Shown here one piece after another: positions 1 through 64,000 of a stretch of 64,000 nucleotides of DNA. Source of the stretch: Roseovarius sp. A-2. Its GTDB lineage: Bacteria > Pseudomonadota > Alphaproteobacteria > Rhodobacterales > Rhodobacteraceae. A model generated the notes under the pieces. That model saw only the letters and a list, made by a program, of their open reading frames with translations, was not told the origin of the DNA and did not search any database. The stretch covers positions 1-64,000 of the forward strand of contig NZ_BDIY01000021.1 of assembly GCF_002072155.1 (NCBI RefSeq), given 5' to 3'. Both the position numbers and the translations under genes were made by a program. Each line of letters starts with the position of its first letter. The first letter of the stretch is position 1.

Positions 1-50
1 GGGGCAACCAAAGGCCACATGAGCCCCTTCGGCAATTGGCCAATAAGCGT

Positions 51-626
<576 letters not shown>

Positions 627-636
627 CATCAGACCT

Positions 637-895
637 GTGCGCAAGACGACGCTCGCCAAGATGCTTTCCTATTATTACTTGAACGAGGGCTGGCAGTTTT
701 GCGCAATCAAATCACTCGATGAAGGCTTCGCGCAGATTAACGACAACACCCCGACCATATTCTTTTTTGACGACTTTCTCGGTCGCATCCAGCTCGACCG
801 GCAATCCTTGCTCCAGCGGGAGTCCGCACTGGCGACGTTTGTCCGGCGGGTTAGAGCCTCAAAGAATGCGCGCTTCGTTCTGACAACGCGTGCGC
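637..895 (+). pseudogene. Fragment of a STAND-type (nSTAND3-like) ATPase
   Basis: A short stretch begins inside a P-loop (KTTLAKML, with the preceding glycines lost), continues to a Walker-B-like IFFFDDFLG, and ends at the sensor-like FVLTTRAH. This order and spacing match the nSTAND3 NTPase domain found in antiphage and conflict proteins. Both ends are missing: the left side joins recombinase sequence near 636, and the frame turns into meaningless sequence after about 895. Probably a relic of a defence gene carried by the older element at tRNA-fMet. The family assignment rests on motif pattern alone. Confidence 0.5.
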
Positions 896-1386
896 ATAGC
901 GGACGCTATCATTCGTGCGATTGCCGCGCTCTGGGGTTGCCAGAATTTGCCGGTGGAAGCAAAATTTGCACAAACCACTGTTGTTTAAAGGGACGCTAAT
1001 ACAACGTCAGAGCGAAATTCAGACGGCCGGGTCACCAGACTGCATTCGATCACACGCGAATAGGGTCAAAAGCTACTTGCAATACGGGCGGCAACCACAG
1101 AAGGCCCTAGCTCTTCATAAAATACGAAGCGGCTTCTCCTTTGAGATCTGTCGTCCAGCGGATTGTCTTGAGTTGTAGGAAATACCGCTTTGGGAGTAGG
1201 CAAGCAATCCGGCCAGATTCGAGCGCTCTGACGACTGCAATCGATGCTGGGAGCGCAAAACACTCAATTTTGCGGCAAGATCAGACATGATCTGACGCCG
1301 TATGGCAGGTCACATGGAGAATTTCGGGTTGCAACCTGAGATCAAGGTTCGTAGGCGGAGCCGGAAAATCAACCATGGAGTGTCAG
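896..1386. other. Intergenic; nothing recognised
   Basis: About 490 bases between the ATPase fragment and the first lipoprotein gene. Only short frames without start signals or recognisable motifs are present. Probably decayed sequence from the same broken island. Confidence 0.4.
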
Positions 1387-1848
1387 ATGAAATCGAAAAT
1401 TGCAGTGGGTCTCTTTGCCTTGGCGTTGGCCGCAGGATGTGGCGGAAACGACAATGTCGTCATCGATGGCAAGGAATACAAACCCGGCGAGAGCTTCACC
1501 AGGAACGGGGTGACCTACACGGTTGCCGATGGCAGCAAGTCCAAGCGGCCAAGGCCCGTTGACCAGGACGTGTGGAAGACTCGCGAGACCGTCACCTACG
1601 GCCAGAACGATTACTATGTGGCAGTGAACGCGGACAGGACGACAGCCTATGTGCAGGCGACGAGCCGCGATGTCCCCCATTCCCTGAACGATCTGAGTGC
1701 CGCGGTCCGCGAGGCGACCGGCTGCCAAGGGTCGCTGGGGGCCGGTGCACTCGTCGCGCTCGGCATCGACAACGACACGGACATCAGCCAAATGGGCTCG
1801 GCCACGGGCAAGCCGCAGAAGATCTGGTCGGTGCCCCTGTCGTGCTAG
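1387..1848 (+). CDS. Small lipoprotein of unknown function
   Basis: A 153-residue protein beginning with a short basic and hydrophobic signal that ends in the lipobox LAAGC, so it should be diacylated and anchored in the inner or outer membrane. The mature part starts GGNDNVVIDGKEYKPGE and is rich in Thr, Asp and Gly, with no recognised domain. The ATG at 1387 is preferred over one four codons upstream because a GGAG-like site sits eight bases before it. The stop overlaps the GTG of the next lipoprotein gene, so the two are probably co-transcribed. Confidence 0.65.
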   Translation: MKSKIAVGLFALALAAGCGGNDNVVIDGKEYKPGESFTRNGVTYTVADGSKSKRPRPVDQDVWKTRETVTYGQNDYYVAVNADRTTAYVQATSRDVPHSLNDLSAAVREATGCQGSLGAGALVALGIDNDTDISQMGSATGKPQKIWSVPLSC

Positions 1849-2354
1849 TTCGGCGCGTTGTCCGGGGCGCTCTCGGTGCCGGAATCATCCTGACGGTCGT
1901 GGGCTGTGGCGGCACACCGCCTACGGCCGTGCGCACGAGCGTCGCGGAGGTGGAATCGCGGACGAACCGCTTTCCCGCCTACCCGGTCGCCGGGACGACC
2001 TACCTGTCCTTCAATCGCGCGCATGGATTCCAGGTTAATTACATCGCGCCGCAGGGCAGGGCGTGGCTTTGGTATCCCGGAAACGACCGCGCGGTTCCCG
2101 AGGAGTGGAAAACGGATACCGTACGGGGTATCCCAGCGGTCTGTTTCCGCCATCCGCCGGGCAGCTTCAACCCAGTCACAAGGCGTCGGGACGGTGCCTA
2201 TACCTGCCAGCCGCTGGACTTGTCGCAAAAGACCATTGTCTCCAGTCTCGAGGGCGATGCGTTTGGCCTGTCCTCGGGAGAAATCCCTTACCGGCGGAGC
2301 CGCTGCGCGGCGCCGGAGGAGTTCGAGTTCGACCGCGCCCGGTTCGGCTGCTGA
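1842..2354 (+). CDS. Second lipoprotein, overlapping the previous gene
   Basis: About 170 residues. It starts at a GTG lying inside the end of the preceding gene (GTGCTAG contains both its start and the neighbour's TAG stop). The N-terminus has two arginines, a hydrophobic stretch and a lipobox ending VVGC, which indicates an exported lipoprotein. The mature part contains several Trp, Tyr and Pro residues and four further cysteines, probably disulphide-bonded in the periplasm. No family is recognised. The four-base overlap suggests translational coupling with the first lipoprotein. Confidence 0.6.
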   Translation: MLVRRVVRGALGAGIILTVVGCGGTPPTAVRTSVAEVESRTNRFPAYPVAGTTYLSFNRAHGFQVNYIAPQGRAWLWYPGNDRAVPEEWKTDTVRGIPAVCFRHPPGSFNPVTRRRDGAYTCQPLDLSQKTIVSSLEGDAFGLSSGEIPYRRSRCAAPEEFEFDRARFGC

Positions 2355-2369
2355 TCCGGATTTGCATAT

Positions 2370-2415
2370 CCCGGTTGTAGTGACGGCGCCAGCTCTCGAT
2401 CAGGATTTCCGCCAT
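2370..2415 (-). pseudogene. Scrap of an IS3-type transposase C-terminus
   Basis: The reverse strand encodes AEILIESWRRHYN, which resembles the ‘W-x-x-Y/H-Y-N’ segment near the C-terminus of IS3-family OrfB transposases, just before the usual RPHSSLGY motif. It lies back to back with the transposase remnant at 2494–3115 and is part of the same IS debris. Confidence 0.4.
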
Positions 2416-2493
2416 TCGCGACCGATGCTGCGACCTGAAGCTCTTCTGCTATGGGCTCTCCCCCTGAATTCGCTGCACTCAGCTTGAAGGTCC

Positions 2494-2674
2494 GCTCTCG
2501 GGACATCCGAACCAAGTCAGCACATGGAAGCGACAAGCCATCGAAGGCATGGCCGATGTGTTTTCGGGCGGTAAGCAAAGCGGGCCGACCGAAGCCGAGG
2601 TGAAAGAGCTGCACGCCAAGATCGGGAGGTTGGCGGTTGAGAATGATTTTTTGTCGGAAGGGCTGAAGCGATGA
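2494..2674 (+). pseudogene. IS3-family orfA, 3' part
   Basis: Encodes the end of an OrfA transposase: a helix-turn-helix remainder (HPNQVSTWKRQ) followed by the leucine-zipper-like segment (AEVKELHAKIGRLAVEND) and a TGA at 2672. The first part of the DNA-binding domain is missing. The following orfB begins at 2671 in the −1 frame, the arrangement used by IS3 elements for programmed frameshifting. Confidence 0.65.
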
Positions 2675-3115
2675 GCCCTGAGAAGAAACGCGCGATGATC
2701 AACCGGGACCACCCGCAGCTCAGTATCAGTCAACAATGCAAGCTGGTGCGGCTCAGCCGGTCGGCGTTCTATTACACGCCCGTCGGGATCGATGCTGACA
2801 CGCTGGCGATGATGAAAGAGATCGATCGGGTGTTCACCAAATATCCGTTCTTCGGCAGCCGCCAGATCGCAGCCTATCTGCGCCGGGAAGGGGTCGTCAC
2901 AGGACGGCATCGTGTAAGGCGGCTGATGGCGAAGATGGGTTTGGAGGCAATCTACAAACGCCCTCGAACCAGCCAGCCGCATCCCCAGCATCCGATCTTC
3001 CCGTATTTGCTGAGAAAGAGGCAGATCGATCACCCCAATCAGGTCTGGTGCGCCGATATCACGTTCGTGCCGGTCAAGAACGGCTTCCTCTACCTGGTAG
3101 CCATCATGGATTCCT
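2671..3115 (+). pseudogene. IS3-family orfB transposase, truncated
   Basis: Encodes the N-terminal 148 or so residues of an IS3 OrfB: the HTH_21 segment (YPFFGSRQIAAYL), then the start of the rve integrase core with the first catalytic Asp in VWCADITFV. The sequence breaks just after LYLVAIMD, so the second Asp and the Glu of the DDE triad are lost. It cannot catalyse transposition. Confidence 0.75.
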
Positions 3116-3570
3116 GCGATAGTGGGTTCTCATGCTGAAGCATGGCGGCAATTACCTCGCGGTCTGCTCCACGCGCCACCAATGTATCGGCCTTGAGCAG
3201 TTGTGCCTTCCTTTGAAGCCCCGTCAGATGGCAGGCTGAAGCCAGCTGGAAGACGTTGATTGTTGTCGCGAGGGTCTTGCGATTTCATAGGTCAATCTCC
3301 TTTGTAGCCAGGAGATCGGTTCACTTCATCAAAACGGAAATCGGCGTGCAGAAGACGAGCGGCGCAGATGGCAACATTTGCAGGGACTCGCTCACCGCGC
3401 TGCCGAAGGCACTTTTGCCGATAAGGGAAATGACCAAATCCTTCCCATTTCTGGTTCCGCGTCGTTCCTTTCCATGCCATTTCAAGCATTTGGGGCCGTC
3501 GTGGGGTGCTTACCAAGTTTTTGAATTTTCGCCTTGTAATGCAGGGGATTGCCCGGCTATACGCATCGGC
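3116..3570. other. Junction region between IS remnant and tRNA-Ser; possible reverse-strand gene scrap
   Basis: No intact gene. On the reverse strand, 3118–3275 holds an open frame that reads plausibly like protein (…GLQRKAQLLKADTLVARGA…) and runs into the IS junction at about 3116. A different frame has the better start signal (GGAGA then ATG near 3286). It may be the 5' part of a gene cut by the IS insertion. I do not recognise it. Positions 3290–3570 hold nothing I can name apart from the upstream region of the tRNA. Confidence 0.3.
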
Positions 3571-3660
3571 GGAGACGTGGCCGAGTGGTCGAAGGCGCTC
3601 CCCTGCTAAGGGAGTAGGCCCGGAAGGGTCTCGTGGGTTCGAATCCCATCGTCTCCGCCA
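3571..3660 (+). tRNA. tRNA-Ser (GCT), CCA encoded; attachment site of the island
   Basis: A 90-base tRNA with a long variable arm typical of serine tRNAs, the anticodon GCT in the loop CTGCTAA, a T-arm reading GGTTCGAATCC and an encoded CCA. Its last 16 bases are duplicated at 33087–33102, and an integrase gene starts 150 bases downstream, so this is the target site of the island. Confidence 0.95.
3645..3660. repeat. attL: 3' end of tRNA-Ser
   Basis: CCCATCGTCTCCGCCA, identical to the copy at 33087–33102. The flanking bases differ on both sides (T/A before, C/G after), so the shared core is exactly 16 bases. Confidence 0.88.
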
Positions 3661-3697
3661 CCCACCATTTTCATTGAACCCCATGGGGCCGCTTGAT

Positions 3698-3725
3698 AGC
3701 GTATAAGTTACTGAACTTATGCGCT
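3698..3725. promoter_or_regulatory. 28-base dyad between attL and the integrase gene
   Basis: AGCGTATAAGTT and AACTTATGCGCT are inverted repeats (11 of 12 positions) separated by four bases. The dyad lies 38 bases inside the element and about 85 bases upstream of the integrase start. It could be an integrase or excisionase arm site or an operator controlling integrase expression. The dyad is seen; the function is inferred. Confidence 0.45.
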
Positions 3726-3809
3726 CATCTGCGTTCGTTGTTCTCACTGGCTTCGTTTCGATTGCGCTCGGTTCTGTTCATTTGGTGGTACGAACTGTGG
3801 TATTTTTCT

Positions 3810-4991
3810 ATGGCCTACACCCCGGGAAAGCTGACGAAGAATCTGGTCCGAACGCTCGGACCTGGCCGGCATGGCGACGGCCACGGGCTGTATCTGGTGG
3901 TTGATCCATCAGGAGCGCGGCGCTGGATCGTCCGCGTCACGGTGAAGGGTCAGCGGAATCGGCAGGGAAAGCCGCTCCGCACCGATTTCGGCCTCGGCGG
4001 TGCTGACGTCGTGACGCTCAACGTGGCTCGTGAACGCGCCCTGGAGTATCGCCGCCTCGCCAAGCAGGGCCTCAATCCGAAATACCACAAGGACCAGGAC
4101 GTGCCCTGCTTCGAAGAGGTCGCCCGGCAGGTCCACATCGAGCGCCTGCCAACATGGAAGAACCCGAAGCACGGGCAGCAGTGGATCAACACGCTTGCTG
4201 ACTATGCCTTTCCCAAGATCGGCCGGATGCCGGTCTCGGATATCGACCAGCCGGAAATCTTGCAGGTGCTGTCCCCGATCTGGACCGAGAAGCACGAAAC
4301 CGCGCGCAGGGTGGCACAGCGGATGAAGGCGGTCCTCGATGTGGCCCGGTCGCGGGGATACCGCGAGGGTGAAAATCCCGTGACGGTCGTGATGGATGCC
4401 CGTGTGCTGCCGCGCGTGAAGGTGAAGGTGAAGCACCACAACGCAATGCGCTGGCAGGATGTGCCCGCATTCTACGCGCAACTCTCGCAACAAAGCGGCA
4501 TGGCGGCCAAAGCGTTGATGTTCACCTGCCTGACCGGGTGCCGAACCAGCGAGGTTCTGCAAGCTGTCTGGGAGGAGTTTGACTTTGACGACTTGATTTG
4601 GACGATCCCAGAAGAACGCACCAAGACGGGTGCTGAACACCGCGTCCCGCTTACAGATCAGATGTTGGCAATTATCGAGCCATTGAAGGCACTGCGCTCT
4701 GAATGCGTCTTTGAAGGCCAGCGCCGGCACAAGCCGCTGTCGAACATGTCGATGCTGATGTTGCTCCGGCGCATGAATATCGACGGAGTAACCGTGCACG
4801 GTTTCAGATCAGCATTTCGGGATTGGGCTGCCGAGGAGGGGCATCACCCACGCGAGGTGGCGGAAATGAGCTTGGGGCACAAGGTCGGGTCGGAGGTGGA
4901 GCGAGCCTATGCGCGATCTGATCTTCTTTCCAGAAGGCGCGAACTGATGCGCGATTGGAACCATTTCGCTTGTTCGCAACGTGGAGGCTGA
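3810..4991 (+). CDS. int: Tyrosine integrase of the element
   Basis: A 393-residue phage-type integrase. Residues 1–90 form the DUF4102-like arm-site binding domain, residues about 95–200 the core-binding SAM-like domain, and residues about 212–390 the catalytic domain. The catalytic residues are all visible: R245 (TGCRTSE), H330 and R333 (HGFRSAFRDWA), H357 (LGHK) and nucleophile Y367 (VERAYARSD). The ATG at 3810 fits the family start; the frame is open further upstream but that extension has no family similarity. It reads away from tRNA-Ser, as usual for tRNA-targeting integrases, and should catalyse integration and excision at the 16-base att core. Confidence 0.93.
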   Translation: MAYTPGKLTKNLVRTLGPGRHGDGHGLYLVVDPSGARRWIVRVTVKGQRNRQGKPLRTDFGLGGADVVTLNVARERALEYRRLAKQGLNPKYHKDQDVPCFEEVARQVHIERLPTWKNPKHGQQWINTLADYAFPKIGRMPVSDIDQPEILQVLSPIWTEKHETARRVAQRMKAVLDVARSRGYREGENPVTVVMDARVLPRVKVKVKHHNAMRWQDVPAFYAQLSQQSGMAAKALMFTCLTGCRTSEVLQAVWEEFDFDDLIWTIPEERTKTGAEHRVPLTDQMLAIIEPLKALRSECVFEGQRRHKPLSNMSMLMLLRRMNIDGVTVHGFRSAFRDWAAEEGHHPREVAEMSLGHKVGSEVERAYARSDLLSRRRELMRDWNHFACSQRGG

Positions 4992-4994
4992 TCT

Positions 4995-5660
4995 GTGGCA
5001 ACTGAAATCGAACATGTCGCGGCAAGAATTTCCCACCTGTCTTTCATTTCGGAGTTTGACGCCGCGTGGCTCGCCATACGAGCGCTGCTAATAGCAACTA
5101 AGACGAAGGCCAACTTTTTGAAGCTGCATACCGGGCTGCTGGAGATTCGAGCTCGGGATCAGTACCTGAAGACCGGTAGGCGGGACGCACTGTGGCCAAC
5201 CCCTGGCTCTGATCCATTGTTGCTTGAAGGCGCTGTTCGATATGCAGTGAAACAATGCGCCTTGGGTCAGGATGAAATGTGCCAGGACGTCATGCGTCTA
5301 GGAGATGTGCTGCGCCGGATCGTCATTCATGGGTCATCCAAGGGAACGGCATATGCTGACGCACAGGGGTTCGCCCAGCAAGAGTATAAGAGCGTACTTG
5401 ATACGAAAGGGATCGAAGTCGCACGGAACTTCCTGGGACGAAGTCCTCGATCGCTACAGAAATTATGGGCGCTCTATGAGCCGGTGCTGGCATATGTGTA
5501 TCTGGACTACGCTCAAGCGCAACGACTCGCTGCGCGCGTTCCTGGTTTTGACCACTCGCACATTGTCCAGTTCCCATATCTGTTCCGAGACCTCTTGAAC
5601 ATGACAACGCATACCAAGCCGATCAAACAGAAGAGAATGCAAGTCATTGTTTTCAAGTAG
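4995..5660 (+). CDS. Hypothetical protein linked to the integrase
   Basis: A 221-residue protein starting at a GTG only three bases after the integrase stop, so probably co-transcribed with it. It is soluble and mixed alpha-helical, with a basic C-terminus (TKPIKQKRMQ); there is no signal peptide, membrane segment or motif I recognise. The tight spacing suggests an accessory role in element maintenance or excision, but that is inference only. Confidence 0.6.
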   Translation: MATEIEHVAARISHLSFISEFDAAWLAIRALLIATKTKANFLKLHTGLLEIRARDQYLKTGRRDALWPTPGSDPLLLEGAVRYAVKQCALGQDEMCQDVMRLGDVLRRIVIHGSSKGTAYADAQGFAQQEYKSVLDTKGIEVARNFLGRSPRSLQKLWALYEPVLAYVYLDYAQAQRLAARVPGFDHSHIVQFPYLFRDLLNMTTHTKPIKQKRMQVIVFK

Positions 5661-5756
5661 AAAGATATTTCTTTTTCGATTGCGCTAGGACGATTGCGGC
5701 AGGCTGGACAATATGGATGCAGTCGAACGCAACCGAAGAAAGGCGATGTCGGAACA

Positions 5757-5960
5757 ATGGAGATTTTTGAGAACGAACGTGTCTACGATGATGGCGACAA
5801 AGAGCTTGATCTTATCGCCCCTCGCGCGAAGCGGGCGCAGTGGCGTCACCGGCGGGTGGGCCCGGCATGGGTCAAGTTCGGTCGGCGGGTGAAATACCTC
5901 GGGCGCGATTTGAACGCTTACATCGAAGAGAACCGCGTCTCTCCTGGTGATGCGGCATAG
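5757..5960 (+). CDS. Excisionase-like small DNA-binding protein
   Basis: A 67-residue basic protein. The segment RVGPAWVKFGRRVKYLGRDLNAYIEE matches in outline the AlpA/Xis winged-helix pattern (a helix-turn-helix followed by ‘G-R-x-V-x-Y-x-x-x-D-L-x-x-Y’). Such proteins bend DNA at attachment sites and steer the integrase towards excision, and some also control element genes. The ATG at 5757 is chosen because upstream sequence in the same frame is not protein-like. A GC-rich hairpin follows the stop. Confidence 0.7.
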   Translation: MEIFENERVYDDGDKELDLIAPRAKRAQWRHRRVGPAWVKFGRRVKYLGRDLNAYIEENRVSPGDAA

Positions 5961-5973
5961 GCTCCAAAGTACA

Positions 5974-5995
5974 AAGCCCCACACGGGGCGGGGCC
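5974..5995 (+). terminator. Possible terminator after the excisionase-like gene
   Basis: GCCCC-acac-GGGGC hairpin followed by CCTTGTCGTATT. The stem is only five pairs and the T-run is weak, so this is tentative. Confidence 0.35.
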
Positions 5996-6122
5996 TTGTC
6001 GTATTCGCGTGATCACCGGAATCTTAGGACAAACGCGCCCCTGTTTTCAACCCCATGACAGATGCCGAACACCGGCAATCGCCAGCCCAGCCGCAATTGG
6101 GTTGACGGGAAAGGTTTGCCCT

Positions 6123-6977
6123 ATGGCGCGCAAAAAATTTGCCATGCTCAATGTCTCGCTGCTTAACTCAGCTGCTTTTCGCGGCCTTCGAAGCTGCACA
6201 GACAGAAACGTCTACTTCACCGCACATCTGAGTTCTCAGGCCGATTATTCCGGCTTGTTCTGGTATCCACGTTCGCTCTTTGCATCCGAGGCAGGGATTA
6301 CAGAGGAGCAGCTGCAAGTCTCGGTTCAGCGACTAAACGATGCGCAGTTGCTCGAATATGATTCAGAGGTCGAACTGCTCAGAATCTCTGGTTGGTTTCG
6401 GTCCATAAATTGCCCTGACAATCTCTCGCGCGTCCAGAACTTGGCGCAGGGTTATCTGTCCGGCGAACTGCCGACCACCGACATTTGTCGCCGCTCTATC
6501 GCTGAGTTCGTCCTGGGGTGCCTCGCTCGGGCGCAGCGTTTCAAAGCGGGCAGCGAGCACGGGCCGAAGATCGTCGATGAAATTCGCGTATTCCTAGCGA
6601 CTGCCGGGGTCGTGTTTCGGAACCTGCGACCGTTTCTAGAGGAAGAGTTTCGGGAATACGGCGCGTCGGTTGCTCGCGAGTTCGAAGATGTGATGCTTGG
6701 TCTCGTAGAAGCGGAAGCCAAGATGCAGCGAGCAGCTGACAGAGTTCAGATGCAGGAGGCCATCAGGGTGGCGGCAGGGTGCGATCAGGGTGGGGACACC
6801 CTGCCGCCACAAGAGAAAAGAGAAGATTCAAAAAATACAAAAAAAGAAAAAATGGCCTTTCCGGATGACTTCACAGCCACTGGCGAGATTGACGGCAATC
6901 AGGCCGGGAAGAGTGCTCGCCCTTTAGCCGCGACCCTGAATAGTCCGTTGGTTCGCGCACTTCGCGCCTCGGCCTGA
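6123..6977 (+). CDS. Replication-initiator-like winged-helix protein
   Basis: A 284-residue protein whose first 95 residues (MARKKFAMLNVSLL… LFASEAGITEEQLQVSVQRL) resemble the N-terminal winged-helix domain of phage and plasmid replication proteins (O-like or replisome organisers). The C-terminal part is charged and low in complexity (…KREDSKNTKKEKM) and lacks similarity I can name. The position between the excisionase-like gene and the mobilisation genes suggests a role in starting replication of the excised circle or in regulating the element. The stop overlaps the start region of mobC. A transcription regulator is the main alternative. Confidence 0.5.
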   Translation: MARKKFAMLNVSLLNSAAFRGLRSCTDRNVYFTAHLSSQADYSGLFWYPRSLFASEAGITEEQLQVSVQRLNDAQLLEYDSEVELLRISGWFRSINCPDNLSRVQNLAQGYLSGELPTTDICRRSIAEFVLGCLARAQRFKAGSEHGPKIVDEIRVFLATAGVVFRNLRPFLEEEFREYGASVAREFEDVMLGLVEAEAKMQRAADRVQMQEAIRVAAGCDQGGDTLPPQEKREDSKNTKKEKMAFPDDFTATGEIDGNQAGKSARPLAATLNSPLVRALRASA

Positions 6978-7468
6978 TGTCGGGTGGGGTCATGAGTGCT
7001 GGTGAAGCGCAAAGAGCAAGGCGACCCGGTTCTAGGTCTTCGACCGTCGAACCGGGGCCTTGCGAGGGGCGGCAAGCCTCCCCTTCGAACCCCAACCGGA
7101 CCGCGCGGGGCGCGGTCCCCTCGGAAAAGCAGGAAGCGGTGTTCTTCTACTGCTCCTCCGAGGAAAAGGCGCTGATCCGGCAGGCGGCTGCGGATCGCGG
7201 ACTTTCCATGTCCGCCATGCTTCGGCAGCTCGCCACCGGCGCGGCTCCGAAGCGGCGCAAGCCCGCTCCCCGTGTCGATCCCGCGCTCGTGCTGGCTGTG
7301 TCCCGCTATGGCGGAAACCTCAACCAGATCGCGCGGTGGCTCAACACGGCGACCCGCGCGGGCCGGGCCAGCGAGGTCGAGGCCCTGCGCGTGGCGGCGG
7401 CGCTGGTCGGCATCGAGCGGCGATTGGCGGAGATCCTTGCGCAGCACCGGAGGCCGCCCGGATGCTGA
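6977..7468 (+). CDS. mobC: MobC-like mobilisation accessory protein
   Basis: A 163-residue protein with an arginine- and proline-rich N-terminus, a ribbon-helix-helix-like middle (YCSSEEKALIRQAAADRG) and the MobC signature YGGNLNQIARWLN near residue 110. In related systems MobC binds next to the nick site and helps open oriT for the relaxase. Its stop overlaps the relaxase start (ATGCTGA), a coupled arrangement. The ATG at 6977 is the longest start; initiation a few codons later (7010) is also possible. Confidence 0.85.
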   Translation: MSGGVMSAGEAQRARRPGSRSSTVEPGPCEGRQASPSNPNRTARGAVPSEKQEAVFFYCSSEEKALIRQAAADRGLSMSAMLRQLATGAAPKRRKPAPRVDPALVLAVSRYGGNLNQIARWLNTATRAGRASEVEALRVAAALVGIERRLAEILAQHRRPPGC

Positions 7469-9006
7469 TCAAGTTCTTCCCCAACGGCAAAGGCGGCGGT
7501 GCGGGGCCGGTCGAATATCTGACCGCCCGCACCGTGCTTGCCTATGACGACAACCGCGACCTGATACGCGATGCCTCGGGCCAGCCCATGACCGTGACGC
7601 GCGAACCGCTGCCGGAGATCGTGCGTGGCGATCCCCAGGGCATGATCGACCTGATCGACGCTTGCCCGCACAAATGGACCTATCGCGCCGGTGTCGTCAG
7701 CTTCGCCCGCGAGGACGCCCCGAGCGAGGACCAGCAGCAGGAGGTGATCGACCGCTTCGAGGAGATCGCCTTTGCCGGCCTCGATGCCGACCGCTACGCC
7801 TGCCTCTGGGTGCGCCACACCCACGAGGATCGTGTCGAGCTGCATTTCTGCACGCCCCGCATGGAACTGCACAGCGGGCGCAGCCTCAACATTGCCCCGC
7901 CCGGCTATGAGCGCGCCTTCGACAGCCTGCGCGACCTGATGAACAAGACTCACGGCTGGGCCGACCCCATGGACGTGGAGCGCGCGGCCGAGGTTAAGCC
8001 GGTATCGGAGGCCCCGGACCGCGCCGCCGGGCGCGACGGGCTCCATGCTTGGATCGCCGACCAGATTTCCATGGGGCTGATCGAGGATCGCGCCGGGATG
8101 GTCGCCGCCCTGACCGATGCGGGCTTCGAAGTGCCCCGCGCGGGCAAGAATTACCTGACCGTCAAAGACCCCGAGACCGAAGAACGGTTTCGCCTGAGAG
8201 GAGAGATTTTCCATGAAGACTGGAGAGCCGAAGCAACGGCTGAGCGAAAAGCTGAACGCGGACATGGAGCGGATCAGGGCAGAGAACGCCGCCTCGATCG
8301 ACGCACAGTTGCAGAGCTTCAGGACCGATTTGAAGACCATTGCCGAAAACGCGCTGGCTACAATCAAGACCGATACGGAAGGCTACCTGCTGCGCGTGAG
8401 GAAGCACCTCATGCGGCAGAGCGCGAACGCAGCGCGACCGGAATGGAAGGCGCTGATGTGGCCGATGCTGGTGGCCTGCTGCCTGATGATCAGCGCCGGG
8501 GTTTCGACCTGGACGGTGATGACCTGGCTGATGCCCAATCTGAACACGATGGGGCTCAGGGTGATCGAGCGTCCGGAGGCGACCTACCTGATCCCGCGCA
8601 GCGGCGGGGCAACGCTGGCCCGCTGTTCGCTGGCGGGGGAACCCGTGGACTGCCTGATGATCCCGAAGGAGTGAGCGATGGATGGTCTGACGCCGCTCGA
8701 ACGCGAATTGCTGGGCTACGTCGAGCAGTTGACGGAAGCCTCCAAGGCGTCCGCGCAGGAATTGACCGCCTCCGGGCAGGACAGGCGAACGGAACTGGAT
8801 GGGTTGCGCGGCTCCATGATCGCGTTGCTCAGGTCGCAGCTCTCATTGGTCGAAGCCTTGAACGGCTGGATGCAGGATGGCCCCGACACCACGCAGGCCC
8901 CGTCGAAGCTGAAGGACAGCCTCTCGCTCGCGCTGGAGGCGCAGAAGCGCCTCGGGACGCGGTGACAGACGAGATCGGAGAGGACGTGCATGGACTGCGC
9001 CATTGA
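7462..9006 (+). CDS. mobA: MOB-family relaxase (MbeA/MobA-like)
   Basis: A 514-residue relaxase that should nick oriT and lead single-stranded DNA into a recipient. The N-terminal 280 residues form the catalytic domain: an early MLIKFFPNGKGGG segment and the metal-binding histidine motif H119-x-H121-EDRVEL-H128, typical of MobA/VirD2-like enzymes. After about residue 290 the sequence becomes rich in Asp, Arg, Gly and Ala and lacks domain character. That region doubles as the coding sequence of two other proteins in a second frame (8213–8674 and 8678–8965). Gene order mobC–mobA with nested genes matches ColE1-like mobilisation regions. Confidence 0.88.
   Translation: MLIKFFPNGKGGGAGPVEYLTARTVLAYDDNRDLIRDASGQPMTVTREPLPEIVRGDPQGMIDLIDACPHKWTYRAGVVSFAREDAPSEDQQQEVIDRFEEIAFAGLDADRYACLWVRHTHEDRVELHFCTPRMELHSGRSLNIAPPGYERAFDSLRDLMNKTHGWADPMDVERAAEVKPVSEAPDRAAGRDGLHAWIADQISMGLIEDRAGMVAALTDAGFEVPRAGKNYLTVKDPETEERFRLRGEIFHEDWRAEATAERKAERGHGADQGRERRLDRRTVAELQDRFEDHCRKRAGYNQDRYGRLPAAREEAPHAAERERSATGMEGADVADAGGLLPDDQRRGFDLDGDDLADAQSEHDGAQGDRASGGDLPDPAQRRGNAGPLFAGGGTRGLPDDPEGVSDGWSDAARTRIAGLRRAVDGSLQGVRAGIDRLRAGQANGTGWVARLHDRVAQVAALIGRSLERLDAGWPRHHAGPVEAEGQPLARAGGAEAPRDAVTDEIGEDVHGLRH
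8213..8674 (+). CDS. MbeB-like membrane mobilisation protein nested in the relaxase gene
   Basis: A 153-residue protein read in the +1 frame relative to the relaxase and wholly inside it. The N-terminal 70 residues are predicted coiled coil (EKLNADMERIRAENAASIDA), followed by one membrane segment at about residues 82–107 (LVACCLMISAGVSTWTVMTW) and a short C-terminal domain with two cysteines. ColE1 MbeB and RSF1010 MobB have the same layout and nested position and help dock the relaxosome to the transport channel. A GAGAGG site lies just upstream of the ATG. The assignment is by position and architecture. Confidence 0.75.
   Translation: MKTGEPKQRLSEKLNADMERIRAENAASIDAQLQSFRTDLKTIAENALATIKTDTEGYLLRVRKHLMRQSANAARPEWKALMWPMLVACCLMISAGVSTWTVMTWLMPNLNTMGLRVIERPEATYLIPRSGGATLARCSLAGEPVDCLMIPKE
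8678..8965 (+). CDS. MbeD-like small coiled-coil protein nested in the relaxase gene
   Basis: A 95-residue protein three bases after the MbeB-like stop, in the same frame and also inside the relaxase gene. It opens MDGLTPLERELLGYVEQL, strikingly like the ‘TELEKQLLNALEQL’ start of ColE1-type MbeD/MobD, and is helical throughout. Such proteins are mobilisation accessories and in some plasmids mediate entry exclusion. GGAG precedes the ATG at a good distance. Confidence 0.7.
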   Translation: MDGLTPLERELLGYVEQLTEASKASAQELTASGQDRRTELDGLRGSMIALLRSQLSLVEALNGWMQDGPDTTQAPSKLKDSLSLALEAQKRLGTR

Positions 9007-9029
9007 TCAGGGAATCCGACTTTCTGCCG

Positions 9030-9232
9030 GACACGCAACACTGAACAAGCAACACGCGACACTGAACAGGGGACAGGCAGCACCGGACACTGAACACGCG
9101 ACACGCGACACGCGACACGCGACCGTGGCCACTCAACACCGGACAGTCAACACGCAACAGGCGACACCGGACAAGCGACAGGCAACACGCAACACCGAAC
9201 AAGCAACACTGAACACTGAACACTGAACAAAC
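9030..9232. repeat. Array of 29 heptanucleotide repeats (consensus RACACNS)
   Basis: Starting at 9030 the sequence parses without a single phase break into 29 units of seven bases, such as GACACGC, AACACTG, AACAAGC, AACACCG and GACAGGC. The positions ‘RACA’ are nearly invariant and the last three vary. The array lies just after the relaxase stop and before the exported-protein gene. Because seven is not a multiple of three, and because the frames across it give only Thr, Gln, Asn and His-rich nonsense, it is non-coding. It could be an iteron-like or oriT-associated protein-binding array, or a slippage-prone spacer. Confidence 0.9.
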
Positions 9233-9247
9233 GACGGGAGTAACCGC

Positions 9248-9652
9248 ATGATTTATCGAGCTATCTTGTTTCTCACCTTAACCGCCACTCCGGTGATGGC
9301 GGATCGGATCAATTTGAGCAATTCCATCCAACCGGCAGAAACCGACCGCTACGGTTGCGCGATCCGCCCGCGACCGGACCACCTGACCTTTTCCTCCTTC
9401 CGCGATAGTTGGCGCTCCGTCGCAGCCGACAAGCTCTACAGCCTGCGCCGCTACCAACAGGTGCTGGACACCGGCAGCTGCGATTGCGCCGTGCTTCAGC
9501 CGGAATGGTCGATCATCGAGGACGAGTACCAAGGCCTCGGCTTCGCAGACGGACCGTCTTCCACATACGACGACTGGGCCGATGCGGCCTATTTCCCGGT
9601 GATCTCGGGACTTCGGGATGCCGTGCGCGATCTGTGTGAAGGGGCGGAATAA
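9248..9652 (+). CDS. Small exported protein before the VirB6-like gene
   Basis: A 134-residue protein with a clear signal peptide (MIYRAILFLTLTATPVMA, cleavage expected after MA-D). The mature part is acidic, with cysteines at DRYGCAI, GSCDCAV and RDLCEG that probably form disulphides. It overlaps the VirB6-like gene by one base (TAATG), so the two form an operon. By position it could be a VirB5-like pilus-tip protein or an exclusion lipoprotein analogue, but I see no diagnostic motif. GGGAG lies before the ATG. Confidence 0.65.
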   Translation: MIYRAILFLTLTATPVMADRINLSNSIQPAETDRYGCAIRPRPDHLTFSSFRDSWRSVAADKLYSLRRYQQVLDTGSCDCAVLQPEWSIIEDEYQGLGFADGPSSTYDDWADAAYFPVISGLRDAVRDLCEGAE

Positions 9653-10692
9653 TGGGTGTCGTGAGTTTTCTCGTGGAAGCGGCTGACGAAGGCCTGGAAA
9701 CCGTCGCTGAATCCCAGTTCGCGGCGATCACCTCCGGGATGGGAGCCGCGGTGATGCTGGCTGCCACGCTGGCGATTATCCTCCTGTTCGTAAACATGGC
9801 TTATCAGTTCAAGCCCATGGATATGAACGATCTTATCCCGCTTCTGATCAAGATCGGCCTGATCAATGCCTTCGCTTTCAACTGGGTGAATTTCAACGTG
9901 GTCAGCACCTTCATCACCGATGGCCTCGACAACCTCGCAGGCACGATCCTCGGCTCGATCACAGGAGAGACCGGCGCCGGCGCGGCCTATTTCGCGGGGC
10001 GGTTCGACCAGGTGCTCGACGATCTGGCCGATCATGCCAACGCCATCGGGGATAGCTTGCCATGGATGGCAGGGGCGTTGCTGAGCCTCTTCTTCACAGC
10101 CCTGCTGGCACTGGTCGGCGGTGCTGCGGGCGTTATCCTGGTGCTGGCCAAGGCAATGGTGGCCTTTCTCATCGGTCTTGCACCGGTGATGATCGCGATG
10201 TCGCTATTCCGTGCAACGCAGGACTATTTCCAGCGCTGGCTGGCGGCAATTATCAGCTGGTCGTTCTACCCGGTGGTGATCGCCGGAACGATGTCCGTCA
10301 TCTTCGGGCTTTTCAGCGTGCTCCAGAGCCGGGTTGGCGGCGTCGAGAACCTCGGTCGCATCGGTGCGGCCTTGCCTTTCCTCGCTGTCGTCATGGTCTC
10401 TCTGGGCATGGTCCTCGCCATTCCTGTGATCGTGCGGACTTTGACCGGCGATATCAATTCGGGATGGGCGGCCTCGGTCGTTGGGGCGGGTATCCGCAAG
10501 ATGACGCAGCCGCAGAGGCCACAGCAAAGGAACCAGTCGCCTACGAACACGACAAGCGACACGAGCCGGAGGTTGAATGCCGGGTCGGACACACCACGCA
10601 CGCAGGCCTCTGCACGCGATCAGCGCCCTTCGACCGGCACGGGGGCAAAGATGCAGCGTATGAAAGACCGTGCCGACAGGCTGGGTGACTGA
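9652..10692 (+). CDS. VirB6/TrbL-like type IV secretion membrane protein
   Basis: A 346-residue protein with at least six hydrophobic segments (for example 33–52, 140–190 and 200–265) and the VirB6-like central region with ‘FLIGLAPVMIAMSLFRATQDYFQRWLAAIISW’-type character. The last 70 residues are hydrophilic and rich in Gln, Thr, Ser and Arg. VirB6 forms the inner-membrane channel of type IV secretion systems. No other channel genes occur in the element, so this is an orphan, perhaps used to engage or block a helper system. It ends just before the first of the paired hairpins. Confidence 0.8.
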   Translation: MGVVSFLVEAADEGLETVAESQFAAITSGMGAAVMLAATLAIILLFVNMAYQFKPMDMNDLIPLLIKIGLINAFAFNWVNFNVVSTFITDGLDNLAGTILGSITGETGAGAAYFAGRFDQVLDDLADHANAIGDSLPWMAGALLSLFFTALLALVGGAAGVILVLAKAMVAFLIGLAPVMIAMSLFRATQDYFQRWLAAIISWSFYPVVIAGTMSVIFGLFSVLQSRVGGVENLGRIGAALPFLAVVMVSLGMVLAIPVIVRTLTGDINSGWAASVVGAGIRKMTQPQRPQQRNQSPTNTTSDTSRRLNAGSDTPRTQASARDQRPSTGTGAKMQRMKDRADRLGD

Positions 10693-11096
10693 TCGGGAGT
10701 CCGTGGGAGCGGGCGTTCCGCTTCGTTTCCGCACTTCTTCCGGTGCCAGACGGATGTGCTTTCATCTTCTCCCAAGTATCTACCGTGTGCATTCGGTCAA
10801 CATCCCTGAGTATCAGTAGCAAGGGCCTTGAGCGTGGAGACACCAAATATCGGAACGCTCAAGGCCCTTGCGGATTCTACCGAGCTGCCGTTCGTGCATC
10901 GCGCGGCGAAAGCTGGCTGTGAGCCCAACTCGGACATGGCAAAGTTATGCTGCGTGCGCTCGCAGCGCAAATTTTGTCGTAATTGCAAAGGCATCCATGC
11001 TGCATGACAGAGCGAATAGCAGCCGTTAAACCCAGTGGTGACCGGCATCCAGCACCGCCTCACTCCTGACACCCGAGATCAGCTTGCATCAAATAC
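10693..11096. other. Intergenic around the left hairpin
   Basis: 404 bases between the VirB6-like gene and the aldehyde dehydrogenase stop. Apart from the hairpin at 10816–10873 I see no gene. The right half (10880–11090) has no motif I recognise. Confidence 0.45.
10816..10873 (+). repeat. Paired 58-base hairpin element, left copy
   Basis: A perfect 17-base inverted repeat (GCAAGGGCCTTGAGCGT and its complement) encloses a 19-base loop that begins GGAGAC and ends AAATATCGGA. A second copy at 24612–24669 is identical at 52 of 58 positions and in the same orientation. One stem pair has changed in both arms (C–G here, T–A there). The two copies bracket the catabolic cassette. It may be an RNA structure (ncRNA or terminator) or a recombination site. 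Confidence 0.85.
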
Positions 11097-12536
11097 CTAC
11101 CAAGCCGCTGAAATATATTGAGTTTCCATGAACTCGAGCATGCCGTCTTTGCCACCTTCGCGGCCAAGTCCCGATTGCTTGACACCTCCGAATGGAGCTG
11201 CGGGATCGGAAACGATACCTCTGTTTAAGCCAACCATCCCAAATTCAAGCTGCTCGCAGACGTTCAAAGCCCGTTTCATATTCTTCGAGAAAACGTAGGC
11301 TACCAAGCCGTATTCTGTGTCGTTTGCTCGGCAAATGACCTGGTCTTGATCTGTAAATGATTGGATGATCGCGACCGGTCCAAAAATCTCATCGTGAATA
11401 CAATCGGCATCATCGGGCACATTCGATAGTACTGTAGGGGTATAAAAATAGCCGGGTCCTACAGGAGCGTATCCGCCTAACTCCACTATGGCTCCCTTTG
11501 CGACAGCATCTTCAACTAGTCTAGCGACCTTTGTTCTCGTTGCCTCATTTACCAATGGACCAACATCGCTACGCTGATCCGTGCCATCACCTAGTTTCAG
11601 CTTACTCATCCTTGCCACGAACTCAGAAATAAACTCAGCAGCGATGTTTTCGTGCAGATAGATTCTGTTTGCGGCAGTGCACGCCTCACCCAAATTGCGC
11701 ATTTTGGCCTGGAAAGCACCTTCAACCGCAATATCGAGATCGGCATCTTCAAAAACGATCAGCGGCGCATTCCCTCCAAGCTCCATGGCTGGGTTGAGGA
11801 CTTGACCCGCTGCGTTGCGCAACAATTCTTTCCCAACACTCGTTGAGCCAGTAAAGCTCACAACGCGAATACGCGGGTCGTCCATTATGTGATCAACGAG
11901 TGCACCGGGGTGCGTTGTTGGCAGCACATTCACGAGCCCGTTTGGGACGCCGGCCTCCTCCAACACGGGCATCAATGCGAGCATGGTAAGCGGTGTCTCG
12001 GCCGCTGGCTTTATGATGACCGCACAACCTGCTGCGAGTGCGGGGGCGATTTTTCGCGTCCCCATCGCGGCAGGGTAGTTCCACGGCGTGATCAAAAGCC
12101 CAATTCCGGCAGGCTTTTGTTGGACGAGGATCCGAGCCCCGGAAGAGGGGGCATGGCTGATGGTTCCTTCAGCGCGTACCGCTTCTTCAGAAAACCAGCG
12201 AAAGAACTCCGCCGCATAACTAGCTTCGCCAACAGCGTCAGCGGAAGCCTTTCCGTTTTCCAGACTAATTAGATGTGCGAAATGTTCGATCCTTTCACTC
12301 ATAAGATTGAAAGCCCGACGTAAGACTTCTGAGCGATACCGCGGGGTTTCAGAACGCCAAAGCGCCATCGCTCTCTCTGCTGCATCCAGCGCCCTGTCGG
12401 CATCGGATAAATCAGCTGAGGCCACTGAGGCGATGACACGTTCATTGGATGGGTTGACGACGTCGAAGCGCGTGCGAGAGGCGCTTTCGACCCATTTTCC
12501 GTCAATGTAAAGGTTTGTGAGGTTCACTGGTCCCAC
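11097..12536 (-). CDS. NAD(P)-dependent aldehyde dehydrogenase (succinate-semialdehyde dehydrogenase-like)
   Basis: A 479-residue member of the aldehyde dehydrogenase superfamily, full length for the GabD branch. Visible features are the cofactor-binding segment TPWNYPAAMGTRKIAPALAA, the SFTGSTSVGKEL loop, the general base Glu in AMELGGNAP and the catalytic Cys in GEACTAANRIY. It oxidises an aldehyde to a carboxylate with NAD or NADP. It is the last gene of a leftward run with the uronate-dehydrogenase-like, SMP-30 and threonine-aldolase genes, so it most likely handles an aldehyde made in that pathway. The true substrate cannot be read from sequence. Confidence 0.9.
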   Translation of the reverse strand: MGPVNLTNLYIDGKWVESASRTRFDVVNPSNERVIASVASADLSDADRALDAAERAMALWRSETPRYRSEVLRRAFNLMSERIEHFAHLISLENGKASADAVGEASYAAEFFRWFSEEAVRAEGTISHAPSSGARILVQQKPAGIGLLITPWNYPAAMGTRKIAPALAAGCAVIIKPAAETPLTMLALMPVLEEAGVPNGLVNVLPTTHPGALVDHIMDDPRIRVVSFTGSTSVGKELLRNAAGQVLNPAMELGGNAPLIVFEDADLDIAVEGAFQAKMRNLGEACTAANRIYLHENIAAEFISEFVARMSKLKLGDGTDQRSDVGPLVNEATRTKVARLVEDAVAKGAIVELGGYAPVGPGYFYTPTVLSNVPDDADCIHDEIFGPVAIIQSFTDQDQVICRANDTEYGLVAYVFSKNMKRALNVCEQLEFGMVGLNRGIVSDPAAPFGGVKQSGLGREGGKDGMLEFMETQYISAAW

Positions 12537-12554
12537 TTTCGTATCTTGCCGCGG

Positions 12555-13367
12555 TCAGCAGGCTTTGAGGGCGGCATCTGAATCGCCGGAGAAACCAACA
12601 TCACACGCTCCCCCTCCCTGAGTGATACCCCCGAGTGGTCCCAATTGCTTGCCCGTGGCTCTTACCTCGTCGAGATAGTCTTCGGCATCGGATGAAGGGC
12701 GATACCCGAGCCAGGCGACATGTGAATTGTCGACGCGACTGCGCGTATTGTTTGAAACACCAAACACCCGATAATAGTGGTGATCCGGGGCGTCGATCGC
12801 GCAGTTGAACAGATGAATTCCATCGTCAAAGCTCAACCAAGTGGACAGCATCCTTTCGTCAGTCGGTCTTTCTTCAAAGGATGCAATGCGCAAGCAGCCG
12901 ACGCTTAGCCCATATTTGTCTGCATAGAGGCTTCCCAAAGCCTCACCGAACGCCTTTGAGACGCCATAGAAGCCACTCGGCTTTATGCGCACATCATCGG
13001 TAATCGTTGTGGCGAGAGGGTGGAACCCGACCGCCTGCACCGAACTTGCATATACAAAGCGTGTCACCCTGGCTTGGCGGGCCGCTTCGAATGCTGTCCG
13101 TGTGAGATCATAGTTCAGCGGGAAAATCGTTTCCCAGTCGGCTTCTTCCGGAAAAGCGGCAAGATTGACGACGACATCGACGTCCTTCATGGCCAGGATC
13201 AACGCATCGAGATCGGTCGCATCAATATTGCATATCTCCTCGCGCTCAGCAGCGACTCCAAGCGGCGCAATATCAACAAGGCGCAATATTCTGTCCGGGC
13301 CCGCAAGGCCTGCCCGCAAGACTTTTCCGATACGCCCGGCCGCGCCGACAAGCAAAATTCGTTTCAT
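12555..13367 (-). CDS. NAD-dependent sugar dehydrogenase of the uronate dehydrogenase (Udh) type
   Basis: A 270-residue short-chain or epimerase-fold protein. The Rossmann motif GAAGRIGKVLR is at the N-terminus, the catalytic YGVSK is in the middle, and the Udh-like stretch RMLSTWLSFDDGIHLF and VDNSHVAWLGYRP follow. Udh enzymes oxidise C1 of aldoses or uronates to lactones. The ATG at 13367 (MKRILLVGAAG) is chosen because the Rossmann strand begins there and GGAAAG precedes it; upstream in-frame codons are not family-like. Next to an SMP-30 lactonase it completes a dehydrogenase–lactonase pair. The last 30 residues extend beyond the usual family length. Confidence 0.82.
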   Translation of the reverse strand: MKRILLVGAAGRIGKVLRAGLAGPDRILRLVDIAPLGVAAEREEICNIDATDLDALILAMKDVDVVVNLAAFPEEADWETIFPLNYDLTRTAFEAARQARVTRFVYASSVQAVGFHPLATTITDDVRIKPSGFYGVSKAFGEALGSLYADKYGLSVGCLRIASFEERPTDERMLSTWLSFDDGIHLFNCAIDAPDHHYYRVFGVSNNTRSRVDNSHVAWLGYRPSSDAEDYLDEVRATGKQLGPLGGITQGGGACDVGFSGDSDAALKAC

Positions 13368-13413
13368 ATTCTTTCCCATAGCATTCGAGTTGGTGTCTGT
13401 TGGTTCGGTTGCG

Positions 13414-14307
13414 CTACCCTGCAAACCGGTGCATTGGCAGCCCACGCACCCCGGGGCAGTACGCAAACAATCCACCCGCGAGCGGTTGCTCGTTGAGCTG
13501 CTGTTCGGTCAGGTCTTCCGTAGCTGTCGTGATGAAGAGGGTCGACATATCCTCACCGCCAAAAGCACAGGAGGTCACATTCTCAACGGGTAACAGCACT
13601 GTGTCGAGCACCTCCCCTTCAGGAGAATACCTCGTGACTCTCGAACCGGCAAAATGCGCACTCCAAAGGCATCCTGTTTCATCGACAGCGGCGCCATCAG
13701 GTCGACCCTGGTTCGGAGGGACCGTCGCGAAAATTCGCCCGTTGGAGATCGTTCCGTTCTTCAGATCGTAATCATAGGCCATGATGTTGAGCGTTGGCGT
13801 ATCGGTAAAGTACATCGTTTGCCCATCCGGACTCCAGGCGAACCCATTGCTGGTCTTGATGCCAGAGAGTTCCTTAACTACGGAATGATCACCGTCTACT
13901 CTGTAAACCGATGCAATCGGCTGGCGAAGCGCTGGATCTGAGACCTCGTGAATACTGCCACACCAAAACCGCCCCAGGGGATCACAAGCGCCGTCATTCA
14001 TACGGTTCTGCGGGTGCGGGCGTTCAGGGTCGGCGAATAGGTCGAACGCGCCGGATTCGAGGTTAAAAAATGCAAATCCGTCCCGAGTCCCGGCGATCAA
14101 CTTGCCGTCTTGTTCACACAAGGCAATTGCACTGAATTCATCCGGTGCCGCGAACTTTTCCAATTGCTGTGTTTTCGGATCGTATCGATGGATAATTTTC
14201 TCAGTGACATCCACCCAGTAAAGAGCTTTCTGCTCTTCGTCCCAGAGGGGGCCTTCGCCCAGCGTGTTGCGCTCATTCACAACGCATGTCGGTTTGTCGA
14301 TGTTCAT
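13414..14307 (-). CDS. SMP-30/regucalcin-family sugar lactonase
   Basis: A 297-residue six-bladed beta-propeller of the SMP-30/gluconolactonase family. Family landmarks are the metal-ligand Glu in LGEGPLWDEE, the Asn and Asp of QNRMNDGACDPLGRFWCGS, SNGFAWSPDG with its metal-site Asn, and the Asp in RPDGAAVDETG. These enzymes use a divalent metal to hydrolyse sugar-acid lactones. The gene ends 46 bases upstream of the Udh-like start and begins three bases after the threonine aldolase stop, so the lactone is presumably the Udh-like product. Confidence 0.9.
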   Translation of the reverse strand: MNIDKPTCVVNERNTLGEGPLWDEEQKALYWVDVTEKIIHRYDPKTQQLEKFAAPDEFSAIALCEQDGKLIAGTRDGFAFFNLESGAFDLFADPERPHPQNRMNDGACDPLGRFWCGSIHEVSDPALRQPIASVYRVDGDHSVVKELSGIKTSNGFAWSPDGQTMYFTDTPTLNIMAYDYDLKNGTISNGRIFATVPPNQGRPDGAAVDETGCLWSAHFAGSRVTRYSPEGEVLDTVLLPVENVTSCAFGGEDMSTLFITTATEDLTEQQLNEQPLAGGLFAYCPGVRGLPMHRFAG

Positions 14308-14310
14308 TCT

Positions 14311-15396
14311 TCAGCTCCTTCCTTCAACCAACCTGCCAATTACCGTCAGGGCCGCCTCAATGTCATCGGAGTTCAATCCCATATGGGTGACAAAGCGCAG
14401 ACGATTTCCTTTTGGAGGCAACACGCGGACACCAGACTGATACAGTCTCTTATGGAGCGACGCAGGCTCGCCGAGTTCTTTCGGCAAAAAGGCCATAACG
14501 ATGTTTGTTTCCACTGTTTCGACGGCAACTTCGAAACCCAACCCGTCCAAGCCCAAAGCGAGCGCCTTCGCATTGCTATGGTCTTCGTGTAGCCTTCTCA
14601 GGTTTTCCTTCAGGGCAAAGTGTCCCGCAGCGGCCATAATTCCCGATTGCCGCATGCCGCCACCCACCATCTGCCTCCAGTGCCGCGCTTCCTCGATGAA
14701 GTCCCTGGAACCTGCGATCATCGCGCCGCCAGGGGCGCCCAACCCCTTCGAGAGGCAGAAACTCACACTATCAACAGGAGCGACCAAGTCAGAAGGATCT
14801 ACTGAAAGCGCAACCGCAGCGTTAAACAATCGAGCCCCGTCCATATGGAAGATCAGATCGCGTTCATCCGCGAACCTTTTTAGCTGATTGAGATAGGGCT
14901 TGTCGAGGCAACGGCCTCCTTCTCCATTGTGCGTATTTTCCACACAAATCAGCTTCAAGGGTGGCGTAAGAACCGACCGAGGCGCATTCGGCGAGGGGGC
15001 CTTTGCGAAGTTCATGAGTTCGCCTAGATCGAACTTTCCCCCGGGCGTTGAAAACGCTTGTGATGTAATCCCGCAAATCGAAGCCAAATGACCAGTTTCG
15101 TTGACATGCAAATGGGATGTAGCGCTCACAATTGCCGAATGACCCGATGGAACCTGCGACCTGATGGAAACCAGATTGCCCATCGTGCCACTGAGGACAA
15201 ACAGGGCGTCTTCCTTGTCGAGTATCGTCGCCGTCAAATCCTCCAGCGCGCGAATTGACGGGTCTTCTCGATAAAAATCATCGCCGACCTCCGCTGATGC
15301 CATGCGCTTGCGCATCGCGTCGCTCGGCGACGTGAGTGTGTCACTGCGAAAATCGAAAATCTGTTCGTTTGAAGCATCCAGCACTTGCGCCACCAT
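14311..15396 (-). CDS. Threonine-aldolase-family PLP enzyme
   Basis: A 361-residue fold-type I PLP enzyme of the beta-eliminating lyase/low-specificity L-threonine aldolase family. It has the N-terminal FRSDTLTSPSDAMR, the TMGN phosphate-binding motif, ENTHNGEGGRC, FHMDGARLFN carrying the PLP-nitrogen Asp, and the Schiff-base Lys in SFCLSKGLGAP. The family splits beta-hydroxy-alpha-amino acids into glycine and an aldehyde. It is the first gene of the leftward operon, facing the Lrp-type regulator. In this setting it may release glycine and a sugar-like aldehyde from an imported hydroxy-amino acid. That substrate is an inference. Confidence 0.9.
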   Translation of the reverse strand: MVAQVLDASNEQIFDFRSDTLTSPSDAMRKRMASAEVGDDFYREDPSIRALEDLTATILDKEDALFVLSGTMGNLVSIRSQVPSGHSAIVSATSHLHVNETGHLASICGITSQAFSTPGGKFDLGELMNFAKAPSPNAPRSVLTPPLKLICVENTHNGEGGRCLDKPYLNQLKRFADERDLIFHMDGARLFNAAVALSVDPSDLVAPVDSVSFCLSKGLGAPGGAMIAGSRDFIEEARHWRQMVGGGMRQSGIMAAAGHFALKENLRRLHEDHSNAKALALGLDGLGFEVAVETVETNIVMAFLPKELGEPASLHKRLYQSGVRVLPPKGNRLRFVTHMGLNSDDIEAALTVIGRLVEGRS

Positions 15397-15539
15397 CCCC
15401 TCATGATCCTGCGCTTGAAGTTAGCATGACCCCTATTGCCGAGTAGCACTTTGAGACCGCCTTCTTGAAACATTCGATCATTCATGCTCAACTTATCGAT
15501 CAAAGATTTCACAACAGTCATCAGAGGAGGCGTTTGAGA

Positions 15540-16025
15540 ATGTCAAGGAGACCGAGTGGCTTGGACCAGATTGACCGCAAGATTCTGAACCGATTGCAGC
15601 GCGATTGTCGGATCACGAATGCTGATCTGGCCGCCGAGGTTGGCACGTCGGCACCCTCGTGCATGCGCCGCACAAGGCGCCTCAGGGCGGAAGGCTACAT
15701 CGAAAGAGAGGTTGCCTTGGTGAATCCGGAGAAAGTAGGCAGCACCCTCATCTCCATCTCCGAAGTTAAGCTCAACAATCACGAGCGCCAAGCCAGGGAT
15801 AACGCGATCAGGCACATCAGGAGCATTCCAGAAGTTACATTCTGCCTGAATGTTACTGGCGACCGCGACCTGATGTTCGTGGCCATGTTGTCGGACATGG
15901 ACGAGTTCGCAGAGAAGATAACGGAACCGTTGGCGGTCATTCCCGAAATAGCATCGATCAACAGTTACTTTGCGATCAAGACCATCAAGTTTGAACCCTT
16001 CTTGCATTTCGACGAGACAAGGTAG
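15540..16025 (+). CDS. Lrp/AsnC-family transcription regulator
   Basis: A 161-residue regulator. Residues about 8–55 form a winged helix-turn-helix (LDQIDRKILNRLQRDCRITNADLAAEVG), and residues about 75–150 the RAM ligand-binding domain (CLNVTGDRDLMFVAML). Such proteins form octamers that sense amino acids and wrap DNA. The ATG at 15540 has AGGAGG ten bases upstream. It is divergent from the threonine-aldolase operon and faces the oxidase–transporter operon, so it probably controls both in response to the imported amino acid or its products. An AT-rich inverted repeat lies downstream, before the oxidase gene. Confidence 0.9.
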   Translation: MSRRPSGLDQIDRKILNRLQRDCRITNADLAAEVGTSAPSCMRRTRRLRAEGYIEREVALVNPEKVGSTLISISEVKLNNHERQARDNAIRHIRSIPEVTFCLNVTGDRDLMFVAMLSDMDEFAEKITEPLAVIPEIASINSYFAIKTIKFEPFLHFDETR

Positions 16026-16094
16026 CCGAATGAAAAGGGGCTACCCTTGGGTTGATCAAGGCGTGTTTCCAAGGGCGACACACAATTCGGTCTT

Positions 16095-16144
16095 AATGAA
16101 ATATTTTTACATTAACGATGAACATTATATGAAAATATTTCATT
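16095..16144. promoter_or_regulatory. AT-rich inverted repeat upstream of the oxidase–transporter operon
   Basis: AATGAAATATTTT (16095–16107) and its exact complement AAAATATTTCATT (16132–16144) are 24 bases apart, about 75 bases before the oxidase start. Half-site centres are 37 bases apart, between three and four helical turns. The AT-rich composition stands out in this GC-rich genome. It is a good candidate binding site for the adjacent Lrp-type regulator. Confidence 0.6.
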
Positions 16145-16219
16145 TTCTAATTAATTTTGAACAATACAAACACCCCGTGACTGCGACACTCTTCCTCGAA
16201 ACTGGAAGGGTACGATGGC

Positions 16220-17494
16220 GTGAAAGAGCTTTGGAAAGCATCCGCTAGGAACTCATTTTCGGCGAATGTCCTTAATGCCGACATGGACTGCGACGTCGCG
16301 GTGATCGGGGGCGGCTACACGGGCTGTTCAACGGCCCTTCATGGCGCGGAGTTGGGTCTCGATGTGACGCTGCTGGAGGCAAGCACGCTTGGGGCAGGGT
16401 GCTCCGGCAGAAACTCCGGAAATCTGAATCCAGGTCTTTGGCTCACCAAAGAGGAAATATGCGCGCGTTTGGGGGAGAATTCTGGCAACAAACTCAACTC
16501 TCTACTGAGCAACGGGCCGACCGAAGTCAGAAAGCTCGTCGAGAAGCACAATATCGACTGTGAGTTCAACGCTAGCGGCACGTTCCATTGCGCGCGAGAT
16601 GGCCGGGGGCTGTCGGAACTTCAGGCCCGGGCTGAAAGTCAACGCTTACAGGGCATGGACGTGCAGGTCCTGGGGGCGGATGAGACAAAGAGACATCTCG
16701 GTACAGAGTATTTCCAAAGTTGCCTGTGGAACAGAGATGCCGCGTCAATTCAACCTTTGGCGTACCTGCGTGGCTTGGCCCAGGCCGCAACGCGTCACGG
16801 CGCCCGTATTTTCGAGAACAGCCCTGCCACGAAAATCGAACGTTCCGGCACTCAATGGTTGGTCCACACGCCGCGCGGCACTCTGACTGCACAGGCCCTG
16901 GTTGTTGCAACGGATGCGTACCATAGAGATACGAGGTTTGGATCAATCAACCCGATGTGGCGGCTCTGGTATTTCAATTGTGCAACCGACCCACTCAGTA
17001 AGGATTATGACCACATACTGCCGTCAAGGCAGGGGTGCTGGGATACCGGCCGTGTAATGACGTCGTTTACCAGAGACGTCGACGGCCGATTCATAATCGG
17101 GAGCGTCGGCAAGCTGGATTCGATATTGTCAGGAATACACCTGCGTTGGTTGAAGCGGAGATCAATTGAACTCTTTCCGGAATTAGGGCCAGTCCCGCTA
17201 GAATTTTCGTGGCATGGAAGCATGGGGATGACGCCCGACCAGCTTCCCCGTCTTGTCGATTTGGGACCCAGGGCTATTGGTTCCTACGGGTACAGTGGCA
17301 GGGGTATCGCGCCCGGAACGATGTTTGGACAGGCGATTGCCAACTATCTCCATACGGATGATCCAGACATGCTCCCGCTCAAGCTATCTCAAACCAGATA
17401 TTCTGTTCTCAAGAAGTTCCGCGAACCCTTTTACGAGATGGGTGCATTGGCCTGGCACCTCATTGGTGCCCGCAGTACCGGAGCAGCGCTGTGA
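16220..17494 (+). CDS. FAD-dependent amine/amino-acid oxidase (DAO family)
   Basis: A 424-residue DAO-family flavoprotein. The dinucleotide-binding motif VAVIGGGYTGCSTALHGAE begins about residue 27, the flavin-contacting SGRNSGNLNPG follows, and the FAD-binding C-terminus reads GSYGYSGRGIAPGTMFG. The overall pattern is closest to gamma-glutamylputrescine oxidase/OrdL-like proteins; glycine oxidase and sarcosine oxidase are relatives. It oxidises an amine or amino acid to an imine with oxygen or another acceptor. The start is GTG at 16220, preceded by AAGGGTACG. It overlaps the first transporter gene by four bases and so heads the importer operon. Confidence 0.88.
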   Translation: MKELWKASARNSFSANVLNADMDCDVAVIGGGYTGCSTALHGAELGLDVTLLEASTLGAGCSGRNSGNLNPGLWLTKEEICARLGENSGNKLNSLLSNGPTEVRKLVEKHNIDCEFNASGTFHCARDGRGLSELQARAESQRLQGMDVQVLGADETKRHLGTEYFQSCLWNRDAASIQPLAYLRGLAQAATRHGARIFENSPATKIERSGTQWLVHTPRGTLTAQALVVATDAYHRDTRFGSINPMWRLWYFNCATDPLSKDYDHILPSRQGCWDTGRVMTSFTRDVDGRFIIGSVGKLDSILSGIHLRWLKRRSIELFPELGPVPLEFSWHGSMGMTPDQLPRLVDLGPRAIGSYGYSGRGIAPGTMFGQAIANYLHTDDPDMLPLKLSQTRYSVLKKFREPFYEMGALAWHLIGARSTGAAL

Positions 17495-18264
17495 TCTCGG
17501 TGCGAAATATTGTGAAGGGTTTCGGTGGCGTTCGGGCGATCGATCACGCGTCATTCGATGTAGAGGCCGGCTCAATAACTGGTCTCATCGGCCCCAATGG
17601 TGCGGGCAAGACGACCATGTTCAACACTATCGCAGGTCATCATCGCGCAGATAGTGGGCAGATCGTTTTCCAAGGTGAAGACATCAGCGGTCTGCCGCCG
17701 CACGAGCTTTTTGCAAAGGGCATCCTGCGGACATTCCAGCTTGCCCACGAATTCCCGACATTGAGCGTTCTGGAAAATCTGATGATGGTTCCGGCAGAAC
17801 AATCTGGCGAGAGGATTTTAAACACTTGGTTGAATCGAAAGAAGATAAAGCACGAAGAGGCCGCGCTGCGACAGACAGCGGAAAGTGTCGTTGATTTCCT
17901 GAACTTGGACCATCTCGCCCATACACCGGCGGGAAACCTATCCGGCGGGCAAAAGAAGCTCTTGGAGCTCGGCCGAACAATGATGGTCGATGCGAAAATC
18001 GTGTTTCTCGATGAGGTGGGTGCCGGGGTCAATCGGTCCCTCCTCCGGGAAATCGGAACCGCTATCAAAAGGCTGAACGATGAGCGGGGTTATACGTTTT
18101 GCATGATCGAACACGACATGCAGTTTATTTCCCGCCTCTGCGATCCCGTGATTGTCATGGTCGAAGGCCGTGTTTTGACCACGGGGCGAGCAGATGAGAT
18201 CCTGCAAGACCCGGAGGTGATCGAATCCTACCTCGGTGCCACCGCAACAGAGGTGGTCACATGA
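17491..18264 (+). CDS. Branched-chain-type ABC importer, ATPase 1 (LivG-like)
   Basis: A 257-residue ATPase with Walker A GPNGAGKT (residues about 33–40), a Q-loop in RTFQLAHEFPTL, signature LSGGQKKLLELGR, Walker B IVFLDEVGAG and switch His in MIEHDM. The insertion between the Q-loop and signature and the C-terminal ‘EILQDPEVIESYLG’ are LivG-type features. It starts at a GTG overlapping the oxidase stop and overlaps the next ATPase by four bases. It powers uptake through the two permeases downstream. Confidence 0.92.
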   Translation: MISVRNIVKGFGGVRAIDHASFDVEAGSITGLIGPNGAGKTTMFNTIAGHHRADSGQIVFQGEDISGLPPHELFAKGILRTFQLAHEFPTLSVLENLMMVPAEQSGERILNTWLNRKKIKHEEAALRQTAESVVDFLNLDHLAHTPAGNLSGGQKKLLELGRTMMVDAKIVFLDEVGAGVNRSLLREIGTAIKRLNDERGYTFCMIEHDMQFISRLCDPVIVMVEGRVLTTGRADEILQDPEVIESYLGATATEVVT

Positions 18265-18965
18265 GTTTCTTCGGTGGATCCAATATGTATGGCGGCTATG
18301 GCCCCATCAAAATTCTCAACGGGTGTTCCATATCTGTCGAACCTGGAGAAGTTTCGGTCATTGTGGGGCCGAATGGCGCTGGAAAATCAACAGCAATGAA
18401 GGCCTTGCTTGGCTTGTTGGAGCTGACATCCGGCGACGTCTTCTTGGATGGGAAGTCCATTGATGCCCTGAATACGCGCCAACGGGTCATGGCCGGCATC
18501 GGCTTTGTGCCGCAGACCGAGAACATCTTCCCGGGGCTTACCGTTGATGAAAACCTGTCGATGGGCGGCTACCTTAGAGCGGATAGCGTCGCCGATACGA
18601 AACAGGAGGTTTTCAAACTCTTCCCAATTCTCGGTGATCGACGCAAGCAGCTTGCGGGAACGCTTTCAGGGGGACAGCGCCAACAGCTTGCAGTCGGCAG
18701 AGCTCTGATGACGAATCCACAGGTTCTCCTACTCGATGAGCCCACCGCGGGCGTATCGCCCAACGTTTCCGCGCAGCTCCTGTATGAAATCTCAAATCTG
18801 AAGACGCGGGACATGGCCATTATCATGGTCGAACAAAACGCGCGGCAAGCACTTGAGATCGCTGATACCGGCTACGTGCTCGTCATGGGCGAGAACAAGT
18901 TCACGGGAAGCGGCCCTGACCTTCTCAAAGACAGCGAAGTCAAAAAGACATTCTTGGGAGGATAA
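18261..18965 (+). CDS. Branched-chain-type ABC importer, ATPase 2 (LivF-like)
   Basis: A 234-residue ATPase with Walker A GPNGAGKST, LivF-typical GIGFVPQTENIFPGLTV, signature LSGGQRQQLAVGRALM, Walker B VLLLDEPTAGVSP and switch His replaced in context by MVEQNAR, as is usual for LivF proteins. It pairs with the LivG-like subunit as the heterodimeric motor. It begins MSFFGGSNMYGGYG, somewhat longer than standard LivF, with the start fixed by the four-base overlap with the preceding gene. Confidence 0.92.
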   Translation: MSFFGGSNMYGGYGPIKILNGCSISVEPGEVSVIVGPNGAGKSTAMKALLGLLELTSGDVFLDGKSIDALNTRQRVMAGIGFVPQTENIFPGLTVDENLSMGGYLRADSVADTKQEVFKLFPILGDRRKQLAGTLSGGQRQQLAVGRALMTNPQVLLLDEPTAGVSPNVSAQLLYEISNLKTRDMAIIMVEQNARQALEIADTGYVLVMGENKFTGSGPDLLKDSEVKKTFLGG

Positions 18966-18971
18966 TTCGGT

Positions 18972-19982
18972 TTGGAACTCGCAAACGCATTCCTGATTTT
19001 CGCCAACTACGTGCTGGTGCCATCAATAACCTACGGCGCGCAGTTGGCCTTGGGTGCACTAGGCGTAACTCTCATTTTTGGCGTCCTTCGTTTCTCTAAC
19101 TTCTCCCATGGCGAAATGATGTCTTTTGGAACGATGGTCACAATCCTGGTGACTTGGGTCTTTCAGAAGTCCTCCATATCGATCTACCCGCTTCCAACGG
19201 CCCTTTTGGCGCTGCCAATTGGCATACTTGCCACTGTCTGTTTCTCCTTGGCGGCGGACAAGATTGTCTATTCCTACTACCGAGAGGTCAAGGCCAAGCC
19301 CGTTATCCTGATGATGGCGTCATTGGGCATCATGTTTGTTCTGAATGGGGCCGTACGGCTGTTTGTCGGCCCTGGGGACCGGCAATTCTTCGACGGTGAA
19401 CGCTTCATCGTTACCGCCTCGGAGGTGAAGGCATACACCGGCTTGGCTGAGGGCGTCTCCATTCGCAGCACACAGGCAATCACGGTCTTTATATCGATCC
19501 TCCTGTTCGTACTGCTGTACTTATTCCTTCAGAAGACACGGGCAGGCACAGCCATGCGAGCCTATTCTGACAACAGGACGCTTGCAACATTATCCGGAAT
19601 CAACTCACAAGCCGTTGTCAGGATAACGTGGATTTTGGCGGCCTCGCTCGCTGTTGTTGCCGGGGTTCTCTATGGCCTCGACAAGAGTTTCAAGCCATTC
19701 ACCTACTTCCAGATTCTACTTCCCATTTTCGCGGCAACCATTGTTGGCGGTGTCGGCAACCCGCTCGGGGCGGTGGTCGGCGGGTTCATCATCTCGTTTT
19801 CCGAAATTGCGCTGACCTATCCCTATAGGAAAGTCGTTCTATACATCTACCCGGATATCGACCTGAACGGGTATATCCTCCAACTGGTTCCGACGGACTA
19901 CAAGTTCTCGATCTCGTTCACCATTCTCGTTCTGGTTCTGCTGCTCCGCCCGAGCGGCCTCTTTCGGGGGGTGAGCCTGTGA
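18972..19982 (+). CDS. Branched-chain-type ABC permease (LivH-like)
   Basis: A 336-residue integral membrane protein with about eight hydrophobic segments and the LivH family motifs GVLRFSNFSHGEMM near the N-terminus and GGVGNPLGAVVGGF near residue 255. It starts at a TTG six bases after the ATPase stop, preceded by GGAGGATAA, and overlaps the next permease by four bases. It forms half of the substrate channel. Confidence 0.9.
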   Translation: MELANAFLIFANYVLVPSITYGAQLALGALGVTLIFGVLRFSNFSHGEMMSFGTMVTILVTWVFQKSSISIYPLPTALLALPIGILATVCFSLAADKIVYSYYREVKAKPVILMMASLGIMFVLNGAVRLFVGPGDRQFFDGERFIVTASEVKAYTGLAEGVSIRSTQAITVFISILLFVLLYLFLQKTRAGTAMRAYSDNRTLATLSGINSQAVVRITWILAASLAVVAGVLYGLDKSFKPFTYFQILLPIFAATIVGGVGNPLGAVVGGFIISFSEIALTYPYRKVVLYIYPDIDLNGYILQLVPTDYKFSISFTILVLVLLLRPSGLFRGVSL

Positions 19983-21340
19983 CCCGGAATATCGCCTTGT
20001 TCGGAACCTTGTTTTTCCTCTTTATTGCGACTGGGTATCTACAGTCGTGGTCTGTCACTCTATCCATCCTGAACCTGTGCCTCATCTCTGCGGTCATGGC
20101 CCTCGGAGTAAACATCCAGTGGGGTTATGCCGGTCTCTTCAATGCCGGGATCATGGGCTTTGCCGCGGTTGGTGGAACCGCTGCCTTGCTCATATCGCAC
20201 CCGCCCATTCAAGGTGCGGTCGCAGCGGGGGGCAGTGGAATACTTGCTGCTCTGGCGATTTTGCTTGCCGCATTTGCCATCGTTGTTGGAGTGAGGCGCT
20301 TTGCGGCCCGCAAACTCCGAAGGCCCCTCGTTCTCATTGTTCTTCTCGCAAGCGTTCCGATCGCAGCTCGCGCGTTCTCTGGCGCGAAAGAGGCTATCGA
20401 GGCCTTTGAACCTGCGTCTTCTGGGTTCCTGGGCGGGCTGGGCCTTCCGATAATATTGTCATGGCCGATCGGCGGGGCCGCCGCCGCGGCCGTTGCCTAT
20501 ATCATCGGAAAAGTTTCGCTTGGACTTCGTGCGGACTACCTCGCGATCGCGACGCTAGGCATCTCTGAAATCCTCGTTTCCTTCTTTAAGAATGAAGACT
20601 GGCTAACGCGCGGGGTCAAGAACGCGACAGGACTGCCAAGCCCCTTTCCCCCAATCCAGAACTTACAGAACAATGGGTGGGTGCAAGACATCGCTGCATG
20701 GTTGAACGGCGACAAACTTGCGCAGATGTCGGATGCCCAGATGAATGCAGCTCTGAAATTGCATTCTGCCGAAGTCGCGTCCCTTATTGTGAAACTCGGT
20801 TTTGCAGGCCTGTTCGCCGCAGTTCTCCTTTTCTTGGTTCTTTTGAGCGAGCTGTCCCTGAAGTCACCTTGGGGGCGCATGGTCCGCGCAATTCGCGACA
20901 ATGAAACGGCTGCGGCTGCAATGGGCAAGAATGTCGGTGCCCGCCACATGCAGATTCTTGTTCTCGGTTCTTCAGTTGTGGGCATTGCAGGCGCAATGCT
21001 GGTCACGTACGAAGGCCAGTTCACTCCGAACTCCTACCTCCCTCTCCGCTACACATTTCTGATCTGGGTCATGGTGATCGTAGGCGGTTCAGGAAACAAC
21101 GCTGGGTCAATCTTCGGGGCATTCCTGATCTGGCTTGTCTGGATCCAGGCCGAGCCACTCGGGTTCTGGATTGTCGACATGGCGACAAGCTGGATGAATC
21201 AGGACTCTGACATACGTGCCCAACTCTTGGCCCAATCCCAGCATCTCCGATTACTCATCATGGGATCAATCCTTCTCTTGGTCCTGCGATTCAATCCCAG
21301 TGGATTGATACCAGAGCGCCCGCACAACCGGGCCAAGTAA
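19979..21340 (+). CDS. Branched-chain-type ABC permease (LivM-like)
   Basis: A 453-residue membrane protein of the LivM type: ALGVNIQWGYAGLFNAGIMGF near the N-terminus, the EAA-like loop around RMVRAIRDNETAAAAMGKN, and GGSGNNAGSIFGAFL near the C-terminus. It is longer than most LivM proteins because of an internal segment (residues about 215–270) predicted to be extramembrane. It starts at a GTG overlapping the LivH-like stop. It forms the second half of the channel. Confidence 0.9.
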   Translation: MTRNIALFGTLFFLFIATGYLQSWSVTLSILNLCLISAVMALGVNIQWGYAGLFNAGIMGFAAVGGTAALLISHPPIQGAVAAGGSGILAALAILLAAFAIVVGVRRFAARKLRRPLVLIVLLASVPIAARAFSGAKEAIEAFEPASSGFLGGLGLPIILSWPIGGAAAAAVAYIIGKVSLGLRADYLAIATLGISEILVSFFKNEDWLTRGVKNATGLPSPFPPIQNLQNNGWVQDIAAWLNGDKLAQMSDAQMNAALKLHSAEVASLIVKLGFAGLFAAVLLFLVLLSELSLKSPWGRMVRAIRDNETAAAAMGKNVGARHMQILVLGSSVVGIAGAMLVTYEGQFTPNSYLPLRYTFLIWVMVIVGGSGNNAGSIFGAFLIWLVWIQAEPLGFWIVDMATSWMNQDSDIRAQLLAQSQHLRLLIMGSILLLVLRFNPSGLIPERPHNRAK

Positions 21341-21363
21341 TAACTTTCAACATGGAGAGACCA

Positions 21364-22554
21364 ATGTACAGAAATATCATTTTGGCATCCGCGGCGGTCC
21401 CGATGCTATTGTCCAGCCCGGCCTTTGGCGAAGAAATCAAGATGGGCATCCTGCTCGGATTTACAGGGCCAGCCGAGTCCTTGGCCACGAATATGGCCCT
21501 ATCCGCAGAACTGGCCTGGCAGGAAGCGTCCAAGTCCGGCCTTTTGTTGGGCGGAGCGACAATTGTCCCGGTCCGTGGAGACAGTACCTGCCAGGACTCA
21601 AGCACAGCGGTTACAGCTGCCGAACGTCTTGTAACTTCGGAAGGTGTTGTAGGGATTATGGGACCCACGTGTTCCGGAATCACCGTGGCTGTCACCAAGA
21701 ATGTCACCGGCAACATCGGCGTGACAATGATTTCGCCGGCCGCAACGTCTCCGGCAATCACCGAATTGGATGACGGGGATTACACATTTCGCACGGTTCC
21801 ATCGGACGCTAGGCAGGGTGTCGTCCTGGCAGAATATGCTCTGGAAAGTGGTGTCGATACCGTCGCAGTTTCATATGTCAACGATGACTATGGAAAGGGC
21901 CTAAGCACATCTTTCGAGACTGCTTTTGTCGAACGCGGCGGCCAAGTGCTCATGAATGCCGCCCACGAGGATGGGAGAGGTGATTACTCCGCGGAAGCTG
22001 GCGCGTTGTCCGCCTCTGGCGCTGAGGTGTTGGTCGTATTTGGCCGATTTGACCAAGGCGGCCGAGGAATCATTCAGTCTTCACTGGATGTAGGCGCTTT
22101 CGAGAGTTTTGTCTTGGCAGACGGTATGATCAGCCAAGTTCTCCTTGATAACGTAGGGCCTGGGCTTGAGGGCGCATTTGGGACTCAGCCCGGAAGTTCA
22201 TCTGAGGCAGCGGATAGGTTCATTCAACTTGCATCTGAAGCTGGTTTCGACGGCGATGGCGGCTTCAGAGCAGAGTCTTACGACGCAGCTGCCGTATTGG
22301 CGCTCGCTCTTCAGGCAGCAGGTTCTGCAGACCGAGAAGCGATCCGCAATAACATCCGCAATGTATCAAACGCGCCGGGCGAAAAAATTTATCCCGGCGA
22401 ACTGGCGAAAGGTCTCGAAATACTGGGCTCAGGTGGAGAAATCGACTACGAGGGCGCGACCAGTGTTGTCTTCGACGAATTTGGGGAAGCTCCCGGGACC
22501 TATCGCATCTTCGAAGTGGTGGATGGAAAGTTCGAAGTGGTTGCAGTCAGATAG
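21364..22554 (+). CDS. Periplasmic binding protein for the importer (LivK-like)
   Basis: A 396-residue protein with a cleavable signal (MYRNIILASAAVPMLLSSPAFG, cut before EEIKMG). The mature part has the type-I periplasmic binding fold of LivJ/LivK proteins: IKMGILLGFTGP, GIMGPTCSGITVA and FAVSYVNDDYGKG-like strands. Family members bind amino acids, amides or other small organic ligands. The ATG at 21364 follows GGAGAGACC. It is the last gene of the oxidase–importer operon and is followed by a strong hairpin. Confidence 0.9.
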   Translation: MYRNIILASAAVPMLLSSPAFGEEIKMGILLGFTGPAESLATNMALSAELAWQEASKSGLLLGGATIVPVRGDSTCQDSSTAVTAAERLVTSEGVVGIMGPTCSGITVAVTKNVTGNIGVTMISPAATSPAITELDDGDYTFRTVPSDARQGVVLAEYALESGVDTVAVSYVNDDYGKGLSTSFETAFVERGGQVLMNAAHEDGRGDYSAEAGALSASGAEVLVVFGRFDQGGRGIIQSSLDVGAFESFVLADGMISQVLLDNVGPGLEGAFGTQPGSSSEAADRFIQLASEAGFDGDGGFRAESYDAAAVLALALQAAGSADREAIRNNIRNVSNAPGEKIYPGELAKGLEILGSGGEIDYEGATSVVFDEFGEAPGTYRIFEVVDGKFEVVAVR

Positions 22555-22588
22555 AGGCTTCCGATCAAACCGAACGTTTGCCACCGAT

Positions 22589-22619
22589 GCGCGGCACCTT
22601 ATCCTCCCGGGTGCCGCGC
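22589..22619 (+). terminator. Terminator hairpin of the importer operon
   Basis: A ten-base perfect stem, GCGCGGCACC paired with GGTGCCGCGC, 35 bases after the binding-protein stop. No long T-run follows, so it may act with a partner factor or stabilise the mRNA end. Confidence 0.6.
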
Positions 22620-22878
22620 TAAGTCAGACACTACATAGCTCAAATTGGCCCTTTCCGTCTAAATTGGTCTAAACGACCGCTTCGACGACATGCGTGGCAT
22701 CGCTACGACCAGCATGCCGCCAGAGCGAAAGATTTCTGCGTTAACAATGGCCGAGCCTGCAAAAGGTGGCTTTGTCCCGCATTCTTCCCCTTCGCAACCG
22801 TTGTGGTGGAGGTCCGCTACGCATAGTCCTTGGGGGAGTGCCGTCAGGCACGGGGGGCAGACAGCCCCTAGCTGGTCC
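22620..22878. other. Intergenic; nothing recognised
   Basis: No gene-like frame. It contains a short repeat (GTCTAAATTGGTCTAAAC) at about 22656 and a GC-rich stretch with small hairpins near 22830–22880. Confidence 0.35.
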
Positions 22879-23181
22879 TCACCCCTCCGAAGTCGCGGGT
22901 GACAGAAGCCGCGGATCGTAGTCGCTTGAAACCAAAACGAACTTCCGATATGTCGAATCCGCAAGGTAGACGGGCTCTTTTTCGGCAATCGCCAGAACAT
23001 CGTCGGTATGCCGCCTCAGAAAGCCGGTGGAGATCGGGGTCTCCTCCGACGACGGGTTGCAGCCGACCTTCAAGGTGATGGTCTGGCGGGCCAGCGTTTC
23101 AGCGGAAACCCCATCGTCCCGCGCCAGCTCGCATAGCCGCCCATAGAGGTCGTATGACAAGTTAAGGATCAAATCGGGCAT
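22879..23181 (-). CDS. Small hypothetical protein, possibly ribbon-helix-helix
   Basis: A 100-residue acidic protein. The first 40 residues (LILNLSYDLYGRLCELARDDGVSAETLARQTITL) have the strand-then-two-helices pattern of ribbon-helix-helix antitoxins and regulators; the rest is unassigned. The start ATG at 23181 has a weak upstream site. It lies between the importer operon and a structured non-coding region. It may be a plasmid-type regulator or an orphan antitoxin. No partner toxin is seen beside it. Confidence 0.5.
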   Translation of the reverse strand: MPDLILNLSYDLYGRLCELARDDGVSAETLARQTITLKVGCNPSSEETPISTGFLRRHTDDVLAIAEKEPVYLADSTYRKFVLVSSDYDPRLLSPATSEG

Positions 23182-23280
23182 CTTGCCATCCGTGTGGTTT
23201 CAACGGGCTATTCCATTGTGGCTAGTGGATGGCGTCCGCGCAAGCAGCATCCCCGTATATCCGGTCTGAAAAGCAGAAGG

Positions 23281-23466
23281 GGCGCGGCCAGCCGCGCCAC
23301 ATCTATTCTTGGAAGGGGGAAGGAGTTTCGGCTTCCTTGCCCCTGAAGCGAAATAGACAGGGCCGTGTCCTCGGCTACGCCTGCGGGCCGCACCCCCCCT
23401 GTCGATTTCGCTTCACCCCCATCCTCTCACGCTCGCCGCTCGGCAGGGGTAAGCGGGCGCTTACCC
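23281..23466. other. Densely folded non-coding region (four consecutive inverted repeats)
   Basis: In 186 bases there are four dyads. GGCGCGGC/GCCGCGCC has two bases between its arms (23281–23298). An imperfect GGGGGAAGGA/TCCTTGCCCC pair lies at 23315–23343. TGAAGCGAAATAGACAGGG (23344–23362) pairs with 23397–23415 with one mismatch. GGGTAAGCG/CGCTTACCC is perfect with a two-base centre (23447–23466). The region precedes a 52-residue ORF. The palindromes are seen; whether they form an oriT, a single-strand origin or a structured RNA is open. Confidence 0.7.
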
Positions 23467-23532
23467 TCCCTTCAATGATGAAGAGGGCGCGGGACGGGGT
23501 GCTTCGTGGATCAATGAAAACGGAGAGAAACC

Positions 23533-23691
23533 ATGCCGAGACAGGAAAGACTGGAAGCAAAGGCAAAGGCAATCAAGCGCATCCTCGATGCCAGGACGCG
23601 CGAGGTCGTCGGGTGGCTCTATGAATGGAACACCGGCGAGATACTGCCGCGCTGGAAGGACGGGCGCAGGGAGAAGGTCATTTACGAGTAA
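23533..23691 (+). CDS. 52-residue basic protein of unknown function
   Basis: Starts at an ATG preceded by GGAGAGAAACC and encodes a highly charged small protein (MPRQERLEAKAKAIKRILDA… WLYEWNTGEILPRWKDG) with a long basic helix followed by a Trp-rich segment. There is no signal peptide or recognised domain. The good ribosome site and balanced codon use argue that it is real. Its position right after the folded region suggests that region may be its leader or that both belong to element maintenance. Confidence 0.6.
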   Translation: MPRQERLEAKAKAIKRILDARTREVVGWLYEWNTGEILPRWKDGRREKVIYE

Positions 23692-23756
23692 GGCCCCGAG
23701 GCGCGCGTGGTTGCGTCCTTCGACGCATGGCATGACAAGTGGTCGGAAACCCTTGG

Positions 23757-24041
23757 TCATGCACGAACAGTTTGCGCCACAATGTCCGGGTGGCGCTCGA
23801 TCACCTTCAGGAGCAACACCGCAGCCCGATCCGGGCTGCGCCGTTTTTGCTCCCAATCGCTGATGGTGCTTTCTGCCAGCCCATACCGTTCAGCAAAAGC
23901 GGACAGGGTAAGCCCTTGCTGCTTGCGGATCGCGGCCACGTCAACGGTCTCGGGCACATAGACAGCGGCAGGTTCCGCATTGCCCTGTGCGATTTCCAGC
24001 GCCACCTTGGCGCTTTGGATCAGCTCTTTGCCGAAACTCAT
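23757..24041 (-). CDS. HigA/NadS-type antitoxin-like regulator
   Basis: A 94-residue protein of the NadS/HigA-like XRE family. The middle region IRKQQGLTLSAFAERYGLAESTISDWEQKRR is a clear helix-turn-helix, and the C-terminal LLKVIERHPDIVAQTV is the usual tail. Such proteins bind their own promoter and neutralise a RelE/HigB-like toxin encoded just upstream. That toxin gene is present only as its last 45 or so residues. ATG at 24041 chosen by the family start MSFGKELIQS. Confidence 0.85.
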   Translation of the reverse strand: MSFGKELIQSAKVALEIAQGNAEPAAVYVPETVDVAAIRKQQGLTLSAFAERYGLAESTISDWEQKRRSPDRAAVLLLKVIERHPDIVAQTVRA

Positions 24042-24042
24042 G

Positions 24043-24185
24043 CTAGTACTCCTTTCTTTTTCGATAGGCATCTGCCAGCGCGGGCAGGATGCGGGCCAGT
24101 TCATTGTGCTCGGCTTGGGTCAGGTTCGCCTTGTCGTTCTTTCCATAAATCGCCAGCATAAACACGGGAATGTCGTCGCAGAAGA
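24043..24185 (-). pseudogene. RelE/HigB-type toxin, 3' remnant
   Basis: The reverse strand encodes [34 protein letters not shown], which is the C-terminal part of RelE/HigB-like mRNA interferases that pair with NadS-type antitoxins. The N-terminal half is missing: recognisable sequence stops near 24185. The stop is two bases from the antitoxin start, the normal operon order (toxin first). The toxin is inactive, leaving the antitoxin without a partner. Confidence 0.7.
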
Positions 24186-24296
24186 ATTGCCGACATCTGA
24201 ATACGAGGAAAGGTTGGGCTGAGAATGTGTGACGATACCGAGAGGCGCCAGCGTTTGCAGGCATTTGTTCGATCCCAAGCCGGAAACGAACTGCCT

Positions 24297-24495
24297 GTCC
24301 GAAGGCATCCTGACAGTCACCTCCTGGATGACTGGGGTTTGTATGGGCTCAGGGACGCACGGATCGAATAACTGGTGAGTCGCTTGGCGCTGGATCACGG
24401 CCTGCGGGTGGCGGAAATCGAGGGGCTGATAGTCGAGGCGCTTGAACAGCGAATGCTTCGGCCTGAAAACGGTTGGCGTCACAGGCATTGTAGCG
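24297..24495 (+). pseudogene. Broken paralogue of the small protein at 32783
   Basis: Reading 24297 onward gives [23 protein letters not shown], a TAA stop, then LVSRLALDHGLRVAEIEGLIVEALEQR. This lines up along its whole length with the intact protein at 32783–32986 (RRLHPDSHELHDWPIYGPKDPEIANLVDALAYDHGLRVREIEEVILQALRAR). The in-frame stop and lack of a start mean it is dead. Two copies in one element suggest a family linked to this element type. Confidence 0.65.
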
Positions 24496-24611
24496 GTGAA
24501 TCGCTTTGATGAGCCGGCGCGTTCGGGAGCGCGGCGCTCCCGAACAGCCTGCATCTTTCCTAAAAGGTCTGACCTATGCACTCGGGTACTCGGCCACACC
24601 TTCGTGCAACG

Positions 24612-24669
24612 GTAGCAAGGGCTTAGAGCGTGGAGACCTCAAATATCGGAACGCTCCAAGCCCTTGCGG
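24612..24669 (+). repeat. Paired 58-base hairpin element, right copy
   Basis: The same design as 10816–10873: a 17-base stem (GCAAGGGCTTAGAGCGT with one A·C mismatch), a 19-base loop beginning GGAGAC and ending AAATATCGGA, and here a run of five T after GCGG. It is identical to the left copy at 52 of 58 positions, with one compensatory stem change. It lies between the toxin–antitoxin graveyard and the defence operon. Confidence 0.85.
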
Positions 24670-24884
24670 TTTTTGGCCGATTGCTCGACCGGGGCACGTC
24701 ACCCACAACCAGGGAGTGCTGCGCGATATATAGTTGCTCGCAAACCGTGTGTGGCTGACATGGCCCATGCCAAGGCCAAGCCAACGCGGACGACTACCTC
24801 TCCCAGAAATACTGTAGTATAGCACTCACCAGAGCAAACTTTCATGATCTGCTTGGTAGGTCGTACGAACTAAACAAAGTTCCA

Positions 24885-25136
24885 TTGGGTGACCACTTGA
24901 CTGATTTTTCACTCGACGACTGCAAGCGTTTTCCCGAAAACTGCAAGGCGTTCTTGGACAACGTGAAAAGCAGCGACCCTGAAATGGCGGCAATCCTTGA
25001 GGCGAACTGGAGTAAGCTTCTCGCCGTTGTCTGCGACGGAGAAAGGGATACCAAAGCCCGGACAACATTTAACGAGGCTATTGCCGCCGCTCTGGATGAC
25101 CGTCTTGTGAAAGACGCAGAAGCGGAGAGCGACTGA
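24885..25136 (+). CDS. Small protein coupled to the SMC-like ATPase
   Basis: An 83-residue acidic helical protein whose TGA overlaps the ATPase start (TGATG). The only near start is TTG at 24885. The frame stays open upstream to 24759 without ATG, so the gene may be longer with an unusual start or may have lost its 5' end at the junction near 24800. There is no recognised domain. By position it could be the small ‘middle component’ that accompanies ABC ATPases in three-component conflict systems, which is an inference from context. Confidence 0.5.
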   Translation: MGDHLTDFSLDDCKRFPENCKAFLDNVKSSDPEMAAILEANWSKLLAVVCDGERDTKARTTFNEAIAAALDDRLVKDAEAESD

Positions 25137-27634
25137 TGCCCCGCTACTTTCTCAGAAGATTAAAGGTCGAAGGCTTCCGGGGAGTCAATAATCAGGGCAA
25201 TCCGCTCGACATCAGTTTCAAATCAGATGCCGTAAATTCCGTTTTTGCTGTCAACGGAATTGGAAAAAGCTCTATTTTTGAATCGCTGTACTATGCGATT
25301 CAAGGGACAATACCGAAACTTGATGACCTGAAGGCGCACGAACGTCCGCAGGACTATTACTGCAATCGTTTCCATTCCGGCAACAAGGCCATGATCGAGG
25401 TCGAGTTGGAGCCGGATGACGGTGGTGCGGTGGTGTCCATCAAAGTGGAACGCGATGGTGGCGGAAACCGGACGGTTAGCAGCCCCAGTGGGCACGCCGA
25501 TCCCGAAGGTTTTCTTGGGACGCTGAACGAAGCCTTTGCACTCCTTGATTACCGCACCTTCTCGCGGTTCATTGAAGAGTCGCCGCTTGAGCGTGGCCGG
25601 ACATTCTCCGCCCTTCTGGGGCTTTCGGAATACTCCGATTGCCGTCAGGCGCTGCAGGCTGTGTCCGATACGCGCACGACAAACACCGACCTCGAAATGA
25701 AGGTACTGGCGACACAGATCGCCGGAACGCAACGCGCTGTTCAGCAAGCCTTGGCGGCACTTCGATCCAATTTCGAGAAGGTCACAGGGAAGCCTCTCGA
25801 AGATGTTGGCAAGCTCGACCAATACGCCTCCGAGGTTTCAAAGGCGCTTGGCAACGTCGAACTTCTTAAGGAACATTTCGACGGAAAATCTCTGGATGAC
25901 ATAGATTTCGGCGCCATCAAGGATGCCATCAAGACGGCCGAGGGCGGAGAAAAGCGCAAAGAGCTCGAGACAGCTATTGCCGATATTTCGGCTCTAGAGG
26001 AATTGGGAGCCCACGACGCAACGGCGATTGAAGAAGAGCAGAAAAGGATAAAAGCGCTTATCGCTGAGCGGGACGCTTTGCTGGCCGCTACCCGAGGCGA
26101 TCTGTTTGAAAAGCTCTATTCGGCGGCGCAGGATGTGGTCCAGAGCGATGTTTGGTCAAATGATACCCAATGCCCCCTCTGTGAGAGCGACCTCAAGAGC
26201 TCCATAAGCGCACATATCGAGCATCAGCTCACCCAGTATGCCGATTCAGCGGCCAAGGCGAAGGAACTTGGGGAGCTATGGGAGGGCTCAGGTTGGCGGC
26301 AGTGTCTGTCCGACCACGAGCTCGCAAAGGTTCTGGGCGTAGATGCAGGGGGCCGCATCCTCGCGCGCTTCGATGGCAGGATGAAATCAGGCGAAGTCAG
26401 CGACATCGATGCCATCGCTGCGGTTACGCGCACAAACGAGCTTACGGGCCTTGTCCCAGACTTACTGGAGAAGGCGCAGGAAAAGAAAACGAACCTCGAA
26501 TCTGAGCTACCCGCATCGCTCGTTCAGCTCACTGAACAAGTGGAATACGGGCGGCAGTTCAAGGATGCTTTGGGCAGCTACAAACAAGGCCAATCAGAGG
26601 AAAGGGAACATCAAGCCCGGTTGGATATTCGCGAGCGCTGGAAAACGTTCATCTCCAAGGCTTCATCCAAATTTGCAGCCGCTGAGGCGGCGTTGTCCAA
26701 GGCCAAGATCAATGACATCGATGCCGAGTACAAATCCATGTACAAGGACATCATGCAGGTTGGCGACGTTGTGCCTGACCTGCAACGCGCCGCAGACAAA
26801 GAAGACCTGAATGTAGAACTCAGCGATTTTCATGGCCAGCGCAAGCTATCTGCGCGCGCTTTGCTGTCAGAGAGTTACCGCAACGCTCTTGCGATATCCG
26901 TCTTCCTAGCGGCGGCGATGAAGCATTCTGGTGCGCCCCGCTTTGTTGTTCTTGATGATGTGACATCGAGTTTCGATGCCGGGCACCAGTTCTATCTGAT
27001 GGAATTGATCAGAACCAAGCTTCAACATCCGCAGAATGCAGATGGTCTGCAATTTATCATCCTGAGTCACGATGGGCTGCTTGAAAAATACTTCGATACG
27101 AAAGGCGGAACTGTAGCCTGGCATCATAATAGATTGCAGGGTTCGCCCCCTATGGGAGATATTCTCCATCAGGCCCAGGGCGCTGATCGCCTCAAGACAC
27201 GCGTTACGACCCTTCTTTCTGCTGGACAGATCAGTGAAGCCGAGCCGATTGTCCGCCAGTATCTAGAATACAAGCTCCAGCAGATAATCCGAAAGGTGAA
27301 TATTTCTGTCCCACTCGATTTCGCGATCAAAGACACGAACAAGATGGTCAGCAATTGCCTTGATGCGATCAAAGAGGCGATTGATCTGCACCAGAGGGCA
27401 GGCACACTTGTTCTTGAGGCGCAGCAGGTTCATGATGTACTGAACTCTCATGTTCCGGCGATCGTTAGCAATTGGGTTAGTCACTATGCGACAGGAGGCA
27501 GCAGTAGCTTCTCCGCACCAGTACTCAACGGCGTGATAAGTTCCATCGACGCCATGGCGGATTGCTTTGGATACGACGATACATCGACATCGCCTACGCG
27601 GCGCCGTTGGTACAGGTCTCTTTCCAGGCGATAG
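25136..27634 (+). CDS. SMC/RloC-like ATPase with zinc hook, putative defence protein
   Basis: An 832-residue split-ABC ATPase. Walker A is N40-GIGKSS46. Two coiled-coil arms (about 180–330 and 360–550) flank a zinc hook C346-PL-C349. The ABC signature LSESYRNAL is at 577–585, Walker B VVLDD at 604–608 and switch His at 645. Rad50 and the anticodon nuclease RloC share this layout. The 180 residues after the ATPase head are an additional helical domain with R707-QYL-E711 and downstream His residues, which could be a nuclease module. It is coupled upstream to a small protein and followed by a restriction–methylation gene. Confidence 0.8.
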   Translation: MPRYFLRRLKVEGFRGVNNQGNPLDISFKSDAVNSVFAVNGIGKSSIFESLYYAIQGTIPKLDDLKAHERPQDYYCNRFHSGNKAMIEVELEPDDGGAVVSIKVERDGGGNRTVSSPSGHADPEGFLGTLNEAFALLDYRTFSRFIEESPLERGRTFSALLGLSEYSDCRQALQAVSDTRTTNTDLEMKVLATQIAGTQRAVQQALAALRSNFEKVTGKPLEDVGKLDQYASEVSKALGNVELLKEHFDGKSLDDIDFGAIKDAIKTAEGGEKRKELETAIADISALEELGAHDATAIEEEQKRIKALIAERDALLAATRGDLFEKLYSAAQDVVQSDVWSNDTQCPLCESDLKSSISAHIEHQLTQYADSAAKAKELGELWEGSGWRQCLSDHELAKVLGVDAGGRILARFDGRMKSGEVSDIDAIAAVTRTNELTGLVPDLLEKAQEKKTNLESELPASLVQLTEQVEYGRQFKDALGSYKQGQSEEREHQARLDIRERWKTFISKASSKFAAAEAALSKAKINDIDAEYKSMYKDIMQVGDVVPDLQRAADKEDLNVELSDFHGQRKLSARALLSESYRNALAISVFLAAAMKHSGAPRFVVLDDVTSSFDAGHQFYLMELIRTKLQHPQNADGLQFIILSHDGLLEKYFDTKGGTVAWHHNRLQGSPPMGDILHQAQGADRLKTRVTTLLSAGQISEAEPIVRQYLEYKLQQIIRKVNISVPLDFAIKDTNKMVSNCLDAIKEAIDLHQRAGTLVLEAQQVHDVLNSHVPAIVSNWVSHYATGGSSSFSAPVLNGVISSIDAMADCFGYDDTSTSPTRRRWYRSLSRR

Positions 27635-27869
27635 CCTATTCGTTCGAGTGTTGGTTACTCCCAACGGCAAGGCGGAGATCGAGCACTTTGCGGTTGTCGT
27701 TAAAAACCCGCACCCAACCCCTTCGTGTCCGAGCAGCGGCGGTTGAGTGGGCCATGTCGACCGTGTCTCAGCAGGCGACAATAGACAGAAGAAGACTGGA
27801 AGGTAACGAATTATTGCTTTTTTGCTGCGGCAAGAGTTAGTTTCCGTTTTAAAAGGAAAGTGCTGAGCA

Positions 27870-30800
27870 GTGCCCGATTTCGATGACCTGATCTCCCGCT
27901 TCGGGATCGAAGCGCAACGCCGCCTCTCGTCTGTAGTTTCTGGCCGCCCCGAGGAACAGCTAAGAGGCCCGCTTGAAACCCTCTTTCCCGGGCTCGCCCA
28001 GATCTGCGGCCTTGGTGTCTCCGATATCTTCCTCGTGCCCGAGACGCCGATGCCGGAATTGGCCATCCGTCCAGACTTCGCCATTATGCGGCGACGGGGG
28101 GCAGCGTCGGACCTCATAGGCTTCGTGGAGATTAAAGCTCCCGGCAAGGGCGCAGACCCTCGAAGGTTCACAGACGCGCACGACAAGAAGCAGTGGGAGA
28201 AGCTGAAAGCCCTCCCCAACCTAATCTACACCGACGGCAATGAGTTCTCCGTCTGGCACGACGGTGAGCTTCAGGAGGCGTCGAGTGGGTCCGGCATAGT
28301 ACGTCTCAGCGGAGACATTCGGACTGCTGGAGGCGGTCTGACGGGTTCTGCGGACCTTGTGTCCATCTTCAACAACTTTCTAACCTGGACGCCTACCAGC
28401 CCACGCAACGCCCGCGAGCTGGCCCGTATATCCGCCCGCCTGTGCCGCCTGCTCAGGGATGAGACCATCGAAAGACTGGAAGCCGACGACTCCGAGGTTG
28501 CCGCGCTGCGGTCCGATTGGCGACAAATCCTGTTCCCGGAGGCTGACGACAAGCAGTTCGCGGATGGTTACGCTCAAGCGGTCGTTTTCGGTCTCTTAAT
28601 GGCTCGTGCTCGTGGCGTCTCGCTGGCCGATGGTATCGACCATGCGGCGCGCGACCTCCGAACGACGGATTCTCTCATCGGGACGGCGCTTGGGTTTCTG
28701 ACCTCCAATCCCGACACGCTGGCGACCTCTCTCAAATCGCTCACCCGCGTTCTGGACGCTGTGGACTGGCCCACCGTGTCACGGGGCGATGATGATGCAT
28801 GGCTCTATTTCTACGAGTTCTTCCTCGAAACCTACGACAACAAACTCCGCAAGCAGACAGGCTCATATTACACCCCGCCCGAAGTGGTGCGGGCGGTGGT
28901 GCGCCTGACCGACGATATCTTGCGCCACCCCGCCCGTTTTGCCCTGACCAGCGGCTATCGGGCCGACGAGGTGACAGTCGTTGACCCTGCCGTTGGCACC
29001 GGCACCTTTCTCTTGGGCATCCTGAGTCATATAGCCGAGCAGGTTGAGGCCGACCTTGGGGCGGGAGCGGTCCCTGGCGCGATGGAAGCAATCGCCCGCC
29101 GTCTCATCGGGTTCGAGTTACAGTTTGGCCCCTTCGTAGTGGCTCAACTCCGCCTCCTGAGTGAGCTGTTGGAGCTGACCGGCTCTGGCTCCATTCACCC
29201 TCGCCTGTTCGTCACCGACACGCTCAGCGACCCAGAGGAGTCCCGCGCCCGCCTACCGTCCCTCTTTGCCCCTCTCACGGCCAGCTATGAGGAGGCCAAC
29301 CGCATCAAAGGTGAGGAGCCGATTACGGTGGTCATCGGCAACCCACCCTACAAGGAGAAAGCCAAGGGGCGCGGCGGGTGGGTTGAAGAAGGCCGCGATG
29401 GCGAAGCAGCACCGCTGGACGAATGGAAGACCCCGCCGGAATGGGGAGCGGGAGCGCACCTCAAACATCTCAAAAACCTTTATGTCTATTTCTGGCGTTG
29501 GGCGACTTGGAAGGTCTTTGGCGACCCGCCCGTCGAGGGCGAGACCCCGAGGCCCGACCGCAAAGGCGTGGTGTGCTTCATCACAGTCGCCGGATTCTTG
29601 AATGGTCCGGGCTTCCAGAAAATGAGGGCAGACCTGCGCCGTGACGCCGATGAGATTTGGGTCATCGACGCCACGCCCGAGGGCCACCAGCCACCGGTAA
29701 ACAGCCGGATTTTTCAAGGTGTCCAGCAGCCCGTTTGTATCGTCATTGCGGCCCGGAATAGCGACGAAGGAACCGCCGATCCGGCCACCGTGCGTTTCCG
29801 CCGCCTACCTGCGGTTCGGCGTGAAGACAAGTTCACGGCGTTGGCGACTATTGGAATTGATGACCCGCAATGGGAGATTTGTCCGAACCAGCCAAGAGCG
29901 CCCTTCTTGCCGCCCGCAGAAGGCGTTTGGGGTTCTGGGGCGCCATTAGCGGACATATTCCTTTGGGATGGGTCTGGCGTGATGGCAGGTCGCACTTGGG
30001 TAATCTCGCCAGATTCCCAGTCTTTAGACCAGCGATGGCAAACGCTGAAGGCAGAGCGGGATTCGGATGAACAAGCAAAGTTGTTTCATCCCCATCTGCG
30101 CAATGGGCGTCCGGGTGATAAACATATTGACAAGGAACTTCGGGCGGGACTTTCCGGGCATCCCTTCCGAAGCCAGCCCGTTCGTAGTGACACTGGCGAG
30201 GCGATACCACCGGTGCGATATGCTATGCGTTCGCTTGACCGCCAGTGGGTCGTCCCTGACGGGCGACTTATCAACCAAGCAAATCCGACGCTTTGGGAGA
30301 ACTTCGGGCCGTCTCAAATCTTTATCACCTCGCCCGAAGATAGAACTCCGACGAACGGACCGGCTTGTTCGATTTGCGCACTTATTCCAGACCTCCATCA
30401 CTACCACGGCCGCGGGGGGCGGGTGTTCCCACTCTGGGCCGATAGAGCCGCCACCCAATCCAATATCCGTCCCGCCTTTCTGGCCGCGCTCACGCGCAGC
30501 CTGAGCAACCCGGTAGCGGCCCCCGATCTGTTGGTCTACATCGCGGCTGTGGCAGCCAACCCAGCCTATACCGCACGCTTTCAAGTCGACCTTATCCAGC
30601 CCGGTCTACGCATACCGCTGACCGCCCGCCACGATCTGTTCCAAGAGGGTGTGGAAATCGGCAAGCGTGTGGTCTGGCTCCACACCTACGGCGAACGCTT
30701 CACTGACCCCGCGAATGACCGCCCCGCAGGTCCACCAAGGGCCGCAGAAGGCCCCACCATCCCAATGGGCGGAGCCATCCCGGCGGACCCTGACAAGTTC

Positions 30801-31223
30801 CCCAATGAGTTGAGCTATGACGAGGCCGCGCGCCGCCTCTATGTCGGCGAAGGCTTCATCGACAATGTATCGCCAGAAGTCAGGGCCTACGAGGTCTCAG
30901 GTAAGAACATCATTGACCAATGGTTCAGTTACCGCCGCCTTGACCGCAGCCGTCCGATTATCGGTGACCGCCGCCCGCCGTCGCCGCTGGAACAGATCCA
31001 GCCCGACCGCTGGCCCGCTTCCTATACCGAAGATCTCGTCAACCTGCTTCACGTTTTGACGCTGTTGACCGCCTTGGAGCTCGACCAGGCCGACCTCTTG
31101 GAGCGTATCTGTACCGGCCCCCTTATCGACGCCGAGTTGCTGCGGGCCGAGGGCGTTTTTGACGACGACAGCTCCGCCACGACCCGCGCAGGAGATGACC
31201 GACAGGACGAATTCGCGTTTTGA
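27870..31223 (+). CDS. Single-chain restriction–methylation enzyme (type IIG/ISP-like)
   Basis: 1,117 residues. The N-terminus has a PD-(D/E)xK nuclease pattern (R67-PDFAI, then F-V-E87-I-K89-APGKG). An N6-adenine methyltransferase domain follows, with the SAM-binding motif VVDPAVGTGTF at about 370–380 and the catalytic NPPY at about 491. The C-terminal 450 residues fit the target-recognition domain of type ISP/IIG enzymes. No helicase domain is present. It should modify and cut DNA at a specific site from one polypeptide. The start is GTG with AAAGGAAAG upstream, 235 bases after the ATPase gene. It is the likely backbone of the element's defence segment. Confidence 0.85.
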   Translation: MPDFDDLISRFGIEAQRRLSSVVSGRPEEQLRGPLETLFPGLAQICGLGVSDIFLVPETPMPELAIRPDFAIMRRRGAASDLIGFVEIKAPGKGADPRRFTDAHDKKQWEKLKALPNLIYTDGNEFSVWHDGELQEASSGSGIVRLSGDIRTAGGGLTGSADLVSIFNNFLTWTPTSPRNARELARISARLCRLLRDETIERLEADDSEVAALRSDWRQILFPEADDKQFADGYAQAVVFGLLMARARGVSLADGIDHAARDLRTTDSLIGTALGFLTSNPDTLATSLKSLTRVLDAVDWPTVSRGDDDAWLYFYEFFLETYDNKLRKQTGSYYTPPEVVRAVVRLTDDILRHPARFALTSGYRADEVTVVDPAVGTGTFLLGILSHIAEQVEADLGAGAVPGAMEAIARRLIGFELQFGPFVVAQLRLLSELLELTGSGSIHPRLFVTDTLSDPEESRARLPSLFAPLTASYEEANRIKGEEPITVVIGNPPYKEKAKGRGGWVEEGRDGEAAPLDEWKTPPEWGAGAHLKHLKNLYVYFWRWATWKVFGDPPVEGETPRPDRKGVVCFITVAGFLNGPGFQKMRADLRRDADEIWVIDATPEGHQPPVNSRIFQGVQQPVCIVIAARNSDEGTADPATVRFRRLPAVRREDKFTALATIGIDDPQWEICPNQPRAPFLPPAEGVWGSGAPLADIFLWDGSGVMAGRTWVISPDSQSLDQRWQTLKAERDSDEQAKLFHPHLRNGRPGDKHIDKELRAGLSGHPFRSQPVRSDTGEAIPPVRYAMRSLDRQWVVPDGRLINQANPTLWENFGPSQIFITSPEDRTPTNGPACSICALIPDLHHYHGRGGRVFPLWADRAATQSNIRPAFLAALTRSLSNPVAAPDLLVYIAAVAANPAYTARFQVDLIQPGLRIPLTARHDLFQEGVEIGKRVVWLHTYGERFTDPANDRPAGPPRAAEGPTIPMGGAIPADPDKFPNELSYDEAARRLYVGEGFIDNVSPEVRAYEVSGKNIIDQWFSYRRLDRSRPIIGDRRPPSPLEQIQPDRWPASYTEDLVNLLHVLTLLTALELDQADLLERICTGPLIDAELLRAEGVFDDDSSATTRAGDDRQDEFAF

Positions 31224-31291
31224 TTGTCATGCGTCTGCTGGACGTGCGAGGTTCTCAAGTTTTCACGCACTGCCCTGGATATTCGACCCGT

Positions 31292-31831
31292 TCAGGTTTC
31301 GTCGAAATCCAAGGACTGCTGCGGGTCTTCGGGGGGAAGGTCGAGTTCGGCCGTCCGGTATGCGTCCAACCCAGCGTGCTTTGCGTAGCTGTGCACATCA
31401 GCGTCGTCCGAATAGATTGCGTGCGCGCCTTCTGCCTTCGCAATCGCAACGATCTGACGGTCAAACTTAATCTTGGTTTTGGTCGCGTCGGGATTTGCCG
31501 CGTCGATACGATGGCCACCGCGCTTGATCGCATCACTCATGGCAATGGCCGCTTCGATAGCTGCCTTCTGGTCGAAGGGTGCGATCCTGAAGGCTGCTTG
31601 TCCATTGAGGGTGTCGAGGTATGCCTGCATGGCACCTCCGGCATGGACCAGCACTTCACTCAGGACAGGGGTCGGGATAACGATCTTCTCTTTGTCGGCG
31701 GTGAGATTTGTGATCAGGTATTCGATCCGCTCAGCTGCCTTCTCTACGGAAATGCCGGTATCAGGGTCAACCGGCGCTTTGGCGTTGGGATCAAGGACAA
31801 GCAGCAAGATCGAACTATCGAAAACAACCAT
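31292..31831 (-). CDS. PIN-domain protein (putative toxin)
   Basis: A 179-residue PIN-fold protein with the expected acidic residues: Asp in MVVFDSSILLL, Glu in TPVLSEVLVH, and Asp residues in IKFDRQIVAIA and YSDDADVHSYA. PIN proteins are metal-dependent ribonucleases, most often VapC-type toxins. Its ATG overlaps the TGA of the upstream 252-residue gene by one base, a toxin–antitoxin-like coupling, but the partner is far larger than any standard VapB. It converges on the restriction gene from the other strand. Confidence 0.8.
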   Translation of the reverse strand: MVVFDSSILLLVLDPNAKAPVDPDTGISVEKAAERIEYLITNLTADKEKIVIPTPVLSEVLVHAGGAMQAYLDTLNGQAAFRIAPFDQKAAIEAAIAMSDAIKRGGHRIDAANPDATKTKIKFDRQIVAIAKAEGAHAIYSDDADVHSYAKHAGLDAYRTAELDLPPEDPQQSLDFDET

Positions 31832-32589
31832 CAGTGGAAACCGTTGCCCTTCTCGCGCAGAGCTTTCAGTGCTCCAATCGGATCATCCATACTAGCCCAA
31901 TCACTGCCCTTGATCTCACGCATCTGGTCGATAGCGTCTTTAAGATCGTCGGGGGCGAGCACGGTGAAATTATCCACACGAAACTTTTTCAGAATCCAAT
32001 TGCCATCTTGATCACGAAGCCATCGGCCTGTGCCGAAAATACGCACAGGCTCGTACATATGCTTGGCAAGACGGCGAGCAGTGTCGCGATTGGTGTCGAT
32101 GCCGGTATACTTAATCTCACCGTTCTGTAGCTGAAGGTGCACGGTCTGATCCGCGCCGCTGACGCTGATCAGTATTCCATCGAGCGTGCCTTCCTGATTG
32201 AACGGCCCATACGTTGTCGGTTTGGGGCGGTTCACACCTGGAAAGACAATGATTTCGGCGCTCTCGTCGCCGTCTTCGTAGACGAAGCCAGTGGCGTTGT
32301 CTTCCGCAAGCAAGCGGTCGATCTCTGTCTTGGCCCTTGTTGCCTCAGGACTACCCTCACCTCGCTTCACCTGGGCGATATGAGCTGCAACCTTCGGCAC
32401 GTCCTCGTGGTCGATTCTCGTGACAAGTTGCGTGCTGCCGGGCTTCAGAGTATCGAAGTGAACGGCAGTATCATGACCGAGCATAGCGGCAAGGTTTTGC
32501 ATGTACTGAGCCAACCGAGCCATCGGAATGGTCTCGGGCGTGTAGGCTTTGATATACAGCGTGTAGTTCTTGCTCATGGTCTCACTCAT
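31831..32589 (-). CDS. Partner protein of the PIN-domain gene
   Basis: A 252-residue soluble protein with no domain I can name. It begins MSETMSKNYTLYIKAYTPETIPMARLAQYM. A central basic–acidic stretch (TRAKTEIDRLLAEDNATG) is followed by a beta-rich part. The ATG at 32589 is preferred (GAGG six bases before). A start at 32649 is possible. It is the first gene of a two-gene operon with the PIN protein and may act as antitoxin or as a sensor that gates it. Confidence 0.6.
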   Translation of the reverse strand: MSETMSKNYTLYIKAYTPETIPMARLAQYMQNLAAMLGHDTAVHFDTLKPGSTQLVTRIDHEDVPKVAAHIAQVKRGEGSPEATRAKTEIDRLLAEDNATGFVYEDGDESAEIIVFPGVNRPKPTTYGPFNQEGTLDGILISVSGADQTVHLQLQNGEIKYTGIDTNRDTARRLAKHMYEPVRIFGTGRWLRDQDGNWILKKFRVDNFTVLAPDDLKDAIDQMREIKGSDWASMDDPIGALKALREKGNGFH

Positions 32590-32782
32590 CGCGGCCTCTA
32601 GGGTTGAGCCGCAGTCCTCATCGTAGCATCTAGAGTTGGCGAATGACAATAAAATCCAATGAAGACATGGATTTAGGAAAGGTCTTTGAAATTCAGAATC
32701 TTAGTGGGTCCCATGTGCATAGTAGTGCTTCGCCGGGACGGTTCTCCCCCGTTTAGCCAAAGTGTGATTTGGAGGAAAGTTG

Positions 32783-32986
32783 ATGGAACGGCGATTGCAC
32801 CCTGACAGCCATGAGCTACACGACTGGCCCATATACGGTCCCAAGGACCCGGAGATCGCCAATCTGGTTGACGCGCTCGCATACGACCATGGACTCCGTG
32901 TTCGAGAGATCGAGGAAGTTATTCTGCAAGCGTTACGAGCTCGTGTGTCAGCTGAAGAAGCGCGAAGCGGACACAGCTCTACCTGA
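32783..32986 (+). CDS. Small element-encoded protein, intact copy
   Basis: 67 residues starting at an ATG with an excellent GGAGGAAAG site. Central helices (ANLVDALAYDHGLRVREIEEVILQALRAR) suggest a small DNA- or protein-binding module. A dead copy lies at 24297–24495 in the same element. It sits about 100 bases inside attR, a usual place for element-control genes. No family recognised. Confidence 0.65.
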   Translation: MERRLHPDSHELHDWPIYGPKDPEIANLVDALAYDHGLRVREIEEVILQALRARVSAEEARSGHSST

Positions 32987-33086
32987 TGGGCTTTCGCGCT
33001 TCAGGGTGTGGTGCAAAGTGTGGTATGTGATATTTGTTATAAGTATTTATGTATTATTATCATATTGATGAATGAAATGTAGCGCA

Positions 33087-33102
33087 CCCATCGTCTCCGC
33101 CA
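33087..33102. repeat. attR: free copy of the tRNA-Ser 3' end
   Basis: CCCATCGTCTCCGCCA, identical to 3645–3660. The sequence just outside (TGCCCTTC…GAAGGGCA) can form a hairpin and may be the original terminator of tRNA-Ser before insertion. Confidence 0.88.
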
Positions 33103-33438
33103 GAATATTTTTTGCCCTTCGACCGCTGCGTAAAACCCTGAAGGGCAACGTAGTTCCGGGTGTTCTAAGTCCCTTATTTGGGCAATATCTAAGCTTGCTT
33201 GAGAAGACGACTTTTAGAACTGCAATCTTCCACTCGTCATCCCGTTTTTCCATATATCACAAGGCGTTGAAAGAACGCTGAGTGTGTGTTCAAACATCTC
33301 ATCGAAATTCATGGGCTTGGCATTACGATTCACTACTGCGGTCAGCGCAAGTATATCCTTGGTCCGGTGAATAGCACTCGGGTGACCATCAGCTGACAGA
33401 CAGCTTTACAAAACCAGAAATGTAGTTATTTTAACTCC
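33103..33438. other. Intergenic right of attR
   Basis: No gene recognised. Probable old tRNA-Ser downstream sequence, including a hairpin at about 33113–33150. The last 60 bases form the promoter region of the ArsR-type gene. Confidence 0.4.
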
Positions 33439-33756
33439 ATGATCACGATCAGCCCCGAAGCCCGTGCGCTCGCCGCACTCGGACATGATGCCCGCCTGTC
33501 GATCTTTCGCCTCTTGGTGAAGGCTGGCGAAGATGGTCTCCGGGTTGGCGACATCGGCGAGCATCTTGGCCTTCCGCCGTCAACGCTCGCGCATCATCTT
33601 TCGTCGCTCGTCGATGGGGGACTGGTGGTGCAGGACAAGCAGGGGCGCGAGGTGTTCAACCGCGTGGACTTCCCGGCCATGCACGGGCTCGTTGCCTTCC
33701 TGACCTCGGAATGCTGTGCCGGTGTCACGATCAAGCCTTCGAAAGATGCGGCATGA
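33439..33756 (+). CDS. ArsR-family metal/metalloid-type repressor
   Basis: A 105-residue winged helix-turn-helix protein: LAALGHDARLSIFRLLV, then the recognition part LGLPPSTLAHHLSSLVDGGLV and the beta-wing QDKQGREVFNRV. A vicinal Cys pair (SECCAGV) near the C-terminus resembles the arsenic-type sensing cysteines of non-classical ArsR proteins. It precedes a short ORF and an MFS transporter on the same strand and probably represses them until a metalloid or thiol-reactive ligand binds. The ligand is inferred. Confidence 0.85.
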   Translation: MITISPEARALAALGHDARLSIFRLLVKAGEDGLRVGDIGEHLGLPPSTLAHHLSSLVDGGLVVQDKQGREVFNRVDFPAMHGLVAFLTSECCAGVTIKPSKDAA

Positions 33757-33809
33757 CGATGTTGAACATTCTTCATCCCAAAAACAACTAAAAGTCCGGA
33801 CATATAGCA

Positions 33810-33998
33810 ATGTCTGACCCATCTCTTATCGCGCCCGGTTTTTGGACTGCTTTGCGCCATATCTGGAACGAACACCGCGTCTGGCTGGCGTCGGCGTTAG
33901 GGCTGGGAAACCGGCGCGAGCTCTTCCATGCGACGGGGGCGGTTATAGATGCTCCGAGATGTAGCCTTGGGACCGCCCTCACGACCGAACAGCCCTGA
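33810..33998 (+). CDS. Short ORF between regulator and transporter, possible permease remnant
   Basis: 62 residues. The first half (SLIAPGFWTALRHIWNEHRVWLASALGL) looks like the start of a membrane permease, while the second half (GNRRELFHATGAVID…) looks unrelated and has no membrane segment. This suggests a deletion that fused the beginning of a permease to out-of-frame sequence. Alternatively it is a small membrane-associated peptide. Function unknown. Confidence 0.3.
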   Translation: MSDPSLIAPGFWTALRHIWNEHRVWLASALGLGNRRELFHATGAVIDAPRCSLGTALTTEQP

Positions 33999-34031
33999 TT
34001 ATTCCTACATCCCGTTAAGGACCCATTTTTC

Positions 34032-35198
34032 GTGACCACAGATACCCCCCAAGCCGAGCATGGCGGATGGCACGCCATCATCGGCTCCTCTTCGATCATG
34101 TCGCTGGCGCTTCTCGGGGATGCGCTTCTTTACGCGGTGCTGCCGGTCTACGCCGAGGCCTTCGGTCTCACGCTGCCCTGGGTCGGGGTCATGCTCTCGG
34201 TCAACCGCTTCGTGCGCGTCTTTGCCTATGGGCTGCTGGCGCGGTTGACGCAGGCGGTGGGCGTGCGGCGCATGTGTATGGTGGCAGCCATTACCGCGAC
34301 GGCCTCGACGGCGATCTATGGCTTTGGTCAGGGCCCGGCGATCATGCTGGCCGCTCGGGTTCTCTGGGGGCTTACATACGCGGTTCTGGTGCTCGCCACG
34401 CTCTCCTATGCCATTGAAAATCGCAGGGGTATCGGGACACGCGTGGGGATCGGACAGGCCATCCAGCGGCTTGGCCCGATCTTGGCGCTGTTGGGGGGAG
34501 CTTGGCTGATCGGTGTCTTCGGACCCAATATGACCTTTGCCCTTCTGGCCATTCCGACGGCGCTGTCCCTGCTCATCGCCTTTTCTCTGCCGAAGGCGCG
34601 GGGCGAGGCGGCCAAGCGTGGCAAAACGCCGTCGCTTGCCCGCCCCACGCCGATCGACATCGTCTACTTTCTGCAAGGCTACGGCGTTGATGGGGTTTTC
34701 GCTGTTTCGATCACCCTGATCTTCGCGCGCGAGGCATCGCTCTCGGAGGCAGTCATGGGCGGCAGCGCGCTCCTCGCCGTTCGGCACTTCGGCGAGGCGA
34801 TTGCGGCGCCGCTGTTCGGCTGGATCGCCGACAGGTTCGGCGCCCGAAAGGTCTTTGTCACGGCGGCGGTGCTGACCACCTTGGGCTTCGTTATGGTCGC
34901 CGCAGGGCTGACGGTGGCCGGAGCGCTGATTATGTTGATTTTCCGCGGCGCGCTTGCCTCGCTTGGCCCGGCGGTCATCGCGCAGGGCCTCGCGCCCGAG
35001 GACGACGCCATCGCCCCCCTGGCTCGCATGCAGGCCTGGCGTGACTTTGGAGCCGCCGTCGGTCCGCTCGCGACAGGTTTTCTGCTGACCGCTGTGGCGG
35101 CAGAGGTTCTGCACGCGGCCGTCGCTGTCATGCTCGCTGCGAGTCTCGTGTTTTGGCTGGCAGAGTCGCGGCGGTCGCGCGCGAAATTGGAGGCATAG
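34032..35198 (+). CDS. MFS transporter
   Basis: A 388-residue major facilitator with twelve predicted membrane segments and the loop 2–3-type motif GLLARLTQAVGVRRM and its second-half counterpart GWIADRFGARKVF. It starts at GTG with AAGGAC about ten bases upstream. Linkage to the ArsR-type regulator suggests export of a toxic compound, perhaps an arsenical, but the sequence does not fix the substrate. ArsJ-, ArsK-like and drug-efflux MFS proteins are all possible. Confidence 0.82.
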   Translation: MTTDTPQAEHGGWHAIIGSSSIMSLALLGDALLYAVLPVYAEAFGLTLPWVGVMLSVNRFVRVFAYGLLARLTQAVGVRRMCMVAAITATASTAIYGFGQGPAIMLAARVLWGLTYAVLVLATLSYAIENRRGIGTRVGIGQAIQRLGPILALLGGAWLIGVFGPNMTFALLAIPTALSLLIAFSLPKARGEAAKRGKTPSLARPTPIDIVYFLQGYGVDGVFAVSITLIFAREASLSEAVMGGSALLAVRHFGEAIAAPLFGWIADRFGARKVFVTAAVLTTLGFVMVAAGLTVAGALIMLIFRGALASLGPAVIAQGLAPEDDAIAPLARMQAWRDFGAAVGPLATGFLLTAVAAEVLHAAVAVMLAASLVFWLAESRRSRAKLEA

Positions 35199-35352
35199 GC
35201 TACCACACGTGCCCCAATCCTTCTGCGTGCCACCCAGTAGCGGCCACTCTTATTTCCTACTACAGCGATTTAGCCCGCGATTTCCCGCACAAGGCGTCGG
35301 ATCTTGGATCGACGGGAAGAACGCGCCCATGACCCCCATTGCAAGAGGCCGT

Positions 35353-35976
35353 TCATGGGGCAGCCATCGCAGTCAACAAGTCACCGTAGCCGCAGAATTT
35401 ATATTCATACTGCAAGCCTAATCGGTCCGCGATTTCCTGTGCCTTGAATTCGAGCGCCTCGTCCTTCACCTGAGGCATGAACAGGAGCTTCGTGTAGTTG
35501 CCAAAAACAAATTCGGCCATGTCAGGACGCCGATCCAAAGCCAAAGCTTGCCAGACAAATTTATCAAAGTGGCGGCAAAAATAATCTGTCAAATAGAATG
35601 TTGTGATCTCGTCATCTGAGCGTTCGGCAAATTCGTCGTTTCCCATGAAGAATGAAAAACAGTGTGGTCCAGCTATTCGTTCGATTCCGCCTTCTTCCTC
35701 AAGCACCTTGTCCAAGAGGCCGCCTGTCCCGCAGTCGCCGTAGAGAACATATATTTTCTCGTAATTACCTTGCGCAGCCCTTATCTTTTTGCGGACGGCT
35801 TCGGGGATCAACTGGGGATCATGGTGAAGTCGGGCGGGCAGGCAAGTGACATCCAGGTGTTGCCACTTGTTCATCTCAATCAGATCAATGATCTCACGCG
35901 CAAGCGCACCGCACGCGATCATCAACGTGCTCCCCGTTCCTTTTCTGAACCGGTAGTGATCTTGATTATCAATCAT
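35353..35976 (-). CDS. DUF1638 family protein
   Basis: A 207-residue protein with the family landmarks LMIACGALAREI near residue 20, CLPARLHHDP, the strongly conserved YGDCGTGGLLD and GPHCFSFFMG, whose Cys and His residues could bind metal. In other bacteria DUF1638 genes occur with corrinoid-dependent methylamine or betaine methyltransferases. Here an MttB-like gene lies 24 kb away in the same window, not adjacent. Biochemical role unknown. Confidence 0.85.
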   Translation of the reverse strand: MIDNQDHYRFRKGTGSTLMIACGALAREIIDLIEMNKWQHLDVTCLPARLHHDPQLIPEAVRKKIRAAQGNYEKIYVLYGDCGTGGLLDKVLEEEGGIERIAGPHCFSFFMGNDEFAERSDDEITTFYLTDYFCRHFDKFVWQALALDRRPDMAEFVFGNYTKLLFMPQVKDEALEFKAQEIADRLGLQYEYKFCGYGDLLTAMAAP

Positions 35977-36365
35977 GGCATTCAGACTATCTCAATCAGG
36001 GCTGCGATACATCGAGTAACCGTCATAAATCGTGCATCCGCGACATCACTGGGTTGGGGCACGGAGCGAGCCGGAAGGTAAAGGTTCTTGCGTCGGCCAG
36101 CTGGCCAGATCGCCGAAGCCTGAACGGGCAGAGCCCCGGTTGGACCATCGTTTCAGGAAAGGCCGCCGTGATCGCGCCGGTTCGCGCGATGCGCGCCAAA
36201 TCGTCGACGAAGGCCTCTCAACGCGATATCCACCGTAACCGCATACATCACATGCGCCACGAGGGAGAGCCAACTAAAGCCAAGAAAGATCGGTCGCCCG
36301 GCAAGCGGTACTTGAATAGCCTGGGCGGGCCGGTTTCAACCTCTCTGCACCCGGTTCGCGCAAGC

Positions 36366-36436
36366 ACAACCATCTGCTCGCTGAATTCCGCAGGGAACGG
36401 GTTGCTCATTCTCGCATGAAGAACACTCTTCTTCAT
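36366..36436 (-). pseudogene. N-terminal scrap of an IS3-type OrfA
   Basis: The reverse strand reads MSNPFPAEFSEQMVVLARTG, which matches the usual beginning of IS3-family OrfA proteins (‘MSN-x-YPAEFREQMVEL’). The frame loses similarity immediately afterwards, so only the first 20 or so codons remain. Confidence 0.45.
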
Positions 36437-36624
36437 CAGTGAAAGTACCCACGAAACCGGCGGAACTCCACCTCCACCCGAGGTGCCCCTCAGCTTGGCT
36501 TCAGGCCGACCGGCGAGAGCGGTGGCGCAGCGACCTTCTGATTCCTTGATGTGGAAAAATCAGGCAGTTCCTGCAAAACGCTCCCAAAAATAGTGCAAAT
36601 CGCCATACTCATCAGCCCGGCTGG

Positions 36625-36639
36625 CGCCAATCATTGGCG
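36625..36639. promoter_or_regulatory. 15-base palindrome upstream of urtA
   Basis: CGCCAAT-C-ATTGGCG is a perfect dyad about 200 bases before the urtA start. It could be a regulator site for the urea operon, or simply part of the preceding debris. Confidence 0.35.
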
Positions 36640-36835
36640 TGTCGCCGTGGTGCGTTGTTGAAAGATAACGTCTGGCTTGACCGCGACCAAGCCCGTGCGG
36701 CCCCGGCACAACCGGAAACCGCTGGGTGGAAATACAATAACACGCTGCCGCAATCGCTCGGCAGGGATGCCGTGCGCTTGCGCAGGCGGTCCCCTCATAA
36801 GGCTTGCGCTGCTTTCACATGGGAGTTCCGAAGAG

Positions 36836-38116
36836 ATGAAGATCAATACACTTATGGCGAGCCTCGCCACGTCAACCGCGCTACTCACCGCGCCCGCATG
36901 GGCACAGGATTGTCCCGTCAAGGTGGGCGTGCTGCACTCGCTGTCGGGTACGATGGCAATCTCCGAGACCACGCTCAAGGACACCGTGCTGATGCTGATC
37001 GAACAGCAGAACGCCAAGGGCGGACTGCTGGGCTGCGAGATCGAGGCGGTGGTGGTCGATCCCGCCTCCGACTGGCCGCTCTTCGCTGAAAAGGCGCGCG
37101 AATTGCTGACCGTGAGCGAGGTCGACGTGATCTTCGGCTCCTGGACGAGCGTGAGCCGCAAATCCGCCCTGCCGGTGCTGGAGGAACTCAACGGGCTGAT
37201 GTTCTACCCCGTTCAGTACGAGGGCGAGGAAAGCTCGAAAAACGTCTTCTATACCGGGGCCGCGCCTAATCAGCAGGCGATCCCGGCGGTCGATTACTTC
37301 CTCGATGAACTGGGCGTCGAGAGCTTCGCGCTTCTGGGCACCGACTATGTCTATCCCCGCACCACCAACAACATCCTCGATTCCTACCTGAAATCCAAAG
37401 GCATCGCGGATGAGGACATATTTGTGAATTACACCCCCTTCGGCCATTCCGACTGGGCCACTATCGTCTCGGACGTGGTCGCCCTCGGGGCCTCGGGCAA
37501 GCAGGTCGGCGTGATCTCGACGATCAACGGCGATGCCAATGTGGGCTTCTACAAGGAACTGGCGGCCCAAGGGGTGGACGCCGCCGATATCCCCGTGGTC
37601 GCCTTCTCGGTGGGCGAGGAAGAGCTTTCGGGCCTCGATACCGCACCGCTCGTGGGTCATCTCGCGGCGTGGAACTATTTCCAGTCCGCCGATACCGAGA
37701 TCAACGCCGAATTCGTCGAGGCATGGAAGGCCTATGCTGGCGAAGAGCGCGTCACCAACGACCCGATGGAGGCGCATTACATCGGCTTCAACATGTGGGT
37801 GAATGCCGTGACCGAGGCAGGCACCACCGATGTCGATGCGGTGCGCGCGGCGATGTGGGGGCAGGAATTCCCCAACCTCACCGGCGGCACGGCGGTGATG
37901 AACGCCAATCACCACCTCTCCAAGCCCGTGCTGATCGGCGAGATCCGCGATGACGGTCAGTTCGACATCATCAGCCAGACCGCCGAAGTGCCGGGCGACG
38001 CCTGGACCGACCACCTGCCCGAGAGCGCGCCGCTCAAGAGCGATTGGAAGGATCTGGGCTGCGGCATGTACAACACCGAGACCGCGACCTGCGTGCAGAT
38101 GACCTCGAACTACTGA
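36836..38116 (+). CDS. urtA: Urea ABC transporter, substrate-binding protein
   Basis: A 426-residue periplasmic binding protein. The signal peptide MKINTLMASLATSTALLTAPAWA is cleaved before QDCPVKVG. The mature protein shows the UrtA pattern (VGVLHSLSGTMAISETTLKD, FGSWTSVSRKSALPVLEE, LMFYPVQYEGEESSKN) and is distinct from LivK. It captures urea in the periplasm for UrtBC. The ATG at 36836 is chosen because the signal peptide begins there; upstream in-frame codons are not protein-like. First gene of the urt–ure run. Confidence 0.95.
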   Translation: MKINTLMASLATSTALLTAPAWAQDCPVKVGVLHSLSGTMAISETTLKDTVLMLIEQQNAKGGLLGCEIEAVVVDPASDWPLFAEKARELLTVSEVDVIFGSWTSVSRKSALPVLEELNGLMFYPVQYEGEESSKNVFYTGAAPNQQAIPAVDYFLDELGVESFALLGTDYVYPRTTNNILDSYLKSKGIADEDIFVNYTPFGHSDWATIVSDVVALGASGKQVGVISTINGDANVGFYKELAAQGVDAADIPVVAFSVGEEELSGLDTAPLVGHLAAWNYFQSADTEINAEFVEAWKAYAGEERVTNDPMEAHYIGFNMWVNAVTEAGTTDVDAVRAAMWGQEFPNLTGGTAVMNANHHLSKPVLIGEIRDDGQFDIISQTAEVPGDAWTDHLPESAPLKSDWKDLGCGMYNTETATCVQMTSNY

Positions 38117-38126
38117 GGCAACAGGG

Positions 38127-38150
38127 CCGCGCGGACTACACCCCGCGCGG
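38127..38150 (+). terminator. Hairpin between urtA and urtB
   Basis: CCGCGCGG-actacacc-CCGCGCGG, eleven bases after the urtA stop. Such hairpins after binding-protein genes usually stabilise the upstream mRNA or partly terminate, giving more UrtA than permease. No T-run follows. Confidence 0.5.
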
Positions 38151-38188
38151 TTCCTCACACTGAATTCCCGCTCAGGACCGGACAAACC

Positions 38189-40162
38189 ATGCGTTTCACC
38201 GCCCTCCTTGCCCGCGCCGTGGCGCTGCTGATGATGCTCGCCTGCGCCGTGATCCTGCGCCCGGGTATCGCGACCGCACAGGGCGCGCTGCAACCGCTCC
38301 TGCAAGAGTATCAGGCCGACCTCGCCAAACCTTCGCGCCAGAGCATCGGCCCGGTGATCGCCGACCTGCTGACCTCGGATCACCCCGGCATGGCCGATTT
38401 CCTCCGCAAATGGGAGTCGCGCGAGGTTTATCTGCGCCCCGATGACGGGCTTTTCTTCTACGCCGAAAAGGCGGGCGACGGCCTGCGCCTGATCGACATC
38501 GACAGTGGCGCGCCGGTGGCCGAAGTTTCCAGCCGCGATGTCGGTCAAATCCGCCCCAATGCGGGCGTGCGCCGCGAACTCGCCGCCGCCCTCGTGCCAT
38601 ACGAGTTGAACGCCCCCGATCCCGCCCGCCGTGCAGAGGCACTGGAAGCCATCACGCGCAGTGCGGATGCCAGCCAGATCGCGCCGCTGGCAGGCAGTAT
38701 CGAGGGCGAGACCGACCCCGGCCTGAAGACCCGCAAAGAGCGCCTGCTCACCCTGCTGATCGCCCAGTTTGGCGCGATCAAATCCGAGCGTCTCGACGCC
38801 ATCGCCGGGCTTGGCGGCGATACCAGTATCGAGGCGCGCAGCGTGCTCAACCAATTGACCGGCACCCGTGACGGCGTGGCCACAACCCTGCCGGACGATG
38901 CCAATATCGCCCGTCTCCTCGAGGTGGGCACGGATATCACCGAGGCGCAGGCCCATGACCGGCTCGTGGCCGAGGGCCTCGCCCCGCCGCGCCAGACCGC
39001 CACCGACCTGCGCGACGTGCTGACGCAGCATATCGTGGATGGCAGTGTCGGCGGTGTGCCACTCCACCAGCTTAACACCGTCGCCGCCCGTGCCCGCGCC
39101 TATGAGGCACTGGAACAGGCGGGCACCGTGCCGCCCCGCGCCGCCCCCGACGAGGTGGCGCAGGCCGTTGCCGCTCATGTCTTCTACGCCGAATACCTGC
39201 AACCCGACCCGCAAATCACCCGGGCCGCCGAGAACGCGCTCACCGCCACATCGCGCACCCTCGGCCTCTACCAGACTGCCGACCTGGTGCTTGACGGGCT
39301 GTCGCTCGCCTCGATCTTCTTTCTCGCCGCCATCGGTCTTGCGATCACCTTCGGCGTCATGGGCGTGATCAATATGGCGCATGGCGAATTCATCATGATG
39401 GGGGCCTACACGGGCTATGTCGTGCAGCTCTTTATCCCCGATTACACCGTCAGCCTGCTCATCGCCCTGCCGCTCGCCTTTGGTGTCACCTTCGGGGCGG
39501 GCGTCGCGATGGAGCGGCTGGTGATCCGCCACCTCTATACAAGACCGCTGGAGACGCTTCTGGCGACGTTCGGCATTTCCATCGCCCTGCAACAACTGGC
39601 CAAGAACATCTTTGGCACGCAGGCCCGCCCCCTCACCGCCCCGGACTGGCTGGGCGGCGCGATCACCCTCAACGATATCGTCAGCATCTCGACCATCCGC
39701 GTGGCGATCTTCGTGCTGGCGCTCATCTTCCTCGCGCTGCTTCTCTACATCCTCAAGCGCACCCGGCTGGGGCTCGAGGTGCGGGCCGTCACCCAAAACC
39801 CCGGCATGGCGGCCTCGATGGGTATCAATCCCGACCGTATCAACATGCTCACTTTCGGCCTCGGTTCCGGCATCGCGGGGATCGCGGGGGTGGCCATCGG
39901 ACTATATGCGCAGGTCACCTCGGAAATGGGTGCCAATTACATTGTGCAGAGCTTCATGACCGTCGTCGTGGGCGGTGTCGGCAATGTCTGGGGCACGCTC
40001 GCGGGGGCCTCTCTCATCGGGTTCCTGCAAAAGGGCATCGAATGGTTCAACCCCTCCAACACGCTGGCGGCACAGACCTACATGGTGCTCTTTGTCATCC
40101 TCTTCATTCAATTCCGGCCCAAGGGCATCGTCGCCCTCAAGGGCCGTGCTGCGGGGGACTGA
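38189..40162 (+). CDS. urtB: Urea ABC transporter permease UrtB with large N-terminal domain
   Basis: 657 residues, longer than typical LivH-type permeases (about 300) because of a 360-residue N-terminal region. This starts with a signal-like sequence (LLMMLACAVILRPGIATAQG) and continues as helical repeats with HEAT-like spacing, presumably periplasmic. The membrane domain begins near residue 368 and has the permease motifs FGVMGVINMAHGEFIMMGAY and GGVGNVWGTLAGASL. It forms half of the urea channel. Its extra domain is also known from other proteobacterial UrtB proteins and may contact UrtA. Confidence 0.93.
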   Translation: MRFTALLARAVALLMMLACAVILRPGIATAQGALQPLLQEYQADLAKPSRQSIGPVIADLLTSDHPGMADFLRKWESREVYLRPDDGLFFYAEKAGDGLRLIDIDSGAPVAEVSSRDVGQIRPNAGVRRELAAALVPYELNAPDPARRAEALEAITRSADASQIAPLAGSIEGETDPGLKTRKERLLTLLIAQFGAIKSERLDAIAGLGGDTSIEARSVLNQLTGTRDGVATTLPDDANIARLLEVGTDITEAQAHDRLVAEGLAPPRQTATDLRDVLTQHIVDGSVGGVPLHQLNTVAARARAYEALEQAGTVPPRAAPDEVAQAVAAHVFYAEYLQPDPQITRAAENALTATSRTLGLYQTADLVLDGLSLASIFFLAAIGLAITFGVMGVINMAHGEFIMMGAYTGYVVQLFIPDYTVSLLIALPLAFGVTFGAGVAMERLVIRHLYTRPLETLLATFGISIALQQLAKNIFGTQARPLTAPDWLGGAITLNDIVSISTIRVAIFVLALIFLALLLYILKRTRLGLEVRAVTQNPGMAASMGINPDRINMLTFGLGSGIAGIAGVAIGLYAQVTSEMGANYIVQSFMTVVVGGVGNVWGTLAGASLIGFLQKGIEWFNPSNTLAAQTYMVLFVILFIQFRPKGIVALKGRAAGD

Positions 40163-40207
40163 CCGCATGACCGGTGTTTCTTCTTGGCTCAAATACTCTC
40201 GGGGAGT

Positions 40208-40230
40208 GCGAGGGGGTGAAACCCCCTCGC
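40208..40230. repeat. GCGAGGGGGT hairpin repeat between urtB and urtC
   Basis: GCGAGGGGGT-gaa-ACCCCCTCGC, a perfect ten-base stem with a three-base loop, preceded by GGCTCAAATACTC. It looks like the small palindromic repeats scattered between genes in Roseobacter-group genomes. It lies inside the operon and could act as an mRNA-processing or attenuation point. Confidence 0.55.
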
Positions 40231-40288
40231 GCCCCGCGACGCGCATCGCGCGGCGCAACACCTCGCAACACGACGGGACACGGGTAAC

Positions 40289-41452
40289 ATGAATCGCAGC
40301 TTTCTGGCCGAAAACCCCTCGGTGATGTGGTTTCTGGGTTGTCTCGGCCTCCTCACCCTCGGTGTCACGGTCTTGGCCGAGGGCTTCGGGCTGGCGCTCC
40401 TTTCGACCTCGATGGTCAAGATCCTCGGCATGACGCTGTGTCTGTGCCTGATAGCCGTGGCGATGGATGTGGTCTGGGGCTATTGCGGCATTCTCAGCCT
40501 CGGGCATTTCGCCTTCTTCGGCCTCGGCGGCTATGCCATCGGCATGTGGCTGATGTATGCCCGCACCCAGGGCATCGTGGTGGAATCGCTGGCGAACGCC
40601 CCTATCCCTCCCACGCAAGAGGAAATCAACGACGCCATCGCGACGCAGATTTTCGGCGTGGTGGGCAGCAACGAGTTACCGCTGATCTGGGCCTTTGCCG
40701 ACAGCCTCGCGATGCAGCTTCTCTTCGTCGTGTTGGTGCCGGGCCTGCTCGCGCTCATCTTTGGCTGGCTCGCCTTCCGCAGCCGCGTTACCGGCGTTTA
40801 CCTGTCGATCCTCACACAGGCGATGACGCTGGCGCTGGCGCTCTACCTCTTCCAGAACGACACCGGCCTGCGCGGCAACAATGGCCTCTCGGGGTTGCAG
40901 AACATCCCCGGCCTGCTGCACATGCCGCAATCCACCATCGCGCTGTGGTTCTTCTGGGCCTCCGCCGCTGCCCTCGGGCTGGGTTATCTCTTCTTCGCCT
41001 GGCTCATCTCGGGCAAGTTCGGCTCGGTCATTCGCGGCATCCGCGACAACGAGGCCCGCGTGCGTTTCCTCGGCTACCATGTCGAAAGCTACAAGCTGGT
41101 GATCTTCACCCTGACGGCGGTGGTCTCGGGCCTCGCGGGGGCGCTCTACTACCCGCAGGCGGGCATCATCAACCCCGCCGAGATCGCTCCTATCGCCTCC
41201 ATCTACCTCGCCGTCTGGGTGGCCATAGGCGGGCGCGGGCGGCTTTACGGTGCGGTGATCGGGGCCGCCGTCGTCAGCCTCGCCTCAAGCTGGTTCACCG
41301 GCGGCGGCGCGCCCGATATCGACCTCGGGTTTTACACGATCAACTGGACCGACTGGTGGCTGGTGCTTCTCGGCCTCGGCTTCGTCGCAGTCACGCTGTT
41401 CTTTCCGCGCGGCATCGGCGGGTTCTTCGACATGCTGGTGAGGAAATCATGA
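40289..41452 (+). CDS. urtC: Urea ABC transporter permease UrtC
   Basis: A 387-residue LivM-type permease with about nine membrane segments, the UrtC-typical AMDVVWGYCGILSLGHFAFFG near residue 55, the coupling loop GSVIRGIRDNEARVRFLGYH and GGRGRLYGAVIGAA. It pairs with UrtB as the urea channel. Its TGA overlaps the urtD start by four bases. Confidence 0.94.
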   Translation: MNRSFLAENPSVMWFLGCLGLLTLGVTVLAEGFGLALLSTSMVKILGMTLCLCLIAVAMDVVWGYCGILSLGHFAFFGLGGYAIGMWLMYARTQGIVVESLANAPIPPTQEEINDAIATQIFGVVGSNELPLIWAFADSLAMQLLFVVLVPGLLALIFGWLAFRSRVTGVYLSILTQAMTLALALYLFQNDTGLRGNNGLSGLQNIPGLLHMPQSTIALWFFWASAAALGLGYLFFAWLISGKFGSVIRGIRDNEARVRFLGYHVESYKLVIFTLTAVVSGLAGALYYPQAGIINPAEIAPIASIYLAVWVAIGGRGRLYGAVIGAAVVSLASSWFTGGGAPDIDLGFYTINWTDWWLVLLGLGFVAVTLFFPRGIGGFFDMLVRKS

Positions 41453-42189
41453 CCACCCTTCTCGAAGTCTCCGGCGTCTCGGTCACATTCGACGGCTTTC
41501 GCGCGATCAACAACCTCTCGATCCAGATCGCAGAGCCGGAACTGCGCGCGGTGATCGGCCCCAACGGGGCGGGCAAGACCACCTTCATGGATATCGTCAC
41601 CGGCAAGACAAGACCCGATGAGGGCCGGGTTGTGTGGGGGGACAAAAACATCTCGCTTCTGGGCATGAGCGAAAGCGCCATCGCCCGCGCAGGCATCGGG
41701 CGCAAGTTTCAGAAACCCACCGTGTTCGAGGAACAGACCGTGCGCGAAAACCTGCGCCTCGCGCTCAAAAACAAGCGCGGGCCGCTTGACGTGCTGCTCT
41801 ATCGTCGTTCGTCAAAGGGGGCCGCACGCATCACGGAACTGGCCCGCGAGATCGGCCTCGAAGGCGACCTGCCGCGCCGCGCGGGCGATCTCAGCCACGG
41901 GCAAAAGCAATGGCTGGAAATCGGCATGCTGTTGGCGCAGGATCCGCGCCTCTTGCTGGTGGACGAACCCGCCGCCGGGATGACCCCGGCAGAGCGCGAG
42001 CACACCACCGATATCCTCAAACGCGCGGCGCAGACCCGCGCCGTGGTGGTGATCGAACATGACATGGAATTCGTCCGTCGTCTGGATTGCAAGGTGACGG
42101 TGCTGCACGAAGGCGCGGTGCTGGCCGAGGGCAGTCTCGATCACGTCACGCAGAACCGCGAGGTCATTGATGTCTATCTCGGGAGATAA
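41449..42189 (+). CDS. urtD: Urea ABC transporter ATPase UrtD
   Basis: A 246-residue LivG-type ATPase: Walker A GPNGAGKT, Q-loop in GRKFQKPTVFEEQTV (the KFQKP form is typical of UrtD), signature LSHGQKQWLEIGM, Walker B LLLVDEPAAGM and switch His in VIEHDMEFV. It powers urea uptake together with UrtE. It starts at the ATG overlapping the urtC stop. Confidence 0.95.
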   Translation: MTTLLEVSGVSVTFDGFRAINNLSIQIAEPELRAVIGPNGAGKTTFMDIVTGKTRPDEGRVVWGDKNISLLGMSESAIARAGIGRKFQKPTVFEEQTVRENLRLALKNKRGPLDVLLYRRSSKGAARITELAREIGLEGDLPRRAGDLSHGQKQWLEIGMLLAQDPRLLLVDEPAAGMTPAEREHTTDILKRAAQTRAVVVIEHDMEFVRRLDCKVTVLHEGAVLAEGSLDHVTQNREVIDVYLGR

Positions 42190-42192
42190 TCC

Positions 42193-42888
42193 ATGCTGAG
42201 CGTCGACAGTCTCACCCTGCATTACGGCGCCTCGCAGATCCTGCACGGCGTCAGCCTCACCGCGCGCCCCGGCGCGGTGACGGCGGTGATGGGCACCAAT
42301 GGCGTCGGTAAGACCAGCCTGCTCAAGGCCATCGCCGGGCGGCATCCCTACACGGGCGGGCGCATCACCCTCGACGGGCGCGAACTGCCCCATCTCTCCG
42401 CAGCACAGGCCGCGCAATCGGGCATCGCCTATGTCCCGCAGGGGCGCGAGATATTCCCGCTGCTGACGGTCACCGAGAACCTGCAAACCGGCTTTGCCTG
42501 CCTGCCGAAGACCGATCACGCCATCCCGCCCCGCATATACGAGCTCTTCCCGGTGCTGAACCAGATGCGCGACCGCCGTGGCGGTGACCTGTCGGGCGGC
42601 CAGCAACAGCAACTGGCCATCGCCCGTGCGCTCATCGCGCGGCCCCGCGTGCTGTTGCTGGATGAGCCGACCGAGGGCATCCAGCCCAATATCATCAAGC
42701 AGATCGGCGCGGTGATCGGCCTTCTGCGCGACGAGGGCGAGATCGCCATCGTGCTGGTCGAGCAGTTCTTCGATTTCGCCTATGATCTGGCCGACGACCT
42801 TGTGGTGCTCAATCGCGGCGAGGTGCGCCTCTCCGAGCCTGCGGCGACGGTGGAGCGCGAGCACCTCTTGCGCGAAGTGTCCATTTGA
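42193..42888 (+). CDS. urtE: Urea ABC transporter ATPase UrtE
   Basis: A 231-residue LivF-type ATPase: Walker A GTNGVGKTS, the UrtE-typical GIAYVPQGREIFPLLTV, signature LSGGQQQQLAIARAL, Walker B VLLLDEPTEGIQP and LVEQFFDFAYDLAD. It starts three bases after urtD. Its end is 129 bases before ureD, making the join between uptake and hydrolysis genes. Confidence 0.95.
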   Translation: MLSVDSLTLHYGASQILHGVSLTARPGAVTAVMGTNGVGKTSLLKAIAGRHPYTGGRITLDGRELPHLSAAQAAQSGIAYVPQGREIFPLLTVTENLQTGFACLPKTDHAIPPRIYELFPVLNQMRDRRGGDLSGGQQQQLAIARALIARPRVLLLDEPTEGIQPNIIKQIGAVIGLLRDEGEIAIVLVEQFFDFAYDLADDLVVLNRGEVRLSEPAATVEREHLLREVSI

Positions 42889-43017
42889 TGGGCGGCCTGC
42901 CTGTTATTTGGTCATCTGACCTTGCAAGGGCGTGCGGGCGATGCTTGTCCAAAACCAACTGCTGGCGGTCCGGCGCAAGCGCGGTAGCCTCGGGCCGAAC
43001 CTGACAAGAGCCCCCGC

Positions 43018-43827
43018 ATGAGCGCCTGCCCCGCCCCCTCACCGACTCAGGAACGCAGCTTTGGTGCCGCGCACGTGACGCTTTTGTCCGGGTCGGATGG
43101 CGGGCGGCTCGACCGGTTGCATCAGCAGGGGTCGGCCAAGGCGTTCCTGCATCCCGGCCCCGAGATTGTGCTGCTCAACACTTCGGGCGGGCTCACGGGC
43201 GGCGATCGGCTGTCCTACCGGCTTGATCTGGCGGCCGGATGTCGCGCCACCGGCACCACTCAAACCGCCGAGCGCGCCTATCGCAGCACCGGCACGGCGG
43301 CACGGGTCACGGTGCATCACCGCGTTGCATCCGGCGCGCATCTCGACTGGCTGCCGCAGGAAACGCTTCTGTTCGACGGCAGCCATCTCGCGCGCGAGAC
43401 GACCATGGACCTCGCGACAGACGCCTCCTGCCTGATGCTGGAAACGGTCGTTCTGGGACGCGCCGCGATGGGTGAGACCGTCACGCGCACCACTCTGCGC
43501 GACACGCGCCGCATCACCCGCGCAGGGCGGCCCGTTCTGGTGGAACCGCTCCACCTGAGCACTGGGGCGCTTACCGCCGGTCCCGCCATTCTGAACGGGG
43601 CGCGCGCCTTCGCCACGCTGGCGCTGGTCGCGCAAGGGGCCGAGGATGCCGCACCCCGCATGCGGGCACTGCTGGATGAGCCGGGCGTCACCGGCGGCGC
43701 TTCGGGGTTTGACGGCAAGCTGATGATCCGGCTCATGGCAGGGGACGGCTGGCCGCTGCGGCGTCAGATCATGCGGCTACTGCTTGCCCTGCGCCCCGGC
43801 CCCCTGCCTCGCGTCTGGCAGAACTAG
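43018..43827 (+). CDS. ureD: Urease accessory protein UreD
   Basis: A 269-residue UreD/UreH scaffold. Family landmarks are [23 protein letters not shown] near residue 45, [32 protein letters not shown] and [15 protein letters not shown]. It binds the urease apoprotein together with UreF and UreG during nickel-site assembly. The GC-rich start region lacks a strong ribosome site. It may be transcribed with the urt genes. Confidence 0.94.
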
Positions 43828-43837
43828 GAGATCCGTG

Positions 43838-44140
<303 letters not shown>

Positions 44141-44152
44141 AAGGATATTATC

Positions 44153-44311
44153 ATGCGCTATCCCTTTGCCTTTTTCCTTCTCACGCCGACTTTGGCACTG
44201 GCCCATCCCGGGCCGCATCTGCACCCGCATGGCATCGACGCGATGTGGCAGGTGGTGGTGGGCCTCCTTGCGCTCGCGGGCGGGTACTTTCTGGCCCGGG
44301 GCCGCAAATGA
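44153..44311 (+). CDS. Small His-rich membrane peptide inside the urease operon
   Basis: A 52-residue protein between ureA and ureB. It has a hydrophobic N-terminal segment ([15 protein letters not shown], signal-like), a histidine cluster [12 protein letters not shown], and a second hydrophobic segment ([17 protein letters not shown]) ending RGRK. It starts twelve bases after ureA with AAGGATATT upstream, and its TGA overlaps the ureB ATG. The five histidine-type ligands next to a membrane segment suggest nickel or copper handling. This is inference; no named family. Confidence 0.7.
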
Positions 44312-44613
44312 TCCCTGGCGAAGTGCTGCCTGCCGAGGGGGACATCACCCTCAACGACGGTGCCGAGGTCACCGTGCTGGAGGTCGCCAATACCGGCGAC
44401 CGGCCCGTTCAGGTGGGCAGCCACTACCATTTCGCCGAGGCCAATGCCGGGCTTTCGTTTGACCGAAGTGCCGCACGCGGACAGCGCCTGGACATTCCCG
44501 CAGGCACCGCCGTGCGCTTCGAACCGGGCCAGCGGCGCGAGGTGCGGCTCATTCCTTTCGGCGGTGGTCGGCGGGTGTTCGGGTTCAATGGGCAGGTGAT
44601 GGGAGACCTCTGA
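44308..44613 (+). CDS. ureB: Urease beta subunit
   Basis: A 101-residue standard beta subunit: [37 protein letters not shown] and [17 protein letters not shown] are diagnostic. It starts at the ATG overlapping the small membrane peptide's stop and ends two bases before ureC. Structural subunit at the edge of the active-site complex. Confidence 0.97.
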
Positions 44614-44614
44614 A

Positions 44615-46324
44615 ATGGCCACAACCCTCCCCCGCGCCGCCTATGCCGCCATGTATGGTCCCACCACGGGCGACCGCGTGCGTCTAGGCGATACTGATCT
44701 GATCATCGAGGTGGAGCGTGACCTCACCACCTATGGCGAGGAGGTGAAATTCGGCGGCGGCAAGGTCATTCGCGACGGCATGGGGCAGAGCCAGACCACC
44801 CGCGCGGGCGGGGCGGTGGACACTGTCATCACCAACGCGCTGATTGTCGATCATCAGGGCATCACCAAGGCCGATGTCGGCCTGCGTGACGGGCTGATCG
44901 CGGCCATCGGCAAGGCCGGCAACCCCGACACGCAATCCGGCGTCGATATCGTGATCGGACCGGGAACGGAAATAATCGCAGGCGAAGGCCGCATCCTTAC
45001 CCCCGGCGGATTCGACGCGCATATCCATTTCATCTGTCCGCAACAGATCGATGACGCGCTGCATTCGGGCATCACCACCTTGTTGGGCGGCGGCACTGGG
45101 CCCGCGCATGGCACGCTGGCTACCACCTGCACGCCGGGGGCGTGGCATATCGGGCGAATGCTGCAATCGCTCGACGCCTTTCCGATGAATTTCGGCCTTG
45201 CGGGCAAGGGCAATGCGAGCATGCCCGAGGCACTTGTCGAACAGGTGCAGGCGGGGGCCTGCGCGATGAAGCTGCACGAGGATTGGGGCACTACGCCCGC
45301 CGCCATCGATTGCTGCCTGAGTGTCGCCGATGACATGGATGTGCAGGTGATGATTCACACCGATACGCTGAACGAGAGCGGCTTTGTGGAGAACACGCTG
45401 GCCGCCATGAAGGGCCGCACCATCCACGCCTTTCATACCGAAGGCGCGGGCGGGGGCCACGCGCCCGATATCATGAAGGTGGTGGGATACGAGCATGTCT
45501 TGCCCTCCTCGACCAACCCCACCATGCCCTACACCGTCAACACCATCGAAGAACATCTCGACATGCTGATGGTCTGTCACCACCTCGACAAGGCGATCCC
45601 TGAGGACGTGGCCTTTGCCGAGAGCCGTATCAGGCGGGAAACCATCGCCGCCGAGGACATCCTGCACGACATGGGGGCGTTCTCGGTCATGGCCTCGGAC
45701 AGTCAGGCCATGGGGCGCGTCGGCGAGGTCATCATCCGCACCTGGCAGACGGCATCAAAAATGCGCAAGCAGCGCGGGCGGCTGGCGGAAGAGACCGGCG
45801 ACAACGACAACGCGCGGGTGAAACGCTATATCGCGAAATACACCATCAACCCCGCCATCGTGCACGGGATGAGCGCGTATATCGGCAGTGTGAGCCCCGG
45901 CAAGCGCGCCGATCTGGTGCTGTGGAACCCGGCGTTTTTCGGGGCGAAACCCGAGATGGTGCTGATGGGCGGCACCATCGTGCTGGCGCAGATGGGTGAC
46001 CCCAATGCCTCGATCCCGACGCCGCAGCCGGTCTATTCGCGGCCGATGTTCGGGGCCTATGGGCGGGCGGTCGAACGGTCTTCGGTGCTGTTCGTCTCGG
46101 AGGCGGCGCAGGCGGACGGTATCGGCGCGACGCTCGGCCTCGCAAAGGACACGTTGGCGGTCTCGAACACCCGGAATATCGCCAAGCGCGACATGATCCA
46201 CAACAGCCTGACACCCGCGATCTCGGTCGACCCCGAAACCTACGAGGTGCGCGCCAACGGGGAATTGCTGACCTGCGAACCGGCTTGCGAATTACCCCTC
46301 GCGCAACGCTATTTCCTGTTCTGA
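44615..46324 (+). CDS. ureC: Urease alpha (catalytic) subunit
   Basis: 569 residues, full length. The di-nickel site ligands are present: H136 and H138 (DAHIHF), the carbamylated Lys K219 ([12 protein letters not shown]), H248 ([10 protein letters not shown]), H274 ([15 protein letters not shown]) and D362. The flap MVCHHLD with C321 and H323 is also present. It hydrolyses urea to ammonia and carbamate in the cytoplasm. Confidence 0.98.
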
Positions 46325-46335
46325 AGGCCCTGTTC

Positions 46336-46797
46336 ATGACCGACCTGCCAACCGCCCGCCGCCTACTGCATCACGCGCCCGAAACCATCGCCGACACGGT
46401 CGTGCTCGACTATGACGCGCGGCTGATGCGGCGCAAGCGGCTGGCCGGCAAGGCCGGGCTGACCTTTCTGGTCGATCTGGCGGAGGTGACGAACCTCGAC
46501 GACCACTGGGGCTTTGCGCTGGACGATGGCCGGGCCGTGGCGGTGGAACCGGCCTCGGAGGATCTGACCCTGGTGCGCGGCGACCTGGCGCGCCTCGCCT
46601 GGCATATCGGCAACCGCCACACGCCCTGCCAGATCGACGCGGATCATCTGTGCATTCGACGCGATCATGTGATCGAGGCGATGCTGGCGCACCTAGGCGC
46701 GGACCTCACCCCCGTCACTGGCCCCTTCCGCCCCGAGGGCGGCGCCTATGGCAAGGGCCGCACGATGGGGCACGATCATGGCCACAGCCATCCCTGA
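46336..46797 (+). CDS. ureE: Urease accessory nickel chaperone UreE
   Basis: A 153-residue protein with the N-terminal UreE domain (TVVLDYDARLMRRKRL, LAEVTNLDDHWGFAL) and the C-terminal metal-binding domain with HIGNRHTPCQID. The tail ends MGHDHGHSHP, a short nickel-binding histidine motif. It delivers Ni to the UreDFG–urease complex. It overlaps the ureF start by one base. Confidence 0.95.
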   Translation: MTDLPTARRLLHHAPETIADTVVLDYDARLMRRKRLAGKAGLTFLVDLAEVTNLDDHWGFALDDGRAVAVEPASEDLTLVRGDLARLAWHIGNRHTPCQIDADHLCIRRDHVIEAMLAHLGADLTPVTGPFRPEGGAYGKGRTMGHDHGHSHP

Positions 46798-47429
46798 TGC
46801 TCACGTCCGCGCATCTTTCGCTCATTCAATGGCTCTCCCCGGCCTTTCCGACCGGGGCCTTCGCCTATTCCCACGGGCTGGAACGCGAGATTGCGACGGG
46901 GGTCGTCACCGATGCGACAAGCCTCGCGGCGTGGCTGCGCAATATCCTGCACTACGGCGCGGGCTGGCAGGATGCGGTGATCCTCGGCCACGCACTGGAG
47001 GGCGAGGCGGACGCGCTCGACGATCTGGCCCGCGCGCTGGTGCCCTGCGCCGAGCGGCTGCAAGAGGGGTTGGACCAGGGCGTCGCATTCGCCCGCACCG
47101 TTACCGGCATCACCGGGCGCACCCTGCCGCCGCGCATGCTACCCGTGGCGGTGGCGGAGGCCGCCGCGCCGCTCGATCTGGCCAAACCGGACATCATCGC
47201 CCTCTACCTTCAAGGCTTTGTCGGCAATCTCGTCACCATCGCCATCCGCCACCTGCCGCTTGGTCAGACCGAGGGGCAATCTGTCCTCTTGCATCTCACG
47301 CCCCTGATCCACGATCTGGCGCACCGCGCCGCCTGTGCGCCGCTCGACACGCTCGGCACCTGCGCGCTTGCGGGCGACCTTGCGGCGCTGCAACATGAGG
47401 TGATGGATGTGAGGATTTTTCGGACATGA
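46797..47429 (+). CDS. ureF: Urease accessory protein UreF
   Basis: A 210-residue all-helical protein: [23 protein letters not shown] at the N-terminus is the UreF signature, followed by [17 protein letters not shown]. UreF bridges UreD and UreG and is thought to gate GTP hydrolysis and nickel transfer. It overlaps ureG by four bases. Confidence 0.95.
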
Positions 47430-48049
47430 GCGCGACCCCCATGAACGGCCCGCTGCGGGTGGGCATCGGTGGCCCGGTGGGTGCGGGCAAGACCACGCTC
47501 ACGGCGGGCCTCGCGCGGGCGCTCGCGCATCGCTGCTCGATGGCGGTGATCACCAATGACATCTACACCCGCGAGGATGCCGAGTTTCTATTGCGCGCGC
47601 AGATCCTGCCCGCCGACCGCATCCGGGGGGTGGAGACCGGAGGCTGCCCGCATACCGCGATCCGCGAGGATGCCTCGATCAACCTCGCCGCCGTCACGGA
47701 CCTCAACACCGCCTTTCCGGATCTCGACCTGGTGCTGATCGAATCGGGTGGCGACAATCTGGCGGCCACCTTCAGCCCGGAACTGGCGGATCTGACAATC
47801 TACGTGATCGACACCGCCGCCGGACAGGACATTCCGCGCAAACGCGGTCCGGGGCTGACGAAATCTGACCTTCTGGTCGTCAACAAGACCGATCTCGCGC
47901 CGCATGTGGGCGTCGATCTGGTGCAACTTGAGGCCGACACGGCACGCGCACGGGGCTCGCGCCCCTATGTGCTCGCCAATCTGCTCAATGGCGAGGGCCT
48001 CGATCAGATCATGAGTTTCCTGAAGACCGAAGGCGGGTTAGGGACCTAG
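47426..48049 (+). CDS. ureG: Urease accessory GTPase UreG
   Basis: A 207-residue SIMIBI GTPase: P-loop [12 protein letters not shown], the metal-site CPH in [33 protein letters not shown] and the GTP-specificity [10 protein letters not shown]. It couples GTP hydrolysis to nickel insertion. It is the last gene of the urease run and is followed by a GGAGCC/GGCTCC hairpin at 48076–48098. Confidence 0.97.
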
Positions 48050-48363
48050 AGATACGACATCGGGTGGCTCGGGCCGGAGCCGTCCGGGGCATGGCTCCGC
48101 CCCGCTGAGCGATCCGGTCGTGCGCGATGCCGCTGCCACCGCCATCGGTGCCGATCTGCCCTCCGATCCGGATGCCAATGTGCAGGAAATCGCCTGCGGG
48201 CGTAAAGTGTGCGTCAGGGCACTGGAAAATGCCGACGCTACGACGTCGCCGGTTTGAACTCGGTCGCCCGCTCCATTGCACTCCGCCTGCGGCTGAACTG
48301 CCCCTTGACCTTGGCGCGTGCGCCCGCCAAGACCCTGTGCGAAACGACGAGGGAAGAGAACCT
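48050..48363. other. Intergenic after ureG; possible gene scrap
   Basis: 314 bases. From a GTG at 48120 to a TGA at 48257 one frame reads VRDAAATAIGADLPSDPDANVQE…, with normal-looking codon use, but it lacks a ribosome site and is only 45 codons long. It may be the end of a lost gene. A hairpin at 48076–48098 may end the urease transcript. Confidence 0.35.
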
Positions 48364-50160
48364 ATGGTGCGCAAGGCCGAAAACGGGGCCGATCAGCTGG
48401 ATCGCGAGAGATCGAAGCGGGTAGGGGCGCTGGCCGAGTTGTGGCCGTTCCTGCGGCCCTATCGCCTGCTTCTGGGTGCGGCGATTGCGGCGCTGGTGCT
48501 GACCGCGGCGGTGGCTTTGGTGCTGCCCATGGCGGTGCGCCGCGTGGTTGACAATTTCGGTGCCGAGGATGGCGCGCTGCTCGATCAGTATTTCGGCGGC
48601 GCGCTCTTTATCGCGGCGCTTCTGGCGCTTGGCACCGGGGCGCGCTATCTGCTGGTCACCCGCCTGGGCGAGCGCGTGGTGGCCGATATCCGCAAGGCCG
48701 TCTTTGACCGCGTGATCGGCATGAGCCCCGCGTTCTTTGAGCGGCTGATGACCGGCGAGGTGCTGAGCCGGATCACCACCGATACCACGCTCATTCTGTC
48801 GGTCATCGGCTCGTCCATCTCGATCGCGCTGCGCAACCTGCTGTTGTTCATCGGCGGCATGGCCCTGATGTTGCTGACCTCGGCCAAGCTGACCGGGCTT
48901 GTGCTGCTGATCGTGCCGCTGGTGATATTCCCGATCCTCTTTCTGGGCCGCAAGATGCGCGTGCTCAGCCGCGAGAATCAGGACTGGATCGCGAACAGTT
49001 CCGGCAATGCCTCCGAGGCGCTCTTGTCGGTGCAGACGGTGCAGGCCTTCACCCATGAGGGCGAGAGCCGGGCGCGCTTTGCCGATGTGACCGAGCGCAG
49101 CCACGACGCCGCGCGCCGCCGGGTGAACACCCGCGCGCTGATGACGGTGATCGTGATTTTCCTGGTGTTCACCGGCATCGTGGGCGTGCTGTGGATCGGC
49201 GCGCGTGATGTGCGGGCGGGCGACATGACCCCCGGCAGCCTGGTGCAGTTCGTGATCTATTCCGTGATGGTGGCGGGCGCCGTGGCGGCGCTGTCGGAAA
49301 TCTGGGGCGAGTTGCAGCGCGCGGCGGGCGCGACAGAGCGGCTGGTGGAATTGCTGCAGGTCGACGATCCGGTCAAGGACCCGGCCGCACCGGTGGCGGT
49401 GCCGCGCCCCGCGCGCGGCGGGATCGAGTTTGACGCGGTGCGCTTTGCCTATCCCGCGCGGCCCGAAACCCCGGCGCTTGACGACTTCAATCTGACCATC
49501 AAGCCCGGCGAGACCGTGGCGCTGGTGGGGCCGTCGGGGGCGGGCAAGACCTCGGTCATTCAGCTGATCCAGCGGTTCTATGACCCCGATGAGGGGCGGA
49601 TCACGCTTGACGGTGTGCCGCTCCGAGACATGGCGCGGCACGAGTTTCGCGCCGATCTTGCGCTTGTGCCGCAGGACCCGGTAATCTTCGCCGCCTCGGC
49701 GCGCGAGAATATCCGCTTTGGCCGTCTTGATGCCAGCGATGCCGAGATCGAGGCGGCGGCGCGCGCGGCCAATGCGCATGACTTCATCGCAGGCCTGCCC
49801 GGGGGCTATGACACCTATGTGGGCGAGCGCGGCGTGATGCTGTCGGGCGGGCAGAAACAGCGCATCGCCATCGCCCGCGCGATCCTGCGCGACGCTGCCG
49901 TGCTGCTGCTCGACGAGGCGACATCGGCGCTGGATGCCGAAAGCGAACGCGCGGTGCAGCAGGCGGTGGATGCGATGGCCCGCACCCGCACCACGATCAT
50001 CGTGGCGCACCGGCTGGCGACGGTGAAAAAGGCCGACCGAATCGTGGTGATGGATCAGGGCCGGATCGTGGCGCAGGGCTCGCATGACAGCCTTGTATCG
50101 GAAAACGGGCTTTATGCGCGGCTGGCGCGGCTGCAATTCACCGATGGCGAGGCGGCTTGA
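48364..50160 (+). CDS. MsbA/multidrug-type ABC exporter (half-transporter)
   Basis: A 598-residue fused exporter. Six membrane helices lie between about 25 and 310. The nucleotide-binding domain follows with Walker A GPSGAGKTS, Q-loop VPQDPVIFAASARENI, signature LSGGQKQRIAIARAIL, Walker B VLLLDEATSALD and switch His in VAHRLATV. It works as a homodimer exporting a lipid or drug-like compound. The ATG at 48364 follows GAGAACCT. Single gene, unrelated to the urease operon. Confidence 0.9.
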   Translation: MVRKAENGADQLDRERSKRVGALAELWPFLRPYRLLLGAAIAALVLTAAVALVLPMAVRRVVDNFGAEDGALLDQYFGGALFIAALLALGTGARYLLVTRLGERVVADIRKAVFDRVIGMSPAFFERLMTGEVLSRITTDTTLILSVIGSSISIALRNLLLFIGGMALMLLTSAKLTGLVLLIVPLVIFPILFLGRKMRVLSRENQDWIANSSGNASEALLSVQTVQAFTHEGESRARFADVTERSHDAARRRVNTRALMTVIVIFLVFTGIVGVLWIGARDVRAGDMTPGSLVQFVIYSVMVAGAVAALSEIWGELQRAAGATERLVELLQVDDPVKDPAAPVAVPRPARGGIEFDAVRFAYPARPETPALDDFNLTIKPGETVALVGPSGAGKTSVIQLIQRFYDPDEGRITLDGVPLRDMARHEFRADLALVPQDPVIFAASARENIRFGRLDASDAEIEAAARAANAHDFIAGLPGGYDTYVGERGVMLSGGQKQRIAIARAILRDAAVLLLDEATSALDAESERAVQQAVDAMARTRTTIIVAHRLATVKKADRIVVMDQGRIVAQGSHDSLVSENGLYARLARLQFTDGEAA

Positions 50161-50330
50161 GCGGCCTGAAGTGGTTGTTGGCACTTACTGTGCGATTCAC
50201 GCGGGATGCCCTTATGTCCGCTTCAGCCTAACACTTGCGCCTATCGTCGTTCCGGATAGCGGTCATTCGCCCCTTGCCCAAACTCACGCGATTTGGGATA
50301 AGTGCCAACAATTCACCGACGGAGAGCCCC

Positions 50331-50642
50331 ATGCCTGCGCGCATCTACAAACCCGCCCGTAACGCGATGCAATCGGGTACGGCCAAGACGAGGCACTGGG
50401 TGCTGGAATTCGTGTCGGAGACCCGGCGCGAGGTCGATCCGCTGATGGGCTGGACATCGAATGCCGACACGCAGGCGCAGGTGCGACTGCGTTTCTCTTC
50501 CAAGGAGGCGGCGCTGCAATACGCCAAGGAGCACGGCATAGACGCCGTGGTGCAGGAACCGCACAAGCGCAAGACCAACATTCGCCCCGGCGGCTATGGC
50601 GACAATTTCGCCACCAATCGCCGTCAGGTCTGGACCCACTGA
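50331..50642 (+). CDS. NDUFS4-like complex I-associated protein
   Basis: A 103-residue protein of the ETC complex I subunit (NDUFS4, 18-kDa) family: [45 protein letters not shown] and [23 protein letters not shown] are the family landmarks. In alphaproteobacteria this soluble supernumerary subunit is encoded away from the nuo operon. GGAGAG precedes the ATG at 50331. Confidence 0.92.
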
Positions 50643-50912
50643 CAGGGGTGTTCTGGATGGCGCACTTTGTCGGCGGGGTGGTGGTTCTGTCGGTTGCGAT
50701 CCTCAACAACCTCGACAGTATCCTCGACGCTTGAAGGCGACCGCGAGGCGGTTGGGCAATGGCGCGTGTGCCGACGCGGACAAGAAGGCGGCCTCGCCAC
50801 ATTAATAAGGGAAGCAGCACCGGAACAGGGTCTGGGGGAACCCGCATCCCGGCGCTGCCTGCGCGATTGGTGAAAGCTGGAGATTGACACCAACCGCGAT
50901 CTTGTGTGGCGC

Positions 50913-51536
50913 TCAGCGGGGTTTGCCGTTGAGTGCCATATCCGCAGCGGTCTTGACAGCCAGCCAGAGCGTGGTCTGCGCCACCGGCGTCTTGAGCGTG
51001 ATATCCCATTTGTCCTGCCAACTCGGGGCGAAATCGTTCACTTCGACTTTCTCCGACAGCACGATCACCGGAGACTCGTCGCAAGCCTCACCGGCGGCGC
51101 TGAGGAACGTGCCGAAGGCGGGCCCCAGGTCAGTAAAACTGTCGCCGTCAATCACGACGATGCCGGCGAGACCGGCAAAACGGAACAGCCATTCGTAAAA
51201 ATAGGCCGGGTCATGAACCACGGTCACGTCGAGGCCGAAGATCGTTTCGAGCCAGATTTGCAAGTTGGTGACATTATGCGACGGCTTGGCCAGAATCAGC
51301 ACGGTCTGATTGGTGAAGGCCTCACGCATCTCGATTTCGCGGGCGGTCGCCTGTGGGCTGTCGAGGCCCACCGCGTTCAGGCGCTGCTCACTTTCCCGGA
51401 ACAGCCGGGTCGCGAGACCGGGCTGTCGCGGCTCTTCCCATGTTCGTTGCGCAGGCGCGGGAGCAGGTTTCAGAAATGACACCAGCCGCTCCAGAAGGGG
51501 CGCCCGATCGGGTATTTTCAGCGATTCAAAGCTCAT
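50913..51536 (-). CDS. Receiver-like protein of unknown function
   Basis: 207 residues. A charged N-terminal 75 residues are followed by an alternating strand–helix domain (QTVLILAKPSHNVTNLQIWLE, VTVVHDPAYFYEW, GIVVIDGDSF, SPVIVLSEKVEVNDF) that resembles a response-regulator receiver fold, with Asp in VVIDGD at the place of the phosphoacceptor. No output domain. The start at 51536 lies 35 bases from a TGTGATTAATCACA palindrome, so transcription is probably controlled there. Confidence 0.6.
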   Translation of the reverse strand: MSFESLKIPDRAPLLERLVSFLKPAPAPAQRTWEEPRQPGLATRLFRESEQRLNAVGLDSPQATAREIEMREAFTNQTVLILAKPSHNVTNLQIWLETIFGLDVTVVHDPAYFYEWLFRFAGLAGIVVIDGDSFTDLGPAFGTFLSAAGEACDESPVIVLSEKVEVNDFAPSWQDKWDITLKTPVAQTTLWLAVKTAADMALNGKPR

Positions 51537-52052
51537 TGCACCCCTCCATGGCGACGTTGCGTATATGATATGTGATTAATCACAAATTTTAAGCCTTCAG
51601 TTGCTACATAACGACTCCAGGGCAAAAGGGGCGAATATCGCAACTCTCCCTTAGCGTGTATCGTGAAGGAAATAATTTTGTAAAGTGGCAGGTTTTAGGA
51701 GTGCGTCTGTTTAGGCGACTTATCGCTCAATCGAGGGTTGTAGTTCACCTTTCCTGATGCTCGACGAGAAAGTGTGATAAATCACGACTTTCGGTAAGCG
51801 AGAATTTCTTAACGACCTGGATTCTTGAGGTCTTTGGGGTCCCGATGCAGTCTTTTTATATAAGGCAGAGGTTGCGTAGCCATGGCATGGCTTTTAGCTA
51901 CTTATTCACGGGATCGCTCAGATGCTGATGGTGCGGCCAAGGAACGTGAGGCGCGCTGGCACTGGAACAAGGTCTCCTCATGGAAGAGGTCAGTGCCACT
52001 CTGGACGAGCACGCCCGCTTGATTTTTGCTGCGAAGTTGCGCTGCTATGGGT
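51537..52052. promoter_or_regulatory. Regulatory region with TGTGAT/ATCACA palindromes
   Basis: A perfect palindrome TGTGATTAATCACA is at 51571–51584 and a close copy TGTGATAAATCACG at 51773–51786. A related half-site, ATAAATCACA, lies at 52499. The surroundings are AT-rich. These resemble binding sites of a dimeric regulator but differ from the usual FNR (TTGAT-N4-ATCAA) and CRP (TGTGA-N6-TCACA) spacing. No convincing gene lies between. Confidence 0.6.
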
Positions 52053-52355
52053 TCACGCCTTGCGCAACGATCTCAGCGTCACCAGAAGCTGTTGCTGAGT
52101 TGCTTCGTCAAGCTCATGAAGAAGCGCTTGCAATTCCGCCGATACCTTCGCCGGACCGAACCCGAGGAGTGTCCCCGGACTGAGCCCCAGGCCGACCTCG
52201 AGTGCCATGACCGTTTGCACACGCGGGCTTTTGATGCGACCTTGTTGGATATCGGTCACGGCCCGTGCGTTCAGCCCGGCGCGCCGCGACAGTTGAGCCG
52301 CATTCATGCCTGCTTCGGTCATGTGATGCGACAGCCTGTTTCGAAAAGACTCCAT
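52053..52355 (-). CDS. XRE (Cro/C1-type) transcription regulator
   Basis: About 100 residues with a helix-turn-helix (MTEAGMNAAQLSRRAGLNARAVTDIQQGR) followed by helices (SAELQALLHELDEATQQQLLV). The start at 52355 (MESFRNRL) fits the domain; an ATG at 52391 with GGGGAC upstream is also possible. It lies next to the palindrome region, which may contain its operators. Confidence 0.75.
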   Translation of the reverse strand: MESFRNRLSHHMTEAGMNAAQLSRRAGLNARAVTDIQQGRIKSPRVQTVMALEVGLGLSPGTLLGFGPAKVSAELQALLHELDEATQQQLLVTLRSLRKA

Positions 52356-52674
52356 GTCGAACCCTGTTTTTTCCAGGTGTTCATATGGCATGTGACGTGT
52401 CCCCAGCACTTTTACACTGTCCAAAGCTATAACCTTTTATATTTTTTCGCAATCACGCAGGTGGTCGCGCGATTTCTGCTTCACGACCTGTAAGTGGCAT
52501 AAATCACATTTTCCGGCTACGGCTCGTCGGGATAGTATTGGCTTAAAACAATATCTTAGGGACACTCATTTTAAACGTATTTGCCATCTTGGGAAATTAC
52601 ACAGATAGTTGATGGCAACAGTATGTGCGTCGTTAGGGCTGTCCAAGGGAAAGAGCGATGGCCCGCCGGACAGA

Positions 52675-53073
52675 TCAAAGCGCTCCACGGTGGGTCGCGA
52701 TGGTCTCTGTCAGGTTCGCGATGATGCACAGGACGATGGCAAAGACCACGATACAGAGCAGGAAATTCAACCCCGATTGCGCGAAGCGCGCCAAGCGCCC
52801 AACCGGATGACCGAGAAACGGGATCTCGGGTCGTAACAGGAAACGCGAGGCGATGTAGCCGAAAAGCAACGCGGAGAGCCCCCAGTAGGTAAGGTCGAGG
52901 ATCAGGCTGTCGCGGAGGTGGGCGAGGTAATCGGCGAAACCCACCATGAGGACCCAGCGGATCACCTGGAAAATCTCGTCGGTCATCGCCTCGAATCGGC
53001 GGCCCATGCGGTAGCGCCATTTCTGATCGGTAAGGGTGTCGATGATCCGTGACATGCCCTTTTTAATGGGCAT
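52675..53073 (-). CDS. Small integral membrane protein
   Basis: 132 residues with three hydrophobic segments (IRWVLMVGFADYL, LILDLTYWGLSALLFGYIA, LNFLLCIVVFAIVLCIIANL) and a basic N-terminus (KWRYRMGRRF). No family is recognised. A start at 53055 is possible as well. It lies 60 bases after the MTA phosphorylase gene on the same strand. Confidence 0.55.
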   Translation of the reverse strand: MPIKKGMSRIIDTLTDQKWRYRMGRRFEAMTDEIFQVIRWVLMVGFADYLAHLRDSLILDLTYWGLSALLFGYIASRFLLRPEIPFLGHPVGRLARFAQSGLNFLLCIVVFAIVLCIIANLTETIATHRGAL

Positions 53074-53133
53074 GGCGCGCGCGGACGTCCAGTGCTGTGA
53101 CAGACCGCGCGCGAAGAGTTGAGCGGCGCGCGA

Positions 53134-54009
53134 TCAGCCGAGCACGCGCCCCGCCACGGCATCGAGCCGCGCCACGAGGGCCGGGTCGCGTTTGTCGGGG
53201 GCGGTAAGGATGGCAAACTCAAGCGCGCGGTCGCAGCCATGCGGACAGGGCGCGCGCTCGGCCCCGAGCAGCGCGGGCAGGCGGCGGACCATGTTGCGGC
53301 CCTTCTCGGCATTGCCCGAGAGCGTGGCAATGATGTCGGAGATATCGACCTCGCCGTGATGCGGGTGCCAGCTGTCATAATCGGTGATCATGGCGATGGA
53401 GGCATAGCAAAGCTCGGCCTCGCGGGCGAGCTTGGCCTCGGGCATGCCGGTCATGCCGATCACGTCGCAGCTGAAACTTTCGCGGTAGAGTTTCGATTCC
53501 GCCATGGTTGAGAATTGCGGGCCTTCCATGGCGAGATAGGTGCCACCCCGGTGCACGGTGATGCCCGCATCGCGCGCGGCTCGCTCGCAGGCGTCCGACA
53601 GACGTGGGCAGGTGGGATGCGCGACGCTCACATGCCCGACGCAGCCGGGGCCGAAAAAGCTTTTCTCGCGGGCGAAGGTGCGGTCGATATATTGGTCCAG
53701 GATGACGAAATCGCCTGGCGCCATGTCCTCGCGGAAGGATCCGCAGGCGGAGACCGAGATCACGTCGGTCACGCCGAGGCGCTTGAGGGCGTCGATATTG
53801 GCGCGGTAGGGCACCGAGGAGGGCGTATGCACATGGCCGCGCCCGTGGCGGGGCAAAAAGGCCATCGGCACGCCGCCGAGCGTGCCGGTTAGGATCGCGT
53901 CCGAGGGTGCCCCCCACGGGGTCTCGATCGTTTGCCAGTTGGCATCCTGCAATCCGTCGATCTCGTAGAGCCCCGAGCCGCCGATCACCCCGATCCTCGT
54001 CTGTGTCAT
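53134..54009 (-). CDS. mtnP: S-methyl-5'-thioadenosine phosphorylase
   Basis: A 291-residue MTAP/PNP-family enzyme: RIGVIGGSGLYEIDGL at the N-terminus, FLPRHGRGHVHTPSSVPYRANI, GDFVILDQYIDRT, CTLTYASIAMITDYDSWHP-like substrate loop and EGPQFSTMAES. It phosphorolyses methylthioadenosine to adenine and methylthioribose-1-phosphate for methionine salvage. The ATG at 54009 follows GGCGGGAC. Confidence 0.93.
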   Translation of the reverse strand: MTQTRIGVIGGSGLYEIDGLQDANWQTIETPWGAPSDAILTGTLGGVPMAFLPRHGRGHVHTPSSVPYRANIDALKRLGVTDVISVSACGSFREDMAPGDFVILDQYIDRTFAREKSFFGPGCVGHVSVAHPTCPRLSDACERAARDAGITVHRGGTYLAMEGPQFSTMAESKLYRESFSCDVIGMTGMPEAKLAREAELCYASIAMITDYDSWHPHHGEVDISDIIATLSGNAEKGRNMVRRLPALLGAERAPCPHGCDRALEFAILTAPDKRDPALVARLDAVAGRVLG

Positions 54010-54060
54010 GTCCCGCCATCCCCGCCTGATTGATGCAGTCACAGGAGTAGGCGGTTTCAG

Positions 54061-54101
54061 CGAAAAAGAAAATGCCCGCGCGGTCCGTGATCCGCGCGGG
54101 C
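54061..54101 (-). terminator. Rho-independent terminator of the isochorismatase-like gene
   Basis: On the reverse strand GCCCGCGCGG-atcacgga-CCGCGCGGGC is followed by ATTTTCTTTTTCG. A ten-base stem and T-run 40 bases after the stop make this a clear terminator. Confidence 0.8.
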
Positions 54102-54141
54102 GGGCCTGACCTCATCCCCGGGGCCGGGCTGAGTGGCGTGC

Positions 54142-54954
54142 TTAACCGAGCATCGCCACGACCTCATCGGTGGACCACAGGGCGTTGGCCATGTAGCGGA
54201 AATTGGTCAGCGCCGCGAGATAGCCGTCGCCCTCGGGCAGCATCGCCGCCGCCGTGCCGTCGCTGACCACCGCCACCTCGAAGCCTTGTTCGAGCAGTTC
54301 GCGCATGTGGCTTTCGGTGCAGAGATTGGCCGACATGCCCGCAAGGATCACCTGATCGACACCGGCCTTGCGCAGCTGCAGAACCAGATCGTTGGTCTCG
54401 GGGCCGTAGACCTTGTGGGGCGAGCATTGGATGGTCTTGCCGTCCTCGATATACTGTTTGTATTGCGGCATGTAATCCGCGCCCGAGCCGTCGAAGCCCT
54501 CAAGGCTGAGCGGGCTTTCGCGGTCGAACATGCCGATCTTGTGCATCAGCTTTTCCAGCGCGCCCTCGAATTTCCAGCCGTGATCGGTGGGGTAGTAGTA
54601 ATGCGGCGAGACGGCGACGGGGATGCCCGCGCCTTTGGCCGCCTTGAACAGCCGTTCGATGTTGTCGACGGTGTTGTTCATTTCCACCGATTTGCCGACC
54701 GCGCCCCAGGCGACCCCGTCGGGCGACAGGAAATCGACCTGCGGATCGGTGACGACGAGGGCGGCGCGGGCAAGGTCGAGCTGCATGTCGCTCGGCGGCA
54801 GGAAAGGCTCTGCCGGGGGGGCGTAGGGGTTGTCCTGCGCCTGCGCGCCAGAGGCCGTCAAGGTGGTCGCGGCAGCAGCGATCGCGGCGGTGCCGGTCAA
54901 GGCCTGGCGGCGGGTGAATTTGGTATCGTGGTTGTGGTCATGTCCGTTGCACAT
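54142..54954 (-). CDS. Tat-exported isochorismatase-fold cysteine hydrolase
   Basis: 270 residues. An unusual His/Cys N-terminus (MCNGHDHNHDTK) precedes a twin-arginine signal (FTRRQALTGTAAIAAAA). The mature domain has the isochorismatase-family triad: Asp in VVTDPQVDFL, Lys in the QCSPHKVYGPE region and nucleophile Cys in GMSANLCTESHMRE. Members hydrolyse amides or esters (for example nicotinamidase-like, biuret or isochorismate). Export through Tat suggests it folds with a cofactor or acts on an external compound. The divergent AraC regulator is a likely controller. Confidence 0.85.
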   Translation of the reverse strand: MCNGHDHNHDTKFTRRQALTGTAAIAAAATTLTASGAQAQDNPYAPPAEPFLPPSDMQLDLARAALVVTDPQVDFLSPDGVAWGAVGKSVEMNNTVDNIERLFKAAKGAGIPVAVSPHYYYPTDHGWKFEGALEKLMHKIGMFDRESPLSLEGFDGSGADYMPQYKQYIEDGKTIQCSPHKVYGPETNDLVLQLRKAGVDQVILAGMSANLCTESHMRELLEQGFEVAVVSDGTAAAMLPEGDGYLAALTNFRYMANALWSTDEVVAMLG

Positions 54955-55089
54955 CGGGGTGTCCTCCTCCGGGTTTCAGGGCGTATCGTGGCCCCAGAGT
55001 AGAAAGCTCAATGTACCTTTGCGTCTCAAAATTGTGGCTATTTACTTTATTTTGGTGCCTTTCATGCCGAATTGCGGCAGGTTGCAAAC

Positions 55090-56031
55090 ATGACCTGCAA
55101 TGCCCATCACGACCGTATCCTGAGCGAGCTGGACATCAGCGCGGACCCCTTCGCGATCTGTGCGCTGGAAGGGGTGTGCAGCCTGGGGCTGGGCCGGGTG
55201 CCGCGTGCGACGCTGCATTACGTGCTTGGCGGGCGGGGCGAGTTGCGGCTTCCGGGGCATGCACCCCTGCGGCTGGAGCCGGGGCGGCTGGTGCTGGTGC
55301 CTGCCGCGATGCGCCATAGCCTATGCAATATGGGCGGCGGGCAGGTGGGGGTGCCTGCGTGCGAACCGGTGGGGCTCGATCTGGAGGCGCATATCGCGCG
55401 CGGTGAGGCGGGCGGCAATATGGTGGTGCTATGTTCGACCATATCCCTCGGGCTGTGCGGGGCGCACGGTTTGATCGACCTTTTACGGGTGCCGCTGAGC
55501 CTCGATGTGGCGGCGAGCCCGGTTGCGGCGCAGGCGATGGAGGCGCTGTTGTCGGAGATGGGGGCGGTACGGGCGGGGGCACGGGCAATGGTGCGCGCGC
55601 TCTTGCTGCAATGCATGATCGAGATGCTGCGCCAACGGCTGGAGGCGCGCGATCCGGCGGTGACCTGGCTGGCGGGGCTGGCCGATCCAGGCCTCTGGCG
55701 CGCATTGCACGCGATGCTGGACGATCCCGGCGCGCCGCACGGAGTCGAGAGCCTTGCCGAGGTGGCGGGGATGAGCCGGTCGCGTTTTGCCGAGCGGTTC
55801 CAGGCGGCCTATGGGCAGGGGGCGATGGGGTTCCTGCGCGAGTTGCGCCTCGCGCGCGCGGCACAGATGCTGAGCGAGGGGCGCGAGCCGGTCAAGCGGG
55901 TGGCGCAGAAGGTCGGATTTGCCAGCCGCAGTGCCTTCACCCGCGCCTTTATCGAGGCGTGGGGCCAATCGCCGCGCGCGTTTCGCGCTGGGCGCGATCA
56001 GGCTGCGGATCGGGCGCAGAAACTGGCCTGA
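55090..56031 (+). CDS. AraC-family transcription regulator
   Basis: 313 residues: an N-terminal AraC-type cupin (LHYVLGGRGELRLPGHAPLRLEPGRLVLVPAAMRH) and a C-terminal double helix-turn-helix (VESLAEVAGMSRSRFAERFQAAYGQ and VKRVAQKVGFASRSAFTRAFIEAWG). It is divergent from the isochorismatase-like gene and probably regulates it. Its 3' end overlaps the convergent diguanylate cyclase gene by 34 bases. Confidence 0.88.
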   Translation: MTCNAHHDRILSELDISADPFAICALEGVCSLGLGRVPRATLHYVLGGRGELRLPGHAPLRLEPGRLVLVPAAMRHSLCNMGGGQVGVPACEPVGLDLEAHIARGEAGGNMVVLCSTISLGLCGAHGLIDLLRVPLSLDVAASPVAAQAMEALLSEMGAVRAGARAMVRALLLQCMIEMLRQRLEARDPAVTWLAGLADPGLWRALHAMLDDPGAPHGVESLAEVAGMSRSRFAERFQAAYGQGAMGFLRELRLARAAQMLSEGREPVKRVAQKVGFASRSAFTRAFIEAWGQSPRAFRAGRDQAADRAQKLA

Positions 56032-57380
56032 TTGCGACCCTGTGCCTTGGCGAGATAGAGCGCGCGGTCGGCCTCGTCGAGCAGCCCCGTGACGGTCGGG
56101 CCGGGCAGGCCCGGGCGATGCCGGGCCACGGTCACGCCGATGGAGATGGTGACACCGACCGTGCCGTCCGTTTCGGGCAGCGGCACTGGCGTTTGGCGCA
56201 CGACATCGCAGAGCCGTTCGGCGATCTGCAGGGCGCGGCTGCGCGGGGTATCGGGTAGCACGATCAGGAACTCTTCGCCACCGATCCGGGCGAGCATGTC
56301 CTGCTCCCGCAACTGGGCGCGGAGCCGTTGGGTCACCTCGCACAGAACCGCATCGCCGGAGGCATGTCCGTGCTGATCGTTGACCCGCTTGAAGAAATCG
56401 AGGTCGGCCAGCATGACGGTAAGCTGGGTGCCGGTGTTGCGGCATTGGGCGATCTGACGATCGAGGTAGGGCACGGCGTGCCGCCGGTTGTAGGCCCCGG
56501 TCAGCGGATCGACGATCGCCGCCTGCAACCCAGACAGCAGATGTGCGCGCAAGCCTTCGCGATGGCGCTTGCGGCGCAGGTGATTGTCGATCCGCAGCGC
56601 GAGTTCGGTGTTATCGACAGGGCCGGTCAGGACATCGTCGGCCCCGATATCGAGCAGGGTGACTGCGAGCGCGCCGGCATCGGCACCGAGCAAGGCGATC
56701 ACCGGGCAGCCGCGCGTGCGCTGCGCTGCCTTGAGATCGGCAAGCAGGCGCAGCCCGTCTTCGGCCTGCGCCATGTCGATATGGATCACGTAGATGTCGG
56801 TTAATTCCGCAGGGGCCGGGGTGTCGAGGGCGAGGGCCATGTAGGAGTGGCAGCTTTGCTTGGCCATCTGACCGCGCAGGCCAAGGGCATCGGTGCGGCT
56901 CTGACCGATGATTGCGATGCGCGCGGGGGGTGCGAAGCCGGCCTGCGGATCGGCAAAACCCGCGCCTTGGGTCCCGCCGGTTGCCTGAGCGACAAGTTCG
57001 TGCTCGCTGTGATGCTGGCGCAGCAGGTTGCGCAGCCGCGCGAGCAGAAGCGGCTCAGATACCGGCTTGGTCAGGATGTCATCGGCGCCAGCGCGCAAGG
57101 CGGCGTGACGCTCCTCGCGCGAGCCCGAGGCCTGCAGCATCATGATCGGGGTATCGCGGACCTGATCGAGACCGCGCAGAGCGCTGACGAACTCGCGCAG
57201 GGCGAGGCCCGGGACGCTGCTGTTCGAGAGAATCAGATCGGGTCGCTCGCGCGCTGCAAGGTCCAGCGCCTCCTGCGCGGTGGCGGCTTGCAGCACCTCA
57301 TAGGGGGTCGCTGAAAGTTTCACCTTCATGACAATCCTGTTGGTGGCCAGCTCATCGACGATCAGAATTTTCCCTGACAT
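55998..57380 (-). CDS. PleD-like diguanylate cyclase with degenerate receivers
   Basis: 460 residues: receiver 1 (1–118), receiver 2 (about 150–270) and a GGDEF domain (about 285–455). The active-site motif G367-GEEF371 and the inhibitory RxxD (358–361) are intact, so it should make cyclic di-GMP and be feedback-controlled. Receiver 1 keeps D9 and K105 but has Asn (N53) where the phospho-acceptor Asp should be (DLILSNSSVPG). Receiver 2 lacks the conserved Lys (LTGPVD). PleD of Caulobacter has the same layout with a working receiver 1. Confidence 0.88.
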   Translation of the reverse strand: MSGKILIVDELATNRIVMKVKLSATPYEVLQAATAQEALDLAARERPDLILSNSSVPGLALREFVSALRGLDQVRDTPIMMLQASGSREERHAALRAGADDILTKPVSEPLLLARLRNLLRQHHSEHELVAQATGGTQGAGFADPQAGFAPPARIAIIGQSRTDALGLRGQMAKQSCHSYMALALDTPAPAELTDIYVIHIDMAQAEDGLRLLADLKAAQRTRGCPVIALLGADAGALAVTLLDIGADDVLTGPVDNTELALRIDNHLRRKRHREGLRAHLLSGLQAAIVDPLTGAYNRRHAVPYLDRQIAQCRNTGTQLTVMLADLDFFKRVNDQHGHASGDAVLCEVTQRLRAQLREQDMLARIGGEEFLIVLPDTPRSRALQIAERLCDVVRQTPVPLPETDGTVGVTISIGVTVARHRPGLPGPTVTGLLDEADRALYLAKAQGRNQASFCARSAA

Positions 57381-57473
57381 TGGCGCAACGCCTTTCTGAC
57401 TTGCCCTTTGCACATCATCGACTATCCATGGCAGAGGTTAAGAAAACCTTTCCAGAAATTAACCGGAATGAAG

Positions 57474-57752
57474 ATGCAGCAGGAATCCGCCGAAACGATC
57501 GCCTTGCAGGCCCTGGGCTGGCTGGCTGGAAATGAAGAACTCCTCCCGGTATTCTTGGGGGCGACCGGCGCGTCGGAGGCCGATTTGCGGTCCCGTGCGA
57601 CAGAGCCGGATTTTCTTGGCTCGGTGCTCGATTTCCTGATGATGGACGATGCCTGGGTCGTGGAATTCTGCGACAGTCTGGGACTGAGCTACGAGACCCC
57701 GATGATGGCGCGTGCGGCCCTTCCGGGCGGTGCGCAGATGAGCTGGACATGA
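57474..57752 (+). CDS. DUF3572 family protein
   Basis: A 92-residue acidic protein: ESAETIALQALGWLAGNEELLPVFLGATGAS and FLGSVLDFLMMDDAWVVEFC are the family landmarks. Found widely in alphaproteobacteria, function unknown. Start at 57474 chosen because GGAATGAAG precedes it at the right distance; 57468 is an alternative. It overlaps the HAD gene by four bases. Confidence 0.85.
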   Translation: MQQESAETIALQALGWLAGNEELLPVFLGATGASEADLRSRATEPDFLGSVLDFLMMDDAWVVEFCDSLGLSYETPMMARAALPGGAQMSWT

Positions 57753-58441
57753 GCCGCGCCGACGGGGTCCTTTTCGACAAGGACGGCACGCTTTTCGATT
57801 TTCACGCCACTTGGAGCGGCTGGACGTATGACGCGATCCGGCATCTGGCGAACGGCGAGGCGCGGGTGATGGCGCGCATCGCCGAGGTGGCGCAATACGA
57901 TCTTGAGGCGCGCGCCTTTCGACCCACGAGCCCGATCATCGCCTGCACCAACCGCGAGGTCGCCGAATGTCTGGCACAGGCGTTGCCGGGCCGCGCGATA
58001 GACGAGATCGAGACTTACCTAATGCTCAGCGCCGCCGAGGCTCCGCTTGCCCCCGCCGTGCCGCTTGCGCCTTTCCTGGACGGGCTGGCAGCGCGTGGAT
58101 TGCGGCTTGGCGTGATGACTAACGATACCGAATATGGCGCGCGCGCGCATCTGACCACGGCGGGCATTCTGGGGCATTTCCACTTTGTCGCCGGCTTCGA
58201 TTCCGGGCACGGGGCCAAGCCCGCGCCGGGACCGCTTCTGGCCTTTGCCCGGGCCATGGTGCTGGAGCCGGACCGCGTGGTCATGGTGGGCGATAGCGCG
58301 CATGACCTGATCGCGGGGCGCGCGGCGGGGATGCAGACGGTGGGCGTGCTGACCGGCACGGCCGTCGAGGCCGATTTGGCACCACTGGCAGATGCGGTGC
58401 TGCCCGATATCGGATATCTGCCGGACTGGCTTTTGGGATGA
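57749..58441 (+). CDS. HAD-family phosphatase (phosphoglycolate phosphatase-like)
   Basis: 230 residues of the HAD superfamily: motif I FDKDGTLFDFH with nucleophile Asp, motif II in LGVMTNDTE, Lys in GAKPAPGPL, and motif III MVGDSAHDLIAGRAAG. A helical cap lies between motifs I and II, as in phosphoglycolate phosphatase. Substrate unknown. Translationally coupled to the DUF3572 gene before it and the EamA transporter after it (four-base overlaps). Confidence 0.88.
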   Translation: MSRADGVLFDKDGTLFDFHATWSGWTYDAIRHLANGEARVMARIAEVAQYDLEARAFRPTSPIIACTNREVAECLAQALPGRAIDEIETYLMLSAAEAPLAPAVPLAPFLDGLAARGLRLGVMTNDTEYGARAHLTTAGILGHFHFVAGFDSGHGAKPAPGPLLAFARAMVLEPDRVVMVGDSAHDLIAGRAAGMQTVGVLTGTAVEADLAPLADAVLPDIGYLPDWLLG

Positions 58442-59322
58442 CGCGACACCCTTTGTTCGGCCTGTTCCTCGCCATGTTCGGCGCGCTGATGCTCACGCCC
58501 GACGCGCTCTTCATGCGGCTGTCGGACATGGGCGGCTATCAGATGGTGGGCTGGCGGGGTCTCTTGATGGGGGCGGTGATGGTGGCGCTCTGGGCGCTGA
58601 CCTCGCGTCGCAAGGGCCGCGATCTGACCCTGATCGGAAGCGGCTTTGGCCTCGCCATCGTGGTCTGCCAGTATTTCAACGCCACGCTCTTCAGCCTCGG
58701 GATCGCGCATGCGCCGGTGGCTGTCATGCTGCTGGCGGTGGCGACGGTGCCGGTCTTTGCCGCCCTGTTTGCCCGGATCATCATCGGAGAGCCGACACGC
58801 CGCGCCACATGGGTGACAATCATCGTGGTGCTGTTCGGCATCACGCTTGCGGTCTTTGGCGGCAAGGGGGCGGTGACGCTGACCTCGGATGCACTCCTGG
58901 GGGCGTTTGCTGGGCTGGGCGTGGCGATGGTGCTCGCGCTCAACTTCGTGATCCTGCGCGCGCGGCCCGACCTGCCGATTCCGCTGTTGATCGGGCTGGG
59001 GGCGGCGCTTGCCGGGGTGACCGGCGTTGTGATCACCGGTCCGGCGCAAATGGCCGAGGGCACGGTCTGGGCCATCGTGGTCTGCGGCCTCATCATCCTG
59101 CCGGTGTCGTTCTTCTCGCTGTCGCTTGCCTCGCGCTACACCGATGCCTCGAATGTCAGTCTTCTCTTGTTGCTGGAGACGGTGCTTGGGCCGCTCTGGG
59201 TCTGGATCGGGGTGGGCGAGGAGCCGACGCCGATGATGCTGCTAGGGGGGGTAATCGTGGTCGGCAGCCTCGCCATTTACCTCTGGCACACCGGACGGCG
59301 GGGGCTCGCGCTGCAAACGTGA
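58438..59322 (+). CDS. EamA-family drug/metabolite transporter
   Basis: A 294-residue ten-helix DMT-superfamily protein in two EamA halves (residues about 3–138 and 150–288), with the typical ‘GWRGLLMGAVMVALWAL’ and ‘LLLLETVLGPLWVWIGVGEEPT’ segments. It exports or imports a small metabolite. It overlaps the HAD phosphatase stop and is 101 bases before the MttB-like gene. Confidence 0.88.
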   Translation: MTRHPLFGLFLAMFGALMLTPDALFMRLSDMGGYQMVGWRGLLMGAVMVALWALTSRRKGRDLTLIGSGFGLAIVVCQYFNATLFSLGIAHAPVAVMLLAVATVPVFAALFARIIIGEPTRRATWVTIIVVLFGITLAVFGGKGAVTLTSDALLGAFAGLGVAMVLALNFVILRARPDLPIPLLIGLGAALAGVTGVVITGPAQMAEGTVWAIVVCGLIILPVSFFSLSLASRYTDASNVSLLLLLETVLGPLWVWIGVGEEPTPMMLLGGVIVVGSLAIYLWHTGRRGLALQT

Positions 59323-59423
59323 AAGCGGCCAAGGCAAAAACGACAAGATACGTCGCAAAGCGGCATGTAGCGTGCATCGGCGCGGTGTTTCGTTGATTCA
59401 AACGAGCACCGGGAGGGCGTGAC

Positions 59424-60986
59424 ATGGCCGAGGATCTCAAGCGCAGGAAACGGACAGGCGGGCGCGCGGGCAGTGCCGCGCGGCGCGGCACGGCGGTGAT
59501 CGAGCAGATGCCGTGGAACCCGCCGATCAACACCGACCGGCCCACAGAGCCGCTGACCCCCGAGGGGGTGCAGGCCATCCATGACGGCGCGATGCGCATC
59601 CTCGAAGAGATCGGGATCGAGTTCCTGAACCCCGAGGCGGTGGAGATCCTGCGCGCCTGCGGAGGCTGCGAGATCAGCGGCGAGAATGTGCGCATGGGCC
59701 GCGATTTCGTCATGGAGATGATCGGCAAGGCCCCCGAAAGCTGGACCATCACGCCGCGCAACCCTGACCGGCGGCTGACCATCGGCGGCAATCATCTCAA
59801 CTTCGGCAACGTCTCCTCGCCGCCGAGTTACTGGGACATGAAGATCGGGCGCAAGGTCACCGGCACGCGCGAGATGTGCCAGAATCTCTTGAAACTCAGC
59901 CAGTATTTCAACTGCGTCCATTTCGTCGGCGGCTATCCGGTTGAGCCGCAGGACATCCATGCGAGCGTGCGACACCTCGATGTGCTCTATGACAAGCTGA
60001 CGCTGACCGACAAGGTGGCGCATGCCTATTGTCTGGGGAAAGAGCGGGTCGAGGACGTGATGGAGATGGTGCGCATCGCGGGTGGCCTCAGCCACGAGGA
60101 ATTCGAGGCCACTCCGCGTATGTATACCAACATCAACTCCACCTCGCCCTTGAAGCACGACTATCCGATGCTCGACGGCTGGATGCGTCTGGCGCGGCGC
60201 GGGCAGGGACTGGTGGTGACACCCTTCACGCTGGCCGGGGCCATGGCCCCGGTGACGATGGCGGGGGCGGTGGCGCAATCGCTGGCCGAGGCGCTATGTG
60301 CGGTGGTACTTGCGCAGGTGATCCGGCCGGGTGCGCCCTGTGCGATCGGCACGTTCACGTCTAATGTGGACATGAAATCGGGTGCGCCCGCGTTCGGGAC
60401 GCCGGAATACATGCGCGCCACCCAGATGACCGGGCAACTGGCGCGGTTCTACCGCCTGCCGATGCGGGCAAGCGGGGTATGCGCTGCCAATGTGCCCGAC
60501 GGGCAGGCGATGTGGGAGACCTCGAACAGCCTGTGGTCGGCGGTGCAGGCGGGGGCAAACATGGTCTATCACGCGGCGGGCTGGCTGGAGGGCGGGCTGA
60601 TCGCTTCCCCTGAGAAATTCGTCATGGATTGCGAGATTTTGCAGCAAATTCAGCGGTATATGGACCCGATGCTGACCGCCACGGGCCCCGACGAGATCGC
60701 CATCGATGCGATCAGGGAGGTCGGCGGGCAGGGGCATTTCTTCGGCATCCAGCACACGCAGGACCGCTACACCACGGCCTTCTACGCGCCCTTCCTGAGC
60801 GACTGGCGCAACTACGAGGCGTGGGAGGCGGCTGGGGGTGTGTGGACGCCCGCGCGCGCGCATCAGGTGTTTCAGGACATCATCGCGGGGTTCGAGGCAC
60901 CGCCGATGGACGAGGGCATCCGCGAGGAACTGGCGGGTTTCGTGGCGCGGCGCAAGGCCGAAGGCGGCGCGCCGACGGATTTCTGA
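59424..60986 (+). CDS. MttB-family (non-pyrrolysine) methyltransferase
   Basis: A 520-residue member of the trimethylamine methyltransferase superfamily. Its landmarks include AIHDGAMRILEEIGIEF, INSTSPLKHDYPMLDGWM, GTFTSNVDMKSGAPAFGTPEY and AGWLEGGLIASPEKFVMDCE. The frame has no internal TAG, so it belongs to the large non-pyrrolysine branch. Characterised relatives demethylate betaines or similar quaternary amines onto a corrinoid protein. No corrinoid protein is next to it here. GGGAGG precedes the ATG. Confidence 0.9.
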   Translation: MAEDLKRRKRTGGRAGSAARRGTAVIEQMPWNPPINTDRPTEPLTPEGVQAIHDGAMRILEEIGIEFLNPEAVEILRACGGCEISGENVRMGRDFVMEMIGKAPESWTITPRNPDRRLTIGGNHLNFGNVSSPPSYWDMKIGRKVTGTREMCQNLLKLSQYFNCVHFVGGYPVEPQDIHASVRHLDVLYDKLTLTDKVAHAYCLGKERVEDVMEMVRIAGGLSHEEFEATPRMYTNINSTSPLKHDYPMLDGWMRLARRGQGLVVTPFTLAGAMAPVTMAGAVAQSLAEALCAVVLAQVIRPGAPCAIGTFTSNVDMKSGAPAFGTPEYMRATQMTGQLARFYRLPMRASGVCAANVPDGQAMWETSNSLWSAVQAGANMVYHAAGWLEGGLIASPEKFVMDCEILQQIQRYMDPMLTATGPDEIAIDAIREVGGQGHFFGIQHTQDRYTTAFYAPFLSDWRNYEAWEAAGGVWTPARAHQVFQDIIAGFEAPPMDEGIREELAGFVARRKAEGGAPTDF

Positions 60987-61122
60987 GGGTTGGGGCCCGC
61001 CTGAAGCGGACCTTGCACACCGCCAGAACGTGCCGCGCGGGCAGGTGTCAGCGACCGCCCAAGGCCAAAGCCCGCCCCGTGTCGGGACAGGCCCCAAGGT
61101 GCTCCCGACCGCTCCCCGGACC

Positions 61123-61587
61123 TCAGTTGCCGTGACCGTGATCTTCTTTCGGCTGGCGCTCGAGATCGACCGGAATGTCTAGCGTGATCTCGCCGGAAGT
61201 CTCGAACACAAGCGTGAGCGGTATGGTCTTGCCCTGCTCGAAGGGTTCGGTCAGCCCCATGAACATCACGTGATCGCCGCCGCGCTGGAGAAACAGCGTC
61301 TCGCCGGCGGCCAGTTCGAACCCTTCCTCGACATGCATCATCTTCATCACGCCGTCCTGTTCGCGGTGGGTGTGCAGTTCCACCTTCTTGGCGGCGGGGG
61401 ATTTGACGGCGATCAGGCGGTCCGGCGCGTCGCCGATATTCTCGATCAGCATGAAGGCGGCGCCGGTCTTGGCCATCGGGCTGGCGCTGCGGGCATAGGT
61501 GTCGAGCACGTGGATTTCCTGCGCCATGGCAGGAGCAGCGAGGGTGAGGCCTGCGAGGGCGGCGAAAAGCGTGGATTTGAGGGACAT
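61123..61587 (-). CDS. Periplasmic copper chaperone (PCuAC family)
   Basis: A 154-residue exported protein. The signal (LFAALAGLTLAAPAMA) is cleaved before QEIHVLD. The copper-site pattern H-x10-M…H-x-M is visible (H72 in LHTHRE, M83 in KMMH, H106 and M108 in DHVMFM). It delivers Cu(I) to cytochrome oxidase. A second His cluster ends the protein (EDHGHGN). The ATG at 61587 begins the signal peptide. Confidence 0.92.
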   Translation of the reverse strand: MSLKSTLFAALAGLTLAAPAMAQEIHVLDTYARSASPMAKTGAAFMLIENIGDAPDRLIAVKSPAAKKVELHTHREQDGVMKMMHVEEGFELAAGETLFLQRGGDHVMFMGLTEPFEQGKTIPLTLVFETSGEITLDIPVDLERQPKEDHGHGN

Positions 61588-61628
61588 GGCGTCGCTCCTT
61601 CTGGTCTGAATGTAAGGAAATTGTAGGG

Positions 61629-61976
61629 TCAGGCCGACAGTGGCGGTGCCCGCGCCAGCGGGGTGGGGCACGCAAGGCTCTTCTTATGGTGAGAATCGGC
61701 GACGGGCTTGCAGGCCGTTGCGGCCACATCGCGTGGCAGGGGCAACCGCAGGCGCGGCGCATCCGCGTAGAACGCGAGCAGGCACTCCGGGCAGATATGT
61801 GGCGGTGTCGTGGGCTGGCCGTTGGCATCCACGAGCACGGTGCGGGTGCCCTCGCCGGTGCAGAGCACCATCTGCCCCACCGGCTGCGCCGCGCCACGCG
61901 CCACGGCAAGGCCGACGCTGGTCAGCGCCAGAAAGAGGCAAAGCCCGAGGGCGGTTATGCTGCGCAGGATCGTCAT
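61629..61976 (-). CDS. DUF2946-like exported protein
   Basis: 115 residues with a hydrophobic N-terminal signal or anchor (SITALGLCLFLALTSVGLAVA), a CxxC in HICPECLLAF, and a C-terminal His pair and Cys (DSHHKKSLACP). DUF2946-type proteins accompany copper genes. Here it is 41 bases upstream of the PCuAC gene on the same strand, suggesting shared copper-linked expression. Start at 61976 chosen for the signal. Confidence 0.75.
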   Translation of the reverse strand: MTILRSITALGLCLFLALTSVGLAVARGAAQPVGQMVLCTGEGTRTVLVDANGQPTTPPHICPECLLAFYADAPRLRLPLPRDVAATACKPVADSHHKKSLACPTPLARAPPLSA

Positions 61977-62047
61977 TGCCCGCAGGTATAGGCGGGCGGG
62001 TGCGTACGGGACAAGCGACAAAACGTAACGGCAGCATCAAACGCAAA

Positions 62048-62075
62048 CAGCCCCGCCGAAGGGGCAGGGCCGTGC
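62048..62075 (-). terminator. Probable terminator of rpmB
   Basis: On the reverse strand GCCCC-ttcggc-GGGGC is followed by TGTTTGCGTTTG, about 35 bases after the rpmB stop. Short stem and interrupted T-run. Confidence 0.5.
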
Positions 62076-62098
62076 AGGAGATCACCGAGACCGGCGCG

Positions 62099-62389
62099 TC
62101 AGGCGTTGGCGGCCTGCGCCTTGGCAATCTCTTTCTTCACCTTGAGTGCCGAAGGAGAGAGTTCTTCGTTCTTGGCTTTCGCGAGAAAGGCGTCAAGCCC
62201 GCCGCGATGGTCGACGCTGCGCAGCGCATGAGCCGAGATCCGCAGCTTGATACCACGGTTCAGGGTTTCCGACTGCAGCGTCACATCATTGAGGTTCGGC
62301 AGATACCGACGCTTGGTTTTGTTATTGGCATGGCTGGAGTTATTGCCAACCATCGGGCCTTTTCCGGTCAGTTCGCAGCGGCGCGACAT
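62099..62389 (-). CDS. rpmB: 50S ribosomal protein L28
   Basis: A 96-residue L28, starting [33 protein letters not shown] and continuing with [27 protein letters not shown], the normal alphaproteobacterial form. It has no N-terminal zinc cysteines beyond the single Cys5. Confidence 0.97.
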
Positions 62390-63090
62390 GGGGTCATCCT
62401 CGTTCTTGTTGAGGGCGCGGTCTGGCCCTGCTTAACACAAACGGGCACCGCCACCGGCAGCGCCCCGAAATCCGTTTTGGGTCTTTAGGCGCAATGGACA
62501 GGGGCGTCAAGGGATTCGAGCGCGAAAATGGCGGGTTGGTTTGCGAAGGGGCCGTGGTTAGGGCTTGGCGCTAGTGGTCGAGGGCGCGGCACGAAAGATT
62601 CGAGCGCGCGGGCATCGAATGCGATTTCGTGAATGCTCGGAATGAGAATGCGCTGGTTTCACTGGCGACGCTGCCAAACGGTTTTGTCGCGCGCACGCTT
62701 AAACTGACCGATCATGAGGTGTTTTTCCGGTCGATCTTTCCGCGGCCCGATGGCACCTGTCGGTCTGGGCCATTTCATGCCCCTCAAGTTTGAGTCCCGC
62801 GATGATCGCGAGAATGAGTGTTTGGGCCAAGAAGATGGGAGAGGCGGTTTGGTAACGAACTTCTGAGCGGCTGCGGTGCGGGACGAAACTACCGGGTGCG
62901 TCGACACGGTAAGCCAGCAGACGAAAGCAAACTGAACGCGCAATACAGCGCGAAGTCAGTCTGAGAATGGCGAAGGAATACCTTTTCATCAAAGAGTAGC
63001 CGGCCGAATCTGACATTGGTTCAAAGAGCAACATTGGCCAGGGGCGCACCAAGCGGACTCCATCCTGACACCGCCGCCCCGCCCAAGCCC
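62390..63090. other. Intergenic; nothing recognised
   Basis: 700 bases upstream of rpmB. Short open frames on both strands lack start signals, domains or consistent codon use. It probably contains decayed sequence plus the rpmB promoter near 62400. Confidence 0.45.
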
Positions 63091-63834
63091 TCACCCCGTA
63101 GCTGTCCCATCCAGCCAGCGGCGGCAAGCGCGATCGACGGCCATGTGCAACAGAAGCGTGAACACCGCCAGCACGATCAGGGCGGCGAACATGAGGTCGA
63201 TCTTGGCGCGGCCGTTGGCGAGCAGCATCAGGTAGCCCAAGCCTTTCGAGGCGCCCACCCATTCACCGATGATCGCGCCGATGGGGGCGTAGACGGCGGC
63301 GAGGCGAAGCCCCGAGGCGAAGCCGGGCAGGGCGGCGGGCACGCGGATATGCCACATCAGGCGCGCGCCGTTGGCCCCCATGATGCGGCCCAGATCGAGC
63401 CAGTGTTGCGGCGTGCGCATCAGCGCGTCGAAAAAGGCCGAAGTCACCGGGAAATAGATGATCAGGAGCGCCATGGCGACCTTGGACCAGAGGCCATAGT
63501 CCAGCCAGAGCGTCAGGATGGGTGCCAGGGCAAAGACCGGGATGGCCTGTGAAAAGACCATCATCGGGCGGATCAGGCGGCGCGCCAGCGGCGAGGCGGC
63601 GAGGCCGATGGCCGACAGGCCGCCGAGGATTGCACCCAAAGCCAGCCCGATCAGCACCTCGGCTGCGGTGATGCCTGCGTGTTCCAGAATGAGCGCGCGG
63701 CTTTGCCAAAGCGTCTCGGCCACGCGGGCGGGGCCGGGCAGGATGAAGGGTGGCAGGGCCGCCAGCACCACCAGCGCCTGCCAGAGCGCCAGCGCCAGCA
63801 CCGTGGAGGTGACGATGGTGACAAGGCGGCTCAT
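63091..63834 (-). CDS. ABC importer permease (NitT/TauT type; thiamine-precursor salvage by context)
   Basis: A 247-residue six-helix permease with the binding-protein-dependent loop DALMRTPQHWLDLGRIMGANGARLMWHIRVPAALPGF. The family (SsuC/TauC/ThiX-like) imports sulphonates, nitrate or pyrimidines. It overlaps by four bases the end of an upstream gene that looks like TenA, which points to uptake of the thiamine precursor HMP or a degraded form of it. The binding protein and ATPase are not in the window. Confidence 0.85.
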   Translation of the reverse strand: MSRLVTIVTSTVLALALWQALVVLAALPPFILPGPARVAETLWQSRALILEHAGITAAEVLIGLALGAILGGLSAIGLAASPLARRLIRPMMVFSQAIPVFALAPILTLWLDYGLWSKVAMALLIIYFPVTSAFFDALMRTPQHWLDLGRIMGANGARLMWHIRVPAALPGFASGLRLAAVYAPIGAIIGEWVGASKGLGYLMLLANGRAKIDLMFAALIVLAVFTLLLHMAVDRACRRWLDGTATG

Positions 63835-64000
63835 GTCTCGGGATAGCCCATGAGGGCGGCGTCGAAGAAGGCGCGCTCAAGCCGCGTGGCGTGGGTGAAG
63901 GTCGTCTCGACCGCGCGCTGTTCTTCGGGTGAGAGACAGGGCCAGACCACGTCAATCTGGCCGCGCAGGTAGGCGACCACGTCTTCGAATCCGTCGCCGC
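63831..64000 (-). CDS. Partial gene, probable TenA-family protein (3' end)
   Basis: The last 55 residues of a gene that continues beyond the window. The helical end ETTFTHATRLERAFFDAALMG resembles the C-terminal helices of TenA (aminopyrimidine aminohydrolase), which have a conserved acidic residue and aromatic pair here. Coupled to the permease by a TGA/ATG overlap. Call based on a short fragment. Confidence 0.5.
   Translation of the reverse strand, partial: GDGFEDVVAYLRGQIDVVWPCLSPEEQRAVETTFTHATRLERAFFDAALMGYPET

Follow-up and report, generated by a model that had tools for sequence, protein, structure and literature searches.

The stretch of DNA analyzed here (the window, 64,000 nucleotides of Roseovarius sp. 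A-2) holds an island at a tRNA-Ser gene (3571-3660), delimited by a 16-bp exact repeat of which the attL-like copy is the end of the tRNA gene (3645..3660, + strand) and the attR-like copy forms the right end of the island (33087..33102, +). Inside the left end lie a tyrosine integrase (3693..4991, +; Pfam Phage_integrase and Arm-DNA-bind_3), an MbeA-like relaxase (7060..9006, +) that scores under the curated cut-offs (Pfam 23.3 bits of 24.6; NCBIfam relax_MbeA 141 bits of 500), and TrbL (9652..10692, +; Pfam E 5.9e-32), the final gene ahead of the first of two hairpins. Between the hairpins is a catabolic block (10927..24578) in which Pfam identified an aldehyde dehydrogenase, an epimerase, a gluconolactonase-like protein, a beta-eliminating lyase, an AsnC regulator, a DAO oxidase and a branched-chain-type ABC transporter, and past the second hairpin is a defence-like module with an AAA protein and a Type IIG restriction-methylase (25136..31223, +). 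The hairpins partition the island into mobility, catabolic and defence modules, and the first-pass annotation had correctly described them as flanking the catabolic block. The hairpin as a constant part of this island type was considered and rejected, since it was missing from 29 of 30 related TrbL loci, the only exception being the window's own.

Hairpin copy 1 (10816..10873, +; model score 90.1 bits) has a 17-bp stem and a 19-base loop, GGAGACACCAAATATCGGA; the loop of copy 2 (24612..24669, +; 89.5 bits) is also 19 bases long and reads GGAGACCTCAAATATCGGA. As had been claimed, the two 58-bp hairpins are on the same strand, in direct orientation, with 52 of 58 bases identical, and a compensatory switch from C-G to T-A is present between them. 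The claim of a 17-base stem in each was accurate for copy 1, with 17 of 17 pairs, but copy 2 forms 16 of 17, with one A.C mismatch that had gone unmentioned. Predicted folding energies as RNA were -36.7 kcal/mol (z -5.93) for copy 1 and -31.5 (z -3.72) for copy 2 on the + strand, and -41.8 kcal/mol (z -7.10) and -34.2 (z -4.99), respectively, on the - strand. A pattern of the loop and inner stem, allowing up to 3 mismatches, matched twice in the window compared with a mean of 0.00 in 100 shuffles. A whole-genome BLAST search with copy 1 returned copy 2 (E 3.3e-16), the inverted self-match of the hairpin and two chance-level matches, and the covariance model gave strong scores at both window sites and weak ones at all other matches; copies 1 and 2 are the sole strong copies in this genome. 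A leader motif regarded as very common across the order was also tried and discarded, with 5 copies in this genome and 0 for a stricter form.

Copy 1 sits within a composite of about 150 bp (10774..10926, +; profile match 1-153 of 154) made up of a left part, the hairpin and the first half of a palindromic right unit, and the profile is common to plasmid and genome relatives. The right unit spans about 85 bp (10876..10967, +; profile match E 1.9e-15) and elsewhere is present without the hairpin too. The composite around copy 2 (24579..24718, +; profile match 10-152, E 1.6e-28) has a well preserved hairpin and diverged flanks, with the group B flank profile unmatched; comparison within the window likewise found the flanks of the two copies to be different. 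In relatives L012 and L020 the flanks persist while much of the hairpin is lost, so the hairpin is dispensable there.

Both window hairpins are members of a wider stem-loop family of mobile DNA, with stems that are free to vary but stay paired and a nearly fixed loop. Members occur in transposons, plasmids, genomic islands and viral sequences of marine bacteria, often adjoining swappable genes, and covariance-model matches were found in 50 of 394 sampled genomes of the host's family, mostly at 1-3 and at most six per positive genome, and almost nowhere outside it. After removal of loci at the same place as the window (L001-L003, L014), identical alignment rows and two loci with no model match (L036, L042), 13 of the 16 main-stem pairs were changed on both sides among 44 distinct hairpins, with the loop near that of copy 2 throughout. 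Paired cells made up 91.4% of the stem alignment, and cells changed on both sides numbered 156 versus 55.6 in shuffles, a signal that vanished once partners were slid. The suggestion, made originally from a single base pair, that the fold itself is under selection is thus borne out across the family. Such a stem, exchanging sequence without losing its pairing, around a loop that barely changes strongly suggests specific recognition, and the presence of the hairpin in transposons, plasmids, islands and viral contigs with little else in common makes it probable that a host or element factor reads it. Rfam 15 at gathering score had no match at 10816 or 24612, and at E up to 10 the copy 1 region had sub-threshold matches only; the statement that no described element with this loop is known also agreed with a literature search and with the main text of the IS1202-family paper PMC10132070, in which the words hairpin, stem and passenger are absent.

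A loose loop pattern matched 11 viral contigs; ten of them scored as hairpins, the exception being L208 (14.7 bits). Two strict loop patterns had zero matches on viral contigs, and named phages had no hairpin match. Each of the 10 viral hairpins has, on the opposite strand, an open frame of at least 79 codons that ends in TAA 22-23 nt ahead of the loop, often with a GAAAGGA-like site and then ATG past the stop codon. Orientation relative to neighbouring genes was inconsistent, as genes converge on the element from both sides at copy 1 and at L009-L011, whereas copies on RepL plasmids are flanked by two genes running the same way. Gene calls from a home-made ORF score gave no clear picture near copy 2 and were too rough to serve as a base for counts.

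The explanation we favor, with a probability of about 0.45, is that the hairpin is a putative boundary or 3'-end element of mobile DNA, recognised through its loop, that does not itself recombine. A protein, or else a partner nucleic acid, would read the loop, either in RNA or in extruded single-stranded DNA, and the hairpin would serve as a boundary or 3'-end device at module junctions, where arriving transcripts might be ended, trimmed or protected, while taking no part in recombination. Gene turnover next to it may reflect constraint on the hairpin and the lack of such constraint in the adjacent DNA. For this explanation speak the compensated stem and fixed loop, the placement in ISs, the stop codons ahead of the viral loops, the converging genes at copy 1 and L009-L011 and the differing modules alongside; against it speak the inconsistent gene orientation, the U tract missing from most bacterial copies and the loss of much of the hairpin in L012 and L020. 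That it is a dedicated cis device which is read through its loop, marks or sets the edge of exchangeable DNA, and is common to dif-hunting transposons, RepL plasmids, islands and phages, with genes gained or swapped alongside, we consider rather improbable. The hairpin provides a searchable mark for mobile-module borders in Rhodobacteraceae.

The clearest native home of the hairpin is in IS1202-family (ISNCY) transposons, in non-coding DNA a short way in from the left end. There it separates the end repeats from the transposase 3' end or, alternatively, from a variable passenger gene, and in many ISs its place is constant, about 61 bp inside the left end. The left-end profile and the hairpin occurred together at 43 of 87 loci (a count that includes copies and nested stretches), the 18 loci classed as "other" including L069, entered at the wrong place, and L071, under the cut-off with E 0.42. 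By tblastn, with some matches partial, an ISNCY transposase lay downstream with its 3' end facing the hairpin at 22 of 61 loci; that of L054 matched NCBIfam transpos_ISNCY_2 at E 7.5e-152. TGT...ACA ends with a 5-bp target duplication were found in 4 of 4 Leisingera copies, 2 of 4 G075 copies and L140. A dif-like pattern adjoined 10 of 18 hairpin-bearing elements, the other 8 being without a pattern match, and spacing from the IS, with ends as called, was 5 bp in eight elements and 7 bp in L132 and L136; right ends were located by this pattern, as a search based on duplications gave few because of offsets. The IS1202 family and its ISAjo2-type dif-targeting ISs, as described in PMC10132070, resemble these carriers: both have TGT...ACA ends with repeated inner end motifs, encode a transposase of about 450 aa, show 5-bp duplications and have a dif-like site next to the right end. 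Some hairpin-bearing ISs with a passenger ORF resemble the transporter members described there. Alphaproteobacterial members, dif-seeking and passenger-carrying, thereby gain an apparently unnoticed part.

Placement in ISs could equally reflect a role in transposition. The hairpin would then serve IS1202-type transposition by binding the transposase or a target-site protein, or as a shield against outside transcription, and the window copies would be remnants of, or parts borrowed from, such ends. Besides the constant position, this would explain rhizobial relatives with a hairpin of different loop in the equivalent IS place, and the right unit that some transposase-less loci (L110, L116, L123) share, by eye, with the window type. 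However, 0 of 18 window-type left parts match the left-end profile, so that a loose likeness by eye of the window's left part to an IS1202 end was set aside; tblastn found no transposase near copy 1 or copy 2, nor in the flanking stretch examined of any window-type locus tested; the same loop is also carried by hairpins in places that lack such ends, viral contigs among them; and the lengths given for the Acinetobacter members described in PMC10132070 suggest that these are too short to accommodate a hairpin in addition to gene and end repeats. IS1202 transposons and the window copies have the hairpin in common, but the latter lack a transposase and such ends, with no dif-like neighbor noticed, and we regard a role in transposition as possible but doubtful. 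In five ISs examined, the loop had no pairing stretch of at least 8 with the remainder of the IS.

Integron attC sites and dif modules are folded or palindromic sites that adjoin swappable genes. The first-pass annotation had proposed that the hairpins could be sites at which a recombination system loads cargo or, alternatively, copies of a structured RNA, and the hairpin or adjacent palindromes could be an attC-like, Xer-like or homologous-exchange linker site for adding or swapping genes. Differing cargo does lie beside copies, in IS1202-type passenger slots and in six RepL plasmids or contigs with the window-type composite at the border of a sharply bounded, variable cargo slot. In the window the catabolic block, part of an integrated island rather than of a plasmid, is flanked by two direct copies. 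Likeness among ISs ends at the hairpin's final bases and resumes in the transposase, and viral contigs L205 and L212 are 93% alike over 400 nt of the gene preceding the hairpin yet have no likeness in the 400 nt past it, other viral pairs being mosaic. The link to cargo borders thus holds in part, with no recombinase tied to the site. Against loading itself, cargo begins at the last hairpin bases in ISs but about 45 bp beyond in RepL plasmids, within a second palindrome, at the centre of the right unit; the incomplete annotation table of three RepL plasmids lists no recombinase; the window holds just two copies, with differing flanks; nearly all TrbL loci lack the hairpin, as above; and unconstrained DNA next to a constrained hairpin yields a like pattern without any recombinase. 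In comparison with attC sites and dif modules, no attC-like core was seen by eye, no integrase was linked to the hairpin, and cargo junctions did not fall at one fixed base of it. We consider cargo loading by the hairpins unlikely. The portion of PMC9025767 available, on RepL plasmids of Rhodobacterales, makes no mention of the hairpin.

Compared with the favored boundary or 3'-end element, a small RNA or other discrete transcript would fit the RNA-like conservation of loop and pairing, but the element lies in many unrelated contexts, also directly past stop codons, and we consider this very unlikely. An ordinary intrinsic terminator repeat, with which the hairpin shares a GC-rich stem and frequent placement near gene ends, is highly improbable given the U tract missing from most bacterial copies, the 19-base loop conserved over unrelated stems and the few copies per genome. 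At least 5 T in the 9 bases past the stem were found in 5 of 59 bacterial copies on the + strand and 1 of 59 on the - strand, a count that used 31 of 32 group A folds and placed copy 2, L041 and L047, "other" by left-end profile, with group B. With this rarity and matches in about one genome in eight, the motif did not prove to be a common chromosomal terminator repeat, the outcome that would have spoken against the original proposal. Viral copies partly differ: on closer inspection, used as the automatic stem end was misplaced in some of them, the opposite strand of several has the stem followed by TTTTCTAT.

The two hairpins of the window, copy 1 at 10816–10873 and copy 2 at 24612–24669, lie on one strand and are identical at 52 of 58 positions, as the first-pass annotation had reported, and the compensatory switch it described is likewise present, a C–G pair of copy 1 being T–A in copy 2. 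The 17-base stem it gave to both is paired throughout in copy 1 (17/17) but at 16 of 17 positions in copy 2, whose flanking sequence has diverged while the hairpin was kept. Folded against shuffles, the + and − strands of the hairpins were both far more stable, and in the window search the loop pattern was beyond chance expectation. BLAST and a covariance model found good matches in the 4.58-Mb genome at these two sites only.

The hairpins belong to a family of stem-loops with nearly fixed loops and free but paired stems. Across 44 distinct hairpins, in an alignment fitted to the structure and thereby favouring the covariation result, 91.4% of cells were paired, 13 of 16 main-stem pairs had two-sided changes, and cells with such changes numbered 156 compared with 55.6 in shuffles; sliding the partners abolished the signal. 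Entire stems have been swapped between hairpins, e.g. AAGGCTTAGCAGCCC in place of AAGGGCATTGAGCGT, and the constancy of the loop speaks for a specific reader. Built on 22 hairpins, a covariance model (E up to 0.001) matched 50 of 394 Rhodobacteraceae genomes. One built on 45 (E up to 1e-4) matched 5 of 385 genomes in a class-level sample, of which two lay beyond the family, and 5 of 299 in a phylum-level sample, all within the family; these samples overlap and the strict filters lose weak matches. A weaker hairpin (39 bits) occurs in another alphaproteobacterial family at L114:3960–4026, where the enclosing end appears by eye to be IS21-like rather than IS1202. By flank profiles, 43 of 87 hairpin loci, a count that takes in copies and nested stretches, had an IS1202-type left end, 26 had the window-type flank and 18 fell elsewhere; five loci (L074, L108, L120, L129, L130) had the same loop with unrelated stems and without IS1202-type ends. 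A literature search that reached few subscription papers found no paper on intergenic repeats or hairpins of Rhodobacterales.

At window-type loci the hairpin forms part of a composite of about 150 bp, in which a left part containing AAATATCTACCGTGTG and TTCGGTCAACA is followed by the hairpin and then by the start of a right unit, an imperfect palindrome some 85 bp long. Of 72,556 plasmid records, 15 carried relatives of copy 1, as did 21 of 394 family genomes, about nine of the latter having the hairpin by profile and the remainder mainly the right unit; the loop pattern gave 16 genome-contig stretches, one of which (L042) was recovered neither by profile nor by covariance model. Two loci, L012 and L020, retain the flanks with much of the hairpin gone. 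The right unit occurs at many Rhodobacteraceae loci, solitary or after the hairpin, including window 10876–10967 and 2410–2498, L022, L025, L027, L034 and L048:1791–1875. A leader motif at window 40191–40204, AAATACTCTCGGGG, resembles the composite left part and has five similar copies in the Roseovarius sp. A-2 genome.

Judged from position in the sequence, a boundary or 3′-end role ranks first among the readings of the hairpin. Genes converge from both sides on the element at copy 1 and at the annotated loci L009–L011, although not on the RepL plasmids L006–L008. In viral contigs, where 10 of 11 pattern matches were hairpins with five distinct cores, all 10 have on the opposite strand an open frame of at least 79 codons whose terminal TAA lies 22–23 nt ahead of the loop, and in most of them a GAAAGGA-like site and ATG come next. 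Several viral copies have TTTTCTAT, unlike most bacterial copies, of which 5 of 59 on the + strand and 1 of 59 on the − strand had at least five T in the nine bases after the stem; most bacterial copies are thus not intrinsic terminators. The viral contigs are mosaic relatives, with the hairpin between small exchangeable genes (L205–L215); L205 and L212 have common sequence over 400 nt before it and nothing in common in the 400 nt after it.

A role at transposon ends ranks second, again from position. Many loci have the hairpin about 61 bp inward from an end, for example TGTTGCAACCAAGTAGAAATGTCACC or TGTAAACACCATTCAG, and at 22 of 61 an ISNCY transposase, some matches being partial, lies downstream with its 3′ end facing the hairpin. 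The four identical copies of 2382 bp in Leisingera caerulea have 5-bp duplications, as do L140 and, in one further genome (G075), two of four identical copies of 1817 bp. Of 18 elements, 10 have a dif-like site adjoining the right end, the spacing, as the ends were called, being 5 bp for eight and 7 bp for two; the pattern was not found in the remaining eight. These ends, duplications and dif-like neighbours agree with the picture of ISAjo2-type IS1202 members in PMC10132070, which also lists transporter members with an extra ORF and whose main text lacks the words hairpin, stem and passenger. By title and abstract start, none of the papers listed for IS1202 with a stem-loop, hairpin or structured RNA dealt with IS1202, and those listed for ISNCY transposases and noncoding RNA in Rhodobacteraceae had nothing on the hairpin.

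Related ISs have the left end and hairpin in common, the likeness disappearing within a few bases of the last hairpin pair and returning in the transposase. Between hairpin and transposase lies a small ORF differing by type (L013, L102/L113, L118, L119, L132, L136) or no ORF (L115, L117, L128, L140, L141). At the corresponding position four of six rhizobial or Cereibacter relatives carry a hairpin whose loop differs, CGGCTGG-CCGGGTTGCAAG; L190 has no such hairpin and L193 a different GC-rich fold. An alignment of 12 such hairpins, including eight short stretches picked by likeness to one of the relatives, has 14 pairs, four with two-sided changes. In two Agrobacterium stretches a protein starts directly after this hairpin (L197:491–709 in one), with 59% identity over 73 aa to the 241-aa passenger, itself without a Pfam match, beside the hairpin of the Leisingera IS (L054:4097–4822). 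No loop stretch of at least 8 was complementary or identical to the rest of the IS in five ISs.

What the window copies have in common with the transposons is the hairpin plus a few bases beside it, not the left parts, none of 18 window-type left parts matching a profile of IS1202 left ends, and no ISNCY transposase was found within the stretches examined at window-type loci. The window copies, which need not derive from transposons, may act in the same way as the hairpins there. L110, L116 and L123 have an IS1202-type left end and hairpin, then the right unit, without a nearby transposase (in L123 an ISNCY match lies 3.6 kb from the hairpin), and are possible transposase-less forms.

A role as an exchange site ranks third. 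Among RepL/MobQ plasmids a real, sharply bounded slot is seen in six related plasmids or contigs (L006, L007, L008, L043, L044, L048), but its crossover points are in palindromes rather than in the hairpin. The backbones are about 88–99.8% identical up to one shared point, midway through the palindromic right unit, and resume at one point before mobA; the right border bears a related half unit. By sequence comparison this is one cargo slot with precise borders (L006:1661–4283), holding chromate genes in L006 (and in L044, at 87%), an SRPBCC gene in L007, TetR and DoxX genes in L008 and 223 bp only in L043; the cargo of L048 is covered partly by the stretch compared.

Positions 3645–33102 of the window form an integrated tRNA-Ser island with catabolic and Type IIG restriction modules, at whose two ends (3645–3660 and 33087–33102) the last 16 bp of the tRNA-Ser gene are repeated. 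Within it lie, in order, a tyrosine integrase, a relaxase-like protein, TrbL, copy 1, the catabolic block, copy 2, an AAA protein and the Type IIG restriction-methylase, an order by which the hairpins divide the island into three modules. TrbL relatives were present in 88 of 394 family genomes, and among 30 TrbL loci examined the hairpin was seen only at the window's own, ruling it out as a fixed component of such islands. Outside the island, in the urease region, window 44767–45056 matches the Rfam 5′ ureB antisense RNA at 105.6 bits.
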